From Fimbriimonadaceae bacterium (GTDB taxonomy: Bacteria > Armatimonadota > Fimbriimonadia > Fimbriimonadales > Fimbriimonadaceae): DNA of 64,000 nt. Where the stretch lies: assembly GCA_019694835.1 (NCBI GenBank), contig JAIBBE010000001.1, forward strand, positions 1 to 64,000. Reading direction: 5' to 3'. Position 1 is the stretch's first letter, and every line of letters starts with the position of its first letter. Positions 1-64,000 of the stretch are shown one piece after another. A program made the position numbers and the translations under genes. The notes under the pieces are model-generated. The model did not search any database, had not been told where the DNA came from, and was given only the letters and a program-made list of their open reading frames with translations.

Positions 1-2
1 CC

Positions 3-491
3 GCTCAAGCTGAAACTGTGGTGGCCGCACGCTCAAACCTACCGGAACTTGAACTTATCGGACTCCGCACGCCTTGGCGCGAATCTTCACCATCGTATGG
101 ACTGCGGCTGCAGTTGACTTGGCGGGCCATCGACTTCGGCCGTTCGCGATTTGAGCGCGGAGCCGCCGCTAAGCAGGCTGAGTCATACCAAGCACTACTG
201 AGGGATGCAAGAACGAAGGCTGAGGTCAGCATCGCATCCATCGACATTGAAATCGAAGCATCAAGGAAACGGCTCTCATCCTATGAGGCCATTCGCGAGT
301 CAGCGAAAGACCTCGTGGCGAAGTCTCAGCGTGGGTTCGCGGAGGGGTTCGGCACTCTGCTCGACGTTCTGGAAGCAACCCGCTCGCTACGAGAAATCGA
401 GCAGGAGCTTGCCGAAGCGCAACTGGCCGTCAACCTGGCACTCGCCTCGAAGTACGAGGCCTCAGGCAACCTCATCGAGGTGAAGAAATGA
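3..491 (+). CDS. TolC/CzcC-type outer-membrane efflux protein, C-terminal part
   Basis: The open frame runs in from the left edge, so only the last ~162 residues are present and the true start lies outside the window. The sequence is rich in Ala/Glu/Leu heptads with coiled-coil character (residues such as QRGFAEGFGTLLDVLEA and LREIEQELAEAQLAVNLALASKY). This is typical of the final helical hairpin of outer-membrane efflux proteins of the TolC family. Its stop overlaps the start of the periplasmic adaptor gene by 4 bp (ATGA). With the czcB- and czcA-like genes that follow, it would be the outer-membrane channel (CzcC role) of a tripartite metal efflux pump. Family assignment is from pattern and context; substrate cannot be read from this subunit. 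Confidence 0.82.
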   Translation, partial: AQAETVVAARSNLPELELIGLRTPWRESSPSYGLRLQLTWRAIDFGRSRFERGAAAKQAESYQALLRDARTKAEVSIASIDIEIEASRKRLSSYEAIRESAKDLVAKSQRGFAEGFGTLLDVLEATRSLREIEQELAEAQLAVNLALASKYEASGNLIEVKK

Positions 492-2053
492 ACAAATTCG
501 CATACCTTCTCATAGCAGTGCTTCTCCTTACCGCAGGCTGCAGCAAGCAGGAGCCGCACTCCGAAGCCGATGGCCACGGACATGAAGCCGAAGCATCTAA
601 GGGCCAAAGCGAGGAGAGCCATGTGGAAGGCGAGGTAAAGCTCGATGGAGAACAGGAGAAACTCGCCGGAATCGAAGTTGAGACCGTCCAACTCCGAACC
701 GTTCAGGCAAGCCTCGACGTTCCAGGAGTCATCAACTCCACGACGAAGGGACGAGCCGTCGTTACCCCGCCTGTTGCGGGCCGGGTCGTATCAATCACCG
801 TCGCACTCGGCGACAAGGTACGGCAGGGCCAAACTCTCGCCATCATCGAGTCTGCCGAACTCGCACAGTCATGGGCCAGCATTGCGGACGCCGAGCGTAA
901 CCGTGACGCCGCATCGGCCACGCTAAGGGAAACCAAATCAGAGGTTGACCTTGCCCTCTCCAAGTTGGCTGCGGCTAAGTCCAATTTGACGCGCCAGCGT
1001 GAACTCGCAAAAGCAGGCGCCTTCAGTCAAGCTCCATTGCAGCAAGCGCAAAGCGAGCTTAACGATGCCCAGAGTGAGTTGCTCAGCGTCCAAAAGGAGC
1101 AAGCCAGCCACGCCGAAGTTGTCCGTCGGTTGGAGAATCTCTACCGCGATGGCATCGTGTCCAAGTCTGAACTTGAGGCGGCGAGGCTCGAACTTCAACA
1201 AGACCAGATTCGGCTCGACCGAGCTTCGGCCCGCATTGCTAACGCCAAGGCAACCTATGACCGGGAGAAGAACATCGCTTCTCGCGGGTTACTCAACGCC
1301 AAAGAACTACAGACCGCTGAGGCCGAGGTGCGGTCAGCCCAGCTTGAGGTCGACCGTTCCCGCATTCGAGTTCGCTCGGCCGAGGCTGCGGTTGCCAATG
1401 CAAATCGCGAGATTGCGAACGCACGGTCGGTCTACCGGTCATCGAGTGCTGGCGGAAGTGCGTCGGTCGGAAGAGTCGCCCTCACGGCGCCGATTGCCGG
1501 AACTTTGACCCACTTGGATGTCACCAAGGGACAGGCGGTCGACCGGACGCAGGTGCTCATGGAAGTTGAGAACTTGTCGTCGGTCTGGGTAACTGCCAAT
1601 GTTCCCGAGCAGGATGCCGTGAAGGTCCGGACGGGTGCATCGGTACGGGTCACGGTTGCCGCGCTCCAAGGCCGAGAGTTTGGGGGAGTTGTCCAAGTCG
1701 TTGGCAATCGAGTCGACCCGAAGACCAGGGCCATCCCCGTGCAATGTCTTGTGACTGGAGTGTCCGGCGAGCTAAAGCCAGATATGTTTGCGACCGTGCA
1801 CCTCAACTATGGGGCCGGTGAACAAGCCATTGCCGTACCCAGGACGTCAATCGTCACGGAAGAAGGAAAGTCGTTTGTCTTCGTCAAGCACGATGACGGA
1901 TACATGAAAACGGCTGTCGAGTTGGGAACACGCTCAGATGGCCACATCGAAGTCGTGTCCGGCCTCAAAGTTGGCGACATCGTCGTGGTTAAGGGCGGTT
2001 TTGTCCTCGCTAGCGAGCAGAAGAAAGACGAGCTCAAGGGGCACGAACACTAA
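488..2053 (+). CDS. czcB: RND efflux periplasmic adaptor subunit (CzcB/HlyD family)
   Basis: 521 residues. The N-terminus is a lipoprotein signal peptide with lipobox LTAGC (Cys ~18), followed by a His/Glu-rich linker (HGHE, ESHVEGE) that may bind metal. A biotinyl-lipoyl-like half (VVTPPVAGRVVSI, ~92-104) is followed by a long Ala-rich coiled coil (~130-315). The second lipoyl half (LTAPIAGTLTHLD, ~332) and the beta-barrel and membrane-proximal domains complete the HlyD fold. The adaptor links the inner-membrane RND pump to the outer-membrane channel. It overlaps the upstream channel gene by 4 bp and shares one base with the downstream czcA gene (TAATG), so the three are translationally coupled. 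The gene symbol rests on context with a CzcA-class pump. Confidence 0.9.
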   Translation: MNKFAYLLIAVLLLTAGCSKQEPHSEADGHGHEAEASKGQSEESHVEGEVKLDGEQEKLAGIEVETVQLRTVQASLDVPGVINSTTKGRAVVTPPVAGRVVSITVALGDKVRQGQTLAIIESAELAQSWASIADAERNRDAASATLRETKSEVDLALSKLAAAKSNLTRQRELAKAGAFSQAPLQQAQSELNDAQSELLSVQKEQASHAEVVRRLENLYRDGIVSKSELEAARLELQQDQIRLDRASARIANAKATYDREKNIASRGLLNAKELQTAEAEVRSAQLEVDRSRIRVRSAEAAVANANREIANARSVYRSSSAGGSASVGRVALTAPIAGTLTHLDVTKGQAVDRTQVLMEVENLSSVWVTANVPEQDAVKVRTGASVRVTVAALQGREFGGVVQVVGNRVDPKTRAIPVQCLVTGVSGELKPDMFATVHLNYGAGEQAIAVPRTSIVTEEGKSFVFVKHDDGYMKTAVELGTRSDGHIEVVSGLKVGDIVVVKGGFVLASEQKKDELKGHEH

Positions 2054-5000
2054 TGCTCGACCGCCTATTACACTTCAGCCTCACTCAGAGGTTTCTTGTC
2101 ATTATCGGAACCATCCTCCTGGTTGGGTTCGGCTTGGTTTCGTGGCGGCAGCTCAACCTCGACGCAGTCCCAGACATCACGACCAATCAGGTCGCCATCA
2201 ACACCGAAACGGGCGGGATGGGCCCGGAAGAGGTGGAAAAGCTGGTCACCTTCCCCATCGAGACGGCGATGGGAGGGATTCCCGGTGTGACCCAGGTCAG
2301 GAGCCTCAGTCAATACGGGCTCTCGCAAGTAACTGTTACCTTTAGGGACGAGGTCGACACCTACTTTGCCCGGCAACTGGTGAGCGAGCGGCTCAACAAT
2401 GTCAAAGAGCTTCTGCCCACGGGAATCGAATCACCACAAATGGGGCCCGTATCCACGGGCCTTGGCGACATTTATATGTACGCCCTGGAGTCGAAGACGC
2501 GACCACCGATGGAGCTTCGGAGCTTGCAAGACTGGTTCATATCGCCACAGCTGCGGACCGTTGCGGGTGTAGCCGAAGTCAACTCGGCGGACGGTAGCGT
2601 CAAGCAATACCAGGTCGTCGTTCGACCCCGTGCGTTGCTGGCCCGTGGCATCGCCGTGGACGAGGTTGTCACCGCCCTTCAAAAGAACAACCAAAACGCC
2701 GGGGGCGGCGTTTTGGAGCAAAACGGCGAAAGGGTGCTTATCCGTTCCGTCGGAATGGCGACCACGATGAGCGACATCGAACGCATCGTCGTTAAGTCTG
2801 AGAGCGGGGTTCCGGTTCTCATTCGTGATGTTGCGGATGTCAGATTGGGAATCCCGACCCTGACTGGAATCTCCACTAAGGATGGTAAGGAGTCGCTGCT
2901 TGGCATCGTGATGATGCTAAAGGGGGCAAACGGCCGCGAAGTTGCCAAGGCGGTCGATGACCGAATCCAAGAAATCAAGGCTCAACTTCCCGGAGACGTC
3001 ACCCTCACGACGACCTACGACCGGTCACACCTTGTCGACGACGTTCTACACACCGTTGCCAAGAGCTTGCTGGAAGGCGCAGCTCTCGTTATCATCGTGC
3101 TCGTCCTGTTGCTGGGCAACGTTCGGGGTGCCATCGTCGTGGCACTGGCAATACCGCTGGCGATGCTTTGTGCCGTCATCGGAATGAACCGCTTTGGCAT
3201 CTCTGGCAACCTGATGAGTTTAGGGGCCATCGACTTCGGCCTAATTGTGGACGGAGCCGTTGTCATGATTGAAAACGCCGTCCGGCGACTTGCGGAAGCG
3301 AGAGAACACAAGGGAATAACTCTGACGCGCAAGGAAGTCAGGCATTCGGTGTGGGAATCTGCGCGAGAGGTGGCCAAGCCAACGGCATTTGCGGTGACCA
3401 TCATCACCGTTGTCTACCTGCCGATTCTCGCCCTTGAAGGGACCGAAGGCAAGATGTTCAAGCCGATGGCCTTCACGGTCGTGTTCGCACTCATAGGTGC
3501 TCTCCTGTTGACGATGACACTGGTTCCAGTATTGGCGAGCTTGTTTCTGTCGGGGGACACCAAGGAAGGCAACAACCCGGTGATGAGCCTTTTCAGCCGC
3601 ATCTACGCTCCCGCGCTCAGCTTCTCGCTCCGTGCGCGAGGCGTCGTTATCGGTGGAGCCCTTGTACTGCTGGCAGTCTCAGGATTGGTGTTTTCGAGAT
3701 TGGGTTCGGAGTTCGTGCCCCAACTCGACGAAGGCTCGATTGTGATACAGCCCGTACGAGTCCGGACAGTCGATGCCGAGCAGACCGTCAAGTTGGTCAC
3801 AGCTTTCGAAAGGAAGGTGCTTGAAGTTCCAGAGGTTTTGACGGTCTTTTCAAGGAGTGGCACCCCCGAGGTGGCGACAGACCCAATGCCGCTTAGTCTG
3901 ACGGATAGTTTCATCATGCTCAAACCGCGCGACCAGTGGCGAAAGGGTCTGACAAAGGAGGGGCTTGTCGAAGAGCTTGAGGCCAAGGTCGCCGAGGTTC
4001 CGGGCCAAGGCTACAACTTCTCGCAACCCATTCAGATGCGCTTCTCCGAGTTGGTATCTGGAGTCAAGGCCGACGTCGGCATCAAGGTATTCGGTGAAGA
4101 CCTCAAGGAGCTGAAATCCAAAGCGGATGAGATTGCTGCGGTCATGCGGGACCTTCCAGGTGCGCAGGATGTCGAAGTCGAGCAGGTCGATGAGGTACCG
4201 GTTCTTCAAATCGACATTGACCGCGACGCGATTTCCCGACTAGGCATCAATATTGATGAAATTCAGGAACTAGTCGCGACAGCGCTCGGTGGCGAGCCCG
4301 TTGGGCAAATTATCGAGGGAGACAAGCGATTTGCTCTAACGGTGACGATGCCCAATGAACTTCGGAACGACATCGACGCTATTAAAGGCATGCTCGTGGA
4401 AACTCCGGATGGGGGAGGCGTCCCCCTAAGCTCGGTCGCGCACATCGACAACGTGCCCGCTCCGGCTCAGATTTCCCGAGAGATGGGTAAACGACGGGTC
4501 GTCGTCCAACTCAATGTGAGAGGGACCGACCTGGGCACGTTCGTTGCCAAGGCGCAACTGGCAATCAAAGAAAGGGTCAAACTCAAGGAGGGTTACTACA
4601 TCACGTGGGGCGGCCAGTTTGAGAACCTGCAGCAGGCTTCTCAGCGACTGACTCTCGTTGTGCCGGTTGCCCTTGCGTTGATTTTCATTCTTCTCTTCTC
4701 AACATTTGGGTCGCTCAAGCAGGCGATTCTCATCTTCACCGGCGTCCCCCTCGCAATCACTGGGGGCATCTTGGCGCTTGCCATGCGGAGCTTGCCATTC
4801 AGCATCACAGCAGGCATAGGCTTCATAGCATTGTCTGGCGTGGCAGTGATGAACGGCGTCGTCATGGTCTCGGCAATCAACCGACTGCGCACCGAGGGGC
4901 GGACGGTTGCTGATGCCGTTCGAGAGGGCGCGACCGAACGCCTACGCCCTGTTCTGATGACCGCTCTTGTCGCCGCGCTTGGGTTCATTCCAATGGCCCT

Positions 5001-5148
5001 CAACACAGGCATTGGCGCTGAAGTGCAACGACCGCTGGCCACTGTGGTTATTGGCGGAATTGCTTCAGCAACGTTGCTCACGCTGGTCGTTCTTCCCGCC
5101 CTCTACGCCATGTTTGAACGAGATGCCGATGTCGAGGAGGAGCTTTGA
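2053..5148 (+). CDS. czcA: Heavy-metal RND efflux pump, CzcA class
   Basis: 1031 residues, the normal size for HME-RND pumps. A TM helix at the N-terminus (FLVIIGTILLVGFGLVSW) is followed by the first porter loop (~35-335). A block of TM helices with the diagnostic TM4 signature DFGLIVDGAVVMIEN (~395-409) comes next, then the second porter loop and the last TM block ending at ALYAMFERD. In this family, Asp/Asp/Glu in the DFGxxxDGAxxxxEN motif marks the Zn/Co/Cd class, as opposed to the AxGxxVDAAxxxxEN form of the Cu/Ag pumps. The gene uses proton motive force to expel periplasmic divalent metal. The stop overlaps the TTG start of the P-type ATPase, giving a four-gene operon. Confidence 0.95.
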   Translation: MLDRLLHFSLTQRFLVIIGTILLVGFGLVSWRQLNLDAVPDITTNQVAINTETGGMGPEEVEKLVTFPIETAMGGIPGVTQVRSLSQYGLSQVTVTFRDEVDTYFARQLVSERLNNVKELLPTGIESPQMGPVSTGLGDIYMYALESKTRPPMELRSLQDWFISPQLRTVAGVAEVNSADGSVKQYQVVVRPRALLARGIAVDEVVTALQKNNQNAGGGVLEQNGERVLIRSVGMATTMSDIERIVVKSESGVPVLIRDVADVRLGIPTLTGISTKDGKESLLGIVMMLKGANGREVAKAVDDRIQEIKAQLPGDVTLTTTYDRSHLVDDVLHTVAKSLLEGAALVIIVLVLLLGNVRGAIVVALAIPLAMLCAVIGMNRFGISGNLMSLGAIDFGLIVDGAVVMIENAVRRLAEAREHKGITLTRKEVRHSVWESAREVAKPTAFAVTIITVVYLPILALEGTEGKMFKPMAFTVVFALIGALLLTMTLVPVLASLFLSGDTKEGNNPVMSLFSRIYAPALSFSLRARGVVIGGALVLLAVSGLVFSRLGSEFVPQLDEGSIVIQPVRVRTVDAEQTVKLVTAFERKVLEVPEVLTVFSRSGTPEVATDPMPLSLTDSFIMLKPRDQWRKGLTKEGLVEELEAKVAEVPGQGYNFSQPIQMRFSELVSGVKADVGIKVFGEDLKELKSKADEIAAVMRDLPGAQDVEVEQVDEVPVLQIDIDRDAISRLGINIDEIQELVATALGGEPVGQIIEGDKRFALTVTMPNELRNDIDAIKGMLVETPDGGGVPLSSVAHIDNVPAPAQISREMGKRRVVVQLNVRGTDLGTFVAKAQLAIKERVKLKEGYYITWGGQFENLQQASQRLTLVVPVALALIFILLFSTFGSLKQAILIFTGVPLAITGGILALAMRSLPFSITAGIGFIALSGVAVMNGVVMVSAINRLRTEGRTVADAVREGATERLRPVLMTALVAALGFIPMALNTGIGAEVQRPLATVVIGGIASATLLTLVVLPALYAMFERDADVEEEL

Positions 5149-7250
5149 AGTCGGTCTTCCGCATCGAGGCCATGGACTGTTCTGCCGAGGAGCAAGTCCT
5201 CAGAAAGAGGTTCAGCAAAGTCAGCGAGGTCTCGTCGTTGACTTTTGACCTGGTGAACCGGCAGTTGACGGTGGACCATGAGTTCGCTTCCGATGAGCCC
5301 GTCCGCCAGATATTGGCGGAAGTTGGAATGCCCGCAGCGGCCGATTGCGATGTTGGGTGCACACCTGAAACCAGACCTGCTTCGAGGGCCGACTTGCTCC
5401 TGGGATTGGCCCTTGGTGTCGCTATCGCCGCAGAGCTATTGGCCATTTACACGGGGAACGAGCGTTCGTTCCCTGTCGCGGCACTGGCGGTCTTGGCAAT
5501 CGTGATGGGAGGAGTGCAGACCTTCAAGAAGGGTCTCGTCGCAGTTCGAACATTCACGCTCAATATCAATTTCCTAATGTGCTTGGCCGTGATAGGAGCC
5601 TTTATCATCGGCTCCTACCCTGAGGCCGCGATGGTGACGGTGCTGTTCGCAATTGCCGAACGCATTGAGTCGTTCGCTCTCGACAAGGCGAGGGACGCGG
5701 TGCGCTCGCTTATGAGCCTAGCGCCCGACATCGCTCTTGTCAACCGGGGCGGCACGTGGGTTGAGGTCACAGCATCAAGCGTCGAGATTGGCGAAGTTCT
5801 ACGAGTCCGGCCCGGTGACCGAATACCACTCGACGGGACTGTAGTTGGAGGATTAAGCAGTGTCAACCAGGCTCCAATTACGGGGGAGAGCATCCCCGTG
5901 GATAAAGTTGTTGGTTCGTCCCTCTTTGCTGGCACCATCAACGAGGAAGGTGTCCTTGAGTTCGAGGTCACTAGCACCAAGGGGCATACAACTCTCGACA
6001 GAATTATCAAGACCGTTCAGGAGGCTCAAGGGTCTCGGGCCACATCACAGCGGTTCATCGACGCATTCGCCAGTGTCTACACGCCGGTAGTGGTCTGTCT
6101 AGCCCTGCTTGTAGCGATTGTTCCAAGCATCATTTTCGGTCAGCCATTCGTGCCTTGGCTTTATAAGTCGCTGGTTCTGCTTGTCATCGCGTGCCCGTGT
6201 GCCCTCGTCATCTCAACTCCGGTCACCGTCGTTAGCGGGCTTGCGGCGGCAGCCAAACTCGGCATTCTCGTGAAGGGCGGAGCTCACCTTGAGTCGGGCA
6301 AGCACCTAACCGTAGTCGCACTGGACAAGACTGGCACACTCACATTTGGCCAACCAAGGGTCGAAATCATGGTTCAGCTTCACGGCTTTGACGAAAAGCT
6401 TGCTAAACAGGTTGCGGCCAGTCTGGACCACCTCAGTGCGCACCCGGTCGCCAAGGCTATCGTAGGACACTGGGACGGCACGCTACTCGCTGTCGACTCA
6501 TTTGAGTCTTTGCCGGGCCGCGGTGTGAAGGGCATCGTCGACCGCGAGCACTTCATCCTCGGCAACCATCGTCTGATTGAGGAGAGTGGTGTCTGCTGCG
6601 ACCACGTACATGACGCTCTGCTCGACCTTGAGAGCAAGGGCATGTCAATCGTTATCCTGGCGACCGCCAAGGAGGCAGTCGCTGTCTTTGCCGTTGCTGA
6701 CGCAGTAAGGCCGGAGAGTGTCGAAGCCGTTCAGGAACTTCACGGTATGGGTCTCAAGGTGGTGATGCTCACCGGAGATAACCTAGCAACGGCCAATGCC
6801 ATCGGTGCGAAAGTTGGGATTGACCAGGTCCAGGCTGAAATGCTCCCCGAAGCCAAGCTGACGGCTATTGAGGAGTTGATATCGCAGGGCGAGAAAGTTG
6901 GCATGGTTGGCGACGGCGTGAACGATGCACCAGCGTTGGCGAAGTCGACGGTTGGATTCGCCATGGGCGCAGCAGGCACCGACACCGCTATCGAAACCGC
7001 TGACGTTGCTCTCATGGACGACGACCTACGGAAGATTCCAACCTACATCCTGCTCAGTCGAAGAACCGCGACCATCTTGGCCCAGAACATTGCCTTTGCA
7101 CTCGGAATCAAAGTCGTCTTCTTTGCCTTGGCTCTCGTGGGAGTTGCCACGTTGTGGATGGCTGTGTTCGCAGATATGGGTGCAAGCTTGCTGGTGGTCT
7201 TCAACGGCCTCCGAATGCTAAGAACGCCCGTCAGACACAGAGATACATAA
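5145..7250 (+). CDS. cadA: Zn/Cd/Pb-transporting P1B-type ATPase
   Basis: 701 residues. It starts at TTG overlapping the czcA stop by 4 bp, so translation is coupled. The N-terminal ~60 residues are an HMA-like domain in which the usual CxxC is replaced by MDCSAEE. Actuator loop TGES (~248), transmembrane metal motif CPC (~348), phosphorylation motif DKTGT (~393), HP motif (SAHPVAKAI, ~430) and GDGVND (~588) are all present. The last helix carries ADMGASLLVVFN, matching the Asp-containing helix of Zn/Cd/Pb (ZntA/CadA) pumps rather than Cu pumps. It moves cytosolic metal to the periplasm, where the Cz-type pump next door can take it out of the cell. No MerR- or ArsR-type metal regulator is visible in the window part of the island. 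Confidence 0.93.
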   Translation: MKSVFRIEAMDCSAEEQVLRKRFSKVSEVSSLTFDLVNRQLTVDHEFASDEPVRQILAEVGMPAAADCDVGCTPETRPASRADLLLGLALGVAIAAELLAIYTGNERSFPVAALAVLAIVMGGVQTFKKGLVAVRTFTLNINFLMCLAVIGAFIIGSYPEAAMVTVLFAIAERIESFALDKARDAVRSLMSLAPDIALVNRGGTWVEVTASSVEIGEVLRVRPGDRIPLDGTVVGGLSSVNQAPITGESIPVDKVVGSSLFAGTINEEGVLEFEVTSTKGHTTLDRIIKTVQEAQGSRATSQRFIDAFASVYTPVVVCLALLVAIVPSIIFGQPFVPWLYKSLVLLVIACPCALVISTPVTVVSGLAAAAKLGILVKGGAHLESGKHLTVVALDKTGTLTFGQPRVEIMVQLHGFDEKLAKQVAASLDHLSAHPVAKAIVGHWDGTLLAVDSFESLPGRGVKGIVDREHFILGNHRLIEESGVCCDHVHDALLDLESKGMSIVILATAKEAVAVFAVADAVRPESVEAVQELHGMGLKVVMLTGDNLATANAIGAKVGIDQVQAEMLPEAKLTAIEELISQGEKVGMVGDGVNDAPALAKSTVGFAMGAAGTDTAIETADVALMDDDLRKIPTYILLSRRTATILAQNIAFALGIKVVFFALALVGVATLWMAVFADMGASLLVVFNGLRMLRTPVRHRDT

Positions 7251-7341
7251 GTGCAAGCTGAGGAAAGAGCGGGCCGGTTGTGAGCCCTTCCGAAAGACTC
7301 ACAACCATGACTCGCGATAAGCAAGCTAAAAGAACTCCAGA

Positions 7342-8766
7342 CTAACTGGACTTTGATTCGGCTCCTGGAAATGTCCGGGATGCCCAAGGGAGTAGGTCAC
7401 TCGCACAGGTTCCATTCACGAAAAGATTCTTTCGTGCGGCTTTTCGCTTCGCTCGAACTTGCCTCAAATCGTATACTCGTGAGAGCGTCGTATCACGATG
7501 CTTCTGATGGCCCCACATCTCGGCAACCAGCTCACCCGCAACTTCTGAAACGGTAGACAGGATGGTGTGGCGGATGAACTTGCAGTGGTCGCCTTCAGTC
7601 CAGGTAACGCCTGCTCGCTCGCTCAAACTCCAGTAAACGTCTCCAACATCGCTGGTGCTACACGCCGGAGAACCGCAAACATACTCGCTGCCCTCAACCT
7701 TAGCAAAGGCGAGCATTTGGCGCTGATATTCACAGACTGGCAATGCCCGATTCTCTCGCCAACCAGGCTTGGTTCGTGGGCGCCACTTTCGCCTTGAGGC
7801 GGAGATGCTACCAACTGGTTCTACCCACAGCCTGCCTTCTTCATCAGTTGAAATGTCCTCCCAACGAACAGCACCAACCTCGTTCATCCTCACCCCCATT
7901 AGGAGCAGTGCCATGACTCCAGCTTCTTTTGGAGTCCGCGCGCAGTCAGCAACCAAGAGTAACTTATCGAGGTCGAGCAATCGTCGGTCGACTTCGCGCG
8001 GCGTTGCCTTGCGGAACAAGCTAGCGAGCGAGTCGAAGCGCAGCGCCTCAAAGCATTTGGCTTGCTCTTCATCGTGGAGTAGTTCGCTCCACGCGAGTTT
8101 GACCAAGGCGATTGCGAGTTCTACCGAATGCTCAGATAGAGTAGTCCCAGGCATCCTGCCAGGCATTTGCGTGACCATCTTGACCCAGGCGACAAGGTGG
8201 GACTGGGTGACCTCATCGACTTTGAGCCGTCCGAGCCTGAACTTGCCATCCTTGTGGAAGATGGGCGCGTCCAACTTGCTGAGGTGCGCCCGGTCAGAAA
8301 CCACGTTCTTATCGCGTGCGAGCTTCCTGGCGATGGCCTGGTCAGCCAGTTGGCGAACTGTGGGCAAGGCCGCTGACTTTGCCCGTTTGATTGCGCTGGC
8401 TAAGCTAGTTTCTGAATTCTCGTGTGTCGTCAGTGCCCAGGCCAAATCCTTGGCCGAAATGGCCCCCAGTCCGACTCGCGCCTGATTTAGGTTGACGTCG
8501 AGGACGACTGGGTTGCTCCGAACCAGCGTTTCAGCTTTCTGCCTGCACTCATCGGATGTTCCTCCGTATACAGCAGTTCGAGCCAAGCCAATCTTTCCCT
8601 CGACATTGACCGGTACGTGGACGTAGCACCGCCACGTGATGCACTCTTTCTTGCCAGCGACTTTGTTGGCTGCCTGCTGTCCGGCCACGTAGATGTAGGA
8701 CTTGTTTCGGGTAATGCGGAACCGATGCGGGTGGGGTTCCGAGATGGGTGATTTGCGACGTGCCAT
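7342..8766 (-). CDS. Tyrosine-type site-specific recombinase (island integrase)
   Basis: 474 residues from ATG at 8766. The open frame continues to 8979, but that extension only reads through the tRNA-Leu fragment in antisense (the tell-tale GLEPS peptide) and is not real. The catalytic domain shows GVRMNEVGAVRW (Arg, ~293), CKFIRHT (box II; the first His of HxxR is replaced by Lys, ~398), MWGHQKHRDTTLSRVYD (His/Trp box and the Tyr nucleophile, ~433). The gene points away from the attachment repeat at 8876-8930, about 110 bp upstream of its start, the classical arrangement for an integrase at the end of an island. It is convergent with the metal-efflux operon. The replaced His is tolerated in some members of the family. 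Confidence 0.88.
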   Translation of the reverse strand: MARRKSPISEPHPHRFRITRNKSYIYVAGQQAANKVAGKKECITWRCYVHVPVNVEGKIGLARTAVYGGTSDECRQKAETLVRSNPVVLDVNLNQARVGLGAISAKDLAWALTTHENSETSLASAIKRAKSAALPTVRQLADQAIARKLARDKNVVSDRAHLSKLDAPIFHKDGKFRLGRLKVDEVTQSHLVAWVKMVTQMPGRMPGTTLSEHSVELAIALVKLAWSELLHDEEQAKCFEALRFDSLASLFRKATPREVDRRLLDLDKLLLVADCARTPKEAGVMALLLMGVRMNEVGAVRWEDISTDEEGRLWVEPVGSISASRRKWRPRTKPGWRENRALPVCEYQRQMLAFAKVEGSEYVCGSPACSTSDVGDVYWSLSERAGVTWTEGDHCKFIRHTILSTVSEVAGELVAEMWGHQKHRDTTLSRVYDLRQVRAKRKAARKNLFVNGTCASDLLPWASRTFPGAESKSS

Positions 8767-8875
8767 GGATTTACTTATCGCACCGGCAAGCCCGAATCGT
8801 CCATGCAACTCACTATGCAACTCAAATGAAAGGCAGAATTCTGCCATCATAGGTTCAAATCGGTGAGTTTGGGGT

Positions 8876-8930
8876 GATTTAGGTTCCAGTCTCGCAAGAG
8901 GTGAGGGTTCGAGTCCCTCCTTGCCCACCA
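8876..8930 (+). other. tRNA-Leu(UAG) 3' fragment, attachment site (att) of island 1
   Basis: The fragment starts inside the anticodon loop (gatTTAGgttccag, anticodon TAG). It continues through a variable arm (ctc-gcaa-gag), a perfect T stem-loop (GAGGG TTCGAGT CCCTC), the 3' acceptor strand and an encoded CCA. No matching 5' acceptor strand, D arm or 5' anticodon stem is present upstream; the expected CTGGA-like stem is replaced by GGGTG. It is therefore not a functional tRNA but the distal direct repeat left by integration at a tRNA-Leu gene. The integrase lies immediately to the left and chromosomal crcB begins 3 bp to the right. Confidence 0.87.
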
Positions 8931-8933
8931 AGT

Positions 8934-9323
8934 TTAGTGGCCGAGAGCGCGCCTTGCTATCACGAGTCCAAGCCAGCATGCAGCGAGGCCGAGCACGTTC
9001 GTGCCAATCATGTAAGCCGCGAGAACTCCGTAATTCCGATTTTCGAGCATTTTCAGACTTTCGTAGGCGAGTGCAGAAAAGGTCGTATAGCCTCCGAGTG
9101 TGCCAACCGCGAGGAGCAACCTCCAGGTGGAATCAGTACCAGACTCAAAGAGGGCACCCATCAGGATGCCGATGACCAAGGCACCTGTAACATTGACACT
9201 GAAGGTGCCCCAAGGAAACTCGCCTGACACCCTCGAGCGCACGAGTTCTCCGATCGCAAACCGAGCGCACGAACCGACTCCCCCGCCCACGAATACGAGC
9301 ACGAATTTGAGGGCCGTGTCCAT
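8934..9323 (-). CDS. crcB: Fluoride-specific ion channel CrcB/Fluc
   Basis: 129 residues from the ATG at 9323; a longer open frame upstream adds 23 residues unlike the family. The four-helix Fluc signature is clear: GGGVGSCARF near the start, PWGTFSVNVTG (~35-45), GTLGGYTTFSAL (~69-80) and a final hydrophobic helix. It forms dual-topology dimers that let fluoride leave the cytoplasm. The stop codon sits 3 bp from the tRNA-Leu fragment, so this is the first intact chromosomal gene beyond the island. I looked for a fluoride riboswitch in the ~100 bp upstream and did not find a convincing one; that stretch holds a palindromic repeat instead. Confidence 0.93.
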   Translation of the reverse strand: MDTALKFVLVFVGGGVGSCARFAIGELVRSRVSGEFPWGTFSVNVTGALVIGILMGALFESGTDSTWRLLLAVGTLGGYTTFSALAYESLKMLENRNYGVLAAYMIGTNVLGLAACWLGLVIARRALGH

Positions 9324-9380
9324 TGGAGCATGGAGTCTACCTACGCTTGAACTCCCCATCTCCACTCTGGCCTCGGGTTT

Positions 9381-9411
9381 CCCCCTCTCCACCGAAGTGG
9401 AGGGGGGGGGG
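9381..9411. repeat. Palindromic repeat (ccccctctccac hairpin family) with G10 run
   Basis: The left arm ccccctctccac and the right arm gtggaggggggg flank a CGAA loop. A near-identical hairpin with TCCG loop lies inside the molybdoenzyme gene at 49011-49038, so this is a dispersed family. The right arm ends in ten consecutive G residues, a likely slippage-prone tract. It lies between the crcB and gdhA genes, both on the minus strand. Confidence 0.7.
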
Positions 9412-9422
9412 AACTTATGCGC

Positions 9423-10676
9423 CTAGGGGAAGATGCCGCGCATGACCGTGGCCTCGGCGACGCGCTTGACCGCGATGATCATTGCAGCGGTCCGCATGTC
9501 GGTCTTGTGCGTCTTCATGGTGGCCTCGACCGACTGGTAGGAGTGACGCATGATGCGGGCGAGTTTGGTGTTGACCTCGTTCTCCTCCCAGAAGAAATTC
9601 TGGAGGTCCTGGACCCACTCGAAGTACGAACAGACAACGCCGCCTGCATTGGCAAGGATGTCCGGGACGACGAGGACTCCGCGGTCGCTGAACATCTGGT
9701 CGGCTTCAGGGGTGGTGGGGCCGTTGGCACCTTCAACGATCAGTTTCGCCTTGACTCGGTCCGCATTCTCCTTCGTGAGCTGAGCCGAAATGGCGCTCGG
9801 CATCAGGATGTCACAGTCCAACTCAAGCAGCCTTTCATTGTCGATGTGCTCGCAGTCCTTATATTCGCTGATCCCGCCGTCTCGTCCGGAATAACGCTCA
9901 TAAAGCTCGCGGATGGGCAGGCCATTCGGATTGTAGATGGCACCGCGTGCGTCCGAAATGCCGACGACGATCGCGCCATCCTCTTCGGACAGTCGAGCGG
10001 CAACCGATCCCACGTTGCCAAAGCCCTGGACCACCACTTTCGCCCCGTCGAAATTCATCCCGAGGGTCTTGCATGCTTCTTGGGCAGCGACCACGACCCC
10101 ACGGCCGGTCGCTTCGACGCGCCCCTCCGAGCCGCCCAATTCAATCGGCTTGCCAGTGACGACACCGGGAACCGTATAACCCATCTGCATCGAGAACGTA
10201 TCCATAATCCAGGCCATAACCTGGGGATTCGTGCCGATGTCGGGCGCCGGAATGTCGCCTCGCTCACCGATGATGATGTTGATTTCGGTGACAAACCGGC
10301 GCGTGAGCTTCTCGAGTTCGCGCTTGCTCAGCTTCTTGGTGTCGACCTTAACCGATCCTTTCGCGCCGCCGTACGGGATATTGGCGACCGCGCACTTCCA
10401 GGTCATCCACATGGAGAGCGCAGTGGTCTCTTCGACGTCGACGTCCGGATGATAGCGAATGCCACCCTTCGTGGGCCCTCGGCTCGTGTTGTGCTGAACT
10501 CGATAGCCTTCGAAACAGGCGACCTCACCGTTGTCCAGAACGACCGGAAAGTTGACGATCAACTGCCGCTTGGGTCGGGCGAGAACAGAGTGGAGTCCCT
10601 GGTCGAGATCGAGGTATTTGGCCGCAACTGCAAGCTGCTGGCGGGCCATATCTAAAACGTTGACGTGTGCACTCAT
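9423..10676 (-). CDS. gdhA: Glu/Leu/Phe/Val dehydrogenase, glutamate dehydrogenase
   Basis: 417 residues from the ATG at 10676 (MSAHVNVLDMARQQL); a 16-residue upstream extension is unlikely. An AAAGGAA stretch upstream is a weak ribosome site. The N-terminal dimerisation/catalytic domain shows PKRQLIVNFPVVLDNG, GYRVQHNTSRGPTKGGIRYHP (catalytic Lys in PTKGGIR), and KCAVANIPYGGAKG. The C-terminal Rossmann domain has VVVQGFGNVGS (~225) and ANAGGVVCSYFEW near the end. Reversible oxidative deamination of glutamate to 2-oxoglutarate with NAD(P). The short hexameric class fits the length. A 412-residue antisense frame lies over it and is a shadow. Confidence 0.95.
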   Translation of the reverse strand: MSAHVNVLDMARQQLAVAAKYLDLDQGLHSVLARPKRQLIVNFPVVLDNGEVACFEGYRVQHNTSRGPTKGGIRYHPDVDVEETTALSMWMTWKCAVANIPYGGAKGSVKVDTKKLSKRELEKLTRRFVTEINIIIGERGDIPAPDIGTNPQVMAWIMDTFSMQMGYTVPGVVTGKPIELGGSEGRVEATGRGVVVAAQEACKTLGMNFDGAKVVVQGFGNVGSVAARLSEEDGAIVVGISDARGAIYNPNGLPIRELYERYSGRDGGISEYKDCEHIDNERLLELDCDILMPSAISAQLTKENADRVKAKLIVEGANGPTTPEADQMFSDRGVLVVPDILANAGGVVCSYFEWVQDLQNFFWEENEVNTKLARIMRHSYQSVEATMKTHKTDMRTAAMIIAVKRVAEATVMRGIFP

Positions 10677-10847
10677 CGGGTTATTTGCGCGTTCCTTTTC
10701 GGGTTTGCGGGCGCAAACGAGCACACGGATGAGGCGGTCGTCTGCGACAGCGGCGGCGACTCCATCGTCACCGATCTAATTGTATCCCGAGCGCATCCAA
10801 TTCGGCCCGGCGCACTCCCGAGGGAACTGATCAGCGGGCGATGACGT

Positions 10848-10853
10848 TATAAT
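10848..10853 (+). promoter_or_regulatory. Probable -10 box of the Mn-riboswitch operon
   Basis: A perfect TATAAT hexamer stands just ahead of the riboswitch aptamer. The -35 position is poor (no TTGACA-like hexamer at 16-18 bp). Placement directly before the aptamer supports use as the promoter of the htpX-terC operon. Confidence 0.6.
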
Positions 10854-10857
10854 GGGT

Positions 10858-10957
10858 AATCCCGTGAAGGGGAGTAGCGCCTGCGAGTGCAGGGGTCGAA
10901 GTCGTCAGGACGCCGAAAGGCCGGCTCGACCAGAATTGCGAGACCTTCACCGCTCAC
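10858..10957 (+). promoter_or_regulatory. Manganese riboswitch (yybP-ykoY family)
   Basis: The leader contains the family's hallmark segments in order: GGGGAGTAGC (10869-10878), a short hairpin, GTCGTCAGGACGCC, GGCCGGCTCGAC and GCGAGACCTTCACC. P1 can be drawn exactly: GTGAAGG (10864-10870) pairs with CCTTCAC (10944-10950). The 3' strand of P1 is also the 5' stem of the terminator that follows, so aptamer folding and termination exclude each other. Metal-bound aptamer should keep the terminator open and switch expression on. The family is known to sense Mn2+ and to sit before TerC/Alx-type genes, and a terC gene is third in this operon. The call rests on pattern recognition, not a covariance search. 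Confidence 0.88.
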
Positions 10958-10983
10958 CAGCGGTGAAGGTCTCGCCTTTTTTT
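10938..10983 (+). terminator. Riboswitch-controlled intrinsic terminator
   Basis: A perfect 17-bp stem (10938-10954 with 10959-10975) with a CACC loop is followed by CTTTTTTT. It overlaps the 3' side of the Mn aptamer P1, forming the expression platform for the genes from 11009 on. Confidence 0.92.
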
Positions 10984-11008
10984 CGCGTGGATTGAATCAC
11001 GAAGACAA

Positions 11009-11860
11009 ATGAACACACTCAAAACTGGATTGCTGATGGCTGCGCTGACCGCGCTGTTCATCGTTTGCGGACACTTGCTCGGCGGCTCCATTGGGGTCGT
11101 CATTGCGGTTGCCCTTGCGCTCGTCATGAACATCGGCGCCTTTTGGTTCAGCGACAAACTCGTCCTCAAGATGACCCGGGCCCAGCCGGTCACACCTGAA
11201 CAGGCACCCGACTTGTACGCAATGACGGCTCGCCTCGCAGAGCGGGCCGACATCCCGATGCCGCGCCTCTACATCGTGCCGGATCCTTCGCCTAACGCAT
11301 TCGCGACCGGGCGAAGCCCCAAGCACGGCGTTGTGGCGGTGAACGAGGGCTTGCTGCGGATGCTGAATCGGGATGAGGTCGAGGGCGTGATCGCCCACGA
11401 AATCGCCCATATCAAACATCGCGACACCTTGACCAGTGCGATTGTCGCAACTGTTGCCGGCGCGATTTCGGGCATCGCGAACATCGCCCAGTTCGCCGCT
11501 ATCTTCGGAATTGGCGGGGGTGGCGATGATGAGTCGCCCAACCCGCTCGCGTTGCTGCTGATGGCGATCGTTGCGCCCTTGGCGGCGATGATTATCCAGT
11601 TCGCGGTCTCGCGCTCTCGCGAATATGCGGCTGATCGCACCGCGGCCGAACTCGTCGGGTCACCTCGGGGGCTTCAAAACGCCTTGTGGAAATTGCACAA
11701 CGGGGTCGAAGCAATTCCCGGCCACACCTCGCCCGCAATGGCGCAGATGTGCATCGTGAATCCGCTTCACGGCGGGGCGATTTTGAGTCTGTTCTCGACC
11801 CACCCGCCGGTCGAGAAGCGCATTGAGAAGTTGGCTGAGCTCGAAAGGCAAGTCGCTTAA
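11009..11860 (+). CDS. htpX: M48 zinc metalloprotease HtpX
   Basis: 283 residues. Two N-terminal membrane helices (LLMAALTALFIVCGHLLGG; GVVIAVALALVMNIGAFWF) precede the protease domain. The zinc motif HEIAHIKHRD lies at ~131-140, and the downstream ligand Glu is in SRSREYAADRTAA (~210). Two further membrane helices lie between them. HtpX is an inner-membrane protease that removes misfolded membrane proteins. It is the first gene after the manganese riboswitch and terminator, so its expression should rise with metal. The zinc-ribbon and TerC genes follow in the same direction with short gaps. The family is zinc-dependent, and its presence in a Mn-responsive operon is notable. Confidence 0.94.
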   Translation: MNTLKTGLLMAALTALFIVCGHLLGGSIGVVIAVALALVMNIGAFWFSDKLVLKMTRAQPVTPEQAPDLYAMTARLAERADIPMPRLYIVPDPSPNAFATGRSPKHGVVAVNEGLLRMLNRDEVEGVIAHEIAHIKHRDTLTSAIVATVAGAISGIANIAQFAAIFGIGGGGDDESPNPLALLLMAIVAPLAAMIIQFAVSRSREYAADRTAAELVGSPRGLQNALWKLHNGVEAIPGHTSPAMAQMCIVNPLHGGAILSLFSTHPPVEKRIEKLAELERQVA

Positions 11861-11885
11861 ACCCATACGGAAGGAGAACTGACCC

Positions 11886-12191
11886 ATGCTTTGTCCACGC
11901 AACTGCCCAACCCCGCTCGTCATCACCGACCGGAGCGGGGTCGAGATCGACTACTGCCCAACCTGTCGAGGCGTCTGGCTCGACCGGGGCGAACTCGACA
12001 AGATCATCGAGCGCGCGGCTGCCTTCGCTAGAACGCCTTCCGGTCCTCGGGAGCCCGCAATTCCCAACACGCCGTCTGAGGTCTATCGACACGAAGATCG
12101 CCGGTTCGACTACGACGATGATGATGATCGACGATATGGTCGGCGGAAGAAGAAAGGTGGCTTTCTTGGCGACCTGTTCGACTTCGACTAA
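11886..12191 (+). CDS. TFIIB-type zinc-ribbon protein
   Basis: 101 residues, starting 25 bp after htpX behind AAGGAGAA. The first ~40 residues form a zf-TFIIB module: CPRNC...LVITDRSGVEIDYCPTCRGVWLDRGELDKI, with two Cys pairs and the WLDRGEL tail typical of the family. The rest is low-complexity, with an Asp run (DYDDDDD) and a basic RRKKKGGFLGDLFDFD tail. Function of this family is unknown; similar small proteins often accompany membrane proteases and stress genes. Co-transcribed with htpX and probably under the Mn riboswitch. Confidence 0.85.
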   Translation: MLCPRNCPTPLVITDRSGVEIDYCPTCRGVWLDRGELDKIIERAAAFARTPSGPREPAIPNTPSEVYRHEDRRFDYDDDDDRRYGRRKKKGGFLGDLFDFD

Positions 12192-12215
12192 CTCACGATA
12201 CCTTTACCCCGTCGT

Positions 12216-12301
12216 AACCTATGCCTCCATCCTCCCACGGATGGAGGCTCCCCTTCACAACCTATGCCTCCATCCTCCCACGGATGGAGGCTCCCCTTCA
12301 C
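12216..12301. repeat. Two exact 43-bp tandem copies of a hairpin repeat
   Basis: Copies at 12216-12258 and 12259-12301 are identical. Each holds a 10-bp stem (GCCTCCATCC / GGATGGAGGC) with a TCCCAC loop. A third, diverged copy lies at 16978-17010. The pair separates the zinc-ribbon gene from terC and could act as mRNA stability or processing structures. No U-tract follows, so they are not classical terminators. Confidence 0.88.
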
Positions 12302-12313
12302 ACCTAATTTACT

Positions 12314-13333
12314 ATGACCATCTACGGAATACCTATTTGGATTTGGGGTGCTTTCCTCACCTTCGTCATTGCTATGCTTGCCCTTGACCTTGGCGTCTTC
12401 CACCGAAAGGCACATGTGGTCAAAGTCAAGGAATCGCTGATCTGGACGGCCATCTGGATTGGCATCGCATTCTTATTCAATGCCGTCCTATGGATTTTCT
12501 GGGATAAGATTCAGCCGACAAGCACCTACACACCGGACCAAGCCGGGATGGCGTTCCTCGCCGGATATTTGGTTGAGAAAGCGCTGAGCATCGATAACAT
12601 CTTCGTTATTCTGATGATCTTCGCGTATTTTCAGATCCCAGAGAAGTACCAGCATCGAGTGCTCTTCTGGGGAATCATTGGCGCGCTCGCCTTCCGTGGG
12701 TTGTTCATTGTCCTCGGTGCCGAAATGGTCAAGCGATTTGCTTGGACCAATCTGCTCTTTGGGGGCTTTCTCATCCTCACCGGCATCAAGATGGTGGTCG
12801 TCAAGGATAAGGAAATCGATCCCGAAAAGAATCCAATCATCCGCTTGTGTCGGCGGATTTTCCCGCTAACTTCCGAGTTCGACGGGCAGAAATTTTGGAC
12901 CCGGATCAATGGTAAGAAGCTAGCAACCCCTCTCTTTCTCGCGCTGATCTTCGTTGAAATCACGGACATCATTTTCGCGGTCGATTCGATCCCCGCGATC
13001 TTTGCGATCACCAAGGAGCCGTTCATTGTGTTTACGTCCAATGTGTTTGCCATCCTTGGCTTGCGGTCACTGTACTTTGCCATCTCAGGACTGGTCGGTT
13101 TCTTCCGGTATCTCAGCTACGGATTAGCTTCCATTTTGGTCTTTGTCGGCGGCAAAATGGGTTACACCTACCTGGTTCACCACACCACCGACCCTGAGTA
13201 CAAGTTCCCCGTCGGAGTTTCCTTGGGAATCATTGCCGGCTTACTGACCCTTTCCATTCTCGCGTCGATATGGATTAAGAAACCAGAAGAAGAAAAGGCT
13301 ACTGCCGACGAAACAGCGGTGCCCGCAACGTAG
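12314..13333 (+). CDS. terC: TerC/Alx family membrane protein, probable Mn2+ exporter
   Basis: 339 residues, nine or so membrane helices. The family hallmarks are present: LALDLGVFHR at the first helix, a long segment GYLVEKALSIDNIFVILMIFAYFQIP (~74-99, acidic/polar residues in membrane), FVEITDIIFAVDSIPAIFAIT (~216-236) and FAILGLRSLYFA. TerC/Alx proteins are now linked to manganese export and to folding of secreted metal proteins. The yybP-ykoY riboswitch upstream of the operon supports the manganese role. It ends 1 bp before the stop of the convergent cysteine-synthase-like gene. Confidence 0.93.
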   Translation: MTIYGIPIWIWGAFLTFVIAMLALDLGVFHRKAHVVKVKESLIWTAIWIGIAFLFNAVLWIFWDKIQPTSTYTPDQAGMAFLAGYLVEKALSIDNIFVILMIFAYFQIPEKYQHRVLFWGIIGALAFRGLFIVLGAEMVKRFAWTNLLFGGFLILTGIKMVVVKDKEIDPEKNPIIRLCRRIFPLTSEFDGQKFWTRINGKKLATPLFLALIFVEITDIIFAVDSIPAIFAITKEPFIVFTSNVFAILGLRSLYFAISGLVGFFRYLSYGLASILVFVGGKMGYTYLVHHTTDPEYKFPVGVSLGIIAGLLTLSILASIWIKKPEEEKATADETAVPAT

Positions 13334-13334
13334 A

Positions 13335-14297
13335 TCAGTGAGTAAGCATCTCCGCCTTCCGGGTCGCACAAATTCCTTCAAAAATGCAGCGACCCGGTTC
13401 GGCGGCACATAGGCCATGGCTTTCGTACTTCTCGTAACCATCCGCGAACACCGTTGCTACAACATCGAACTCCTCTTGGAGTCGCTTTGCGGCAACGAAG
13501 TTGGCTCCGGACGAGATGCCGACGCACAATCCGTGTTCTTCTCTTAGCGTCTCGGCACCTCGAATAGCCTCTGCGCTGCTCACGACGATCACCCGTCCAA
13601 TCATGGGGTGCAGGCCACCTTGACCGTCGGACGCAATGGCAGGAATGAAGCCGTCGCCGATGCCAAAGATCGCATGGGGACCGGGTTCCCCGCCAGACAT
13701 CACCGCCGATTCGGCAGGCTCTACCGCCGCGATCAGGGTGTCCTGGTTTGCTTCGCGCAAAGCCTCTCCAACTCCGATGAGAGTCCCGCCCGTCCCGACG
13801 CCAGCCACAAAGGCATTGATAGGACGACCGGCTTGCGACAGCAACTCTTTACCGGTGGTCTCGCGATGGCAGGCGGTATTGAGCGGATTCGAGAACTGAT
13901 CGGGGTTAAACCAGCCCCGCTCCTCAGCCAAGCGATCGCGGATCGCCGCCGCCTCTGCAAAGCTGCCTTCGACTGAACACAAGACCAGTTCCGCTCCAAG
14001 CGATCGAATCCGCTCCTTGCGCTCCTCGGTCATGTTCTCCGGCATGACGATGGTCACCGGATGCCCGAACTCGCGCCCGAAAAACGCCATCGCGATTCCC
14101 GTGTTCCCGCTCGTCGCCTCCACGATCGGCTGACCCTCCTTGAGGAGGCCGAGCCGTCGCGATTCCTGAAGAATCGCCACGGCAATCCGGTCTTTTACGC
14201 TGCCGGTACGGTTGACGCACTCAAGCTTAACCAGTACCCCAGCAACATCGAGGAGCGGGGTATTGCCGACGCCTTGGGTTAGAGGAAAGGTGCCCAT
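13335..14297 (-). CDS. Cysteine synthase family PLP enzyme
   Basis: 320 residues from the ATG at 14297 (MGTFPLTQGVGNTPLLD), preceded by TAGGA. A GTG at 14321 with GGGAGG 8 bp upstream is a real alternative. PLP-lysine motif NRTGSVKDRIA (~29), substrate loop EATSGNTGIAMA (~57), phosphate-binding GVGTGGTLIGVG (~165) and GISSGAN near the C-terminus place it in the CysK/CysM/CBS family. Likely reaction: O-acetylserine (or a related activated serine) plus sulfide to cysteine. The C-terminal 25 residues hold three Cys (HGLCAAEPGRCIFEGICATRK), not typical of CysK. It is convergent with terC. The exact acyl donor cannot be decided from the sequence. Confidence 0.88.
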   Translation of the reverse strand: MGTFPLTQGVGNTPLLDVAGVLVKLECVNRTGSVKDRIAVAILQESRRLGLLKEGQPIVEATSGNTGIAMAFFGREFGHPVTIVMPENMTEERKERIRSLGAELVLCSVEGSFAEAAAIRDRLAEERGWFNPDQFSNPLNTACHRETTGKELLSQAGRPINAFVAGVGTGGTLIGVGEALREANQDTLIAAVEPAESAVMSGGEPGPHAIFGIGDGFIPAIASDGQGGLHPMIGRVIVVSSAEAIRGAETLREEHGLCVGISSGANFVAAKRLQEEFDVVATVFADGYEKYESHGLCAAEPGRCIFEGICATRKAEMLTH

Positions 14298-14355
14298 TGT
14301 CCTATAGGCTATTTTGGGCACGACCAAGACCTCCCTCGAGTCACCATTTACTACT

Positions 14356-14841
14356 TCATCGCTCTACGCGAATGTTGAGATAGTCGAAGTGCATGGACCC
14401 GGGGAGGATCGAGTCCACCTTCACCCGGATTTTGCCACCGTTGCCGACAAAGTCCGAAGCGTGGTCGGTAACGGCCGTCGTTGCGTATCCAAACGTGTCG
14501 GTCGGAAAGGGCAGTGTTCGAACGCTCTGCCAACGATTCGTTGTGACATTAAACATCGAAAGCAATGCGATTCCGCGCACCTTCTTTGCCCGAATCGTGA
14601 CATACACCGATCCCACCTGGGCTTTGGGAATGCGCGTACCGGCTAGTACCGACCACGCGAAGTTCGAAAAGATTCCAGTGATCCGAAACGAGTCGCCATC
14701 AGCGCGACTCAGCTTGCCCAGTGTTGCAGAAGGTGCAGAACCTCTATCGATGGACAAACTGCCGAGCGTTGCGTTCTCGGCATGAGCGCCGAGAGCTGTC
14801 AGAGCCATTCCGACGATGGCAAAGGTCTTAAGTGTTTTCAT
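14356..14841 (-). CDS. Secreted hypothetical protein
   Basis: 161 residues from ATG at 14841 (MKTLKTFAIVGMALTALGAHA), behind AGGA about 8 bp upstream. A clear Sec signal peptide is cut after AHA. The mature part is beta-rich with no Cys and motifs such as GSVYVTIRAKK and GGKIRVKVDSILPG, suggesting a small jelly-roll or Ig-like exported domain. I do not recognise the family. The next gene downstream on the same strand is the cysteine-synthase-like gene, 58 bp away. Confidence 0.65.
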   Translation of the reverse strand: MKTLKTFAIVGMALTALGAHAENATLGSLSIDRGSAPSATLGKLSRADGDSFRITGIFSNFAWSVLAGTRIPKAQVGSVYVTIRAKKVRGIALLSMFNVTTNRWQSVRTLPFPTDTFGYATTAVTDHASDFVGNGGKIRVKVDSILPGSMHFDYLNIRVER

Positions 14842-15177
14842 AGTCAAATCCTGAAATTCGCGTGATCGCGATAGTGAATTGACTTATGCGCTGGAAATGC
14901 TGACGACGCAAAGGGCCTGGAGTCTCATATCGAACGACAGGTGCATTTCGGCGGAGATACGCTTTCTCCGTCCAAACCGGCACAAGTGGGCAAGTAGATA
15001 GATCTACCCGTACTGCAGGCATCCGGGGCGACTCAGATGGATTGGTGAAGGGAACCAGCAAAGCACCACGGAGCCTCGCTGACGAAAAGACATCCTCTGC
15101 GCCTTCTGCCCTGATCACTGAGATACTACTCCGCTAAGGACAGAACGAAGAACCACAAGTCGTGGGTAACCTTAGCC
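14842..15177. other. Intergenic region without a recognisable gene
   Basis: About 335 bp between two divergent small hypothetical genes. A 96-residue open frame on the minus strand (14828-15118) has no ribosome site, overlaps the signal-peptide gene and looks random. I see no clear promoter hexamers, tRNA or hairpin; it presumably holds the two divergent promoters. Confidence 0.5.
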
Positions 15178-15534
15178 ATGCCTACTCCGGCCAAGATCCT
15201 TATGGCTCTGGGAGCCTTGATCCTGGTCAGTTGCAGTGGGTTTGTGGGCTTCCTTTTCGTCAACGAAGCCCGCTATCAGCAGGAACGCCAGATGTTGCTC
15301 ACCGCAGCCAGTACGGCAGAAGGGATGAATGCTCCCGATGCCGAGCGTACGCTTCGCGCGATGAAGGAATTTACAGACTGCGAAATCATTCGAAGTGCCG
15401 ACGCGATTGTTGTTATCAGCCGCCACCAATACGGCTTCATTGGGACCTTCGGGGTTCCGGCTGTTGAGCTGAAGTTTGACTCGAAGGGCGTGGTAACCGA
15501 TGTACGGCTTATTGAGCGCGGAGGCGGACTTTAG
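15178..15534 (+). CDS. Small membrane-anchored hypothetical protein
   Basis: 118 residues. One N-terminal hydrophobic segment (ILMALGALILVSCSGFVGFLFV), containing a lipobox-like VSCS, is followed by a soluble part with an extended strand pattern (AIVVISRHQYGFIGTFGVPAVELKFD). It could be a signal anchor or a lipoprotein. No known family recognised. It is convergent with mdh, 74 bp away. Coding potential looks real (single clean frame, sensible composition), but there is no strong ribosome site before the ATG. Confidence 0.6.
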   Translation: MPTPAKILMALGALILVSCSGFVGFLFVNEARYQQERQMLLTAASTAEGMNAPDAERTLRAMKEFTDCEIIRSADAIVVISRHQYGFIGTFGVPAVELKFDSKGVVTDVRLIERGGGL

Positions 15535-15608
15535 CAGACTAAAACTCGGCCCAAGAGAACTCCCCTCGCTGAGCCAGCATGGGGGAGTTCTGATGCAGGT
15601 AAGGAATG

Positions 15609-16532
15609 TTACTGAATCTGCGCGTAGTGATCCTTCAGCGCAGCAGCCGACTTCAGAAGCCCTTCCTTCTCCGAATCGGATACCGCCGGCTCCAAGATCT
15701 CGACGACGCCTCGGCGACCAACCTTCGTCGGAAGCGAAAGCGAAATGTCGCTGATGCCGAGTTTGCCCTTCTGCACGGCGCTGACCGGCAGGATCTGGCC
15801 GTTGTCGAGCGCCATCGCTTCCACCACGACCTTGATCGACACTCCAACCGCGCGGCCGGCGCCACCCTTGAGGCGGATGACCTCGGCTCCTGACTTCTTC
15901 GTGAAGTCGAAGATGCCATCGGCTTCGGCCTGATTGAAACCGGGCAACGAAGCAACGGGGACACCCGCGACCGTCGCGGATGACCAAATCGGCACCATCG
16001 TGTCGCCGTGCTCACCGAGAATCAGAGCCTTTACGTCCGTCGCGCCGACCTTGTAGCGATCGGCCAGCAGAGACCGGAAGCGGCAGGTGTCGAGCACGGT
16101 ACCAAGGCCAATGACCTGCGACTCCGGCAAGAGGCCGCTCTTCGCGGCAATATGAGTTAGGATATCGACCGGGTTGGAAACCACCAGAATCGTCGCCCCG
16201 TCGGCCAGTTTCACGCCCTTCAGGCTGTCCAGAATCTGGTTGAACAGTCCCACGTTGCGGGCCGTGAGTTCGAGGCGGCTTTCGTCCGGCTTGCGGCGGA
16301 GTCCGGCAGTGATGACCACACAATCGCTGCCCGTGACGACATCGTAATCGCCGCTCGTGATGACTTGGCTCGAAGTGAGCGCGGAGCCGTGGCGCAGGTC
16401 AAGGGCCTCGCCTGCGGCCATATCGGCGTTCGCGTCAACGAGAGCGATCTGGTTGACGATGCCCCCCAGTTGGAGAGCGTAGGCGGCATCGGACCCGACC
16501 CGGCCTCCTCCCCCAATGATGCTGACTTTCAT
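15609..16532 (-). CDS. mdh: Malate dehydrogenase (LDH-like type)
   Basis: 307 residues with AAGGAG upstream of the ATG. Rossmann start KVSIIGGGGRVGSDAAYAL, then the active-site loop AGLRRKPDESR (~76), where Arg-Arg in place of Gln marks malate rather than lactate specificity. SNPVDILTHI (~119), VLDTCRFR (~146) and catalytic His in GEHGDTMVP (~173) complete the set. Converts malate and oxaloacetate with NAD in the TCA cycle. VLDTCRFR carries a Cys where Ala or Ser is usual, and DESR replaces the common GMSR/GMTR, both mild deviations. It stands alone as a transcription unit between small hypothetical genes. Confidence 0.92.
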   Translation of the reverse strand: MKVSIIGGGGRVGSDAAYALQLGGIVNQIALVDANADMAAGEALDLRHGSALTSSQVITSGDYDVVTGSDCVVITAGLRRKPDESRLELTARNVGLFNQILDSLKGVKLADGATILVVSNPVDILTHIAAKSGLLPESQVIGLGTVLDTCRFRSLLADRYKVGATDVKALILGEHGDTMVPIWSSATVAGVPVASLPGFNQAEADGIFDFTKKSGAEVIRLKGGAGRAVGVSIKVVVEAMALDNGQILPVSAVQKGKLGISDISLSLPTKVGRRGVVEILEPAVSDSEKEGLLKSAAALKDHYAQIQ

Positions 16533-16693
16533 GGAATTCTATTCTCCTTAGATTCGGATTGCCGGGAGAAAAGGGTACCCGCCAACCTCCCGTTCCGACC
16601 GATGCGCACAGCGCCCAGACGGAGTGGACTTCCTCCGCGCGCCTAAATCCAGACCCGACCCGTCCCTTCCTTCGTGGAGGCACGGACGCTTAC

Positions 16694-16966
16694 ATGGCAA
16701 CGCTAGACGGAGAACTCTGGAGATTCAACCTGTGCAAGGTCGTGGTGGTGGATGTCTCGGATGACTACCAATCCCTCGGACCGCCGCTCCCCTCAGACTG
16801 CTACCCGATCTTGGCCGAAATGTGGGTTCCAAGCTACGGGCTGCAAACAACCCTTCCCTTCTCCCACTTGGTGCAGGGCTACCTCTACGATTGGCACGAA
16901 TCACCGGGGGACGATGGTGCCCACTGGACCGTAGGTGTGGTTCGCTCCGATCTCGACTTGCCATAA
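16694..16966 (+). CDS. Hypothetical protein
   Basis: 90 residues from the ATG at 16694 (MATLDGELWRFNLCKVVVVDV). The open frame extends upstream to 16559, but that part is basic/Pro-rich and lies over the mdh promoter. GGAGG is present but 14 bp from the ATG, so the start is uncertain. The composition (WVPSYGLQTTLPFSHLVQGYLYDWHESPGDDGAHW) looks like a real small soluble protein, but I recognise no family. It is followed after ~10 bp by a hairpin repeat. Confidence 0.5.
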   Translation: MATLDGELWRFNLCKVVVVDVSDDYQSLGPPLPSDCYPILAEMWVPSYGLQTTLPFSHLVQGYLYDWHESPGDDGAHWTVGVVRSDLDLP

Positions 16967-16977
16967 ATTCTTTGCCT

Positions 16978-17010
16978 ACCTATGCCTCCATCCTCCCACC
17001 GATGGAGGCT
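16978..17010. repeat. Third, diverged copy of the GCCTCCATC hairpin repeat
   Basis: acctatgcctccatcctccc followed by accgatggaggct; same family as the tandem pair at 12216-12301, with a shortened 9-bp stem. It lies just after a small hypothetical gene and may serve as its 3' mRNA structure. Confidence 0.8.
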
Positions 17011-17055
17011 ACCGAGGGAATGGCGGATTGGCACTGATCTTGCTGCCTGTTGGGC

Positions 17056-17379
17056 ATGCGCAAGAACAGAGGCTTTACTGTCGTTGAGTTCATGATCGTC
17101 GTGATCGTGATTGGGATTCTCCTCGGGATCGCCGCCCCTCAGTTCGTCAAGGCCCGAGAGGCTAGCCGGTTCCGAGCGTGCGCAAGCGGCACCCGAATGC
17201 TCGAGTCGGCCAAAGCGCAGTGGGCGATCGAGCAGGGCAAGGACGAAAACGCGACGCCATCGGCCGCCGACCTCGCCCCATTCCTCAAGGTGTGGCCGGA
17301 ATGCCCAAGCGGCGGAAGCTATGCCCTCGGAAAAGTCGGTGAAGGCACCTCCTGCTCCGTCCCGGCCCATGCGTTTTGA
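17056..17379 (+). CDS. Type IV prepilin / pseudopilin-like protein
   Basis: 107 residues from the ATG at 17056; a TTG two codons upstream is an alternative. A short basic leader MRKNRG is followed by the prepilin peptidase site and hydrophobic helix G/FTVVEFMIVVIVIGILLGIAAPQF, with the required Glu at +5 and the phenylalanine at +1. The rest is a small globular head with three Cys (RACASG, PECPSG, TSCSVP). It belongs to the GspG/PilA-like class widespread in Armatimonadota and Planctomycetota, often as many orphan copies. No assembly genes are near. Likely exported and processed by a prepilin peptidase encoded elsewhere. Confidence 0.88.
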   Translation: MRKNRGFTVVEFMIVVIVIGILLGIAAPQFVKAREASRFRACASGTRMLESAKAQWAIEQGKDENATPSAADLAPFLKVWPECPSGGSYALGKVGEGTSCSVPAHAF

Positions 17380-17426
17380 GGTCCCGCTTCGACCTCAATG
17401 AGGGGAAATGACCCTCCTCGATGTGC

Positions 17427-17432
17427 TAGAAT
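17427..17432 (+). promoter_or_regulatory. Candidate -10 box (TAGAAT) of the nusA operon
   Basis: TAGAAT lies 26 bp before the leader hairpin and 70 bp before nusA. No good -35 partner is seen, so it is only a candidate. Confidence 0.35.
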
Positions 17433-17452
17433 AGAGCTAATCAGACGCGAAG

Positions 17453-17478
17453 AAAAGGCGGCTTGAAGCCGCCTTTTT
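17453..17478 (+). terminator. Terminator-like hairpin in the nusA leader
   Basis: An 11-bp perfect stem (AAAAGGCGGCT / AGCCGCCTTTT) with a TGA loop sits 25 bp upstream of nusA. It could end transcription from the prepilin gene. Because it also lies downstream of the TAGAAT candidate promoter, it could instead be an attenuator read by NusA itself. The U-run is short and partly in the stem. Confidence 0.7.
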
Positions 17479-17502
17479 AGTTCGCGAAGGTAGGGACCGA
17501 GC

Positions 17503-18621
17503 ATGGACAGCATCTTGCAACAACTCAATCAAATCGCCACCGAGCGGGACATCCCGCGCGATGAGCTGGTGCGGGAACTCGAAGAGGCAATGGCCGTTGC
17601 CTACAAGAAATTCGTTCAAGCCGCAGGCGATGTCACGATGAGAATCGACTTCGGTGGGCCGCGTGGCTTCGACCTCTACGTGCGCAAAGAGGTCGTTGGA
17701 GAGGTCATGGACCCCTCGTACCAGGTCGCGATTGCCACTGCCAAACAGAAGAACCCAGGAGTCGAAATTGGGGACTTCGAAGAATATCTGGTCAATCCAG
17801 AGCGCTTCGGACGCATTGCAGCCACGACCTTCAAGCAGGTTATGAGCCAGAAGATGCGCGAGGCCGAGCATAGACAAGTCCACGACACCTTCAGCGAGAA
17901 ACTGAATGACGTGGTGAGCGGCACCGTCACTCGACGTGAGGACCCCATCGTCTATGTGCAGGTTAACAAGGTCGAAGCTGAACTTCCCAAGTGGGAGCAA
18001 GTGCCGACCGAGCGCTATCGAGTCAACGACCGAATTCGGGTTTACGTGCTTCGCGTGGAAGACTCGCGACGGGGCCTGAAGGTCATCGTCAGCCGTACTC
18101 ACCCGAACCTCTTACGAAAGCTGTTCGAACTCGAAGTACCCGAGATCGCCGACGGGATCGTGGTGATCCGCAGCGTCGCGCGCGAACCCGGGCAGCGAAG
18201 CAAGGTTGCGGTCGAGAGCACCGATGAGCGAGTCGACGCCGTCGGTGCCTGTGTCGGACCACGCGGCTCTCGTGTGCAAGCCATCGTAGATGAGTTGTTC
18301 GACGAAAAGATCGATATCGTGCCTTTCAGCGACGACCCGAAGACCCTGATTACGAATGCGCTGAGCCCGGCCAAAGTGAACTCGATCAAGCTCGACGAAG
18401 AAGCCAAGAGCGCCTACGTCATCGTGCCGGACAGCCAGCTCTCGCTCGCGATCGGAAAAGGCGGCCAAAACGTACGGCTTGCGGCACGACTGACTGAGTG
18501 GAAAATTGACATTCGCAGCGAAGCTCAAGCAGCGACCGAGAAGGCATCGAAGTCAAAGGCAGTGGAGGTGTCCGTCGAGCGGACCGAAGCAGCTGGCGTC
18601 ACCGAACCCAGTGAGGGGTAG
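17503..18621 (+). CDS. nusA: Transcription termination/antitermination factor NusA
   Basis: 372 residues. N-terminal RNAP-binding domain (~1-125; LEEAMAVAYKKF), S1 domain (~130-200; GTVTRREDPIVYVQV), KH1 (~210-280; VGACVGPRGSRVQAI, with the GxxG loop) and KH2 (~285-345; LAIGKGGQNVRLAARL). The C-terminal tail is short and lacks the acidic repeats of proteobacterial NusA. It controls pausing and termination and is the first gene of the conserved nusA-ylxR-infB cluster. The rimP gene usually found before nusA is absent here and replaced by a prepilin gene and hairpin. Confidence 0.96.
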   Translation: MDSILQQLNQIATERDIPRDELVRELEEAMAVAYKKFVQAAGDVTMRIDFGGPRGFDLYVRKEVVGEVMDPSYQVAIATAKQKNPGVEIGDFEEYLVNPERFGRIAATTFKQVMSQKMREAEHRQVHDTFSEKLNDVVSGTVTRREDPIVYVQVNKVEAELPKWEQVPTERYRVNDRIRVYVLRVEDSRRGLKVIVSRTHPNLLRKLFELEVPEIADGIVVIRSVAREPGQRSKVAVESTDERVDAVGACVGPRGSRVQAIVDELFDEKIDIVPFSDDPKTLITNALSPAKVNSIKLDEEAKSAYVIVPDSQLSLAIGKGGQNVRLAARLTEWKIDIRSEAQAATEKASKSKAVEVSVERTEAAGVTEPSEG

Positions 18622-18623
18622 CG

Positions 18624-18887
18624 ATGGCAACCGTGGGGCACGCCCCCCAAAGGACGTGCTACGGATGCCGTCGAAAAACGAATCAGCGGGATCTGATTCG
18701 CATTGGAATTGGACCTGCCGGAGCGGTGGTCGGTGGAAATTGGGGTCGGGGCGTCTACGTCTGCCCCAACGAGGCGTGCGTGACGAAGCTGTTGGACCGA
18801 GATCGTCTCGCTAAAGCACTCCGACAATCGGTGACCGGTGAAACGAAAGAAGCGATACAAAAAGATTTATGGGACAAACTGAGGTAA
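18624..18887 (+). CDS. ylxR: YlxR/RnpM RNA-binding protein
   Basis: 87 residues, starting 2 bp after nusA with GAGGGG just before the start. Motif RTCYGCRRKTNQRDLIRI is the family signature (R-x-C-x-x-C-R), followed by GGNWGRGVYVCPNEACV. Known members bind RNase P RNA and modulate tRNA processing. Its 3' end overlaps the infB frame by 19 bp, so the two are translationally linked. Confidence 0.93.
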   Translation: MATVGHAPQRTCYGCRRKTNQRDLIRIGIGPAGAVVGGNWGRGVYVCPNEACVTKLLDRDRLAKALRQSVTGETKEAIQKDLWDKLR

Positions 18888-20815
18888 AGAACATAGCGAT
18901 GCAGCATGAGATCGCCGAATTGGCTAAGAGGTACGGGCTGGTTCCCGGACAGGTCACGGGTGTGCTCCAAGATTTGGGCGTCGAGCACGATCTGACCCAT
19001 TTCGATGCCGAACCCGACGTGCTGGAATTGGTGGAAGCCTCGCTCGAAGAGCTTCGTGGCTCCAAGGATATTCCTATGCTCCCGGGCCGGACCCCGAGAG
19101 ACATTGCCGCCGCCCTCGGCCTGCCTCAGCCCGAAGTTCAAAAGACCCTGATGATGAAACTCAAGGTCATGGCCCAGCTGACCACGGCGCTCAAACCTGA
19201 TGTCGCCGAAAAACTCGCCGAGACATTTGGATATAAGATCACGTGGGTCGAAGGCGCGAAACCCAAACCGGCGACTCCGAAAATCAAGAAGCCGACAAAG
19301 ATCGAGGGAGCCCAGCCCAGGCCGCCCGTCGTCACGATTCTCGGGCACGTCGACCACGGCAAGACTTCTCTGCTCGACTACATCCGCAAGGCCAATGTCG
19401 CGGCGAAAGAGCACGGAGGCATTACCCAGCACATCGGTGCCTACCAAGTCGAGTTGCCCGAGGGCAAGATCACCTTTCTGGACACCCCCGGCCACGCCGC
19501 TTTTACCGCGATGCGCGCCCGTGGAGCCCAAGTCACCGACATTGCCATTCTCGTCGTCGCCGCGGATGACGGCATCATGCCCCAGACGATCGAAGCAATC
19601 AGTCACGTGAAGAACGCAGGTGTGCCGATGATCGTGGCCGTCAACAAGATCGACAAGCCCGATGCGAATGCGGATCGTGTGCTGTCTCAGCTTCCCGAAC
19701 ATGAAGTCATCCCAGAGGCCTTCGGCGGTCAGACGATCGTCTGCCCCGTTTCCGCCCATACCGGCGAAGGCGTGCCGCACCTGCTCGAAATGGTGCTGCT
19801 CCAAGCCGAAATCATGCAATTAACGGCGGACCCCAAAGGCACCCTCGAGGGGGTCGTCATCGAGGCAAAAGTCGACCGAGGTCGAGGCCCCGTCGCAACG
19901 ATCTTGGTCCAAAACGGGACCCTGAAGATTGGAGATGCGCTGGCCGTCGGCGACACCTTCGGCCGGATCAAGGCGATGACCGACTATCTGGGTGAGAACC
20001 TGAAGGAAGCAGGCCCCAGCACCCCGGTCGAGATCCTTGGGCTGAGCGACGTCCCCAACGCCGGTGATCACGTCGAGTGGCAGAAAGACGAGCGAAGCGC
20101 CCGGGAAATCGCTGAAGAGCGACAGGATAAGACTCGCATCGCCAATCTCACGACGTCGCGCAAAGTGATGTCGCTCGAAGCCCTTCGCGGCATGATTAAC
20201 GAGGGAGAGACCAAGGACCTGAACCTCGTGGTCAAGGCAGACGTACAAGGTTCCGTCGAAGCCGTGCGGGGCATGCTCGAGAAGATCGAAAACGAGGAAG
20301 TGAATGTAAGGGTCATCCACAGCGGTGTAGGCCCAATCACTGAGTCGGACATCCTGCTCGCCAGCGCCGCCGAAGCGATCTGTGTCGGATTCAACACCAG
20401 GGCCGAACCAGGTGCCAAGAAAGAAGCCGAGCGGGCAAAGGTCGAGATCCGAACGTACAATATCATCTACGAACTGATCGAGGACATCGAGGCGGCGGTG
20501 AAGGGCCTCCTCGCTCCCAAGTATGAAGAGGTCTACCAAGGCAAGGTCGAGATCCGTATGGTCTTCAACCTGTCACGGCAGGGCATCGTCGCCGGATCAC
20601 ACGTCACCGACGGCAAGATCACCCGAAACTCCAGCGTCCGCATCAAGCGCGGCAACGATCTCGTCTACGAAGGCAAGGTCGCCTCGCTGAGGAATGTCAA
20701 GCAAGACGTTCGTGAGATGATCGCCGGCCAGGACTGCGGTCTGCAGTTCGAGGACTTCACCGCCTTCAAAGAAGGCGATATCGTCGAAGCCTACGAGATG
20801 GTCAGGGTCAACTAG
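18869..20815 (+). CDS. infB: Translation initiation factor IF-2
   Basis: 648 residues from the ATG at 18869. A second ATG at 18899, behind GAGG, would remove ten residues and is an alternative. A short N-terminal IF2N-like domain ([17 protein letters not shown]) is followed by a second small domain and a Lys/Pro linker. The G domain has G1 GHVDHGKTS (~160), G3 DTPGH (~207) and G4 NKID (~261), followed by domains II, III and IV ending EAYEMVRVN. It places initiator tRNA on the 30S subunit and hydrolyses GTP on 70S formation. The N-terminus is short compared with many IF-2 proteins. rbfA is not next; a 22-bp inverted repeat follows. Confidence 0.97.
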
Positions 20816-20824
20816 GATCCGGCT

Positions 20825-20897
20825 GTACCGCTGGCATCCTGCCGGCACCGCCCTACGTAGAAACTGCACTGGGGGGCCGGCAGGATGCCAGCGGTAC
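20825..20897. repeat. 22-bp perfect inverted repeat between infB and htrA
   Basis: Left arm 20825-20846 (gtaccgctggcatcctgccg...) is exactly complementary to 20876-20897, with a 29-bp spacer. It lies between the convergent infB and htrA genes. No T-run follows on either strand, so it is better viewed as a REP/MITE-like palindromic element that may also stop transcription. Confidence 0.85.
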
Positions 20898-20962
20898 GAT
20901 CCGACGAACAAATCGGCTCGGTGACTACGTCACCCGGGCCGACTTGTTGCACCTTGCGGAAC

Positions 20963-22564
<1,602 letters not shown>

Positions 22565-22754
22565 AAAGTTCACCTTAGGATAAAGATTGGGCGGACCCAT
22601 TGTCCGCCTTACCGTTCCTGCTTGTAATTCTCCTGTTTTGTCATTCTACGACGACTCTCGTGTTCGTCGCGATCCAATTTTCGGTAACGCATCCAGCTTG
22701 GCAGAAAGTTCCGGGCTTGCCATTGGTCCTGCTTCCGTGCGGTAAAACGGCTTC

Positions 22755-24632
22755 ATGCTTGCTTCGATCCTCGCCCTCTCCCTTCAACCCGCCATTCAAG
22801 TATCGGGGGTTTTCTCCGATCACATGGTCCTTCAGCGCGAGCGCTGGGTACCGATTTGGGGCTGGGCGCCCCCCGGCGAACGGGTGTGGGCTGAAGGTTC
22901 ATGGGGCAGTTCAGCCGAAACCAAGGCCGACAAGTCCGGCAAGTGGTCTCTTAAGCTCCGTACGCGAGCCGCAGGTGGCCCGTTCCGCGTTTCAGTCGGT
23001 GGAATGGGCACGACCAAGACCTTCGAAGATGTCCTCGTTGGCGAAGTCTGGCTATGCGGCGGCCAATCGAATATGGAGTGGCCGGTCGGCAACATCGGCT
23101 ATCAGCCCCCTATCGAAGGCGCGGACTACGAGGTTGCCGCAGCGAACTACCCCAAGATTCGCCTCCTCCAAGTTCCCCGGGTCGGATCCGATGTTCCTTT
23201 GACCAACCTCAATCTCGCCTGGCAGACCTGCACTCCGGATACCGTCAAGACCTTCAGCGCGACCGGATTCCTCTTCGGCAAGAACCTGTTCCAGGTACTC
23301 AACGTCCCCATCGGGCTCATTTCATCGAACATCGGCGGCACCGAGGTCGAACTCTGGATGAAGCGCGACAAACTGCGCGCTGTTCCCGGTCTGGCAGAAC
23401 GCGTGGACCAAGCCGATCGGGATGCCGAGAACTACAAGAAGCAGATCGCGAAATGGAACGCCCTGAGCCGCGCGGGAGACACGATGAGGGTCCTGGAAGC
23501 GGGTTCCGCCAGCGGCTGGACGAAGATCGATGGCGCGAAGAGCTACGATCAGATCGGATTGGGCCAATTCGACGGCGTCGTGTGGTACCGCGCCGAATTC
23601 GACCTGGCTCAGGTGCCCGCCAATGCCACCCTTGACCTCGGAACCATTGACGATGAGGACCGGACCTTCGTCAACGGCGAATTCGTAGGAAGCATGTTTG
23701 GGTGGACGGTTGCGCGCAGCTACGCGATTCCCGCCTCGGTGCTGAGGAAGGGCCGAAACGTGGTCGTGGTAAAGGTGATCGACACGGCGGGCGGCGGCGG
23801 CTTTGGGGCAGGCTCGAAGCCCGTACTCCGAACGCCCAACGGAGATGTCACCCTCACCGGTTGGTCGTACACGCAAGGAGTCGCCCCCGGCCCGCTCCCT
23901 CCGCGACCCCGTGTCTACAGCACCCTCTATAACGGTATGATCGCGCCTTTGGCGCCCTATGCCATCCAGGGTGCGATTTGGTACCAGGGCGAGTCCAACG
24001 TCGGTCGAGCCGCCCAGTACGGCTACTCCTTCCCGGCGATGATCGAGAACTGGCGCGAGGACTTCCAAAACCCCCTCATGCCGTTCTACTTCGTGCAGAT
24101 CGCGCCGTTTACGCCCTATGGGAATGGTGGGGCGGCAGCTGAGCTGCGGGAGATGCAGCGCCAGACGTTGAAGCTGCGGCGAACGGGAATGGTGGTCACC
24201 ACCGATATCACGCCGAACCTGAACGACATTCACCCAGCCAAGAAGCGCGAGGTCGGCGAGCGTCTGGCGAAGTGGGCGCTGGCAAGGACCTACCACCAGA
24301 ACATCGAGCACAGCGGCCCGCTGCTCCGATCGGTGGTCTTTGATGGAGGCAAGGCAGTCCTCAGCTTCACTCATTCCGCTGGATTGGAGGCGCGCGGTGG
24401 GGACTTGCTTGGCTTTACGGTCGCTGGTGCTGATCGCGTGTTCCGACCGGCTTCGGCTCGGATTGACGGCGGCAAGATCGTCGTGTGGTCGGATCAGGTC
24501 AAGAAGCCAGCAGCAGTTCGCTATGGTTGGAGCAGCGCTCCGGTATTGAACTTGTTCAACTCCGCTGGGCTGCCAGCCTCGCCGTTCAGGACCGATACAT
24601 GGAAGATGGAGACGGCCGCGAATAGCTGGTAG
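22755..24632 (+). CDS. Sialate O-acetylesterase, secreted
   Basis: 625 residues with a signal peptide (MLASILALSLQPA). The mature start VSGVFSDHMVLQRE is the family's typical opening. The SGNH-type catalytic core shows Ser in GGQSNMEW (~106), a second conserved block IWYQGESNV (~409) and a late His in TPNLNDIHPAKK (~490). A beta-galactosidase-like jelly-roll domain (~245-375; LDLGTIDDEDRTFVNGEFVG) is inserted between them, as in other sialate esterases of Bacteroidota and Planctomycetota. It removes acetyl groups from sialic acids or from plant polysaccharides such as xylan. It stands alone, divergent from htrA. Confidence 0.9.
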   Translation: MLASILALSLQPAIQVSGVFSDHMVLQRERWVPIWGWAPPGERVWAEGSWGSSAETKADKSGKWSLKLRTRAAGGPFRVSVGGMGTTKTFEDVLVGEVWLCGGQSNMEWPVGNIGYQPPIEGADYEVAAANYPKIRLLQVPRVGSDVPLTNLNLAWQTCTPDTVKTFSATGFLFGKNLFQVLNVPIGLISSNIGGTEVELWMKRDKLRAVPGLAERVDQADRDAENYKKQIAKWNALSRAGDTMRVLEAGSASGWTKIDGAKSYDQIGLGQFDGVVWYRAEFDLAQVPANATLDLGTIDDEDRTFVNGEFVGSMFGWTVARSYAIPASVLRKGRNVVVVKVIDTAGGGGFGAGSKPVLRTPNGDVTLTGWSYTQGVAPGPLPPRPRVYSTLYNGMIAPLAPYAIQGAIWYQGESNVGRAAQYGYSFPAMIENWREDFQNPLMPFYFVQIAPFTPYGNGGAAAELREMQRQTLKLRRTGMVVTTDITPNLNDIHPAKKREVGERLAKWALARTYHQNIEHSGPLLRSVVFDGGKAVLSFTHSAGLEARGGDLLGFTVAGADRVFRPASARIDGGKIVVWSDQVKKPAAVRYGWSSAPVLNLFNSAGLPASPFRTDTWKMETAANSW

Positions 24633-24819
24633 CCGCGCGCCGTCGTCAAGGGAGCACTTTGAGGCTTGGGTGGCATGGGTCGGCGGAATTCTCAGGACTT
24701 CGATCAGGAGCAATCAAGACCCGTGCTTCTTCCCAACCGCGGGATGATGGAAGCACACTGCCGTCATTCTCGCTCGTTCGTCACGATTTCGTCACGGTAG
24801 CCCCCTTATACTGTTTGGC

Positions 24820-25317
24820 ATGCTTGCACCTCTGGCACTTGCCGCAATCGCCTGGTCGACACCGGCACTACCCGTGGCGAACTTCTCAGGAACGATCACG
24901 GTACAGGATTACGCCCTTGATCCAGTTGGACTCGGGTTCGCGATCGAGGTTCGGAACGTTGGCTCGACCGTTCCGCTCCAAACCGCTAACGTGACCCTTG
25001 GCGTCGGCGGGAGCTACTCGTTCTCGTTGACCGTCCCCGCGGGGACTTATGATGTTGCCGCCAAAGCACCGAATCGCTGGATGAGGAAGGTCGTTTCGTC
25101 GGTGGTTATCACGGGATCGGGCGGCTCGGCGAACTTCACGGTTCCAAATGGAGATGTCGACGGCGACAACGTGGTTGACATGCTGGACTACTCTCTAGTC
25201 AACTTCTATCTCGGCTCCACTTACAGCATCCCGGCCGACCTGGACGGAGACGAGGAGGTGTCAATCGCAGACTTCGCGATTGTCGCAAGCCAACTCTTCA
25301 TCCAAGGCGATCCGTAA
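24820..25317 (+). CDS. Secreted protein with dockerin-type calcium repeats
   Basis: 165 residues. A signal peptide (MLAPLALAAIAWSTPALP) is followed by a transthyretin/carboxypeptidase-regulatory-like beta domain (SGTITVQDYAL ... GGSYSFSLTVPAGTYDVAAKA). The C-terminus is a type I dockerin-like pair of loops: GDVDGDNVVDMLDYSLV (~113) and DLDGDEEVSIADFAIV (~145), each with DxDGDxxVxxxD calcium ligands. The same domain order occurs at the end of the larger protein at 46195-47493. In Fimbriimonas-type genomes such tails are common on secreted proteins without cellulosomes. The binding partner is unknown. Confidence 0.82.
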   Translation: MLAPLALAAIAWSTPALPVANFSGTITVQDYALDPVGLGFAIEVRNVGSTVPLQTANVTLGVGGSYSFSLTVPAGTYDVAAKAPNRWMRKVVSSVVITGSGGSANFTVPNGDVDGDNVVDMLDYSLVNFYLGSTYSIPADLDGDEEVSIADFAIVASQLFIQGDP

Positions 25318-25402
25318 TTTTTGTTGACGCCGTGGGACGCCCGCATACCTCGTCAACACACAGATTGCCCCATCATGAGTCCCGGGATTAGGGGGGAGAG
25401 CT

Positions 25403-25466
25403 CTAGCTGTAGCACACGCCGGCAAGGGCGTTCCACACGCAGGCACACAGGAGAGCACAAGGCAGT
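25403..25466 (-). pseudogene. Decayed duplicate of the tail of the CADD-like gene
   Basis: These 64 bp align without gaps to the last 64 bp of the CADD-like gene (25642 onward), both ending at the same TAG stop. They translate to CALLCACVWNALAGVCYS against CALLCASMWNALDGVYYN. Upstream similarity is lost, replaced by palindromic repeats. It is best read as the remnant of a former tandem copy. Confidence 0.72.
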
Positions 25467-25480
25467 AAGAGGCCGGGGTG

Positions 25481-25575
25481 ATGAGATTGAGCACCACCGT
25501 GCGACTGAATATCGAAAAGCTTCGGCGGTTGGCAGAGTCGGGGTGCACGATCCATCACCCCGACCACCCGGCAAT
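25481..25575. repeat. Degenerate palindromic repeat (CCGGGGTG...CACCCCGG family)
   Basis: gccggggtgatgagattgag and the hairpin CGGGGTG / CACCCCG around 25541-25563 resemble the better-preserved element at 35508-35585. It accounts for most of the otherwise gene-free 25318-25641 stretch together with the CADD remnant. Confidence 0.6.
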
Positions 25576-25641
25576 CTTCCGTGCAGCGCCAATTTGCCCA
25601 TGTTGGATCGCTCAGATTGACGACCCTGGGAAGCAATCTTA

Positions 25642-26220
25642 CTAGTTGTAATAGACGCCGTCGAGCGCGTTCCACATAGAGGCGCACAGCAGGGCGCAGG
25701 CGGTCTTCGTTCGCGCGAATTCCTCGTCGCTCATGGCGGCGATGCGCTCTCGGAGAAGCTCAGCCTCGGCGATGTCGTCAGCATGAACCTTGAAGTACTC
25801 GCGTCCCTTTTCGCTCATCGCGTAGTGCTCCAGGAGGCCATCGAGCTTGCTGCGCGAAGTGTTGGGCTGCTGGGCCTCAAAGGCGTACAAGGCACCAGCG
25901 GCTTCGGCTTTCTGGGCAAAGAGGTTGTTCGCGGCAGTGACCAAGGTATCGGTCTGCGGTCGACCCGTCGCGGTCTTGAATCCGATTTCGGCTTTGAAGT
26001 CGTCCCACAGCTTCTCGTGGAATCGCTCTTCCTCGGCGTAGTGATCTTCGCCAATCGTTTCCCAGCCCTTCGCAATGGTGCCGACGAACTGGCCGTACTC
26101 GCCTGCATAGTCGACGAGTTTTTCCGTAGGCAATGTGCCCATCCGCCAATCCTGATAGAACGGGTGCTTGTTCAAATCGAACTGAGCGATGATCTGGTCG
26201 AGTTCCTGAGTGCGAGTCAT
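25642..26220 (-). CDS. CADD/TenA-like iron-containing redox enzyme family protein
   Basis: 192 residues from ATG at 26220; a TTG start ten codons upstream is possible. All-helical haem-oxygenase-like fold. Recognisable blocks are HPFYQDWRMGTLPTEKLVDYAGEYGQFV (N-terminal helices), EERFHEKLWDDF (~70), AGALYAFEAQQP (~115) and YFKVHADDIAEAEL (~155). This pattern is closest to the CADD family, linked in Chlamydia and Nitrosomonas to p-aminobenzoate for folate. In that family the last helix normally gives a His-x3-Asp-x2-His set of metal ligands. Here only the first His is plain and no second His follows, so the metal site may be altered. A decayed tail copy lies just downstream. Confidence 0.75.
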   Translation of the reverse strand: MTRTQELDQIIAQFDLNKHPFYQDWRMGTLPTEKLVDYAGEYGQFVGTIAKGWETIGEDHYAEEERFHEKLWDDFKAEIGFKTATGRPQTDTLVTAANNLFAQKAEAAGALYAFEAQQPNTSRSKLDGLLEHYAMSEKGREYFKVHADDIAEAELLRERIAAMSDEEFARTKTACALLCASMWNALDGVYYN

Positions 26221-26330
26221 AGCGCCAACAGGATACCGCAGGACTGCCAAGAGGGTCCAAATCCTCCGCCAAACAACCCATCATTCCTAACAGGGCCGCG
26301 CGTCCATCGCCGCCATAATCAGGAACCAGC

Positions 26331-27293
26331 ATGAAGCGAATCGGAGTGATCACGAGCGGGGGCGATGCGCCGGGAATGAATGCGGCCATCCGTGGCGTAG
26401 TGCGCGCGGCGATCGACCGGGGCGCGGAGGTCGTCGGCTTTCTTCACGGCTATCGCGGCATCATCGGCAACGAGGTTCTGGAACTCGATTCCAAGGCGGT
26501 CGGCGGCATCATCAGCCACGGAGGCACCGTTCTGCGCACCGCCCGCAGCAAAGACTTTATGACCATCGAGGGCCGAACCCAGGCGATGGACGTACTGAAG
26601 GAGAATGGCGTCGAAGGCCTCGTGGTGATCGGTGGAGACGGATCGCTCACCGGCGCACGGATGCTTCACGAGGAATTCGATTTCCCCGTCCTCGGCGTCC
26701 CCGGGTCGATCGACAACGACATCTCAGGCAGCGACTTCTCGATTGGGTTCGACACGTCGGTCAACACAGCGCTGGACGCGATCGACAAGGTTCGCGACAC
26801 CGCATACAGTCACGAGCGGGTGTTCGTCATCGAAGTCATGGGTCGTCGGAATGGGTTCATCGCCGTCGACGTGGGCCTCGCGAGCGGCGCTGAAGCCGTC
26901 ATCATCCCCGAAATCCCGTACTCAATCCTCGAAATCTGCGACAACCTTCGCGCCATGCGCCAGAAGGGCAAGCGAAGCTCGATTATCGTGGTTGCCGAGG
27001 GTGCGGCACGTGCGCATGACATCAAGGAATTCGTTCAGAAGAACACCGGCTTCGAAGCCCGCTACCTCGTGCTCGGCCACATGCAGCGCGGCGGGTCGCC
27101 GACCGCCTTCGACCGCGTTCTTGCTCTTCGGCTGGGTGCCCATGCGGCCAATCGATTGCTCAGCGGGTTCAGTGGCGAGATGGTCGGAGTCGACGGCAAC
27201 AAACTCGTGGCGCATCCGCTGAGCTACGTCTTGAGCACCGAGCGCAACATCGATCCCGAAAGGCTGCTGTTGGTCGATGTAATGGCGAGGTAG
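26331..27293 (+). CDS. pfkA: ATP-dependent 6-phosphofructokinase
   Basis: 320 residues, AGGA 7 bp upstream of the ATG, the standard bacterial PfkA length. GVITSGGDAPGMNAAIRGVV at the start binds ATP. GGDGSLTGA (~103) and the catalytic loop PGSIDNDISGSD (~124), with Asp-Asn-Asp as the acid/base segment, follow. EVMGRRNGFIA (~165) and GHMQRGGSPTAFDR (~245) are further family blocks. The Gly after GGDGS matches ATP-dependent rather than PPi-dependent enzymes. Commits fructose 6-phosphate to glycolysis. A 16-bp inverted repeat follows immediately. Confidence 0.96.
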   Translation: MKRIGVITSGGDAPGMNAAIRGVVRAAIDRGAEVVGFLHGYRGIIGNEVLELDSKAVGGIISHGGTVLRTARSKDFMTIEGRTQAMDVLKENGVEGLVVIGGDGSLTGARMLHEEFDFPVLGVPGSIDNDISGSDFSIGFDTSVNTALDAIDKVRDTAYSHERVFVIEVMGRRNGFIAVDVGLASGAEAVIIPEIPYSILEICDNLRAMRQKGKRSSIIVVAEGAARAHDIKEFVQKNTGFEARYLVLGHMQRGGSPTAFDRVLALRLGAHAANRLLSGFSGEMVGVDGNKLVAHPLSYVLSTERNIDPERLLLVDVMAR

Positions 27294-27295
27294 AG

Positions 27296-27344
27296 ATCGG
27301 ACAACATCGGACGTATCAGTCAGATCGGTCCGATGTTGTCCGAT
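27296..27344. terminator. 16-bp perfect inverted repeat after pfkA
   Basis: atcggacaacatcgga (27296-27311) and its exact complement (27329-27344) with a 17-bp spacer. It starts 3 bp after the pfkA stop. There is no T-run, so it may be a factor-dependent terminator or mRNA-stabilising structure rather than an intrinsic one. Confidence 0.6.
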
Positions 27345-27398
27345 TGGACCGATTCCCTTACCTTGCAACGCCAAACCCCCAAAATCGGTCTACTAAGT

Positions 27399-27887
27399 AT
27401 GGAACTCGTCCGCTATCGACCCGGGGAAGCCATGCGCTGGCTCGAACTTGGTGCCCAGAACGAGCGCAAGAGCGCGGCCAAGAAGGGTCGGAGCCTCGTG
27501 CGACGCGAAGGACACCGGACGATTCAGCGAGACATCGGCGAAGCGGCAGGAGCCCTCATCGACATGGGGAAGAGCGCGTGGACGGACCTGATCGCGCTCC
27601 AAGCCAACGCCAGCGAGTACGTCTTCCACGACGACGCGTTCGAGATCGTTAAGGCCACCGGCGTCAAGCGAGTGCCCTACTCTGAGATCACGGGCCTGTA
27701 TCTAGACGGCGATCACCTGATTGTCGAACTAGAAAAAGGCAGCGTGACCATCAAGCCGCACGCCCACATCGTCGCCGGACGCGTCCGGGTTCCGATCGGC
27801 TGGTCGCGCAATGGCTTGGAGGTACCCTACGAGCTCATGATCGATGAGCTTTCAGCCCGTTGCGGCCGCGAGGTCGGGGAGCGTTGA
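27399..27887 (+). CDS. Hypothetical protein
   Basis: 162 residues from the ATG at 27399 (MELVRYRPGEAMRWLELGAQ); an upstream extension would overlap the inverted repeat. The N-terminal half is Lys/Arg-rich and helical. The C-terminal half is a beta-strand region (VKRVPYSEITGLYLDGDHLIVELEKGSVTIKP) that resembles a small PH-like or bPH-type domain. I do not recognise a named family. It overlaps nadC by 4 bp (TTGA), so it is probably co-translated with NAD biosynthesis. Confidence 0.72.
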   Translation: MELVRYRPGEAMRWLELGAQNERKSAAKKGRSLVRREGHRTIQRDIGEAAGALIDMGKSAWTDLIALQANASEYVFHDDAFEIVKATGVKRVPYSEITGLYLDGDHLIVELEKGSVTIKPHAHIVAGRVRVPIGWSRNGLEVPYELMIDELSARCGREVGER

Positions 27888-28741
27888 GGGACGGGTGGCG
27901 ACATCCTGCACCCGAGAACTGGTCCGACCAAGTCTGGGCGACCCTCGAAGAAGACATCGGATTCGGAGACCTCTCGTCTGGTGCCGTCCCCCGCGATAAA
28001 CTCGTCCGCTGGTACATCGAAGCCCAGGCGCAAGGCATCGTCTGCGGCGTTGGCCTCGCCCGCTATGCGCTCGATCCCGAAGGCGACGACCCCGACGACT
28101 GCTTCACCGATGTCCTGATCGATGACGGCGAGGAAGTCTACGCGGGCGACCGGGTTCTGGAAGGCGTTTGGACGGCTCCAAAACTGCTCATGCGTGAGCG
28201 GACGGCTCTCAACTTCCTCATGCACCTCTCGGGGGTTGCCACTCTTGCGAGTAAGTTCGCGAAGGCGGTTGAGGGGACCTCCGCCGTCGTTGTTGACACG
28301 CGCAAGACCTTGCCCGGACTACGCTCCCTGCAGAAGTACGCCGTCCGCTGTGGCGGGGCCTCGAACCACCGGATGGGGCTGTTCGATGGCGTGATGATCA
28401 AGGACAATCACATCGCCATCGCCGGCTCAATTACTGAAGCAGTCGCTCGGGTCCGGAAGTCGGCTCCTCACATGGCGAAGATCGAGGTCGAGTGCGAGTC
28501 GCTCGACATGGTTCGCGAGGCCGTTGAAGCGAAGGCAGATGTCGTCATGCTCGACAACATGGACCCCTTCATGATGCGCGAAGCGGTACGCGAGTTTGGC
28601 GACCAGGTGGTGCTCGAAGCTAGCGGCGGAGTGACCCTGGACACGGTAACGGGCATCGCTCAGACCGGTGTTCATCTCATTTCGGTCGGCGCTTTGACTC
28701 ACTCCGCCCCCGCACTCCCGTTCCATCTCGAAGTCAAATAG
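27884..28741 (+). CDS. nadC: Nicotinate-nucleotide pyrophosphorylase (carboxylating)
   Basis: 285 residues from TTG at 27884 (TTGA overlap with the upstream gene); a TTG at 27860 would add eight residues. The family's EDIGFGDLSS opens the fold. RTALNFLMHLSGVAT (~108), DTRKTLPGLRSLQKYAVRCGGASNHRMGL (~140; Arg/Lys/His phosphate and carboxylate ligands), IKDNH (~172), EVECES and LEASGGVTLD (~240) are all present. Converts quinolinate and PRPP to nicotinate mononucleotide in de novo NAD synthesis. nadA/nadB are not in the window. prfA follows 15 bp later. Confidence 0.94.
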   Translation: MRDGWRHPAPENWSDQVWATLEEDIGFGDLSSGAVPRDKLVRWYIEAQAQGIVCGVGLARYALDPEGDDPDDCFTDVLIDDGEEVYAGDRVLEGVWTAPKLLMRERTALNFLMHLSGVATLASKFAKAVEGTSAVVVDTRKTLPGLRSLQKYAVRCGGASNHRMGLFDGVMIKDNHIAIAGSITEAVARVRKSAPHMAKIEVECESLDMVREAVEAKADVVMLDNMDPFMMREAVREFGDQVVLEASGGVTLDTVTGIAQTGVHLISVGALTHSAPALPFHLEVK

Positions 28742-28756
28742 GTACCATCTGGGTTC

Positions 28757-29821
28757 ATGATTGCCAAGCTGGAGGACATCCTCAAGCGCTACGAATTGAT
28801 CGAGGCGCAGCTTCAAGACCCCAACATCGTTTCCCAGGTCAGCGAACTTCAGCGCCTGGGCAAGCAGCGCGCCGAGCTTGAGGCGATTGTCGAACAGATC
28901 CGGGTGTACAAGAAGCTCCTTGGCGAACTCACGGACGCGGAAGCACTTCTTTCCGACCCTGAGATGAAAGAACTCGCCCAAGCCGAGATCGATCCGTTGA
29001 AAGACAAGATCGCGGAGAGCGAGAAGATTCTCAAAGCAATGCTCGTCCCCAAGGATCCTTGGGACGACAAGTCGGTGGTCATCGAGATTCGCCCCGCAGC
29101 GGGTGGAGATGAAGCAGGACTCTTCGCCTCAGAACTCTTCCGCATGTACTCTCGCTACGCCGAGCGGCGCAAGTGGAAGGTCGACGTGGTCGACCACGAG
29201 GAAAGCGGTATGGGGTCGCTCTCGCGAGTTGTGTTCACGATCGACGCCCAAGGCGCCTACAGCCAACTCAAGCATGAGAGCGGGGTCCATCGTGTCCAAC
29301 GCGTTCCCGCCACGGAAAGCAGTGGTCGCATTCACACTTCGACCGTCACGGTTGCCGTCCTCCCCGAAGCCGAGGAAGTCGATATCGACATCCGCCCCGA
29401 CGATCTTGAAATCACCACGTTCCGCTCAAGCAGCGCAGGCGGCCAGCACATGCAGAAGAACGAGACCGCGATTCGGATCGTGCACAAACCCACCGGCCTC
29501 GTCAGCACCTGCCAGGACGAACGCAGCCAACAGCAGAACAAGCTCAAGGCGATGGCCGTACTCCGCGCCAAGCTCTACGAAATGGAGCAGGAGAAGCTCG
29601 CCAAAGAGCGCGGCGACCTCCGTCGCGGCCAAATCGGCTCAGGCGATCGCAGCGAGAAGATCCGTACCTACAACTTTCCCCAAAGCCGCATCACCGACCA
29701 CCGTATCGGCTACGACGCCAGCAACACCATCGCGTTCATGGACGGCGACATACAGAAGATGATCGACGCCCTGAACGAAGACGAGGTTGCCAAGAAGATG
29801 GCGGCTGAAGGGGTGGAATGA
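28757..29821 (+). CDS. prfA: Peptide chain release factor 1
   Basis: 354 residues. An N-terminal coiled helical domain precedes domain 2, which carries the anticodon-mimicking PAT tripeptide (RVPATESSGRIHTST, ~185), marking RF1 (UAA/UAG) rather than RF2. The catalytic GGQ is in SSAGGQHMQKNETA (~230), and its Gln is the residue that PrmC methylates. CQDERSQQQNK and GDRSEKIRTYNFPQSRITDHR follow as expected. No prmC gene follows, although it often does in other phyla. The stop is followed by a 7-bp hairpin (29826-29842) shared with the convergent PQQ gene. Confidence 0.96.
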   Translation: MIAKLEDILKRYELIEAQLQDPNIVSQVSELQRLGKQRAELEAIVEQIRVYKKLLGELTDAEALLSDPEMKELAQAEIDPLKDKIAESEKILKAMLVPKDPWDDKSVVIEIRPAAGGDEAGLFASELFRMYSRYAERRKWKVDVVDHEESGMGSLSRVVFTIDAQGAYSQLKHESGVHRVQRVPATESSGRIHTSTVTVAVLPEAEEVDIDIRPDDLEITTFRSSSAGGQHMQKNETAIRIVHKPTGLVSTCQDERSQQQNKLKAMAVLRAKLYEMEQEKLAKERGDLRRGQIGSGDRSEKIRTYNFPQSRITDHRIGYDASNTIAFMDGDIQKMIDALNEDEVAKKMAAEGVE

Positions 29822-29847
29822 GTCCGGCTCCCCCTGGGGGAGCTTGG

Positions 29848-31677
29848 CTACGGCAATGCGTACGCAACGACGTAATCCCCGCGAGGGGTACCGAGCGCAG
29901 AGTGTCCGCCCGCGCAGATGACCACGTACTGCTTCCCCTTGAATGAATAGGTCATTGGCGTCGCTTGACCACCCGCAGGGAGGTCGGCTTCCCAGAGAAC
30001 TTTGCCATTGGCGCTATCGATCGCGCGCATCTTCGTATCCATCGTTCCGGCGAAAAAGACGAGCCCGCTGGCTGTGACGATAGTCCCGCCCAAGCTCAGC
30101 GAACCCCATTGTTCGGCCCCGGGGATGCCCTTGCACTGCGGCATCACACCGACCGGGACTTGCCACTTGAGGGCGCCGGAGGCAAGATCTACGGCGGCAA
30201 CGGTCCCCCAAGGTGGCGGGCAAACCGGGAGCATCTTTGGAGTCATCATTGGGCTCCGGGTCATGCCGAATGGGGCACCCTCCATGCGGTTCGTGCTCAG
30301 TCCGGGGTTATCGGCTCGGAACTGCGCGAAGTCGGCCCGCGGAATCAACCGTACCGACATGGGCAGGTTGTTCGTGTTGACAAACAAGGTGTTCGTCTTG
30401 GGATCGAACGATCCGCCCGACCAGTTCATGCCGCCGATGGTGCCTGGGTACTGGCAGAAGCCACGAGTGCTGACGGGAGTGTAAATCGAGCCGGTGTCGA
30501 CCGCTTCGAGCTTCGCCCGCGCCGCCGCCTTCTCCTGATCATTGATCCCCCAGGCGTCATCCCGCGAAAGCGTCTGCGGCACCAACGGCTTGGGCAAAGT
30601 CGGGAAGGGCTGGGTGGGAGAAAGTTGCTCACCAGGTACCAGCGAGGCGGGAACGGGCCGCTCATCGATCGGGAACAGGGGCTTGCCATCCCGGCGGTCA
30701 AGGACGAACACCATCCCCATCTTGGTACACGACACCACGGCTGGAATCTCCTTGCCGTCCCTCTTGATGTTGGCCAGAATCGGCCCGGAGGGGATGTCGT
30801 AATCCCAGACATCGTGGTGGACAACCTGGAAGCTCCAGACCTTCTTGCCCGTGCGCGAGTCGAGGGCAACGATGGCGTTGGCGTCGTCGTTGTTGCCAAG
30901 CCGCAAACCGCCGTAATAGTCGGGACTCTGGCTGCTGGTCGGGACGTAGACGCGATGCATCTTCGGGTCGGCGGTGATCACAGCCCAAGCGTTGCCCGCG
31001 CCTCCCTTGGGAGCCGGATCGAAGGACCAGACGAGCTTGCCCGTTCGTGCATCGAAAGCCCGGACTTCGCCGCTCGACGCGGTCGCTTCGTTGTTGTCCC
31101 CGACCGCCGAGCCGACAACGACGAGGCCGTCGATGATGCAGGGTGGTGCCGTGCATTGGTACTCGACCGGAATCACCTTGCGCAGTCCCTTCTTGAGGTC
31201 GACGGTACCTTGGGTGCCGAAACCGGGAATGGGCTGTCCGGTTTCAGCATCGAGAGCGATGAGCCGGGCATCGTAGGTGGCAATGAACACGCTCGATTTG
31301 CCCGTCTTCGAGTCCTTCCAGGCCGAAACTCCGCGATGAACGAGCGGTTCGCCGGCGATGGGTCGGAACCGGTTGATCTTCGGATCGAAATCCCATTTGC
31401 GCTTTCCGGTGGCGGCATCGAGGGCAACCACGCGGCTGAACGGCGTGCTCAAGTACACGGTGCCGTCCTGCATGATGGGGGTGCACTGGAAACTGGACAT
31501 CGGGTGAGCCGGATCAGTTGCCATGTCACCGGTTCGGTAGACCCACGCTCGCTTCAGCGTGGCGACGTTCTCCCTCGTAATCTGTGTCACGGGCGAAAAT
31601 CGGTTACCGCCGGAATCGTTGCCGTAATGCGGCCACTCAGAGTCAGCGAGGAGGGCGAATGCCAAGGTGGCGAGCAT
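29848..31677 (-). CDS. PQQ-dependent dehydrogenase, secreted
   Basis: 609 residues with a signal peptide (MLATLAFALLADS). An eight-bladed propeller is indicated by repeated WxxxLD/VALDAxTGKxxW motifs: VALDAATGKRKWDF, IALDAETGQPIPGF, RAFDARTGKLVWSF, VALDSRTGKKVWSF and RAIDSANGKVLWEADLP. The start WPHYGNDSGGNRFSPVTQIT is typical of membrane-bound glucose/alcohol quinoprotein families. There is no C-terminal haem c domain (no CxxCH) and no N-terminal membrane helices. It oxidises an alcohol or sugar in the periplasm with PQQ. Substrate not determinable. Convergent with prfA and divergent from nuoH. Confidence 0.9.
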   Translation of the reverse strand: MLATLAFALLADSEWPHYGNDSGGNRFSPVTQITRENVATLKRAWVYRTGDMATDPAHPMSSFQCTPIMQDGTVYLSTPFSRVVALDAATGKRKWDFDPKINRFRPIAGEPLVHRGVSAWKDSKTGKSSVFIATYDARLIALDAETGQPIPGFGTQGTVDLKKGLRKVIPVEYQCTAPPCIIDGLVVVGSAVGDNNEATASSGEVRAFDARTGKLVWSFDPAPKGGAGNAWAVITADPKMHRVYVPTSSQSPDYYGGLRLGNNDDANAIVALDSRTGKKVWSFQVVHHDVWDYDIPSGPILANIKRDGKEIPAVVSCTKMGMVFVLDRRDGKPLFPIDERPVPASLVPGEQLSPTQPFPTLPKPLVPQTLSRDDAWGINDQEKAAARAKLEAVDTGSIYTPVSTRGFCQYPGTIGGMNWSGGSFDPKTNTLFVNTNNLPMSVRLIPRADFAQFRADNPGLSTNRMEGAPFGMTRSPMMTPKMLPVCPPPWGTVAAVDLASGALKWQVPVGVMPQCKGIPGAEQWGSLSLGGTIVTASGLVFFAGTMDTKMRAIDSANGKVLWEADLPAGGQATPMTYSFKGKQYVVICAGGHSALGTPRGDYVVAYALP

Positions 31678-31720
31678 GCTCTGATCTTACCGGGGCTCCC
31701 TCGGGTAAATTCTGGGCCAC

Positions 31721-33088
31721 ATGCTGCAGGAGTGGCTTCTCAAGCAGGATCCGATCGTACTAGGGATCATCAGGGCGATCCTGCTCGTCGGTCCCATTCT
31801 GGTCCTAGTGCCCGGACTCATCTGGTGGGAGCGCCGCCTCCTCAGTTGGATGCAAGACCGCATTGGGCCGAACCGGACCGGCACGGTCACCTTGCCGAAG
31901 TGGTTCCCGATCTCGATGATGCGGGGCAAGAAGGTCCGCACGTTCGGTCTGCTGCAGCCCATTGCTGACGGTGTGAAGCTCTTCTTGAAGGAAGACATCA
32001 CCCCGAACTCGGTCGACCGCAAGCTCTATTTCATCGCTCCCGCCATCGCCCTATTCCCCGCTTTCGCCCTTGGTGGCACCTTGCCCTGGGGACCGTGGCT
32101 GAGTTCGAATCCCGAGACGGCGGGCATCTATGCGCTGCTCACGCCGGTCTCCAATGTTGACATTGGCGTCCTGTACATCCTCGCGATCAGTTCGCTTGGC
32201 GTGTACGGCGTCGTCCTCGCCGGGTATGCGTCGAACAACAAGTACTCGCTCCTTGGCGGCTTGCGGGCCTCGGCTCAGTTGATCAGCTATGAACTCGCGA
32301 TGGGTGTCTCGCTCGCGTGTATTGTCATGGCAACTGGCTCACTGAAGATGACCGAGATGGTCCGCGCCCAAGAGGCTCCTCTTTATGGTATCCCGTGGCT
32401 TCAGAACTGGTTCATTCTCACCCCGTTCGGGTTTGTTTCCGCGGTCATCTTCCTCATCTGCATGGTCGCCGAAACCAACCGCGCTCCGTTCGACCTCCCC
32501 GAGGCCGAAAACGAGATCATCGCGGGCTACCACACCGAATACTCGTCGATGAAGTTTGCGGTGTTCTTCATGGGTGAATACGCGGCGATGTTCATCTTCG
32601 GCGGGGTCTTCGCCACTGTCTTCCTCGGCGGCTACAACTTGCTTCCTGTGAACTGGCTTGCAATCGGTGACTCAGTGCCAGCACTCGGCGGCTTCGCGAA
32701 GTTCATGGACGCGGCCAACTTCGGACTCGCGCCGCTGTGGTTCATCCTGAAGTGCGCGGGCGGCATTACGTTTTACATTTGGCTGCGGGCGACCCTTCCC
32801 CGTCTTCGCTACGACCAGCTCATGTCGCTCGGATGGAAGTCGCTCCTGCCCCTCGCCGTCGCGAATTTCATCGTCGTCGCGATCTGGATCATGGGGACGG
32901 CGAAGTACGGTCCGGTTGGCGGATGGCTGGCTTGGGCGGGCGCGGCGATCCTCTGCGTGATCCTTTATCTCAACGTCATGGGTTCGCAGAAGAAGGGTTT
33001 TGCGGGAATGCAGAAGCGCAATTTGGCACTCACCGACGGTGTCCCTGCCACCGCCGCTGCGAGAAGGGGGATCGACCTCGTCGACTAG
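31721..33088 (+). CDS. nuoH: NADH-quinone oxidoreductase subunit H
   Basis: 455 residues with eight or more membrane helices. Quinone-site signatures: WWERRLLSWMQDRIGPNRTG (~31-50), LQPIADGVKLFLKEDI (~73), ETNRAPFDLPEAENEIIAGYHTEYSSMKFAVFFMGEY (~250-286, very highly conserved) and IWLRATLPRLRYDQLM (~355). The C-terminus extends ~45 residues beyond the usual ending and adds a helix. NuoH links the peripheral arm to the proton pumps. Only nuoJ follows; nuoI and nuoK are not beside it, unlike the standard nuoA-N order. Confidence 0.95.
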   Translation: MLQEWLLKQDPIVLGIIRAILLVGPILVLVPGLIWWERRLLSWMQDRIGPNRTGTVTLPKWFPISMMRGKKVRTFGLLQPIADGVKLFLKEDITPNSVDRKLYFIAPAIALFPAFALGGTLPWGPWLSSNPETAGIYALLTPVSNVDIGVLYILAISSLGVYGVVLAGYASNNKYSLLGGLRASAQLISYELAMGVSLACIVMATGSLKMTEMVRAQEAPLYGIPWLQNWFILTPFGFVSAVIFLICMVAETNRAPFDLPEAENEIIAGYHTEYSSMKFAVFFMGEYAAMFIFGGVFATVFLGGYNLLPVNWLAIGDSVPALGGFAKFMDAANFGLAPLWFILKCAGGITFYIWLRATLPRLRYDQLMSLGWKSLLPLAVANFIVVAIWIMGTAKYGPVGGWLAWAGAAILCVILYLNVMGSQKKGFAGMQKRNLALTDGVPATAAARRGIDLVD

Positions 33089-33091
33089 ATC

Positions 33092-33595
33092 ATGGACTCG
33101 AATCTGATTATCTTCGGTGTGATGGCGTTCCTGTCCGCGATTGCGGCGGTCGGGGTGGTGGCGATGAAGAGCCCAGTGCGTTCGGCCCTCTGCCTCGTCG
33201 TCAACTTCTTCATTCTCGCCTTCATCTACTTCTCGCTCAACGCCCAGCTTCTCGGCATCTCGCAGATCCTCGTCTATACCGGCGCGATCATGGTCCTCTT
33301 CCTGTTTGTGATCATGCTCCTAAACCTGGGAGCTCCACAAAACCTCCAAGAGAAGAAGGACATCAAGCCGGGCATTGGCGTTGGTTTGGGGATTGCCCTA
33401 TTCGCCCTGATTGCCTTCCAGGTTCTGCTTCCGCTGCAGTCTCTGGACAGCGTACGTTCGTCGGATGACTATGGTCTTCCCCAAACGATCGGGCGAAATC
33501 TCTTCACCACCTACGTGCTGCCTTTCGAAATGGCCAGCGTGCTCCTCTTGGTCGGCATTGTCGGCGCGATTCTGCTCGCCAAGCGAAAGATCTAA
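33092..33595 (+). CDS. nuoJ: NADH-quinone oxidoreductase subunit J
   Basis: 167 residues starting 3 bp after nuoH. Five membrane helices with the family's AVGVVAMKSPVRSALCLVVNFFILAFIYFSLNAQLLGISQILVYTGAIMVLFLFVIMLLN region, in which Glu/Ala and the YTGAIMVLFLFVIM block are diagnostic. The last helix is MASVLLLVGIVGAILLAKR. Part of the membrane arm of complex I. The absence of nuoK directly after nuoJ is unusual; a MgtC gene follows instead. Confidence 0.94.
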   Translation: MDSNLIIFGVMAFLSAIAAVGVVAMKSPVRSALCLVVNFFILAFIYFSLNAQLLGISQILVYTGAIMVLFLFVIMLLNLGAPQNLQEKKDIKPGIGVGLGIALFALIAFQVLLPLQSLDSVRSSDDYGLPQTIGRNLFTTYVLPFEMASVLLLVGIVGAILLAKRKI

Positions 33596-33607
33596 GGCTC
33601 ATTTCTC

Positions 33608-34276
33608 ATGGAGGCTTTCCGTGAGCTTTTCACCAGTCCGAATCTCCTCTTAGCGGCAACCATCCTGCTGAAGATGGGCATGGGCGTTGTCCTCGGTGGG
33701 GCGGTGGGCTGGGAGCGCGAGCTTCACGGGCGACCCGCCGGCATTCGGACCCACATGCTCATCGTGCTCGGCGTGGTGATCATCTGCGAAGCCAGCAAAG
33801 TCCTCGACCCCTCCAGCCCAGCCCGAGTCACGGCGAACATCGTCACCGGTATCGGCTTCCTCGGGGCGGGCACGATCCTGCGCAACGGCCCCGAGATTCG
33901 TGGTCTGACGACGGCGGCTTCGATCTGGGCAGTTTCGGGCATTGGGATTGCGGTGAGCACCGGAGGAGCGTTCTACATCGTCGCCGTGCTCGGGACGGCG
34001 CTCACTCTGGCCACCTTGGTGCTCGTGGAGAGGGCTGAGAAGAAGTTCGCACCCGATGTACACCCGCGCGAGCTTCGAGTGGCCCTGGCGTCAGAGGCCC
34101 ATGTCATGTCGCTTCTGGAAGCCATTGAGAAGGCAGGTGGACGGGTGCAGGCGGTCAGGGTCTTGGGCCGTGAAGGGGGTGTCTTGCTTGGAGTCGAGGT
34201 GTCGGGCAAGAAAGAAGCCGTAATGCACGCCGCACTGGGAGTGCCTGGAGCCTCCACCGTCGCCTGGGGCGAATGA
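33608..34276 (+). CDS. MgtC/SapB family membrane protein
   Basis: 222 residues, 12 bp after nuoJ. The N-terminal membrane half shows GGAVGWERELHGRPAGIRTHMLIVLG (~25-50) and VTGIGFLGAGTILRNG (~78), the defining motifs. The C-terminal cytosolic part (~145-222) is ACT-like (RELRVALASEAHVMSLLEAIEKAGGRVQAVRVLGR). Members are linked to magnesium starvation and to inhibition of F-type ATPase, so a place beside proton-pumping complex I subunits is suggestive but not proof of a link. Confidence 0.92.
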   Translation: MEAFRELFTSPNLLLAATILLKMGMGVVLGGAVGWERELHGRPAGIRTHMLIVLGVVIICEASKVLDPSSPARVTANIVTGIGFLGAGTILRNGPEIRGLTTAASIWAVSGIGIAVSTGGAFYIVAVLGTALTLATLVLVERAEKKFAPDVHPRELRVALASEAHVMSLLEAIEKAGGRVQAVRVLGREGGVLLGVEVSGKKEAVMHAALGVPGASTVAWGE

Positions 34277-34291
34277 AGATACAATCTGGAC

Positions 34292-35491
34292 ATGAACGCG
34301 AACTTGCAGTCGTGGCTCGGCGACCAAATTCAGACCCTCAAGGACCAAAGCCTCCATAAAGTCCCCAAGATTCTCGAATCGGCCGCAGGCGGTCGTGTCC
34401 GTATGAACGGGAAGGAGGTCGTCAACCTTTCTAGCAACAACTACCTCGGCCTCGCCAATCATCCGAAGGTTCGCCAAGCGGCGCTCGACTCCATCGAGCG
34501 ATGGGGCGTCGGCGCGGGTGCCGTACGCTGGATCGGCGGCACGATGAGCGTTCACGCCGAACTCGAAGAGCGCCTGGCCTCGTTCAAGCACGTGGAGGCT
34601 GTCCTTGTTTTCACCAGCGGATTCACCGCCAACAGCGGCTGCATTCCGGCGGTTCTGACCGACAAGGACGTCGTCATCAGCGACGAACTTAACCATGCCT
34701 CGATCATCGACGGCGTCCGCCTTTCGCCAGCACGTTACAAGAAGTCGGAGGGGTTCGTTTACGGCCACAAGGACATGGGCCATCTCGAGGAAATTCTGAC
34801 CAGGACGCAGGACTTCGAGAAGCGAATGATCATTACCGACGGCGTATTCAGCATGGACGGCGACATTGCGCCGCTGCCCCAGATTGTCGAATTGGCGGAG
34901 AAGTACAACGCGTTCGTCATGGTCGATGACGCCCACGCCAGCGGAGTGCTCGGGAAGAATGGCGCGGGCACGACCTCACATTTCGATCTCTACGGTCGCG
35001 TGGACATCCAGCTCGGGACATTGAGTAAGGCGCTCGGTGTCGTCGGTGGCTACATCGCGGGCTCGGCGCTCTTGAAGGATTGGCTCATTAACCGTGGCCG
35101 CCCCTACCTCTTCTCCACCGCCCATCCGCCGATGGTCGCGGCGGCTTTGATTGCGGCTCTCGACGTCATGGAGACCGACCCCGAGCCGATGAATCGGCTC
35201 TGGGAGAACACGCGCTGGTGGAAGAAGGCCTTGCAGGACGCTGGCTTTGACACGATGGGCAGCGAAACGCCGATTACGCCAGTCTACGTGGGCGAGGAGG
35301 CGGCGGCTCAGGAGATGGAGCGCAGGCTTTGGGATGAAGGTGTGTATGCCTTGTCCATCGTCTTCCCGACGGTCGCGCGTGGAAAAGCGCGCATCCGCAC
35401 GATGCCTAGCGCGGCGCACACGCAGGAGGATCTGGCGTTCGCACTGGAGGCCTTCAAACGAGCTCGGGATCGGATGCCGGCGGCTGTCTGA
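34292..35491 (+). CDS. Glycine C-acetyltransferase / 8-amino-7-oxononanoate synthase family
   Basis: 399 residues. Alpha-oxoamine synthase: NLSSNNYLGLANHPKV (~47), GVGAGAVRWIGGTMSVHAELE (~72), DELNHASIIDGVRLS (~131), TDGVFSMDGDIAPLP (~184), VDDAHASGVLGKNG (~211) and the PLP lysine in GTLSKALGVVGGY (~243). It condenses an amino acid with an acyl-CoA. The SNNYLGL and TDGVFSMDGD wording favours Kbl-like enzymes, but no threonine dehydrogenase or biotin gene is nearby, so a biotin role (BioF) or 2-amino-3-ketobutyrate role cannot be separated. It follows mgtC by 15 bp. Confidence 0.9.
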   Translation: MNANLQSWLGDQIQTLKDQSLHKVPKILESAAGGRVRMNGKEVVNLSSNNYLGLANHPKVRQAALDSIERWGVGAGAVRWIGGTMSVHAELEERLASFKHVEAVLVFTSGFTANSGCIPAVLTDKDVVISDELNHASIIDGVRLSPARYKKSEGFVYGHKDMGHLEEILTRTQDFEKRMIITDGVFSMDGDIAPLPQIVELAEKYNAFVMVDDAHASGVLGKNGAGTTSHFDLYGRVDIQLGTLSKALGVVGGYIAGSALLKDWLINRGRPYLFSTAHPPMVAAALIAALDVMETDPEPMNRLWENTRWWKKALQDAGFDTMGSETPITPVYVGEEAAAQEMERRLWDEGVYALSIVFPTVARGKARIRTMPSAAHTQEDLAFALEAFKRARDRMPAAV

Positions 35492-35507
35492 TTTTCGCCT
35501 TTTGGGT

Positions 35508-35585
35508 GGCCGGGGTGGTGAAATTGTGCACCCCGGCTTTGTCAGTTACGGTAGCAGCCCATTCCCGACAGCACCGGGGTGCACA
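35508..35585. repeat. Palindromic repeat (CCGGGGTG...CACCCCGG family)
   Basis: The segment holds two nested structures: ccggggtg with caccccgg around a short loop (35511-35536), and a 12-bp inverted repeat tgtgcaccccgg (35525-35536) / ccggggtgcaca (35574-35585). A degenerate relative lies at 25481-25575. It occupies the gap after the acyltransferase gene. Confidence 0.72.
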
Positions 35586-35779
35586 GCTTATCGCTGTTCA
35601 CACCGTCGGACTGAAGTCCTCAACCCAGAGGCGGACTAAAGTCACGCGCTCCTTCCTATCACAAGGAAGGGGTGGACTCATGTCATAGGTCAGATCGTCG
35701 TAGGACTCCGGAACGGGAGCATTGGGAGTACCTTCTGATGCTTCATGCCGCGACCAAAAAGTCGCGACGGAGGATAAGC

Positions 35780-36712
35780 ATGAAGATCAACACAACATTC
35801 AAGAAAGCGCTCTTCGTATTCGGTCTCTTGGCCACTGCCCTCGCTGCTCGCGCCGCAGGTCCCTCAATTACGAGTTTTGCCCCGGCCAGTGGCTCGACAG
35901 GCCAAGCAATCTTCGTTGATGGAGCAAAGTTCAATCAGCGATTCAACGGCACGACCTGGACCGGCACACCCAGTTACAAAGTGCAGTTCAAGAAGTTCGG
36001 CGGTTTCGTCGATGCTTCGTTCAGCTACATGAGCTCGACGCGATTACGTGTCATCGTACCGCCTGGTGCAATTACCGGTAAAGTTTCACTTTTGGAAGGA
36101 ACAGAGAGACGCGATAGTCCCTCGAACTTCACGGTCTTGTTGCCTTCGAAGATCAAGATTATCAATAACACCCAGTATCATCTTATCGACGTCCGAGTAA
36201 ACAACATTCAAAAGCTCTCGTCCTTTGGAGGTGCTGTACCCGGAGGCTCGCTCGAGTTCATCCAGGCCCCGGGCAATGGGTACTCCCTCTACCTCGGCGT
36301 CGGCGCATGGAATCCGGATGGCAGTCGGAACGAGTTCTTTCGCTTCGGCGCTACTGCGAATGTTACGGCAGGCAACACGACCACGATCACGCTCAATCGC
36401 ATCACGATCGCTCAGCTGATGACTGGGTTCCGAGCGAGCCAAGACTGGATCGGCAACTACTTCGACAACAACGGGGCAATGCATCAGGCACGATTCCGAT
36501 TCTTCGCGAATGGCTCGTGGACACTCTTCGATGATGGTCGACAAATCCAGACAGGCACGCTATCGCTTGCCGAGTGGAACAATATGGCACTGACGGTTAA
36601 GTTTCGAACAAAGCCGACGGATCAACCCATCAGCACCTTCCATCCGTTTGGTCGATTCATCTATCGCAACGGACCGCCAAGCTGGCCGCTTATCGAATAC
36701 GTGCGCCAGTAG
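35780..36712 (+). CDS. Secreted IPT/TIG-domain protein
   Basis: 310 residues from the ATG at 35780, with GGAGG 6 bp upstream; a longer frame to 35672 is not needed. A signal peptide (FKKALFVFGLLATALAARAA) is followed by an IPT/TIG Ig-like domain (GPSITSFAPASGSTGQAIFVDGAKF ... SSTRLRVIVPPGAITGKVSL ... NFTVLLP, ~32-128). The second half is unfamiliar: a strand-rich domain (IKIINNTQYHLIDVRVNNIQKL) and a final segment of lipocalin-like appearance (NWIGNYFDNNGAMHQARFRFFANGSWTLFDDGRQI). Probably cell-surface or envelope-associated. Single-gene unit. Confidence 0.8.
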   Translation: MKINTTFKKALFVFGLLATALAARAAGPSITSFAPASGSTGQAIFVDGAKFNQRFNGTTWTGTPSYKVQFKKFGGFVDASFSYMSSTRLRVIVPPGAITGKVSLLEGTERRDSPSNFTVLLPSKIKIINNTQYHLIDVRVNNIQKLSSFGGAVPGGSLEFIQAPGNGYSLYLGVGAWNPDGSRNEFFRFGATANVTAGNTTTITLNRITIAQLMTGFRASQDWIGNYFDNNGAMHQARFRFFANGSWTLFDDGRQIQTGTLSLAEWNNMALTVKFRTKPTDQPISTFHPFGRFIYRNGPPSWPLIEYVRQ

Positions 36713-36917
36713 ATTTGTCAGGCCAGCGACCCACAGAACTGCAGTTCGCTGGCCAAATCGTTCCAATTTTAACTGTAAAAGTACGGGTATTCGTCTGCTT
36801 TCCGGTATTTGACTCAGCGTAAATCCGGTTATCTGCGTACTACACTAGCGTGTCACTCGCGGACGACTGAGTTCGCTAGCACTGATTCCATATCTTCATT
36901 GAGAGGAAATTTGTAAC

Positions 36918-37553
36918 ATGAAAAAGCTCATCGCACTTGCGTTCGCTTCGATCTGCGCCGTGCCGGCGTTCTCCCAAGTCATTTCGGTTGAAGCAGCGCC
37001 ACTTGATTCGACCTATATTGCCGTCGACGAAGACGTTTACGTGGGTCAGGCTGGCCCTTACTCGGCTTTCGCCACTGGTGCCTTCGCGCAGAACGACGAC
37101 TATCAAGCCAATCTGGCTAACACGCCGTATCTGGCAATGCCGCAGTTCCAGGTTTCGAAGGTTGTTTTCGTCGGAGGCGTGACAGCCGTCGGCGGAATCC
37201 TCGACTTCTTCTTCTTGGACAACACGGGAACCACAGTCGTTGACTCGTTCGGCGTATCGCTCCCTTCGGCTGGCGACTTCATCTGGACAATCACCCTCTC
37301 ACCGGGTATCTATGCAGATACCGACGGGAGACTTCAGATCCAAAACCGCACCGGGACGAGCGGCCGCTGGTTCTTCACCTCGACCGCTCCAATCGAAGGC
37401 ACGAACAGTGTCACGGTCGGTACAGGCTCCGGTCTCAACCCGCAGCGCAACCAGGCGTTCTCGCTCGCCGCGGTACCTGAGCCCGGAACTATGATCGCGC
37501 TCGGTGCTGGCATCGCCGCCATCGCCGCTCGACGACGACGAAACCGCAAGTAA
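36918..37553 (+). CDS. PEP-CTERM sorting-signal protein
   Basis: 211 residues. Sec signal MKKLIALAFASICAVPAFSQ at the N-terminus; C-terminal sorting tag VPEPGTMIALGAGIAAIAARRRRNRK, with the PEP motif, a hydrophobic helix and an Arg cluster, the exact tripartite PEP-CTERM layout. The body is beta-rich with Asn/Thr/Gly composition (FFFLDNTGTTVVDSFGVSLP). The tag implies an exosortase elsewhere in the genome that anchors or releases the protein, often with exopolysaccharide. A strong terminator follows. Confidence 0.9.
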   Translation: MKKLIALAFASICAVPAFSQVISVEAAPLDSTYIAVDEDVYVGQAGPYSAFATGAFAQNDDYQANLANTPYLAMPQFQVSKVVFVGGVTAVGGILDFFFLDNTGTTVVDSFGVSLPSAGDFIWTITLSPGIYADTDGRLQIQNRTGTSGRWFFTSTAPIEGTNSVTVGTGSGLNPQRNQAFSLAAVPEPGTMIALGAGIAAIAARRRRNRK

Positions 37554-37574
37554 GTCTACGGACCGAAAGCAAAG

Positions 37575-37603
37575 AGCCCCTCTTCAAGTAAGAGGGGCTT
37601 TTT
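37575..37603 (+). terminator. Intrinsic terminator of the PEP-CTERM gene
   Basis: A 10-bp perfect stem AGCCCCTCTT / AAGAGGGGCT, loop CAAGT, followed by a run of five T residues. It lies 21 bp after the stop. Confidence 0.92.
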
Positions 37604-37641
37604 GCATCCCTTCGTGAGTGCCAACCGTACCTAGTAACGAA

Positions 37642-38553
37642 ATGGCACTCGCGTTTTTCGGGATCGTCATCATCATCGCCTCCTTCGTCATGCGTGGACT
37701 TCACACGCAGACGAGCGACAAGATCAACCTCAAACCGCTCGAATGGCTCACCCGGGTCGTCGGCGTCCTCTTCGTGATAGGGGGAGTTCTGTGGGGCGGA
37801 GTCGTCCAGATTCCGGCCGGATACCAGGGCGTCAAGCTGCGGTTTGGAGCCGTTGACGGAACCTTGCCCCCCGGGATCCACCTGATCGTTCCCGGAATCA
37901 ATCGGGTCGAACTCATGGAAACGCGTACGCAGAAAGAGCAATCGCAAGCCAGCGCAGCCAGTCGCGACCTGCAAATCGTGACCACGACCTTGGCTCTCAA
38001 TTACCGGATTGATCCAACAAAGGTGGATAACCTCTACTCTCACGTAGGACCTCTCTATCGAGAGCGTGTGATTGATCCCAGCGTCCAAGAATCACTGAAG
38101 GTTGTTACCTCGCGCTACACTGCCGAAGAACTGATCCGCAATCGGGCTCAGGTCAAATCTGAGGTCGAAGCAGAAATTATTAAGCGACTGCAATCCTACG
38201 ACATCATGGTTGATCCCCAGGGGCTGTCGATCGTTAACTTCGACTTCTCGCCGGAATTCAATAAAGCCATCGAAACGAAGCAAGTTGCCCAACAAGAAGC
38301 AGAGAAGCAGAAGTACGTTCTCCAGCAAGCCGAACTGCAAAAGCAGACCGAGGTCACTCGCGCCGAAGGTAACGCGCAAGCCGCGAAACTCAATGCTGCA
38401 GCCCTCCAGGTAAGCGGTGGAACATTGGTCATTGCCCGCGAATGGATCGAGAAGTGGGATGGCAAACTTCCGAGCGTGTCGGCAGGGGGCGGTGGGGCCG
38501 GTGGTGGGCAGTTCATCATCGATCTGAGCACGTTGATGAAACAGGCTCCGTAA
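37642..38553 (+). CDS. SPFH/prohibitin-family membrane protein
   Basis: 303 residues from the ATG at 37642 (a GTG at 37618 is possible). Two hydrophobic segments (LAFFGIVIIIASFVM; VVGVLFVIGGVLWGGVV) precede the SPFH domain: VQIPAGYQGVKLRFGAVDGTLPPGIHLIVPGINRVELMETRTQ (~58-100), typical of prohibitin/HflC-like proteins. A charged coiled coil (KQVAQQEAEKQKYVLQQAELQKQTEVTRAEGNAQAAKL) follows, then a Gly-rich tail. These proteins form large membrane cages that organise or restrain proteases such as FtsH. No HflK/HflC partner is nearby. Confidence 0.9.
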   Translation: MALAFFGIVIIIASFVMRGLHTQTSDKINLKPLEWLTRVVGVLFVIGGVLWGGVVQIPAGYQGVKLRFGAVDGTLPPGIHLIVPGINRVELMETRTQKEQSQASAASRDLQIVTTTLALNYRIDPTKVDNLYSHVGPLYRERVIDPSVQESLKVVTSRYTAEELIRNRAQVKSEVEAEIIKRLQSYDIMVDPQGLSIVNFDFSPEFNKAIETKQVAQQEAEKQKYVLQQAELQKQTEVTRAEGNAQAAKLNAAALQVSGGTLVIAREWIEKWDGKLPSVSAGGGGAGGGQFIIDLSTLMKQAP

Positions 38554-38560
38554 TCCCCAG

Positions 38561-38788
38561 CTAGACCTCGAAAAGCGCCCTTGGCAGCTGCGCCTGACGA
38601 ATGATGGACGTTAGCGTGCCAAGGGCCAACTCCGCATGGTCTGGAATTGGTACCGTGATGGTGGAGTCATCCACCTTCTTTTGCATGACGACGTGACTTC
38701 CCCTTTGCCTAACTTCGCTGAATCCGTGCCGTTTGAGAATGGCGCATGCCTCTCGACCCGACATCCTGCGCAATTTAGGCAACCGCAA
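38561..38788 (-). CDS. hicA: HicA-type mRNA interferase toxin
   Basis: 75 residues. dsRBD-like HicA fold: LRRMSGREACAILKRHGFSEVRQRGSHVVMQKK, where the His in GSHVVM is the catalytic residue, then TVPIPDHAELALGTLTSIIRQAQL, the family's closing block. Cleaves mRNA when free of its antitoxin. It overlaps the hicB gene by 14 bp, antitoxin first, the common arrangement for the reversed hicBA order. A start at 38764 would trim eight residues. Confidence 0.92.
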   Translation of the reverse strand: MRLPKLRRMSGREACAILKRHGFSEVRQRGSHVVMQKKVDDSTITVPIPDHAELALGTLTSIIRQAQLPRALFEV

Positions 38789-38999
38789 CCTCGACTGAAG
38801 TCACGAAGACATCCGCTTTGGTCCGGTTCTTGATCTCCTCGCTGTCTGCGTGCTCCAAAAAGAGTTCAAGTGCCTCTATGAGGTTGCTTTTCGCCTCTTC
38901 CACCGTCGTGCCTTGGCTGACGACGTCAAACTCCGGACAAAGGGCTACGTAGAGTTCGCCTTCTCGCTGAATCACCGCTGTCATTCGCATTCTGCTCAT
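38775..38999 (-). CDS. hicB: HicB-type antitoxin
   Basis: 74 residues: MTAVIQREGELYVALCPEFDVVSQGTTVEEAKSNLIEALELFLEHAD, the partially degraded RNase-H fold of HicB. The C-terminus is short and shows no helix-turn-helix or ribbon DNA-binding domain, so self-repression is not evident. A TATGAT -10-like hexamer and TAGGGC lie just upstream of the ATG. Pairs with and neutralises the HicA toxin encoded in overlap. Confidence 0.9.
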   Translation of the reverse strand: MSRMRMTAVIQREGELYVALCPEFDVVSQGTTVEEAKSNLIEALELFLEHADSEEIKNRTKADVFVTSVEVAVA

Positions 39000-39024
39000 G
39001 CCCTAAGCATATCATAGAGGGGCT

Positions 39025-40077
39025 TCAGCGCCACATCTCGGGAATCGTCCCTGAACCCTCCACCAAGTCGGCCAGCAGCGAGCCCATCCAGGGCCCAAAT
39101 TTGAAGCCGTGCCCACTGCAAGGGCTCGCGTAAACGACATTCTCACCGAGTCGGCCAATCCGGAAATGTTCGTCGGGCGTCGCGGTGTAGAGGCAAACGC
39201 CTTGTTCGACGACTTCTGGCGCAGAGATCCCAAGCCTTCGACGAGCAAAGTCAATGGCCTTCTCGGCATCGTCAGAACGCGCTTCACGATCAGCCGAATC
39301 CGGATCAATGGCGGATCCCGGGACATGAGTGGCCACTTTGAACGTCGTGCTCGACACGCTCTCCGAAGGAAAACCATAGACGTTGCTGGGTCCGTCTTCG
39401 ATCCACACGGGTCCTTCCAGGTGGCCTTGGAGGTAGGTGAAAGCTTGCCGCGTCGCTGTTACAGGAAGATCGACAAACTTCGATATCCAGGGACCTGCAC
39501 AAATGACGAACGCATCTGCGGAGATCCGCAAACCATCGGAGCCGAGAAACTGTGGATCCTCCTTGGCTGCCGCAGAGACTTCTTCGCGAATCACTCTCGC
39601 ACCGTGTTCACGGGCTACGGCCAATGCGGCAAGGACGGAAGCACCGGCATCGGTCCACCCGGCTTCCGGCTCGAATACAGCGAGGTCTGAGGCGGAACTG
39701 ACGAGTCGCGGGAACCGAACCGATAGCTCTTGGTTGTGGAGCACTTCGTGAGGTGTTCGCAGTTCGCTCATTCCAGCCACCATGGACTGCATGTTCGGTG
39801 ACTCCTCAGAGCCAAAGTACAATAACCCGCACTCCCGCAGCAAGGTTTGCCCAAACTTGGCTTCCAACTCTCGCCACATGGGATAAGCCGTTATCATGAT
39901 CTCGGTGTATCGCGGATCGGGGTAAGCCTTGCGAACGATGCGAGATCGCCCATGACTACTCCCAAACGCGTGACCTGGTTCATGACGATCGTAAACGGTG
40001 ACGCGATGCCCCCGTTCGGCTAGTCGCCATGCCGCGCATGCACCCATGATCCCGGCGCCAATGACAGCGACATTCAC
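39025..40077 (-). CDS. FAD-dependent sarcosine/N-methyl amino acid oxidase-like protein
   Basis: 350 residues from GTG at 40077, overlapping the upstream oxidoreductase stop (GTGA). FAD dinucleotide motif VAVIGAGIMGACAAWRLAERGHRVTVYDR (~3-31), then GSSHGRSRIVRKAYPDPRY (~39-57; the sarcosine-oxidase signature). Near the C-terminus YASPCSGHGFKFGPWMG carries the Cys that holds FAD covalently in monomeric sarcosine oxidases. Oxidises an N-methyl or secondary amine to an imine with release of H2O2. The exact substrate is unknown; the coupled Gfo/Idh/MocA gene suggests a small catabolic unit. Confidence 0.88.
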   Translation of the reverse strand: MNVAVIGAGIMGACAAWRLAERGHRVTVYDRHEPGHAFGSSHGRSRIVRKAYPDPRYTEIMITAYPMWRELEAKFGQTLLRECGLLYFGSEESPNMQSMVAGMSELRTPHEVLHNQELSVRFPRLVSSASDLAVFEPEAGWTDAGASVLAALAVAREHGARVIREEVSAAAKEDPQFLGSDGLRISADAFVICAGPWISKFVDLPVTATRQAFTYLQGHLEGPVWIEDGPSNVYGFPSESVSSTTFKVATHVPGSAIDPDSADREARSDDAEKAIDFARRRLGISAPEVVEQGVCLYTATPDEHFRIGRLGENVVYASPCSGHGFKFGPWMGSLLADLVEGSGTIPEMWR

Positions 40078-41186
40078 AGCCGAACGACCTCTCCCGATTC
40101 AAGCGAACGGACAATCGCATCCATCACAAGAACGGTCTCCAGTCCCTCGCCGAGATCAGGACTATTCGGCTCTCCTCTTATTAGCTTGGAGGCAAAGTAA
40201 TCGGCGTAGTTGCAGAACTCCCCATAGTGCATACCCTTGAGTTCATGCCGGTAGTAATAACCTGCCATAGCATGGTGATAGTCTTCTTCGATATCCACAC
40301 CATTGTCGTCATGATAGGTATGTCGGAGATCGGGGTAGCGTGCTAGAGATGACCCTCCTGAACCCATCAAGAAGCACTCGATCATGCTGCGACCAGTGGG
40401 CAGTTCGTGAATGCCGTAGTTCCCCAGAACACGCCCGATCCGCCCATCACGCGAGCGTAGGTTGACGACAATGGCGTCGGGCGAGTTCATGCCAAACCGC
40501 TTTCCCAACGCCGTCTTGCTTCCCATGGCTTGAACTTCAGATATCGAACCCAAATACCACCGGACCAAGTCTACGGGATGGCTGAGACCAAGATATGCCC
40601 AGTGGGTCGTATCAAGAGTCCATGGACTCTTTTCGTAGTACCAATCCATGCGGTGGTTATAGTGGGCATCAACAACTTCTATTTCGCCCAAACGGCCCGC
40701 TTCGAATCGCTCTCGCTGACGCTGAAAGGTCTCGTAAAACCGTGTCGATTGACCAACCTGCAACCTCATTCCGGTTTCGGCTTGTGCTTTTTTAAGCCTT
40801 GGAATGTCCTCGGCATTATTGATTAACGGTTTCGTACAGATCACATGCTTGGCAGCTCGGAACGCTCTTTCGATCTGATCGGCGTGGAGCGAGTCCGGGG
40901 TGTAGATTGCCACGATTTGGACATCCGGCCGCTCTAAGAGTTCATCGTATTCCGCGGTAACGAATATCCCCGGAGATGCTGCGACCGCCGCGTCTCGTTT
41001 CTCCCGATTGAGGTCGCAACCTGCAATCGCCCGGCACAGGCCCGAAGCGCGGAGGGCGACGAGGAGCGTGTGACCCTCATGCAGCCCAACGACCCCAATC
41101 CCAAACCTTTGGTCGAACGGAACTTCCCCGTAGGAACGGCGATGGCCCACGGTAGGTTGGCCGGTAGGGAGGACGTCAGGATGCAT
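40074..41186 (-). CDS. Gfo/Idh/MocA family oxidoreductase
   Basis: 370 residues. NAD-binding FGIGVVGLHEGHTLLVALRAS (~28-48), GCDLNREKRDAA, then AIYTPDSLHADQIERAFRAAKHVICTKPLINN (~91-122) with the catalytic Lys in CTKP (usually EKP). The C-terminal beta-sheet domain is VVDAHYNHRMDWYYEKSPWTLDTTHWAYLGLSHPVDLVRWYLG, with a His in the active-site region. Oxidoreduces a sugar or cyclitol. The Thr in CTKP in place of Glu is seen in some subgroups. Overlaps the sarcosine-oxidase-like gene by 4 bp. Confidence 0.9.
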   Translation of the reverse strand: MHPDVLPTGQPTVGHRRSYGEVPFDQRFGIGVVGLHEGHTLLVALRASGLCRAIAGCDLNREKRDAAVAASPGIFVTAEYDELLERPDVQIVAIYTPDSLHADQIERAFRAAKHVICTKPLINNAEDIPRLKKAQAETGMRLQVGQSTRFYETFQRQRERFEAGRLGEIEVVDAHYNHRMDWYYEKSPWTLDTTHWAYLGLSHPVDLVRWYLGSISEVQAMGSKTALGKRFGMNSPDAIVVNLRSRDGRIGRVLGNYGIHELPTGRSMIECFLMGSGGSSLARYPDLRHTYHDDNGVDIEEDYHHAMAGYYYRHELKGMHYGEFCNYADYFASKLIRGEPNSPDLGEGLETVLVMDAIVRSLESGEVVRL

Positions 41187-41192
41187 GGCTCA

Positions 41193-41879
41193 TTATCCGC
41201 CTTTTTGCTCGGCCATGCGGGATCGCTTCACGAGGCCCAACACGCCGAGGCTCACACTGATCTCCAGACACAACCACTGGATCGGCGACAAACCAAAGAA
41301 TATGGTTTCGCGAAAGCGAACGAACTCCAGCAGGAATCGCGAACCCGCCCAGAGGATGAGATACAGCCGGAACACCCGCCCTTCCACGACGCCTCTTCGA
41401 AACTGGGTGAGCAGCACACCAAAAATCGCCGTCGAGACGATGGCGGAGTAGATCTGGGCGGGATGGCGGTCAGCCCCGTGCTGATGGACCGCCCACGGGA
41501 GATCGCAGATTGAGCCATAGCAACAGCCGTTCAAGAAGCACCCAATGCGCCCAACAGCCTCCCCCGACGCAAGCCCAAGCGCAAACAAATCGCCGGTCGA
41601 CCTCCGAATTCCCATTAAGCGCTTGGCGATTTCGACCGCTGCCCAGCCCCCGATGACACCTCCGAGAAGCGCGCGGCCACCCAGGCGAGGGTCCGGGACC
41701 GTGAACCAGCCTTGCGCCACGAGTTGCGTCACCTTTGCCCCAATCAGCCCCCCAATCAATCCCCAAAGGACGAGCCATCCAACGCCCGTGGTTGCAAGCT
41801 TGCGGCGTCGCGCGGCCCACAGAAACACCGCAAGACCAACAACGTAGGCAAACGCCGTAACGATCTCGCCCGGAGTCAT
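41193..41879 (-). CDS. lgt: Prolipoprotein diacylglyceryl transferase
   Basis: 228 residues, about seven membrane helices. Family hallmarks: GRALLGGVIGGWAAVEIAKRLM and especially GEAVGRIGCFLNGCCYGSICDLPWAVHQHG, matching the Lgt signature GRxGNFxNxE region with Cys-rich variation; HPAQIYSAI follows (H and Q near the phosphatidylglycerol site). It adds the diacylglyceryl group to lipobox cysteine. The sequence is divergent from E. coli Lgt (GCFLNGCC instead of GNFINGE), so a Lgt-like paralogue is possible. The ATG overlaps the beta-lactamase-family stop by 4 bp. Confidence 0.83.
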   Translation of the reverse strand: MTPGEIVTAFAYVVGLAVFLWAARRRKLATTGVGWLVLWGLIGGLIGAKVTQLVAQGWFTVPDPRLGGRALLGGVIGGWAAVEIAKRLMGIRRSTGDLFALGLASGEAVGRIGCFLNGCCYGSICDLPWAVHQHGADRHPAQIYSAIVSTAIFGVLLTQFRRGVVEGRVFRLYLILWAGSRFLLEFVRFRETIFFGLSPIQWLCLEISVSLGVLGLVKRSRMAEQKGG

Positions 41880-43501
41880 CCATCCTTCCGGTCATCACGC
41901 ACGAACTTCAACCCCATCACTCGACCGGTCGAGACCGTGAATCCCGCTACTTTGCCCCGCGACCTCGAAAACCCGATCTGGCCTAAGTCGCAAACATATC
42001 GATCTGGGAGCCGAATCTCCAGCGGGTAGTTCTCGCGAGGATGAACGAGCACCAGCTTGTCACCATCGACCTTCACTTCATAGGCAACCTTCAGCTCATC
42101 CGACCAATAGCGCCCTGCATAAGCCGCGAGATGCGATGGCTTCGGCCAATCTAACATCACCCGCTTGGCGACCATTGATCGGTTGCCCATCTTCATCGCA
42201 AGTAGGTCGCCGAACATCTCTAACTCTGTCTGCACAAGGGGTGCAAACAGAAGGGACTTGGACCGGGCAATGAGAGGGATTCCTTCTCCGCCATCCATAC
42301 GTCCGATTAAACTGTCTTGCACGACTCTGATGGATACAATAGTCCCGTTCTCAAAGCGATAGTCGCCCACGAATTGGTCGCGGTCAGAACTTGATAACGT
42401 GATTCCTACTTCGGGTTTGGCCGGGGTGGACTTGGGTTGCGGAAATTGGCCTTCCAGGAGAATGTCGGCAATGGCCCGGGTAAGGCTTGGAGCCGATGCT
42501 TCCGCCCTGTTTGCGAAGAGGATAATAGACAGTCCCTGTTGCGGAAAGCGAAGGCAATCCGTTCGAAATCCGGCGTCACCACCCGCATGTCCAACGGCAT
42601 CGAGCCCCCGGTACTTGAACACGAAAGTGCCGCCAGCATACTGGAGCTTAGTACCGTTGTTGAGCACGGTTGGTTGTAGCATCCAATCAGCAACGGCGGC
42701 TCCACCCACCTTGTGACTATCGAAGTTCGCGTCCCATTTCAGGAAGTCCTCAACTGTCGTAAATACACTCGTTGCTCCCATATTGGAATAGGAAAGCAGC
42801 GCATTTCGCCACTTACCATCTCCATCGAGAAAGTAAGACTGCGCGCGACCAGGAACAATGTCTAAAGCGCTCTCATGAACTTGGGTGCGGCTCATGCCGA
42901 GTGGCTCAAAGATGCGCTTTCGGCAGAATTCGGCAAACGGCATACCGCTCACACGTTGCACGATCTCAGCAAGAAGAGAATAGCCTCCGTTGCTATAAAG
43001 ATGGGCCGATCCTGGCGTGAAGTTCAGACTCTCCTGCCTGAACAACAGCTTGAGAATGTCGTCGTGAGTGATCAGGTCGGTCATTCGCCATCCCGCAAGG
43101 ACGCATAAGTCCCATTGGTCCCGGACGCCGCTGGTGTGATGGATGAGATGGCGTATGCTAACTGGCTGTGCGTAGGCGTGCATCTCCGGGAGGAATCGAC
43201 GGATATCGTCATCCAGACTCAGCTTTCTTTCCCGGGCAAGCAGGTAAATCGCAAAGGCCGTGAACTGCTTGGAAATGCTCGCGATGTGGAATGGCGTGTC
43301 GGGCCGGACCGGCACGTTGTACTCGAGATTCGCAAGGCCGAAGCCTTTCACATAGATCGGCTTGCCGTTCTGCGTAATAGCGACCGCGCAGCCAGGCGCG
43401 CCGGGTTTGGCAAAGTCCGCCAGGAGGGCGTCGATCTTCTCCGTCTGGGCAAAAGTCGCCGTGGTGCTCATCACGAGAGCGAAGCAGATGGCGAGTCGCA
43501 T
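41876..43501 (-). CDS. Serine hydrolase, beta-lactamase/D-alanyl carboxypeptidase family
   Basis: 541 residues with a signal peptide ending TATFA. The class C-like catalytic set is visible: S-x-x-K in FHIASISKQFTAFA (~74), Y-x-N in LYSNGGYSLLAE (~166) and HAGGDAGF (~307) in place of KTG. A ~200-residue C-terminal beta-rich domain (DRDQFVGDYRFENGTIVSIRV...; AAYAGRYWSDELKVAYEVKVDGDKLVLVHP) is the DUF3471-like tail seen on many secreted esterases of this group. Likely a periplasmic peptidase or esterase, not necessarily a beta-lactam-degrading enzyme. Coupled to lgt downstream. Confidence 0.9.
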   Translation of the reverse strand: MRLAICFALVMSTTATFAQTEKIDALLADFAKPGAPGCAVAITQNGKPIYVKGFGLANLEYNVPVRPDTPFHIASISKQFTAFAIYLLARERKLSLDDDIRRFLPEMHAYAQPVSIRHLIHHTSGVRDQWDLCVLAGWRMTDLITHDDILKLLFRQESLNFTPGSAHLYSNGGYSLLAEIVQRVSGMPFAEFCRKRIFEPLGMSRTQVHESALDIVPGRAQSYFLDGDGKWRNALLSYSNMGATSVFTTVEDFLKWDANFDSHKVGGAAVADWMLQPTVLNNGTKLQYAGGTFVFKYRGLDAVGHAGGDAGFRTDCLRFPQQGLSIILFANRAEASAPSLTRAIADILLEGQFPQPKSTPAKPEVGITLSSSDRDQFVGDYRFENGTIVSIRVVQDSLIGRMDGGEGIPLIARSKSLLFAPLVQTELEMFGDLLAMKMGNRSMVAKRVMLDWPKPSHLAAYAGRYWSDELKVAYEVKVDGDKLVLVHPRENYPLEIRLPDRYVCDLGQIGFSRSRGKVAGFTVSTGRVMGLKFVRDDRKDG

Positions 43502-43535
43502 GGCTACGGTTTACCCAAAGCGACCGCCTCGACGT

Positions 43536-44054
43536 CTATCGTGCGCGGCGCTTCGCGGAAATGACTTCAGTGTTCATCCCTGCCCAGTGGAGCATGCCGC
43601 CATACCGACCGTGTTCCATCTTGATGCACTTGTCAACCACAACGTCCAATCCAGCCTCCAAGGCACGGTCTGCTGCTTCCAGATGGACGATGCGAAGCTG
43701 CATCCACACCGCCTTCGCACCGATCTTCGCGGCTTGCTCGACGATGCCTGGCAATTCGTCGACCGGACGGAACACGTCCACGATGTCGATCGGAAAGGGA
43801 ATCTCAGCGAGTGACGGGTACGCCTTCTCGCCGAGAATTTCCGTTGCCTTTGGGTGGACGGGCACGATTCGGTAGCCCTCGTCTTGCCGGGACGAAGCCA
43901 CCATGTTGCTCGCTTTGGTCGGCTCCGTGGAGAGGCCAACGACGGCGATAGTCTTGGCCTCTCGGAGCAGGCGTTGAATGACTTTCGTATTCTGGTAGCG
44001 CTCGCGCTGCTCAGCGGTAAGGCGAGTGTTCAATCGAATGTCACATGAGATCAT
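43536..44054 (-). CDS. CoA-binding domain protein (YccU-like)
   Basis: 172 residues. Rossmann-type CoA-binding fold: AKTIAVVGLSTEPTKASNMVASSRQDEGYRIVPVHPKATEILGEKAYPSLAEIP, then VDVFRPVDELPGIVEQAAKIGAKAVWMQLRI and VVVDKCIKMEHGRY. The VDKCIKMEH segment is conserved in this family. Biochemical role unknown; the gene often neighbours O-acetylhomoserine sulfhydrylase genes, as here (metY is two genes upstream on the same strand). Confidence 0.9.
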   Translation of the reverse strand: MISCDIRLNTRLTAEQRERYQNTKVIQRLLREAKTIAVVGLSTEPTKASNMVASSRQDEGYRIVPVHPKATEILGEKAYPSLAEIPFPIDIVDVFRPVDELPGIVEQAAKIGAKAVWMQLRIVHLEAADRALEAGLDVVVDKCIKMEHGRYGGMLHWAGMNTEVISAKRRAR

Positions 44055-44056
44055 GA

Positions 44057-44425
44057 CTAGATCCTCACTCCTTGGGGTGCGGTCAGTTCACCTCCTGCTT
44101 GGCCCGTGTTGACGACGTCTCGCGGCTCAATCAGCAGAACTGAACACTCGTGCTCTGCGAAGGGCTTGTGTTCGATGCCCTTCGGCACGACATAGAGGTC
44201 CCCGGCGTGAAGATCAACGGATCCATCGCGGAAATCGATACGCATACAACCATCGATCACCAGAAAGGCTTCATCGGTGTCCGCGTGGCTGTGCCAGACG
44301 AAGTCGCCTTGTAGCTTCACAAGTTTGAACTCATAATCGTTCAGTTCAGCGATGACCTTTGGCCTCCAATGTTCCGAGAACAAAGAGAGTTTCTTGGACA
44401 AATTAATCGGAACGCATTCAGGCAT
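44057..44425 (-). CDS. Cupin-domain protein
   Basis: 122 residues from the ATG at 44425; the frame extends to 44689 only as a shadow over metY. Conserved cupin motif 1: [26 protein letters not shown], with the His-x-His...Glu metal ligands; motif 2: [26 protein letters not shown], with the third His. Looks like the mannose-6-phosphate-isomerase-like small cupins. It overlaps the end of metY by 8 bp, so it is translated with it. Function unknown; possibly binds a metal and a small acid. Confidence 0.87.
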
Positions 44426-45704
44426 GGGTTGACTCCAAGGCTTGGTCCAAATCCCAAAGCAGATCATCGGTCGTCTCCAGTCCAATTGACAGACGTACGA
44501 GCGATGGACTGATGCCTGCTTGCGCGAGTTCGGTATCGGATAACTGTTGGTGGGTTGTCGTCGCAGGATGGATGACAAGGCTTTTGGCGTCTCCGACATT
44601 GGCGAGATGGGAGAAGAGTTCCAAGGATTCAATGAACTTCTTGCCGGCTTCCCGAGAGTTCCCCTTGATCTCGAAGCCAAACACGGCACCCGAACCCTTC
44701 GGCAAGTACTTCTTCGCTCGTTCGTGGTGGGGATGGCTAGGTAAGCCTGCGTAATGTACGCGCTCGACGAGTGGATGGGATTCGAGGAACGTCGCGACTT
44801 CTAGCGCATTGCGAACGTGGCGCTCCATGCGAACAGAGAGTGTTTCTAAGCCCTGGAGCAGCATGAAGGCATTCGTAGGCGAAATGCACGCGCCGGTATC
44901 GCGGACGGTTTCCACTCTCAGCTTCATCAGGAACCCGTAATGGCCAAAGGTATCGAAGAATCGAAGACCATGGTAGGAAGGTGACGGCTCGGCAATTGTG
45001 GGGAAGTTCGAGAAGTCAAAATCGCCCGAATCCACCACGACGCCGCCAATACTCGTGCCATGACCTCCAATGAACTTCGTTGCCGAATGGATAACCAACG
45101 TTGCGCCCCACTCGATGGGGCGGCAGAGGTAGGGAGTCGCAAAGGTACTATCCACAATGAGCGGAACCTGTTTGCTTTTGGCCAGAAGTCCAAAGGCCTC
45201 CAAATCGGGGATACTTCCGCTTGGATTGCCAATGATCTCAACAAACAATCCGCGCGTTCGATCGGTGATCGCTTTTTCCCAAGCGGAAACATCAGATGGA
45301 TCAACAAAGGTGACATCAATCGACAGCTTCTTCAGCGTATGCGCAAGCATCGTTGTCGTGCCGCCGTAAAGCTGTGACGAGGCAACCAGGTGATCGCCAG
45401 GACTGCACAGGGTCATTACGGTGCCAAACTCAGCCGCCATACCACTGGCGACGGCAACAGCGCCCGTGCCTCCTTCCAGGGAAGCCATTCTTTCTTCGAA
45501 CACCGCAGCAGTTGGGTTGCTGATTCGCGAATAGATGTTGCCGTACTGCTTCAGTTCAAAGAGGTGAGCGGCCTCGTCAGTATCGCCAAACACGTACGAC
45601 GTTGTTTGATAAATTGGTACCGCCCGAGAACCGACGTACGGGTCAGGAATGTGTCCTGCGTGGAGCATCCGCGTTTCGAATCCAAACTGTCGTCCTTTGC
45701 TCAT
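44418..45704 (-). CDS. metY: O-acetylhomoserine aminocarboxypropyltransferase/sulfhydrylase
   Basis: 428 residues from the ATG at 45704 ([18 protein letters not shown]); a start at 45752 would run into the cupin gene. Cys/Met metabolism PLP family: [84 protein letters not shown] and the PLP lysine in [18 protein letters not shown] (~208). The C-terminal block [36 protein letters not shown] is classic. Makes homocysteine from O-acetylhomoserine and sulfide. No SAM riboswitch is visible in front; cupin genes flank it on both sides. Confidence 0.95.
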
Positions 45705-45705
45705 A

Positions 45706-46143
45706 TCAAACCCGAATGAATTCTGCGATACCAGGTCGAGAACGCAACTCAATCAACTCCAAGTGACCTGGACGCTCGGGCCGGTCGCGCTCACAGCTCA
45801 CGACACACAAGAAGCCAAGCGGTTCGTCATTCGTCGCTCGAAACTGGTGCCACGTTAGAGGCGGAATGTGAACCACATCGTGTGAGTTGACCTCGCTGAT
45901 CTCATCACCCACCATCACTTGTCCACTGCCTCGAATGACCATAACTGCGTGCTGATGCTGGTGGCGTTCGAGCGTTGAGTGTCCGCCGGGCCCGACCTCG
46001 AAGTACCGGAACTCGACCGGCATCTCGCGATCGAGCTGGAGCAGGGTCTGGCGGCTGATCTTATGGAAGTGCGTGCCGTCCTCCTTGTAAGGCAGAACAT
46101 CCACGCCCTCCCATCGAAAGTCATCGGTCTGGCGTCGAATCAT
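45706..46143 (-). CDS. Cupin-domain protein
   Basis: 145 residues, one base from metY. The fold shows VEFRYFEVGPGGHSTLERHQHQHAVMVIRGSGQVMVGDE, with His-rich motif 1, and DVVHIPPLTWHQFRATNDEPLGFLCVVSCERDRPE, with motif 2 His. The CxxxRDRPE-type tail is frequent in small cupins. The opening RQTDDFRWEGVDVLPYKEDGTHFHKISRQTLLQ is shared with a group adjacent to sulfur amino-acid genes. Metal-binding enzyme or sensor; substrate unknown. First gene of a likely four-gene unit with metY, a second cupin and the CoA-binding protein. Confidence 0.87.
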   Translation of the reverse strand: MIRRQTDDFRWEGVDVLPYKEDGTHFHKISRQTLLQLDREMPVEFRYFEVGPGGHSTLERHQHQHAVMVIRGSGQVMVGDEISEVNSHDVVHIPPLTWHQFRATNDEPLGFLCVVSCERDRPERPGHLELIELRSRPGIAEFIRV

Positions 46144-46194
46144 GAGATCGGAAGCCGGATGATACTCGACTCGTTCGGCTTGGCGAAATCGGCC

Positions 46195-47493
46195 TTAGTC
46201 CCCGACCAAACCGTAATTTGAACTCAGGATCGCGTAATCGGCGATGTCAACGCCAGAATCCCCATTCAAATCAGCATTGGTGACCCAGTTACCGTCGCCA
46301 GGCGCTGAACCGTACGAGGCGGATAGTACGGAATAGTCCCCAATTCCGATTTCATTGTCGCCGTCGATGTCGCCATTCTCTAGGGAGAAGTCGACAAGCG
46401 CCGAGCCGCCAGCCAGGGAAACACCGTTGACAGAGCGGCGAAGCCAGTGATCCCCCTTCACGGAAACGTCGACCGTGCCCGTAACCCCCGTGCTGAAGCT
46501 GTAGCTGCCGCCAGGGCCTAGCAGGGCGCCCCGAGAATCGACGATTTGGCCACCTTGCCAAACCTCAAACTGGACCTCCGCACCCTCGACGTCCTCTTCA
46601 AAGTCCTGCAGTTCAACCGTTCCGGAAAGCGTCGCCTGAGCATTGGAGGCGATGGCGATGCTGCGTGGCGTCACGAGGATGCCCTGACCGAACGTGCCGG
46701 TGACCGCAAGCGTCGACGTGCTGAAGCGGGCCGCTTGCCCCACGGGTGAGGCACCATGCCAGTCGATGCCACAAACGTAGAACTCGCTGGAGTTCACGCC
46801 GGGCGCGGCGTCGAACAGAAAGTGGTTGAAAGACCCGCTGAGGTCCACCATGCCCGCCAACACAGGAGGGTCGCCAACCGAGAAACGGGCGACTTTGAAC
46901 ACCCCGGACAGTGCAATGTAACCCACTCCATGGCCGATCTGGAGACCTTCGGCATCGGTGAACGCCTGCGATGAGGTCGCCGAGGCTCCCTGCGCGACTC
47001 CCCCCGCGGTAAACCTCTGGATCCGACTCGCGCCAAAGTTCGCCGTGTAAATCTCACCATTGGGTCCTTCGGCCACACCCTTGTTGCCGACCGTAAAGGT
47101 TGGCTGAAGGTACTCGGCGACGCGCACCCCGTCAGGTCGAACTCGCACCGCGCGCCCATTGGTACTGCCCAGGAGGAGATCGCCATTCGAAGCAAGGTTC
47201 ATGTGCAGCACGAACGTCTCCCCGTGGGGCACGGTACCCAGCGATAGTCCGGATGCTCGGTCAAATGCATACAGCGTACTGCCAAGCTGATCGAGGACGT
47301 AGACGCGATTTGGTCCGACCGCAAGCGCAAACGGAGTCACCAGGTTCGGGTGCGTGAATGACGTGACTTGCGCTCCCGTATCGGTGCGAAAGACATGAAC
47401 GCGCCGAGTGCCAGAGTCGCCAACATACGCCAAGTCGTAGCCGTGAGAAGCCGCAACCCATCCAACGAACAACCCGACAAGAAGCCTTCTCAT
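46195..47493 (-). CDS. Secreted beta-propeller protein with dockerin-type tail
   Basis: 432 residues with a signal peptide (RLLVGLFVGWVAASHG). The first ~270 residues read as a six-bladed NHL/Kelch-like propeller (AYVGDSGTRRVHVFRTDTG, NRVYVLDQLGSTLYAFDRASG, GEIYTANFGASRIQRFTAGG). The last ~140 are a carboxypeptidase-regulatory-like domain (TLSGTVELQDF...GSYSFSTGVTGTVDVSVKG) followed by two dockerin-type loops (DIDGDNEIGIGDYSVL, DLNGDSGVDIADYAIL). The tail matches, in order and wording, the whole mature protein at 24820-25317. No enzymatic residues recognised. Confidence 0.82.
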   Translation of the reverse strand: MRRLLVGLFVGWVAASHGYDLAYVGDSGTRRVHVFRTDTGAQVTSFTHPNLVTPFALAVGPNRVYVLDQLGSTLYAFDRASGLSLGTVPHGETFVLHMNLASNGDLLLGSTNGRAVRVRPDGVRVAEYLQPTFTVGNKGVAEGPNGEIYTANFGASRIQRFTAGGVAQGASATSSQAFTDAEGLQIGHGVGYIALSGVFKVARFSVGDPPVLAGMVDLSGSFNHFLFDAAPGVNSSEFYVCGIDWHGASPVGQAARFSTSTLAVTGTFGQGILVTPRSIAIASNAQATLSGTVELQDFEEDVEGAEVQFEVWQGGQIVDSRGALLGPGGSYSFSTGVTGTVDVSVKGDHWLRRSVNGVSLAGGSALVDFSLENGDIDGDNEIGIGDYSVLSASYGSAPGDGNWVTNADLNGDSGVDIADYAILSSNYGLVGD

Positions 47494-47565
47494 TCTGCAA
47501 CTTAGTTTAGCCGAACGAGGGTCGAGTTTCCACCGCGAAACTCCCAGGTTGGTTGGTCAGCAGCG

Positions 47566-50043
47566 CTACGCTTTCCGGATATCCACCCTGGTGTCCTTCC
47601 AGTGCTGCCCCGGAGCATAAACCGCGGGAAGATAGTAGTTCTCGTGCGTCGCCTTGACCTTTTGGTAGGTGTGCACCGAGTGGTATTTCCCGCCTCCCAG
47701 ATAGCGATCCCACCACCCGTGGTCCACACACAGAACGCCTGGCTTGATCGTCTCTGTGAGCAGCGCCCACAGCTTGTATGAGCCGTTGTGGTTGAAGATC
47801 TCGACCGGGTCACCGTCCTTGATGCCGCGCTTCATCGCGTCGATCGGGTTGATCTCAACGACGGCTCCGCGGTTCAGATTGAGCAAAACGGGGTTGTTCG
47901 AGTGGGTGGAATGGACGCGCCACTTGCTGTGCGGAGTGACGATGCAAAGCGGAAGTTCTTGGTCCTCGAGGGGCAGGTGCGAGAACGCGCCCTTGAACAC
48001 GGGCACTTCCTCGCCAATGCGTCGGAAGACATCCTCTTCTTTATAGAACTCCATGCGACCCGTCTTGAGGAATTCACGCTGAACACCTTCGGGGAATGGA
48101 TAGGCGCGCGGCGGGAACGGCTTATGCTCCAAGAACTGTTCATCGCATCCAACTTCAGGGTCATGGACGTTGAGGCGCACCGGACCTTGCTGGAGTTGCT
48201 CGTAGGTGATGCCCGCTGTCTCTTTGCCGCCATTCTCAAGGAGCATGGCGATGATTTCCGGCTCATCGAAATCAATCTGTTTGTACAGAGCCGGATCAAC
48301 TCTGCGAAGAATCTCCTTGCACATCCAGAGCTCCGTCCGACTGTCGTATTGAGGGCGAACGACCTCCTGCTGAATCTGTAAATACGGATGACACGAAGTA
48401 CCCACCAGTTCCTGCTTTTCCCAGAACGTCGGCGCTGGGAGTACGACATCGCTGTACTCACACGTAGGTGTCATCGAGAAGTCGATCGTAACGAATAGAT
48501 CGAGCGCATCGATTGCTTCCTTGAGCGGCTGGGAAAACTCTGTGACGAGCGGATTGCCGTGGGAGACGAACAGCGCCTTGAACCCGTTCTTAGGAAACTT
48601 GATCTTTGGGTTGATGGTCTCGGTCGGCTTGCCGAGGACAAAGTAGTGCATCGGCACGCCGTTCGGGCGTTTGCCGTCGGGGAACCACCATTTGCTCACA
48701 TCGAGCCGAAAGTGGTGCTGACCCGAGTAGATCGACACCGATTCGCCGGGCTTGCCATGGGCTCCAACCAAAGCCGACAGCAGCAGAATGGAACGGATGG
48801 CGAGGTCGCCGTGCAGCCGGTGATTGATGCCCATGCCGATGATGATCGAACTGGGCCGATTCAGCGCGTATTCCTTCGCGATCTCACGGATCGTCTGGGC
48901 AGGAATGTCGCAGACCGCCGCCACGTTCTCCGGCTTGTACTCGTCCCGCATGATCGTGTCTTCGAGGGTCTGAAAAACAGGGGTGACCTTGACCTTCTGG
49001 GGCTCAAGCTCCCCCTCTCCACTCCGGTGGAGAGGGGGCTGGGGGGTGAGGTCAATCTCGCGCGTCCCTCGAAAAGCAGGCTTGAGAGCTTTCGGCAACT
49101 CAAGCGTGTCCGCGGGAAGTTTGGCCAGCGCATCCGTCGCCTCATCCCAAACCATGAACTCCATGTCCGTCCCCATGCCGACATCGCTGGCCCGAAGTCG
49201 CTGTCCGTTGTCTTCGCGGATGAGGGTCGCGCAGTCGGTGTAGGTGCGCAGGAACTCCCAGTTGATCCAGTTGTTCTCGACCACCGTGTAGCACATCGAA
49301 AGCGCGAGCAGGCCGTCGGTACCGGGATGAATCGGCACCCAGAGATCTGCGCCTTTGGCGGTTTGACTGCAACGCGGATCGATCACGATGATCCGGCAGT
49401 TGTTGCGCTGCTTGGCGATTCGGGTGAGGAATTGGGCGTCGGGAATTCGGGTTTGGAAGATATTGCTCGACCACAAGATCGCGGTCTTCGCGTGGCCCCA
49501 ACTCTTGGTCTCGCACTCGACGCAGTCGATTCCCATCGTGTGGGTGAATCCCATCGAGATGTCGCCGTTGAAGTCATACGCGGTGGCGAAACTCATCCCG
49601 AGCAGGGCCGCCATCCGGACTTGCGCGCCTTTCTGGACGTAGCCAGTGCCCACCACCTGGTTAAACAGCAGCATGCTCTCCGGGCCGTAAGTTTCTCGGA
49701 TGTGGATCATCTTCTGTGCAATGTAGTCGAGGGCCTCGTCCCAGCTTGCTTCGCGCCACTTGCCTTCACCCCTTTCGCCAACCCGAATCAGAGGCTTCTT
49801 GACACGATCGGGCCCATAAATCATGTGCGTCATCGACATGCCCCGCAGACAGCCGCGCGGGTTGTACTCCTCGCATGGATAGTCGGCGGCGGGCTTCAGG
49901 TCGACGATGACGTCGTCGACGACGGTTGCGAGCCAGCCGCATGCGCCGGTGCAATTCGGGCTGTCGGTCGTGCGCACGACGCGCGTTTCGCCAGGGGCTC
50001 GGGTCGAGCCGTTGCGTCCGGGTACGGAAAATCGGGTAGCCAA
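47566..50043 (-). CDS. Molybdopterin-dependent oxidoreductase, NarG-like (type II DMSO reductase family)
   Basis: 825 residues from a TTG start at 50043 with AAGGAGAT 5 bp upstream. There is no twin-arginine signal, so it is probably cytoplasmic. N-terminal Fe-S site: DSPNCTGACGW ... YPCEEYNPRGCLRG; the first ligand position, His in NarG, appears to be Asp here. The Mo-ligand region is AYDFNGDISMGFTHTMG (Asp). Central segments PRCSQTAKGADLWVPIHPGTDGLLAL and MGINHRLHGDLAIRSILLLSALVG bind the pterin; the C-terminal domain has GDPVEIFNHNGSY. A repeat-derived peptide is inserted at ~330-346. No NarH/NarI genes accompany it. The substrate is unknown; a Crp/Fnr gene is divergent from it. Confidence 0.88.
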   Translation of the reverse strand: MATRFSVPGRNGSTRAPGETRVVRTTDSPNCTGACGWLATVVDDVIVDLKPAADYPCEEYNPRGCLRGMSMTHMIYGPDRVKKPLIRVGERGEGKWREASWDEALDYIAQKMIHIRETYGPESMLLFNQVVGTGYVQKGAQVRMAALLGMSFATAYDFNGDISMGFTHTMGIDCVECETKSWGHAKTAILWSSNIFQTRIPDAQFLTRIAKQRNNCRIIVIDPRCSQTAKGADLWVPIHPGTDGLLALSMCYTVVENNWINWEFLRTYTDCATLIREDNGQRLRASDVGMGTDMEFMVWDEATDALAKLPADTLELPKALKPAFRGTREIDLTPQPPLHRSGEGELEPQKVKVTPVFQTLEDTIMRDEYKPENVAAVCDIPAQTIREIAKEYALNRPSSIIIGMGINHRLHGDLAIRSILLLSALVGAHGKPGESVSIYSGQHHFRLDVSKWWFPDGKRPNGVPMHYFVLGKPTETINPKIKFPKNGFKALFVSHGNPLVTEFSQPLKEAIDALDLFVTIDFSMTPTCEYSDVVLPAPTFWEKQELVGTSCHPYLQIQQEVVRPQYDSRTELWMCKEILRRVDPALYKQIDFDEPEIIAMLLENGGKETAGITYEQLQQGPVRLNVHDPEVGCDEQFLEHKPFPPRAYPFPEGVQREFLKTGRMEFYKEEDVFRRIGEEVPVFKGAFSHLPLEDQELPLCIVTPHSKWRVHSTHSNNPVLLNLNRGAVVEINPIDAMKRGIKDGDPVEIFNHNGSYKLWALLTETIKPGVLCVDHGWWDRYLGGGKYHSVHTYQKVKATHENYYLPAVYAPGQHWKDTRVDIRKA
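49008..49056. repeat. Palindromic repeat inserted in the molybdoenzyme gene
   Basis: A 12-bp stem ccccctctccac / gtggagaggggg with TCCG loop (49011-49038) and a flanking ggctggggggtgag. Translated in frame on the minus strand it gives LTPQPPLHRSGEGE. The same hairpin occurs at 9381-9411, which identifies it as a mobile or dispersed repeat and not protein sequence. Confidence 0.88.
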
Positions 50044-50104
50044 CGATGATCTCCTTCGGGTTTTGCCCTTGCTAGTGATTGTCGATGACCTTTCATGCGG
50101 TCGC

Positions 50105-50120
50105 TATGATGGGGATCATA
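50105..50120. promoter_or_regulatory. Fnr/Crp-like operator in the divergent promoter
   Basis: TATGAT-GGGG-ATCATA is a perfect 6-4-6 palindrome, differing by one base per half-site from the Fnr core TTGAT-N4-ATCAA. It lies 62 bp upstream of the molybdoenzyme start and 48 bp upstream of the regulator start, so one bound dimer could control both. Confidence 0.65.
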
Positions 50121-50167
50121 ACTGCGCATCGACTCCTTGCGCAAACTCGCGATAAGGTGATTCGGCC

Positions 50168-50887
50168 ATGATAGTTGACGCTATGTCCCAAACGCCCGAT
50201 CGGCCCTCGAATCTCGGCGTCATTGCTGCGTGCTCGGTCCTCAATGCCTTGACCGAGGCAGAACGAGACCACTTGGCGGGCGAATCGTACATGGCGTTCG
50301 CCGAGCGCGGGGAGCCGATTTGGCTGGCCGGTGCCCCCTCGGAGTTTCTCGCCGTGGTCGGGGTGGGGTTCGTCAAGATGACGAGAACCACGCCGCAAGG
50401 TGCCGAAGTCGCGGTCGAGCTGCTTTGCCCGGGGCAGTGCTTCGGACTTCTCGCCGCCCTCGAAGGTCGCGCGTTTCCGCTGAGCGCCATCGCCGTCACC
50501 GACCTGTGGTATCTCAAAATCCAAACCCGCGTCCTGAACGAGCTTTACAAGGAGAACGTCGCCCTGCGCGATCAGATGCTGCGCACGCTGGCTCCTCGTT
50601 TACGCCGCGCGCACGACATGATGGCGCGGATGAGTACGGGCAAAGTCGAACAACGCATCGCCGCCGTCCTGCTCATCCTTATGGACTCGTGTGGGATCGA
50701 GGTTGAAAGCGGAACCCGCCTCAACGTTCCCCTTACCCGCCAAGATATCTCCGAGATGGCCGGGACGACGGTCGAAACGACCATCCGCGTCATGAGCAAG
50801 TGGCAGAAAGCCAACCTCATCGAAACCGACCACCAAGTCATTACGATCAACAAGCCAGAAGCTTTGCAACGTGCGCTGATCGACTAG
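50168..50887 (+). CDS. Crp/Fnr-family transcriptional regulator
   Basis: 239 residues; AAGGTGA 7 bp before the ATG supports this start. The N-terminal cyclic-nucleotide-like beta-roll (~25-125: FAERGEPIWLAGAPSEFLAVVGVGFVKM; PGQCFGLLAALEGRAFPLSAIAVTD) is followed by the dimer helix and a winged helix with recognition segment LTRQDISEMAGTTVETTIRVMSKW (~187-210). The Fnr four-Cys cluster is absent; only scattered Cys at ~22 and ~98 are seen, so this is not an oxygen-sensing Fnr in the E. coli sense. TVETTIR in the recognition helix is the Fnr/Dnr-type form. It is divergent from the molybdoenzyme and likely controls it. Confidence 0.92.
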   Translation: MIVDAMSQTPDRPSNLGVIAACSVLNALTEAERDHLAGESYMAFAERGEPIWLAGAPSEFLAVVGVGFVKMTRTTPQGAEVAVELLCPGQCFGLLAALEGRAFPLSAIAVTDLWYLKIQTRVLNELYKENVALRDQMLRTLAPRLRRAHDMMARMSTGKVEQRIAAVLLILMDSCGIEVESGTRLNVPLTRQDISEMAGTTVETTIRVMSKWQKANLIETDHQVITINKPEALQRALID

Positions 50888-50962
50888 CGTGGAAGCTCGG
50901 CGAAGCAATCAATGAATTCATCAAGGATGGCAAGGCTCTATTCATGTGACTCCACAAACAAG

Positions 50963-50989
50963 AAATCCCGCCCTATCTGGACGGGATTT
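50963..50989 (-). terminator. Hairpin next to the tRNA-Asn fragment
   Basis: AAATCCCG and CGGGATTT arms with an 11-nt interior. On the minus strand it is followed by CTTGTTTG. It may be the native terminator of the tRNA-Asn gene, now next to the fragment only, or a terminator for the regulator gene read from the left. Confidence 0.4.
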
Positions 50990-51001
50990 GAACCTAAATA
51001 G

Positions 51002-51046
51002 TGGCTGCCGCAGTAGGACTCGAACCTACGACCCGCTGATTAACAG
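51002..51046 (-). other. tRNA-Asn(GUU) 3' fragment, attachment site (att) of island 2
   Basis: On the minus strand, from 51046 down: anticodon loop CTGTTAA with anticodon GTT, stem TCAGC, variable loop, T stem-loop CGTAG GTTCGAG TCCTAC and acceptor strand ending GCCA. The 5' stem GCTGA and all earlier tRNA parts are missing; the sequence to the right is unrelated. It is therefore the distal repeat produced by integration in a tRNA-Asn gene. The integrase begins 160 bp to the right. Confidence 0.87.
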
Positions 51047-51205
51047 TTATTGGTTTTGATGTTCGCAGCTTCGCGCAATCAATCGCCGTCTAGTCCAATT
51101 TGAACCTGAAATGTTCGTGCGTGTTCGTCGGCACCTGGTACAATCCTTCCCAGAACTCTTCCCACTGGAATCATCTGGGAAGAATTATTTAGGAGGAACA
51201 CGAGG

Positions 51206-52405
51206 ATGGCGGCAGGCGGGTCTCGGGGCAGAAGGGCCAACGGCGATGGGTGGGTGTACAAGGATGGAAACAGCTACCGAGTAAAGGTGGCGGCTGGGGT
51301 TGATCCAGTGTCGGGGAAGATCCGATATCGTTCCGCTAGGGCGAAATCACACGCCGAAGCACTCGACGTCTTGAGACGCCTCCAGTCAGAGAAGCTGACT
51401 GGCAAGCTCATGCCCTCCGCCAACCGCACCCTCGGCGGCTACCTCGAAGGCTGGCTGGAGCGAAATGTCAAACCCAACCGAGCCCCCAACACCTATCGGC
51501 AATATGCTTGGATCGTAAACTCCCACGTCATTCCCCACCTTGGCAAGAGGGACATGGACAAGGTGACCAGGCCCGATGTCCAGGCGCTGCTCGCGACCAA
51601 GGCTAAACAGAAGGTCCAGCCTCGCTCCGGAGCAGGATCACCAATCGACAAGACACTGTCACGCTCTACGATGCGGCTTATCCGTGCCATCCTGCATGCC
51701 GCCTATCAGGACGCCATAAGGGACGGCCTAACCGCCCGTAATCCAGTCCAGCATGTGCAATTGCCGCCGGAAGCTCGAAAACCCCCTGCCTTCCTCGATC
51801 CGGACCAGGCAGCGGCGCTCATGAAGGCAGCTCGCGACTCCGATCTGGCCGATCTGTTCCGGTTCATGCTCTCGACCGGGACGCGCATTGGAGAGGCAAC
51901 GGGCGTCCGATGGCAAGATCTTGATCTTGAACGGGGCTTTGTCCGAATCAGCGGCCAGCTCCAACGAATCGATGGGAAACTGACCTATCGCCCTGTGACG
52001 AAGACCAACCAGGATCGCGCGATTCCCATTTCGCCGACATTGGTCGAAGCCTTCAGAACTCTCAGGATTGCCCAGGATGTGAACGACGTGCGCGACGCCG
52101 ACGGGATCGTCTTTCTTAATGCGGAGGGCCGGAAGCTCGACCCCAAGTTCGTGTCGAAGCGGCTCGCCAAAGTTTGTCAAGCAGCCGGAGTACCGGTCAT
52201 TTCTCCCCACAAGCTCCGACATACTGCCGCCACCGTGGCTCTCGCAGAGACGGGCGACCTGCACGGCGTTCAGAAGATGCTGGGCCATCAGCAGGTCGCA
52301 TTGACCGCGAATCTCTATGGGCATGCGACTGCAGAGACGATCAGATCTGTCACGAACTCGATCGAGAAGTCGATTAGCTCTTTGACCCCGATCAGTGATC
52401 CATAG
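51206..52405 (+). CDS. Tyrosine-type site-specific recombinase (island integrase)
   Basis: 399 residues with TTTAGGAGGA upstream of the ATG. An AP2-like arm-binding domain (GDGWVYKDGNSYRVKVAAGVDPVSGK, ~14-39) and a SAM-like core-binding domain (YLEGWLERNVKPNRAPNTYRQY) precede the catalytic domain. Catalytic residues: Arg in STGTRIGEATGVRW (~227), HKLRHTAAT (~334), LGHQQVALTANLYGH (~355, Tyr ~369). Complete triad, so it is likely active. It belongs to the phage/ICE integrase type found in Actinobacteria and Firmicutes as well. The attachment fragment lies just upstream. Confidence 0.92.
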   Translation: MAAGGSRGRRANGDGWVYKDGNSYRVKVAAGVDPVSGKIRYRSARAKSHAEALDVLRRLQSEKLTGKLMPSANRTLGGYLEGWLERNVKPNRAPNTYRQYAWIVNSHVIPHLGKRDMDKVTRPDVQALLATKAKQKVQPRSGAGSPIDKTLSRSTMRLIRAILHAAYQDAIRDGLTARNPVQHVQLPPEARKPPAFLDPDQAAALMKAARDSDLADLFRFMLSTGTRIGEATGVRWQDLDLERGFVRISGQLQRIDGKLTYRPVTKTNQDRAIPISPTLVEAFRTLRIAQDVNDVRDADGIVFLNAEGRKLDPKFVSKRLAKVCQAAGVPVISPHKLRHTAATVALAETGDLHGVQKMLGHQQVALTANLYGHATAETIRSVTNSIEKSISSLTPISDP

Positions 52406-52559
52406 AGGGATCTCTGATGCCGTTCAACAAAGGCCTGGGCGGCAGGGTTAAGTAGCCAGATGCTGCGGAGTACCAGGCGGTGTGCACGAAGATCAGAACT
52501 CTCACACACGTCGAATCAACGCGGTAAGTTGTACCGACTGCGCCGCAGAGCGGCGGACA

Positions 52560-53450
52560 CCAGGCCCTTAGCTCCCCGCCGCCAGAGCGGGCAATCAAAC
52601 CCGGTAAGAGGGTCGTCTTCGCAGCCCACGTCATCGACCAGGCCCAGCGCAATCGCTTCATCATCCCGCCAGCAGTGACCAGTCCCGACCGCCTTCACCT
52701 GAGCCGTAGCTGCTGGCGCGCCCGCGAGACACCCGCCGCCGCGAAGTCGCCAAACACGGCGTCGACCTCGCGCTGAGCATCCGCCATCGGCTCTTCGTCG
52801 ACCGGCTGTCCCTGCGCCCACTTGCCCTTGATTTCGCCCGACGAAATCAGCGTCAGCGAATAGCCCTCCATCGACCACCGCTCCACGTCGTCGACTAGCA
52901 GCGTGCAGACCCCGACTTGCGCGTACGGCGACGCTACAATGGCCGAGCACTGTGAAGCCACCCAGTAGGCAGCCGACGCGCAAATCGAGGAAAGATCGGC
53001 CACCATCGTCTTCTGGGCCGCCATCCGGACATCGTCCGCCAAGCACCCCAGCCCCGAAGACTGTCCGCCCGGCGAGTCAATCAGCAACACGATCTCAATG
53101 ACCTGGTCGTCCACATCGCCATGCGAACCTGCCGCCGCGCAAGGATCGTCGAGGTCCCGCTGGCCATCGACGGAAGGCGTTGAAGCAGTAGGCGCGAGAG
53201 TTCGGTGAACGCGACGCCGTCGATGATCGCGTAAGCCTCCGGTCATCCGCCCGAGGCTGGTGGGCGCCAACCGCGAAGGCATCCAGCGACCGGCGGCCCC
53301 TGCTCATCGACGTAGGCTTCAAGCCCGACCACACCGAGCATCAACTCCCCCGGAACAGACCGGTAAGGCTTTGAGCTGAGCCAGCCCATACCGCTCATCG
53401 ATGCACCAGACCCGGTCCATGGCAAGCGCCCAAGCTGCTTTAGAAGGCAT
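52560..53450 (-). pseudogene. Decayed prophage S49 (SppA/capsid-type) protease
   Basis: The pieces lie in different frames. From the ATG at 53450 (MPSKAAWALAMDRVWCIDERYG), the remains continue as AYAIIDGVA near 53220 and VIEIVLLIDSPGGQSSGLGCLADDVRMAA near 53050. KTMVADLSSICASAAYWVASQCSAIVASPYAQVG, with the catalytic Ser-containing ASAAYWVAS block, comes next. A final fragment is DEAIALGLVDDVG near 52640. At least three frameshifts separate them. Such proteases belong to phage head modules, so this is a prophage relic inside the island. Confidence 0.75.
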
Positions 53451-53472
53451 GAAGCTAAGCAACGATTAGTTC

Positions 53473-54312
53473 TTAGCCCGGGGAATCGAATGGGTCGGTC
53501 CAATCCCATGGCCCGACTTTCTCAACGTCTGGATGGCCCAAGCGCACCGAATCAAGGAAGTACTCTATCTCTCGATTTGCGAGGCTTTCGCCCTCAAAGT
53601 GAACCGGGGAGTCGGTAAACACGCATTCCTGGGCATCACACAATCTTTGGTGCAATGCCACTTCGAGAACTGGAAGGCATCCAGGCACCCCACAATACGC
53701 AATTCCGAATAAGATGTGATCGTATTTTAGTGCAAACTTGTATCTTGGGCAAAGGTCCAAGGGTACGGTTCCCGGTGGCACATGACCAAGCCAATTTCCG
53801 CATTGGTAAACAGCCATTCCTTTGGTAGATGACTCACCGACAAAAGCAACCGTTTGCTTCGGCCAATTTACTCGCTGATAGGCTTGTCGGCAATGCTGCC
53901 TTGGAACCTCGGAAGCTCGGTACTTATGATTGATCTTTAACTTACCTGCAGCGCAGGCTTTGTATAGAATCCACCACGATAACTCGGACCTGACGCAATC
54001 TGGAAGGTCGATAAGTACAGCCTCTCTTCTTGCCAGTCTCACGATAGTGTCTTTGAGGTTATTCTCGAATACGCTCATCCAGCCGTTATTACAGACCTTG
54101 CAGATATCGGCAGCCACGGTCGCTTGCGGAGGTAAAGCCGGCAGATCCGTGAACTCTCCGGTGGCGCCGCTATAGTGCCAGCATGGCAAGTCACTGGACC
54201 TGTGACCCAGTGAGGTTATTAGAGCATCGCCAAAGATGTGCTCCTTCGCTCGTGGGACGCCCTTGCCCCCGAGAATACGTCCGCAAAAGGTGCACTTGCA
54301 TCTCAACTTCAT
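53473..54312 (-). CDS. HNH-endonuclease-like zinc protein
   Basis: 279 residues. N-terminal Cys/His pattern CTFCGRILGGKGVPRAKEHIFGDAL (Cys pair then the EHIF block of HNH-like folds), followed by ADICKVCNNGWMSVFE (second Cys pair with Asn-Asn). This CxxC...EHxxP/F...CxxCN arrangement is the outline of an HNH nuclease with structural zinc, though the metal-binding His of the nuclease core is not fully clear. The C-terminal ~180 residues are unfamiliar and Cys-rich. Base composition looks lower in GC than the core genes. It could be a stand-alone defence nuclease or an island cargo gene. Confidence 0.72.
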   Translation of the reverse strand: MKLRCKCTFCGRILGGKGVPRAKEHIFGDALITSLGHRSSDLPCWHYSGATGEFTDLPALPPQATVAADICKVCNNGWMSVFENNLKDTIVRLARREAVLIDLPDCVRSELSWWILYKACAAGKLKINHKYRASEVPRQHCRQAYQRVNWPKQTVAFVGESSTKGMAVYQCGNWLGHVPPGTVPLDLCPRYKFALKYDHILFGIAYCGVPGCLPVLEVALHQRLCDAQECVFTDSPVHFEGESLANREIEYFLDSVRLGHPDVEKVGPWDWTDPFDSPG

Positions 54313-55183
54313 ACAATGTGAGGCTACTCCAATTGGAGGGCCTCGGACTGTCGTCCTTCAGTCCACGTTTGGCTCAGCTTCGTCCGACTCTGGTGGCTCC
54401 TCATCCCCCGGCAAAGCTCGCACCGTTGGGTGTTCATCTCGACCACGTGTGCAAACCGCGTTTGGTGTGGCGTGATATGACCCAAAGAAGAGTGCGCCGC
54501 CTACCATCACAGCAGTGTCGAGCTAACTGGGGTGCTCGGATGGCAAGACGCCATCGTGCGCCAAGATCTATCCGTAGACGACGGTAGTAACGACTCGACA
54601 TAAGAAACAAGATCCACGAACGGTGAAGCGGAATCGGATGGTCATAGCCGTGAGAATCTGCGAACAGAGTAAATTTACTCTTACAGGACTGAGGCGGATC
54701 GGTGAGGAGTAGATTTACACCGCTAACCCGAAAAGTCCCGAAAAGTCCCGAATTTGGTCAAGCAACACACCGGCGGTTCGCACACCCTCTGTTCCGCAGG
54801 CGGTTCTAATTGCGCACGGGCTTCTTCGAGTTTCGCGAGGATCGGTACCCGGTCGACATCTACTGCGCTGTAACGACTGCACGTCGAGGATCGTTGCCAA
54901 GTCGGGAATCGCCGTCTCGATCAGCGCGAAAAACTCCGGGCCGCACCGCGCCAGCCACTTTGCCATCGAGCGAAGATTCGGATAGTGCCCCTCATACGGT
55001 CTAGTTCGATGGGCCTCCGGTGACGCGCTCGGAAGGAGGCCGAGCTACACGCATTCATCGGCAAGCGGTCCCGATCCACTTCAGCGTAGCCCCGAAAAAA
55101 GCAAAGCCCCTCGCCGTAGTCGAGAGGCCTGCTCATACTTATAGGAGGTACCACAGCTGGCGGTCCAGTGGGATACAGTTAGA
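54313..55183. other. Gene-poor region with decayed coding remains
   Basis: About 870 bp with no convincing intact gene. On the minus strand two short pieces in different frames, around 54966-54840 (MAKWLARCGPEFFALIETAIPDLATIL) and 54840-54727 (PILAKLEEARAQLEPPAEQRV), read like one frameshifted, possibly phage-derived gene. A tandem of the decamer ccgaaaagtc lies at 54728-54752. A terminator for the defence operon is at 55094-55128. Confidence 0.45.
55094..55128 (-). terminator. Intrinsic terminator downstream of the defence operon
   Basis: On the minus strand an 8-bp stem with one mismatch (GCCTCTCG / CGAGGGGC), loop ACTACGG, is followed by TTTGCTTTTTT. It lies about 60 bp past the end of the 47-residue small frame. 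Confidence 0.7.
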
Positions 55184-55327
55184 TCATCGGCAGGCCCTCG
55201 GCGGCTCTTTAGGGTCAGGAGCAAGATTGTCCAAGAAGGACCCGAAGTGATCCTGTCGCTCCGTCAGCGACTCGCCAAACACGCTCTGGTTCGGACCCAA
55301 CCAAGTCAGACTAGAAGTCGTAGGCAC
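55184..55327 (-). CDS. Possible 47-residue protein after the DUF499 gene
   Basis: GTG start one base after the DUF499 stop (TGAgGTG), with GGAGGAG of the DUF499 tail 4 bp upstream as ribosome site. The 47-residue product begins MPTTSSLTWLGPNQSVFGES and continues LTERQDHFGSFLDNLAPDPK. It is acidic with an ordered look but matches nothing I know. The terminator follows about 60 bp later. Could be a small regulator or just a chance frame. Confidence 0.45.
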   Translation of the reverse strand: MPTTSSLTWLGPNQSVFGESLTERQDHFGSFLDNLAPDPKEPPRACR

Positions 55328-55328
55328 C

Positions 55329-58300
55329 TCACTCCTCCTCGAAGTCGAATGAGTCGAACTTTAGAGTGCGGCAGTTCTCGCTGACGATTCGGACGACGTT
55401 GTCCGCGTAGCCGTCACCGCATTCAGCGTCAACCTCGATCGTGATCCGGACCTCGCTTCCCAACACGCTTGCTAGGTGCTGCGCGACCTCTCGCGAGACA
55501 TTGCCCGCCAAGGTCGAGAGATTGCCTGAGTTGGCCCGTATCGTGGCGTGGAACCGCTTGTTGCGTGTTCTGGGGGCGACCGTTCCCGTCGGAGTTGGGC
55601 CACCCAACATCCCGCCGTAGTCGGAGAGTGGTCGACCGGCATCCGCAATCTGCGTCGTCGTAAGCGGAGGCGTCGCAGCAACGGCTTGGTCGATGAGCGG
55701 CTCGGCGATGTCGGGTTTGACGAGATAACCCATGAGTGCCCGAGGACCGTCGAGCAGAATCCCCATGCGGAGTTTCTCGAATGCCTTCGTGTCCGGGTCA
55801 TAACCGTCCGCGTAGGCGAGGCCTTGAGTACGGTTAACTGCATCGCGAACGGCATCGAAGAGGACATCGTCATTGACCAATCGATAGAGGTAAGGATAGC
55901 TGGCATAGTAGCTAACCAATTGGTCAACAGAGACCATGCCGCCAGAATCCCACAGCGGAACACGCTCGATGTCCCGAATCAGTAGATTGCCGCCGAGCTT
56001 CCGAACAAGGTGCTCCGGTTCCAGCTTACGAATGACCCTTATGGCCAAGTTCTCATCGCCACCGGAAACATGCAGAGCGGTCCAGCTTAGCGCTTGCTGA
56101 GGACCGAGTTGAGTTGGGACTAGAACGTGCTGATAAGCCTCGTTGATACGGCCGGTTACCGTGCGGTTCCACTGCTGCGCGCTCGAAAGTGCCTGATCAC
56201 GGTTCGCTTTGTCAAGGTCGAGTTTGTCGTCCTGGACCTCGGTCACAATCGAGTCCCAGGCTAGGTATTGGCGCACGGCTCCTTCGAGGTCCGTCCACCT
56301 TGCCTCATCGCACGCCAAGAACACGAGCCGGTTGCGATGCGATCTTGGCGCCGAGCCCCGGTACTCAAGAATGTCTTTCGCTTGACCGATGGCGTCGGAA
56401 TCAGTGCGTCCACGCTTGTGCAGGTGCGAGGGACCGAGGACGACCAGTCGCAGTTCACGATCGTCGGGGATGTCGCTGGACGCAACATCCGCATGAACGC
56501 CACCGAATTCACCTCGGAGGCGTACTGCCGTCATGTCCTTGAGTCGCCGCACTACCTCAGCGATGACAGCATCTTTGGACATTGCATCCGCGCGATCCTG
56601 AGCTTCACGGTTGATGCTGGCCTGAGTGTCGTACCAGAAGCGCGTGGCATCGGCATAGAGGAAGAGGGTCTTTTGCCGAAGACGGCCCAACGCGTCACCG
56701 AACGTCGCAATCGTTTCTTTCGGTTGCACGCAGCCAAGGCGAACGTGCTTGTCGTCAATGCCGCGTCCAGCTGCTCCACGAGTAGGAGCCGACCCCAAGA
56801 AGATCGTACGCGCGACGCGCCTGGATGCCGAGAATCGGCCGAAGGTCGCGGCAAACTCGCCGTCGAGCTTGAGGGGCACCGAGTTCTCACCGTCAACATC
56901 TCGGTCAATCACGCCAGCCCAATTCTCCGGGAGGTAACGGATGATCTCGGATTGCACGGTTGCGTCAGCAATGGGCACCATGGCCGGCATGATCAAAGCG
57001 CTCTGATCGTTGTTCTTCCACAGCGAGTGAATGACGGAGGCCATGAGGCGTAGGACACCACGCGTGCGCTGGAATTTCTCCAACGACGACCAATCTTCGT
57101 AGAGCCGGTCAAAGAGCTCGGGATGGATCGGATACGCCGCCTTCATTCGGCGCTCGTACTCTCCTTCACGGCACTCACTCGGAAACTCATTCGGATTTGC
57201 TTTGTAGAACATTGCGAATTCTCGAATGACGGCATCGCGTGCGCCGACTAGATCACCGGGGATGGGCTGGAAGAGGCGGCGCCGGACGATCTCAAAGCTC
57301 TCGTCACTCGTGGCGGGCCTCCACACGAGGTTCGATCTGCCGACCGCCGCCTTGAGGCGATCCAGCGCTGCCTGACCGGCATCGTCTCCCGCCTGCGTGG
57401 ACGGCAGGAGTGAGCCATCAGCTCCGACAGACGCGGGAATGCTGATGCAGACGAGAACATTCTTTGCGCGGCGAGCGGCTTCGCACAGCGTCTGCGCAAA
57501 CGTGAACTGCGTATCAAAATCACCCGCGGGCAGCATGTGCTTGCGGTCGAAGAGCTGCCTCGCGTAAGCGACCCACTCATCAATGAGGATCAATGAAGGC
57601 CCAGCCGCGCGGAACAGCTCGTCGAGGAGGTCCCCCGGGTTGGTCGAGGTTTCATCCGCCTCGCGAACGATTTCATATCCGGTGCGACCCGCAAGCTGCC
57701 AGGCCAATTCGCCCCATAGTGTGCGCACGACCGTGCCGTCGTCTTTGGTCAACGGGCTGCCTGGACGAAGTGCGGTTCCAACGATCACCGCACGACGGAC
57801 GGTCGGCACATCGGTGACGCCAGCTTGATTAAAGAGCTCGTCGACGCCCGGCAAGCTGGATGGTTTGGCTTGACCTCCGAACAAGTGATACAGCGCTAAC
57901 ATCGAGTGGGTCTTGCCACCGCCGAAGTTGATCTGCAATTCGACAACCGGGTCACCACCGACAGCGGTCAGCCGGTTCAGTCCGTTCTTGAGGAGCTCCT
58001 TGAGGCCCTCAGTGAGATACGTGCGACCGAAGAAGTCGATTGGTTTAAGGTACTCGTCGCTGCCTTGACCAAGGTACACCTGCCAGAGGTCCGCCGCAAA
58101 CTCGGCTTGCTGGAACGTGCCTTGCGCAACATCTTGGTGCGGAATCACGACTTCCCGCCACGGACGCAGTCCCGGAACTTCAAGGCCGGTCAGAGGCTGA
58201 TTCGCAGTCCGCCGTTCCTCTTTCTTGCGCTCGGTGTCGAACTGCATGCGCATCACTTCGAGCTTTGATGACTCGACCTTTTCTGCCTCAGGAGATTTGA

Positions 58301-58643
58301 TGGCTTCGAGCAGTTTCTGAATGTCGATCAGGCCCGCAATCGTATCGTCGACCGAGATCATCGGCTCGTGGGCGTGCTTGTTTCGGACGACCCGGACGTC
58401 GTGAGCGCGACTTCGGACATCTTTTGTCAGAACTTGGTCGAAGACGTCGTCCCAGTTGTTGATCATCGTGTTGACCAGCCGCTGTGGATCCAATAATTGA
58501 GTGGTCCCCAAATGGGCGTCAGCCAGGTAGCGGCCCCAGTCGTCCGCATACACATCCCGCAACTCTTGCTCGATGTACCGAGCGAGTTCTGGAGCCATGA
58601 TGTCAAGGGCTCTGCCGATTCTTTCTTTGTTGCTGATAGCCAT
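55329..58643 (-). CDS. DUF499 ATPase with N-terminal Swt1-like HEPN domain
   Basis: 1104 residues from the ATG at 58643; an upstream extension to 58820 overlaps the nucleotidyltransferase gene. N-terminal ~120 residues: GRALDIMAPELARYIEQELRDVYADDWG and DVRVVRNKHAHEPM, with an R-x4-H (RNKHAH, ~89) HEPN ribonuclease motif. The ATPase core has Walker A INFGGGKTHSM (~240) and Walker B SLILIDEWVAYAR (~352). DUF499 proteins are large AAA-like ATPases found beside DUF1156 methyltransferases in anti-phage regions. The gene starts 1 bp after the nucleotidyltransferase stop, so it is in the same operon. Likely acts on nucleic acid, with the HEPN domain as an RNA effector. Confidence 0.88.
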   Translation of the reverse strand: MAISNKERIGRALDIMAPELARYIEQELRDVYADDWGRYLADAHLGTTQLLDPQRLVNTMINNWDDVFDQVLTKDVRSRAHDVRVVRNKHAHEPMISVDDTIAGLIDIQKLLEAIKSPEAEKVESSKLEVMRMQFDTERKKEERRTANQPLTGLEVPGLRPWREVVIPHQDVAQGTFQQAEFAADLWQVYLGQGSDEYLKPIDFFGRTYLTEGLKELLKNGLNRLTAVGGDPVVELQINFGGGKTHSMLALYHLFGGQAKPSSLPGVDELFNQAGVTDVPTVRRAVIVGTALRPGSPLTKDDGTVVRTLWGELAWQLAGRTGYEIVREADETSTNPGDLLDELFRAAGPSLILIDEWVAYARQLFDRKHMLPAGDFDTQFTFAQTLCEAARRAKNVLVCISIPASVGADGSLLPSTQAGDDAGQAALDRLKAAVGRSNLVWRPATSDESFEIVRRRLFQPIPGDLVGARDAVIREFAMFYKANPNEFPSECREGEYERRMKAAYPIHPELFDRLYEDWSSLEKFQRTRGVLRLMASVIHSLWKNNDQSALIMPAMVPIADATVQSEIIRYLPENWAGVIDRDVDGENSVPLKLDGEFAATFGRFSASRRVARTIFLGSAPTRGAAGRGIDDKHVRLGCVQPKETIATFGDALGRLRQKTLFLYADATRFWYDTQASINREAQDRADAMSKDAVIAEVVRRLKDMTAVRLRGEFGGVHADVASSDIPDDRELRLVVLGPSHLHKRGRTDSDAIGQAKDILEYRGSAPRSHRNRLVFLACDEARWTDLEGAVRQYLAWDSIVTEVQDDKLDLDKANRDQALSSAQQWNRTVTGRINEAYQHVLVPTQLGPQQALSWTALHVSGGDENLAIRVIRKLEPEHLVRKLGGNLLIRDIERVPLWDSGGMVSVDQLVSYYASYPYLYRLVNDDVLFDAVRDAVNRTQGLAYADGYDPDTKAFEKLRMGILLDGPRALMGYLVKPDIAEPLIDQAVAATPPLTTTQIADAGRPLSDYGGMLGGPTPTGTVAPRTRNKRFHATIRANSGNLSTLAGNVSREVAQHLASVLGSEVRITIEVDAECGDGYADNVVRIVSENCRTLKFDSFDFEEE

Positions 58644-58644
58644 G

Positions 58645-59199
58645 TTATTCTCGGTTCTCCGGTATGGACCTGAGTCGGTCCGCGAATATCTGGAACTTCC
58701 CCGACTCGCCGGAACCAATGCACCATCGCTCAATGAGGGCAAGGTCAACCGGATGACGGGAAGCGACGGCCAACGCCTGTTCCAGCGCGCTGAAATCGCG
58801 ATAGAAGAGGAACCAGGCAAGTCGGTCCCGAACGCAATCGGTGGCGGTCAGGATGTGGAGGAGCCGGTCACCTTCTCGCAGGGTGTCCCAGGTCGTGATC
58901 AACTCTTCACCAATTGCCAGGGGGCCGGTGGGGAACTCGACGGTCAAGTGAGTTGAAGGATGCGCATACGACTGCCCATCGAGGACGAATCCAAGATCAA
59001 GCAGCGGCTGGGCCGAGGGCACGTCGGTTGTGGACCAAAACTCGAAGATGAAGTCGAGATCGCGGGACTGATAGGCTTCAGGTGCGTACACGGTCGCCGC
59101 GCCACCTCCGGAGAGGATGGCGGTCGTCCCGGCTCGATGAAGCGCGCTGCAGACGATGAACGCGAGTTCGCGGAGGGTCGTTGTCGGGCCAATGGTCAT
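58645..59199 (-). CDS. Nucleotidyltransferase-fold protein
   Basis: 184 residues from the ATG at 59199, overlapping the winged-helix gene by 4 bp. The fold core LSGGGAATVYAPEAYQSRDLDFIFEF (~29-54) resembles the GG-x-A-x-x-x-Y...S-x-D-x-D motif of DUF6036/AbiEii-like nucleotidyltransferases. A later block is ATDCVRDRLAWFLFYRDFSALEQALAVA. In known systems such proteins, paired with a winged-helix partner, act as abortive-infection toxins or as target-modifying enzymes. Here a winged-helix gene stands directly upstream, as in AbiE-type pairs, but the order within a DUF499 operon is unusual. Confidence 0.8.
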   Translation of the reverse strand: MTIGPTTTLRELAFIVCSALHRAGTTAILSGGGAATVYAPEAYQSRDLDFIFEFWSTTDVPSAQPLLDLGFVLDGQSYAHPSTHLTVEFPTGPLAIGEELITTWDTLREGDRLLHILTATDCVRDRLAWFLFYRDFSALEQALAVASRHPVDLALIERWCIGSGESGKFQIFADRLRSIPENRE

Positions 59200-59534
59200 A
59201 GGGCCTTGCCCGACCTTCTCGGTCGCCGCCGCTTCTCGGTAAGCTGCTTCTGCAAAGGTAGATCGAGGCTTCCCAGTCTGTCGAGCAGGGCCTGCAATTC
59301 GGGGAGAGCGGGATACCGAGGATTTAGCCGGACCCGACGGGTCTTGCCTTCTTCGGCGGCTACCACGATCCCCGCGATTTCGAAGCTCTCGATCGCCGCT
59401 TGAACGCGGCTGAGACTCTTTCCAATGACTTTCGCCACCTCTGAGGCATGAGTCTCGCCAAGCATGCCAATCACGAGCAATGTGCTCGTTCGAGAAGCCG
59501 TGCCAAAGAGTCCAAGGGGTATACGTGTTGCCAT
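59196..59534 (-). CDS. Small winged-helix DNA-binding protein
   Basis: 112 residues. Winged helix: LLVIGMLGETHASEVAKVIGKSLSRVQAAIESFEIAGIVVAAEEGKTRRVRLNPRYPALPELQALL, with the recognition helix in SLSRVQAAIESFE and the wing in EGKTRRVRLN. ArsR/MarR-like in shape but without metal ligands. It is the first gene of the operon and begins 14 bp from two palindromic repeats, so it probably represses its own promoter. Basic tail EKRRRPRRSG may aid DNA or RNA binding. Confidence 0.85.
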   Translation of the reverse strand: MATRIPLGLFGTASRTSTLLVIGMLGETHASEVAKVIGKSLSRVQAAIESFEIAGIVVAAEEGKTRRVRLNPRYPALPELQALLDRLGSLDLPLQKQLTEKRRRPRRSGKAL

Positions 59535-59547
59535 CGCTCAAAAATCT

Positions 59548-59585
59548 ACCCGTTTTTCGGGTGATATCACCCGTTTTTCGGGTGG
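59548..59585. promoter_or_regulatory. Paired palindromic operator of the winged-helix operon
   Basis: Two copies of acccgtttttcgggtg(a/g), at 59548-59564 and 59569-59585, 21 bp apart (two helical turns). Each is a CCCG-ttttt-CGGG palindrome. They lie 14-51 bp upstream of the winged-helix start codon, in the only intergenic gap of the locus. Confidence 0.75.
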
Positions 59586-59609
59586 TCATTCTCGGGCATG
59601 TATGCCTAG

Positions 59610-60830
59610 TCATAGCTCCAGTTGCCTCGCGTCAGGCCCTTGCGCGGCGACGTACTCATCGAATACCCCCTTGAGGTTGGGGAATAAGCGCTGGGCTTTC
59701 TCCAAGAAATCTTCGTCCTGGAGCGACTCATAGGTCACGCCTCGAAAGATGACCCTTGACTTCATTTCACGGACGTGCTGATCGACGCTTCCAAAGATCT
59801 TGGTGAGCTTCTCCGTAAGGAAGTCGGTCGCACCAAGGTCGGGTTGCCACTTCCTTTGCCTCAACAACTCGTCGGGCGGCTTGCGTTCGAGTTCTGCGCC
59901 CAATGAGCGAGCAAGACCGGCAACGCTTCGGTCGATGCTCTCTTGGAGTGCAGCCCGCACCTCGTCCCGGTACTGATCAAGATGCAGGTCGAAGGTCTTC
60001 AGGGCCGTGTCAAGCTCATCACGGTCGCGCCGAAGAACGATCTTTCCGTATCCGGCCAAGGTGTGCAGGTACTTCTTCTCAATCTGTTGTCGATGTTCGT
60101 CGAGTGCCTTCTCGGCTGACTTTAGGGGCCGCTCGTCACCAATGAGCTCGTAGTCGGGTTTCAGGCGTTTGCGACTGTCTTCGTCTTCGATGATCGCAAA
60201 AAAATCTGAAGGAAGGGTGACCTTCTTTCGGGACAGCTTGCAACCGCTGACTTCCCATTCGACGAATTCGAACTGGGCATTGAAGACCCGAACTTGTCGA
60301 GCCACCTCGAAACGAAGGGGCGGATTTCCGGCAAGATCCTGCCTTACGGCGTCGATCTCGGTTTGGGAGATGCCCTCCATGCCAACCGTCTGGATAAGGC
60401 GACCGGATCGCCCGGCCCCGAGGTCGTCCAGGATCTCATGAGGGTCTTGGCCAACTTTGAGGGTGACGCCATTGACCGAACGAGTCCCTTCATCCGCCAC
60501 GAGTTTCGGAATCGGGGCGAACGCGATGACATCATCGTCGGCGACCAAAAGCCCAATGCGCAAGCCGGGCTCGCTGCAGATCAGGAGGCCCTCCGATACA
60601 CAGGAGGCGCGTAGGAACTCTACCGCCTCGAACGAACCGTAGCCCAGTCGGAAGACCTCCGGATCGAGGTCGAGCACCACCGAGACTCTATCGACACCGA
60701 GACCAGTCACAGCCTCGGAAAGCGCAGAGGCAAGGGCCATGTCGAGGCTTGGCGCGGCGTACGCGACCCGTGCCTGCGCATTCAAAACGAGATCGCACAG
60801 AGCGGTTTCGTCAATGGCAGTGATCGCCAC
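59610..60830 (-). CDS. PLD-like protein of the DUF1156 locus, function unknown
   Basis: 406 residues, starting 3 bp after the DUF1156 gene. The N-terminal ~110 residues (VAYAAPSLDMALASALSEAV ... VSVVLDLDPEVFRLGYGS ... PGLRIGLLVADDDVIAFAPIP) have the strand-helix rhythm of a PLD-family domain without the HKD catalytic motif. The C-terminal ~200 are helical and charged (SAEKALDEHRQQIEKKYLHTL; ALKTFDLHLDQYRDEVRAALQESIDRSVAGLARSLG). I do not recognise a named family; the PLD resemblance is tentative. Operon position links it to the methyltransferase. Confidence 0.72.
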   Translation of the reverse strand: MAITAIDETALCDLVLNAQARVAYAAPSLDMALASALSEAVTGLGVDRVSVVLDLDPEVFRLGYGSFEAVEFLRASCVSEGLLICSEPGLRIGLLVADDDVIAFAPIPKLVADEGTRSVNGVTLKVGQDPHEILDDLGAGRSGRLIQTVGMEGISQTEIDAVRQDLAGNPPLRFEVARQVRVFNAQFEFVEWEVSGCKLSRKKVTLPSDFFAIIEDEDSRKRLKPDYELIGDERPLKSAEKALDEHRQQIEKKYLHTLAGYGKIVLRRDRDELDTALKTFDLHLDQYRDEVRAALQESIDRSVAGLARSLGAELERKPPDELLRQRKWQPDLGATDFLTEKLTKIFGSVDQHVREMKSRVIFRGVTYESLQDEDFLEKAQRLFPNLKGVFDEYVAAQGPDARQLEL

Positions 60831-60833
60831 GCG

Positions 60834-63830
60834 TTAAACCTCCAACTCCAATTGACCGGTTCCGTCGACCGCGACCCACGAGGCACCATCGCCTTGCGAC
60901 TTCGTCTCGATGTCGCTCCAACTCGATACGAGCGCGTTGTAGACGCGGGCTTCGGCGGACCACTTCTTCCGATCGCAGATCGCGTAGAGGCGATAGGCAA
61001 GCTCACGGGCGCGGTCGATGTCGAGGTCGGGTTTGGTCTCGCGGAAGCGGCGCATGAGGCGCGCCGCTGCGTCCTCGCCGCCATCGTCGAGCGCGCGGCA
61101 GAGGTATTGGGTGGCTTCCCAGATCGCGGTACGGCGATCTTTGGCGGGGTCGTAATCGGCGGGCAGTTCGTCGCGCGAAAGCAGTTCGAATCTCCCGCCG
61201 CCGAGCCGGACGAAACCGAATTCGAGCATCGCATCCGGGGCGGTGCCCCTCGCGCGGGCGATGGTATCGGCATCACCGTAGGGACCGGCTGCGAAGCCAT
61301 ACTGCGAAAACCACGTGACGCCAAACAGGGTCTCGGGGTCGTACCAGCCCTCCTGGGCTTCCATCAGTTCATCCAGAGCTTGGTTGATGAGCTGAAGCGC
61401 GGTGCGAACCGTCATGGGTTCGCCGCTCGCTTCGAGTACCTCAGCGTACCGGGTAAAGATCGCCATCCCCGGCCCGATCGACGCTTGGGCCAGGTCCACC
61501 GGGGCGATGTTGGCTTCTTGAAGGTGGGCGATGGCGACCGGCAATTCCGCCTTCAGGGCTCCCACGAATTCTGTCCGCGAAACGCTCGTTGCGGTCGTTG
61601 CACGGCGTCGGCAGACGAGGACAATGCTGGAAGCGAGCGCGTTCGTACCCGACCCGATCATCCGATTGCCCAGTTCCGTGCGCATGGGCCAGGTTCCGCT
61701 CAACGCGAAGCCGGCTCGGAGCACCGCGTCCAGGAACGTCTCCCACCCCGTGCTCGACGTGCCCGTTTGTGACTCGGTTTCAGACTGCTTGAAGGCGTAG
61801 TAAATCGTGACCGGGAATCCCGGATCAGCTTGGTCCGCGATTCGGCCCATTGCCTTCGTCATCCCGTTCAGGAAGAATGTCTCGGCCTGATCCTTACCGC
61901 CGTGGCGATAGGGCGTCGCCACCAGTTCCTCCGCCTTGGGGACGGCTAAGGTCGCAAAGAGGTCGGGATAGATGTTCTGGAGTGATCGGCGCAGCCAGAC
62001 GTAAAAGAAGTCTGAAAGGTCCGCGTAACCAATGTTGTCGTAATAGGGAGGGTCCGTGGACACGATCTTCGCCACGCAGAGTTCCTGGCTAGAGGCATTC
62101 GCCTGGACGGCGCTCCCCTTGTTCGTCGAAGATGTTTGCGGAAAGGCGAGCTCCTGTGGCTTGATGATCTTCTCAAGGGCCGCGTTGTAATTAGCTAGCC
62201 ACTCTCCGAACAGATTTAGTTCAGCATAGTCCCAGGTCATCGGGATGGCTTGCCTCGCAAAAGTGTTTCTGGTCGCTTGAACGACCGGAATCCAACCGCA
62301 AACCGTGGAGTTAAAGTCGGTGCACCTGCTTACAACGAAGCTAAGATACACGCCTATGGCATCAGCATATGCCGTTGCCCCCGAACCGCCGTCGCGGAGG
62401 GGGGTGGGGGCCTGCCCTGAGCATGCCGAAGGATCGTCGGAGAGGCCGGCGGCGAGCGCGTCGCGACGCACCTCCTCCCGCGCCTCTTGCACCAAGTCGG
62501 AGAACGTCGTCAACGCCACGAGCTGGCGGGGTGTGAAGAGGGCAGCAAAGGTCAGCAAGCCGTAATTGGGCGTCTTGAAGTCCCGAGGATTGGTCGGTAG
62601 CGCGATGTCGGGACTCCACCCGGGTTGAGCGGTTCGTGCCAGAGACTCCTGGTCCGCTGACGGCGATAAATAGACCCGCCCTCTATCGCCCTCCGCGACG
62701 ATCGCCATCAGTCGCGCACCCATTCGACCTTCTTGCCCCTCCGACCGAATGTGGTCATAGCTAACCGGCGTACTCGACATCAGGCAGGTGAAGGCTGCTC
62801 GCTTGCCAGCAGTCGTTCCGAGCTTGGCAGCCTCAACGTCCCTGGGCCTCCCAATCCTCACCATGAACCGATAACCATCCCCCTCGATTACTGGCTCGAC
62901 GTAAGCCTCCTTGTTCGCCTTGGTGGAAAGCAAGAACGACGAGACGAGCGGCACGTCGACGTGCGCGAAAGCAGGGTTCGGGCTCTTGACCGTTCGTGCC
63001 CACAGCCAGGCGATCACCGTCAACTCGCGACCCAGGTACGGCTGCAAGTCGGGCCGCTCGGCGACCATCTCGGCCGTGACCTTGATCTTCGGATAGAGGT
63101 GCCCGATCCGCTTTTCCGCTTCGTCCCGCATCCACTGGCCGTAATAGCGAACATCATCCGCCAGCCCCTGCGCCCCCTTCCACGGCTTGCCCATGGCAGC
63201 CGTTCTACGCGCCTCCGGATTGACCGGGGGCCTCCCCGCAAACTTGGGTGGAATCTCGATCATCGCCTTGTTGATCAGCACCGCCACCGGGTTGAGGTCG
63301 CTTGCGTAAGCTTCGAGCCCGAGCCTCTGCGCTTCCAGCGGTATCGATCCACCGCCCGCAAAGGGGTCGTGAAGGGGAGGAGGATCGCCGCCACAACTGA
63401 GCCGGATCAGTTCCCGCGCCGGTTCGAGCACCGCTTCGTTCGTCGTATTCTCCCACTGGACGAGCTGCTCGATGAGCGTGAACAGCCGGTACCGCCGCTC
63501 TCTCGCGAGCTTCTGCTCCTTGGCCCCATCTCCTTCAAGCGGCTTGCCGTCCGCCCCCACAATCGGCTCGTCGACAAGGTGTCGATACTTGGCATGCAGC
63601 GGCAGTTCGTCGATCCGCTTTAGGTAGTCCTTCGGCGCACCCTCCTCCCCCGGATCGTCGACGATCTGGGCAAAGATCACGGCGCGACACGCCGCCAACG
63701 GTCGCCGCGCCCACCATAAATGTAGCGTGGAAGGATGCCCATGCCGAATCGACTTCTCCCGCGCCGAAGCGATATTGACTTCTTCCAGCGGCAGCGCGAC
63801 TTCGATGAGTTTCTTGCGAGGTTGATTCAT
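60834..63830 (-). CDS. DUF1156-domain DNA methyltransferase
   Basis: 998 residues. The N-terminal DUF1156 block KKLIEVALPLEEVNIASAREKSIRHGHPSTLHLWWARRPLAACRAVIFAQIVDDP (~6-60) is unmistakable. SAM-binding DPFAGGGSIPLEAQRLGLEAYASDLNPVAVLINKAM lies at ~155-190 and the catalytic motif DPPYYDNIGYADLSDFFYVWLRR at ~593-615 (DPPY of adenine/N4-cytosine methylases). A repeat-derived peptide sits at ~465-482. The ATG overlaps the upstream partial gene by 4 bp. Such methylases occur in DISARM-like and other defence islands with a DUF499 ATPase. No restriction nuclease of standard type is present. Confidence 0.9.
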   Translation of the reverse strand: MNQPRKKLIEVALPLEEVNIASAREKSIRHGHPSTLHLWWARRPLAACRAVIFAQIVDDPGEEGAPKDYLKRIDELPLHAKYRHLVDEPIVGADGKPLEGDGAKEQKLARERRYRLFTLIEQLVQWENTTNEAVLEPARELIRLSCGGDPPPLHDPFAGGGSIPLEAQRLGLEAYASDLNPVAVLINKAMIEIPPKFAGRPPVNPEARRTAAMGKPWKGAQGLADDVRYYGQWMRDEAEKRIGHLYPKIKVTAEMVAERPDLQPYLGRELTVIAWLWARTVKSPNPAFAHVDVPLVSSFLLSTKANKEAYVEPVIEGDGYRFMVRIGRPRDVEAAKLGTTAGKRAAFTCLMSSTPVSYDHIRSEGQEGRMGARLMAIVAEGDRGRVYLSPSADQESLARTAQPGWSPDIALPTNPRDFKTPNYGLLTFAALFTPRQLVALTTFSDLVQEAREEVRRDALAAGLSDDPSACSGQAPTPLRDGGSGATAYADAIGVYLSFVVSRCTDFNSTVCGWIPVVQATRNTFARQAIPMTWDYAELNLFGEWLANYNAALEKIIKPQELAFPQTSSTNKGSAVQANASSQELCVAKIVSTDPPYYDNIGYADLSDFFYVWLRRSLQNIYPDLFATLAVPKAEELVATPYRHGGKDQAETFFLNGMTKAMGRIADQADPGFPVTIYYAFKQSETESQTGTSSTGWETFLDAVLRAGFALSGTWPMRTELGNRMIGSGTNALASSIVLVCRRRATTATSVSRTEFVGALKAELPVAIAHLQEANIAPVDLAQASIGPGMAIFTRYAEVLEASGEPMTVRTALQLINQALDELMEAQEGWYDPETLFGVTWFSQYGFAAGPYGDADTIARARGTAPDAMLEFGFVRLGGGRFELLSRDELPADYDPAKDRRTAIWEATQYLCRALDDGGEDAAARLMRRFRETKPDLDIDRARELAYRLYAICDRKKWSAEARVYNALVSSWSDIETKSQGDGASWVAVDGTGQLELEV
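62392..62446. repeat. Palindromic-repeat insertion in the DUF1156 gene
   Basis: A GC-rich stretch with cctgccctgagcatgccgaa, like the widespread CCTTCGGCATGCTCAGG-type repeats. Read in frame it adds DDPSACSGQAPTPLRDGGSG to the methyltransferase. It lies in a variable-looking part between the SAM and DPPY motifs. Confidence 0.6.
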
Positions 63831-64000
63831 GCGATCGCCTCCCCGTTGCAGAGCTTCACGATTGAGGCGTGGATCCGTTCAGCGCGATTTGCCAAGAACA
63901 TGCGGTAGTCGCCCGCCACCATGTCATCGAACGAGATCAAGTGGCTCTCTAGCCGCCGGCGTATTTCCGCTTCGCCGTGAACAGACCTGTCTCGCCTTTC
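63827..64000 (-). CDS. Partial protein upstream of the DUF1156 gene
   Basis: The frame enters from the right edge and its TGA overlaps the DUF1156 ATG (ATGA), so it is the preceding gene of the same operon. The visible 57 residues contain IRRRLESHLISFDDM, DYRMFLANRAERIH and ASIVKLCNGEAIA. They are helical and basic. I do not recognise the family from this piece. Confidence 0.78.
   Translation of the reverse strand, partial: ERRDRSVHGEAEIRRRLESHLISFDDMVAGDYRMFLANRAERIHASIVKLCNGEAIA

Follow-up and report, generated by a model that had tools for sequence, protein, structure and literature searches.

The window (the whole stretch of DNA analysed, 64 kb, positions 1-64,000 of contig JAIBBE010000001.1 in the Fimbriimonadaceae bacterium assembly GCA_019694835.1) carries on its minus strand five complete genes and the end of a sixth (55329-64000). 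The first-pass annotation correctly placed this set on one strand, and its count of six or seven genes becomes five complete and one partial; nothing belonging to the set lies at 55184-55329. The features of the region are as follows.

51000-51047, minus strand: 3' end of a tRNA-Asn(GTT) gene, a probable attachment-site remnant and the island's left end, by identity to intact loci
51206-52405, plus strand: tyrosine integrase of the island (Phage_integrase, 3.1e-31)
55329-58643, minus strand: hmaC, AAA+ ATPase (DUF499) with an N-terminal HEPN domain, 1104 aa (PADLOC, Pfam)
58299-58613, minus strand: HEPN_Swt1 domain of HmaC, residues 11-115 (Pfam, 1.5e-18)
58645-59199, minus strand: nucleotidyltransferase (NTase), 184 aa, GG-x14-DxD...E/D active site intact
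59196-59534, minus strand: winged-helix protein (wHTH), 112 aa, with sub-threshold TrmB/MarR Pfam matches and a PDC-M05A match (1.5e-6)
59548-59583, no strand: predicted operator, the 36-bp composite ACCCGAAAAACGGGT-GATATC-ACCCGAAAAACGGGT of two perfect 15-bp palindromes
59610-60830, minus strand: P3, 406 aa, GTG start, with an N-terminal PLD fold and a degenerate HKD motif (RxG-x4-D) followed by long helices
60834-63830, minus strand: hmaB, DUF1156 adenine-type DNA methyltransferase, 998 aa, DPPY motif present (PADLOC, Pfam)
63827-64000, minus strand: end of the gene 5' of hmaB, its last 57 codons, where HmaA or hmaA-hmaB cargo would be expected

The genes are as tightly packed as annotated, with overlaps of 4 bp between the partial ORF and hmaB (ATGA) and between the wHTH and NTase genes, and gaps of 3 bp between hmaB and the P3 gene and 1 bp between the NTase gene and hmaC. 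The one larger gap, 75 bp between the P3 and wHTH genes, holds the two palindromes that had been called operator-like, and the composite is unique within the 64-kb window.

By profile scores and gene order, the core of the operon is an already published system, Hma, or the type-1 DUF499-centred BREX-related (BR) system, definitions of which, HEPN-DUF499 fusion included, appear in passages of PMC8565338 and PMC12839542. The hmaB product matches PADLOC HmaB (PDLC00660; 1397.8 bits, residues 5-980) and Pfam DUF1156 (1.8e-26), and the hmaC product matches PADLOC HmaC (990.4 bits, residues 159-1103) and Pfam DUF499; hmaB precedes hmaC on the same strand. The pairing of a DUF1156 methylase with a HEPN-bearing DUF499 ATPase, and its anti-phage type, had been recognized correctly from the sequence. 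The HEPN domain has an intact Rx4H motif (RNKHAH, residues 87-92), and in 52 aligned HEPN-type HmaC proteins, the window's included, the arginine is present in 48 and the histidine in all 52. A sequence profile of HmaC found no related chain in the PDB at E 0.1. The window differs from the published systems in having three additional genes between hmaB and hmaC.

HmaA, a Snf2 helicase, is absent from the window, and its expected place is beyond base 64000; the window, which includes 170 bp upstream of hmaB, ends too soon to show it. Of 65 other loci in which HmaB precedes HmaC, 43 have an HmaA farther upstream in the same orientation, with the gene order mapped for 36 of them; this sample consists of the loci with the highest-scoring HmaC, some of them near duplicates. 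The ORF end at 63827-64000 has no PADLOC match, only a sub-threshold Pfam match to TraY (E 0.03), and a top blastp match of E 1.2 among the ORFs of the Hma loci compared. As far as these 57 codons go, the ORF has no resemblance to HmaA, and this weighs against the explanation that we favour below.

The tRNA-integrated island that the first-pass annotation had proposed is supported, with one end within the window and the other outside, because the tRNA-Asn 3' end adjoins the integrase. No intact tRNA is detected in the window by ARAGORN; the 48 bp at 51000-51047 are identical to sequence at three loci where it does detect an intact tRNA-Asn.

P3 matches no Pfam family at E <= 0.1, and a PDB search with its sequence profile gave no related chain at E < 0.08. 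It has the fold of the PLD superfamily, as the earlier label of a PLD-like partner implied, and lacks the catalytic HKD motif: in all 35 aligned rows the histidine position holds R or Q and the lysine position G, C, or A. The reading of P3 as an active PLD nuclease was rejected, the HKD motif being missing. Six of the nine other contexts of P3 relatives are Hma, BREX-1, DISARM-type, or other methylase-helicase operons; at two loci (L154 and L163) P3 has no defence neighbour, and at a third (L162) the sole defence-like neighbour is a type I restriction enzyme-like ORF. By these contexts P3 is not tied to Hma. Genome searches for P3, which are lower bounds with few first-look candidates scored per genome, gave no relatives in 9 genomes, none in 368 genomes of the phylum of locus L028, and at least 5 in 392 from the phylum of the Phycisphaerales record L055. 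Elsewhere there are two relatives on plasmids and none in phage records.

No Pfam family, NTP_transf_2 included, matches the NTase at E <= 0.1, and searching the PDB with a profile built from 44 relatives gave no related chain at E < 0.08. In structural comparison MenT and ANT score best, the fold being like that of MenT1; a CD-NTase/CBASS enzyme was considered and rejected, CdnE ranking low. A single-sequence contig scan confirmed no relatives, and an alignment scan gave 442, the top 80 of which were retained. The wHTH gene adjoins the NTase gene in 88 of 94 relatives' loci, and the cassette occurs alone in many phyla, as well as on plasmids and viral contigs. Relatives of HmaB, HmaC, and PLD-like proteins are found by tblastn in none of 84 NTase loci of 3.3 to 20.6 kb, and the window's NTase family is missing from all 81 distinct Hma stretches compared outside the window; in 3 of 12 genomes tested, NTase and HmaC are both present, at separate places. 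The first-pass annotation had named independent occurrence of the pair, with no shared gene order, as the observation that would speak against a single system, and this is the pattern found. On these distributions the wHTH-NTase pair is an independent module, separable from Hma.

The palindromes belong to this module, judging by their conservation. ACC-N9-GGT lies upstream of the wHTH gene in 39 of 78 relatives (mean 0.9 and maximum 4 in 500 shuffles), its exact form missing from the other 39, and GGT-N6-ACC in 31 of 78 (mean 1.0 and maximum 5 in 500 shuffles); other ACC/GGT spacings occur in 0 to 4 of the 78 upstream regions. The full ACC-N9-GGT-N6-ACC-N9-GGT composite is present at 21 of 260 loci compared, 19 of them NTase loci (of 84), where it stands at the wHTH start; the remaining two represent one Hma junction. 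Because this spacing is conserved, the wHTH is likely an autorepressor; it is also a possible antitoxin. A search of 58500-60900 gave no sigma-70-like promoter, which counts against the explanation favoured below, as does the terminator-like score of the second palindrome with its T-run. Control of the whole Hma operon by the palindromes was considered and rejected, since they go with the cassette.

Cargo is frequent at the hmaB-hmaC junction, and the window represents a known system with new cargo. In the same sample of loci with the highest-scoring HmaC, the junction exceeds 250 bp in 24 of 63 operons measured, and 7 of these 24 long junctions carry an NTP_transf_2-type NTase, different in kind from the window's; at least 4 of the 24 (L132, L213, L232, and L238) have no convincing gene by inspection. 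The hmaA-hmaB junction also carries cargo, one MNT-HEPN pair included. At one junction, that of locus L133, the same operator grammar precedes a fused wHTH-NTase, a free HEPN, and an HmaC that lacks HEPN_Swt1; the wHTH is related to the window's and the fused NTase is of a different kind. The window has the corresponding order of operator, wHTH, NTase, and HEPN-HmaC. Since the NTase family is in none of the 81 other Hma stretches, the case for an NTase role in Hma comes from the window and the related L133. In the literature consulted, mainly open-access texts without supplements, neither a wHTH-NTase cassette in Hma nor P3 as a shared accessory is described.

The cassette looks like a toxin-antitoxin (TA) pair. 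The earlier comparison with AbiE (type IV TA) holds for its organization: AbiE (PMC7319586, PMC3985639) has two genes, with the DNA-binding protein first and the NTase second, behind inverted repeats, two sets of them in the case of Rv2827c, and the window's pair is likewise bicistronic with inverted repeats upstream. However, the NTase has no AbiEii (DUF1814) Pfam match, and the wHTH has no AbiEi family match and, at 112 aa, lacks the second antitoxicity domain described for AbiEi. The NTase shares the fold of the tRNA-modifying MenT toxins (PMC10435456, PMC11375011), although identity is 12%, toxicity by tRNA nucleotidylation would be an analogy, and MenA1, in the relevant part of PMC11375011, has no wHTH. 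As in MNT-HEPN (type VII TA) pairs (PMC7641770, PMC11586414), which are cargo at the hmaB-hmaC junction of other Hma operons, the NTase gene lies directly 5' of a HEPN-coding gene, but here the HEPN is part of HmaC and the NTase is not of the NTP_transf_2 type. PrrC, as portrayed in part of PMC3710099, is similarly a suicidal RNA-directed enzyme inside a methylase-based (type Ic R-M) operon; the window differs in having a two-gene cassette with its own predicted operator.

The best explanation, to which we assign a probability of about 0.65, is an Hma operon on a tRNA-Asn island with a wHTH-NTase cassette inserted at the hmaB-hmaC junction. From what is known of these families, HmaB would mark self DNA, HmaC together with HmaA (expected outside the window) would scan for unmarked DNA and restrict it, and HmaC's HEPN RNase would provide a suicidal back-up. 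P3 is most likely a noncatalytic DNA- or partner-binding accessory, common to BREX-1 and DISARM-type operons. The wHTH would bind the composite operator and repress its own promoter, and since hmaC starts 1 bp past the NTase stop, the same repressor would control some of the transcription of hmaC. The NTase, nearest in fold to the MenT toxins, may poison translation; it would provide a further abortive layer or serve as an addiction element, set free if the operon is perturbed.

The cassette could instead be a neutral passenger, a mobile addiction pair in a permissive junction with no role in defence. This is plausible though unlikely: the cassette stands alone in many phyla, plasmids, and viral contigs, nine close downstream genes tested at stand-alone NTase relatives are assorted with no common partner, and unrelated small modules occupy the same junction in other Hma operons, but frame and spacing in the window are tight (the 4-bp overlap and the 1-bp gap to hmaC) and the same wHTH/operator grammar recurs at this junction of a second Hma operon. 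Rather doubtful is a role for the NTase as a lock on HmaC, modifying the HEPN and holding the RNase off until infection, as MNT antitoxins adenylylate HEPN toxins. It would fit the NTase gene directly preceding the HEPN-DUF499 gene with both active sites intact, the L133 arrangement in which the HEPN is separate from HmaC, and the NTase genes at 7 of 24 long junctions; yet none of those nine downstream genes codes for a HEPN, the fold is nearest MenT, and four of the other junction NTases are accompanied by a HEPN of their own (L125, L227, L228, and L231). Moreover, 23 of 44 HEPN-type Hma junctions are at most 250 bp, so HmaC needs no NTase there. The broader proposal that Hma recruits repressor-controlled NTase cassettes at hmaB-hmaC, the NTase locking the HEPN and the wHTH setting hmaC dosage, is speculative and unlikely.

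That the palindromes form an intrinsic terminator or attenuator after P3 instead of an operator is improbable: the second palindrome with its T-run does score as terminator-like on the minus strand, but relatives keep the ACC/GGT spacings of 9 and 6 just before the wHTH gene while the arms vary, which a terminator does not need. Least credible is the first-pass proposal of one indivisible, undescribed defence system of all six genes. Tight packing on a single strand agrees with it, yet the core is published Hma and the cassette and P3 are separable: the NTase has relatives at loci that lack Hma and P3, P3 is also found beside BREX-1 and DISARM-type genes, and the NTase family and P3 are both missing from the 81 distinct Hma stretches.

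The operon can now be named and divided into a published Hma core and separable cargo. The analysis yields objects that can be put to the test: an NTase family without a Pfam name, whose wHTH/operator grammar is conserved across phyla, a PLD-fold accessory common to Hma, BREX-1, and DISARM-type operons, and an hmaB-hmaC junction that recurrently takes toxin-antitoxin-like modules. If the NTase does lock the HEPN, an MNT-HEPN-like switch would be part of a methylation-based defence system, and the locus offers a direct way to test how a defence ATPase keeps its suicidal HEPN quiet.

The genes proposed in the first-pass annotation are present where it placed them, with gene order and coordinates re-derived here, and form a minus-strand set that includes five complete genes:

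63827-64000, minus strand: end of a gene without a named family, upstream of hmaB (57-aa ORF end)
60834-63830, minus strand: methylase
59610-60830, minus strand: P3, 406 aa
59196-59534, minus strand: winged helix (wHTH)
58645-59199, minus strand: nucleotidyltransferase (NTase)
55329-58643, minus strand: HEPN-DUF499 ATPase

In transcription order, the first two genes overlap by 4 bp, 3 bp separate the methylase and P3 genes, a 75-bp gap lies between the P3 and wHTH genes, the wHTH and NTase genes overlap by 4 bp, and the NTase and ATPase genes are 1 bp apart. The methylase and ATPase match the PADLOC profiles for HmaB (1397.8 bits) and HmaC (990.4 bits, residues 159-1103), with Pfam matches to DUF1156, DUF499, and HEPN_Swt1. 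The NCBIfam DUF499/DUF1156 'antiphage' equivalogs score far below their cut-offs (153 versus 1200 bits and 120 versus 1000 bits), placing the window core outside that subgroup. The HEPN motif of HmaC, RNKHAH, is intact, and among 52 aligned HEPN-type HmaC proteins, the window's included, the R is kept in 48 and the H in all 52. In the accessible parts of the sources, Hma is named as a helicase-methylase-ATPase operon (PMC8565338) and reclassified among type-1 DUF499-centred BREX-related systems with frequent HEPN fusion (PMC12839542), and a HEPN-DUF499 fusion adjoining R-M genes is already recorded (PMC3710099).

HmaC is present in 65 of 291 genomes of Armatimonadota (the phylum of the Chthonomonas record G003) and in 114 of 400 of Chloroflexota (that of the Anaerolineales record G294), from which 80 high-scoring places were fetched for comparison. 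A same-strand methylase lies upstream in 65 of the 80 HmaC rows, and exclusion of two with the methylase more than 9 kb off leaves 63 junctions. HmaA is upstream on the same strand in 43 of the 65 loci (gene layouts were drawn for 36 of these), and the window's HmaA is thus expected past base 64000. The 57-aa ORF end directly before hmaB matches HmaA neither in PADLOC profiles nor among ORFs of the fetched Hma loci; this position may thus be taken by an additional gene or by an HmaA whose end is unusual.

The hmaB-hmaC junction exceeds 250 bp in 24 of 63 loci, comprising 21 of 44 HEPN-type loci versus 3 of 19 others (Fisher p 0.023, uncorrected for kinship of loci and with one row hand-set). 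In 34 junction ORFs, Pfam finds NTP_transf_2 seven times, along with HEPN-like families, DUF433, DUF5615, PIN, OLD/AAA-type ATPases, DUF559, and PDDEXK_3. The junction NTases, each checked individually, are those of comparison loci L125, L133, L222, L227, L228, L229 (under the Pfam cut-off), and L231, with a HEPN gene as partner in L125, L227, L228, L231, and also L133; by our reading at least four long junctions contain no convincing gene. Locus L123 has a two-gene pair at this junction (6641-8760), presumably VapBC-like, of which the second ORF matches PIN below threshold, and a stop codon interrupts HmaC just after it. The hmaA-hmaB junction takes cargo as well: 17 of the 36 loci with drawn layouts have ORFs there, with matches to Schlafen, DarT, Macro, SMODS-type NTase, and GmrSD, and L218 has one MNT-HEPN pair, so the hmaB-hmaC slot is not unique. 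Auxiliary effectors within BREX/BR operons, HEPN with MNT among them, are already described in general terms in the accessible part of PMC12839542. The BREX-1 operon of an Acinetobacter towneri plasmid (L153) has a relative of P3, annotated only as hypothetical, between pglX and pglZ (8977-10233), where it overlaps each by a few bases.

The 75-bp gap contains composite palindromes, ACCCGAAAAACGGGT-GATATC-ACCCGAAAAACGGGT, at 59548-59583. In 78 cassette relatives, the region preceding the wHTH gene was scanned over at most 80 bp, with 500 Markov shuffles as control. ACC-N9-GGT occurs in 39 (shuffles: mean 0.9, maximum 4), the exact pattern being absent from the other half, GGT-N6-ACC in 31 (mean 1.0, maximum 5), and both together in 26 (mean 0.04, maximum 2); alternative spacings occur only 0 to 4 times. 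Fixed spacing with variable arms is as expected for a repressor and operator that would be co-evolving, and AbiEi-type antitoxins likewise use inverted repeats, Rv2827c having two sets (PMC7319586, accessible part). A rival reading is that the second palindrome and its T-run form a terminator, and a sequence scan flagged them as terminator-like; the full 36-bp grammar is found in 21 of 260 fetched loci, of which 19 are among 84 NTase loci and carry it at the wHTH start or just before, making the operator part of the cassette. In L006 (938-2086) and L008 (10553-11689), titled Fimbriimonadaceae and Chthonomonas, a gene whose THUMP-like match is below threshold follows the cassette by about 4 bp and is perhaps a local third partner.

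The other two carriers of the 36-bp grammar, L104 and L133, are one single place. There the hmaB-hmaC junction encodes a fusion protein that joins a wHTH to an NTP_transf_2-type NTase; next come a SAV_6107-like HEPN gene and then HmaC, in which HEPN_Swt1 was not found and within which the contig ends. The wHTH is identical to the window's at 27 of 94 positions (E 1e-7 against a two-sequence set), and the start of the fusion gene carries the composite operator (3292-3327); none occurred in five rounds of shuffles of all 136 Hma stretches. The same regulatory grammar therefore appears twice at the same junction, with different NTases.

The surrounding island carries, at 51000-51047, 48 bp identical to intact tRNA-Asn 3' ends in three fetched loci, and the integrase is the next gene, beginning at 51206. 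The gene to the left, which we take to be a formate dehydrogenase-like molybdopterin oxidoreductase, shares 69-78% identity with Armatimonadota genes along most of its length, which makes an armatimonadote the most likely host. Such tRNA-Asn 3' ends (the window's and L256-L259) appear to serve repeatedly as an integration site in the phylum. Paired matching copies lie some 6-39 kb apart in several genomes (e.g., G125, G155, G156, G009, and G110); in the two covered by ARAGORN, G125 has an intact tRNA-Asn and, at a distance of about 23 kb, a 3' end alone, and G155 has an intact copy and, at about 22 kb, a nearly identical piece in which no tRNA is called. ORFs at 52695-53509 include stretches that we take to resemble a decayed phage S49/ClpP-type protease, which suggests prophage remains on the island. 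A 279-aa protein with paired cysteines (CxxC; 53473-54312, minus strand) matches no family in Pfam, PADLOC, or NCBIfam, and we assume that it could be an HNH-type nuclease.

HmaABC would carry out restriction, with HEPN as a putative back-up effector, and the wHTH probably acts as a repressor of a cassette whose NTase may be toxic. Expression of hmaC may be coupled to the cassette promoter; a scan of the locus detected no sigma-70-like promoter. The boldest reading, that the NTase controls the HEPN of HmaC, is unlikely. The first-pass proposal of a single new defence system is unsupported: as judged from sequence, the gene identities, intact active-site residues, operator conservation, independence of the cassette, and use of the junction are established, and the evidence supports a known system carrying new cargo.
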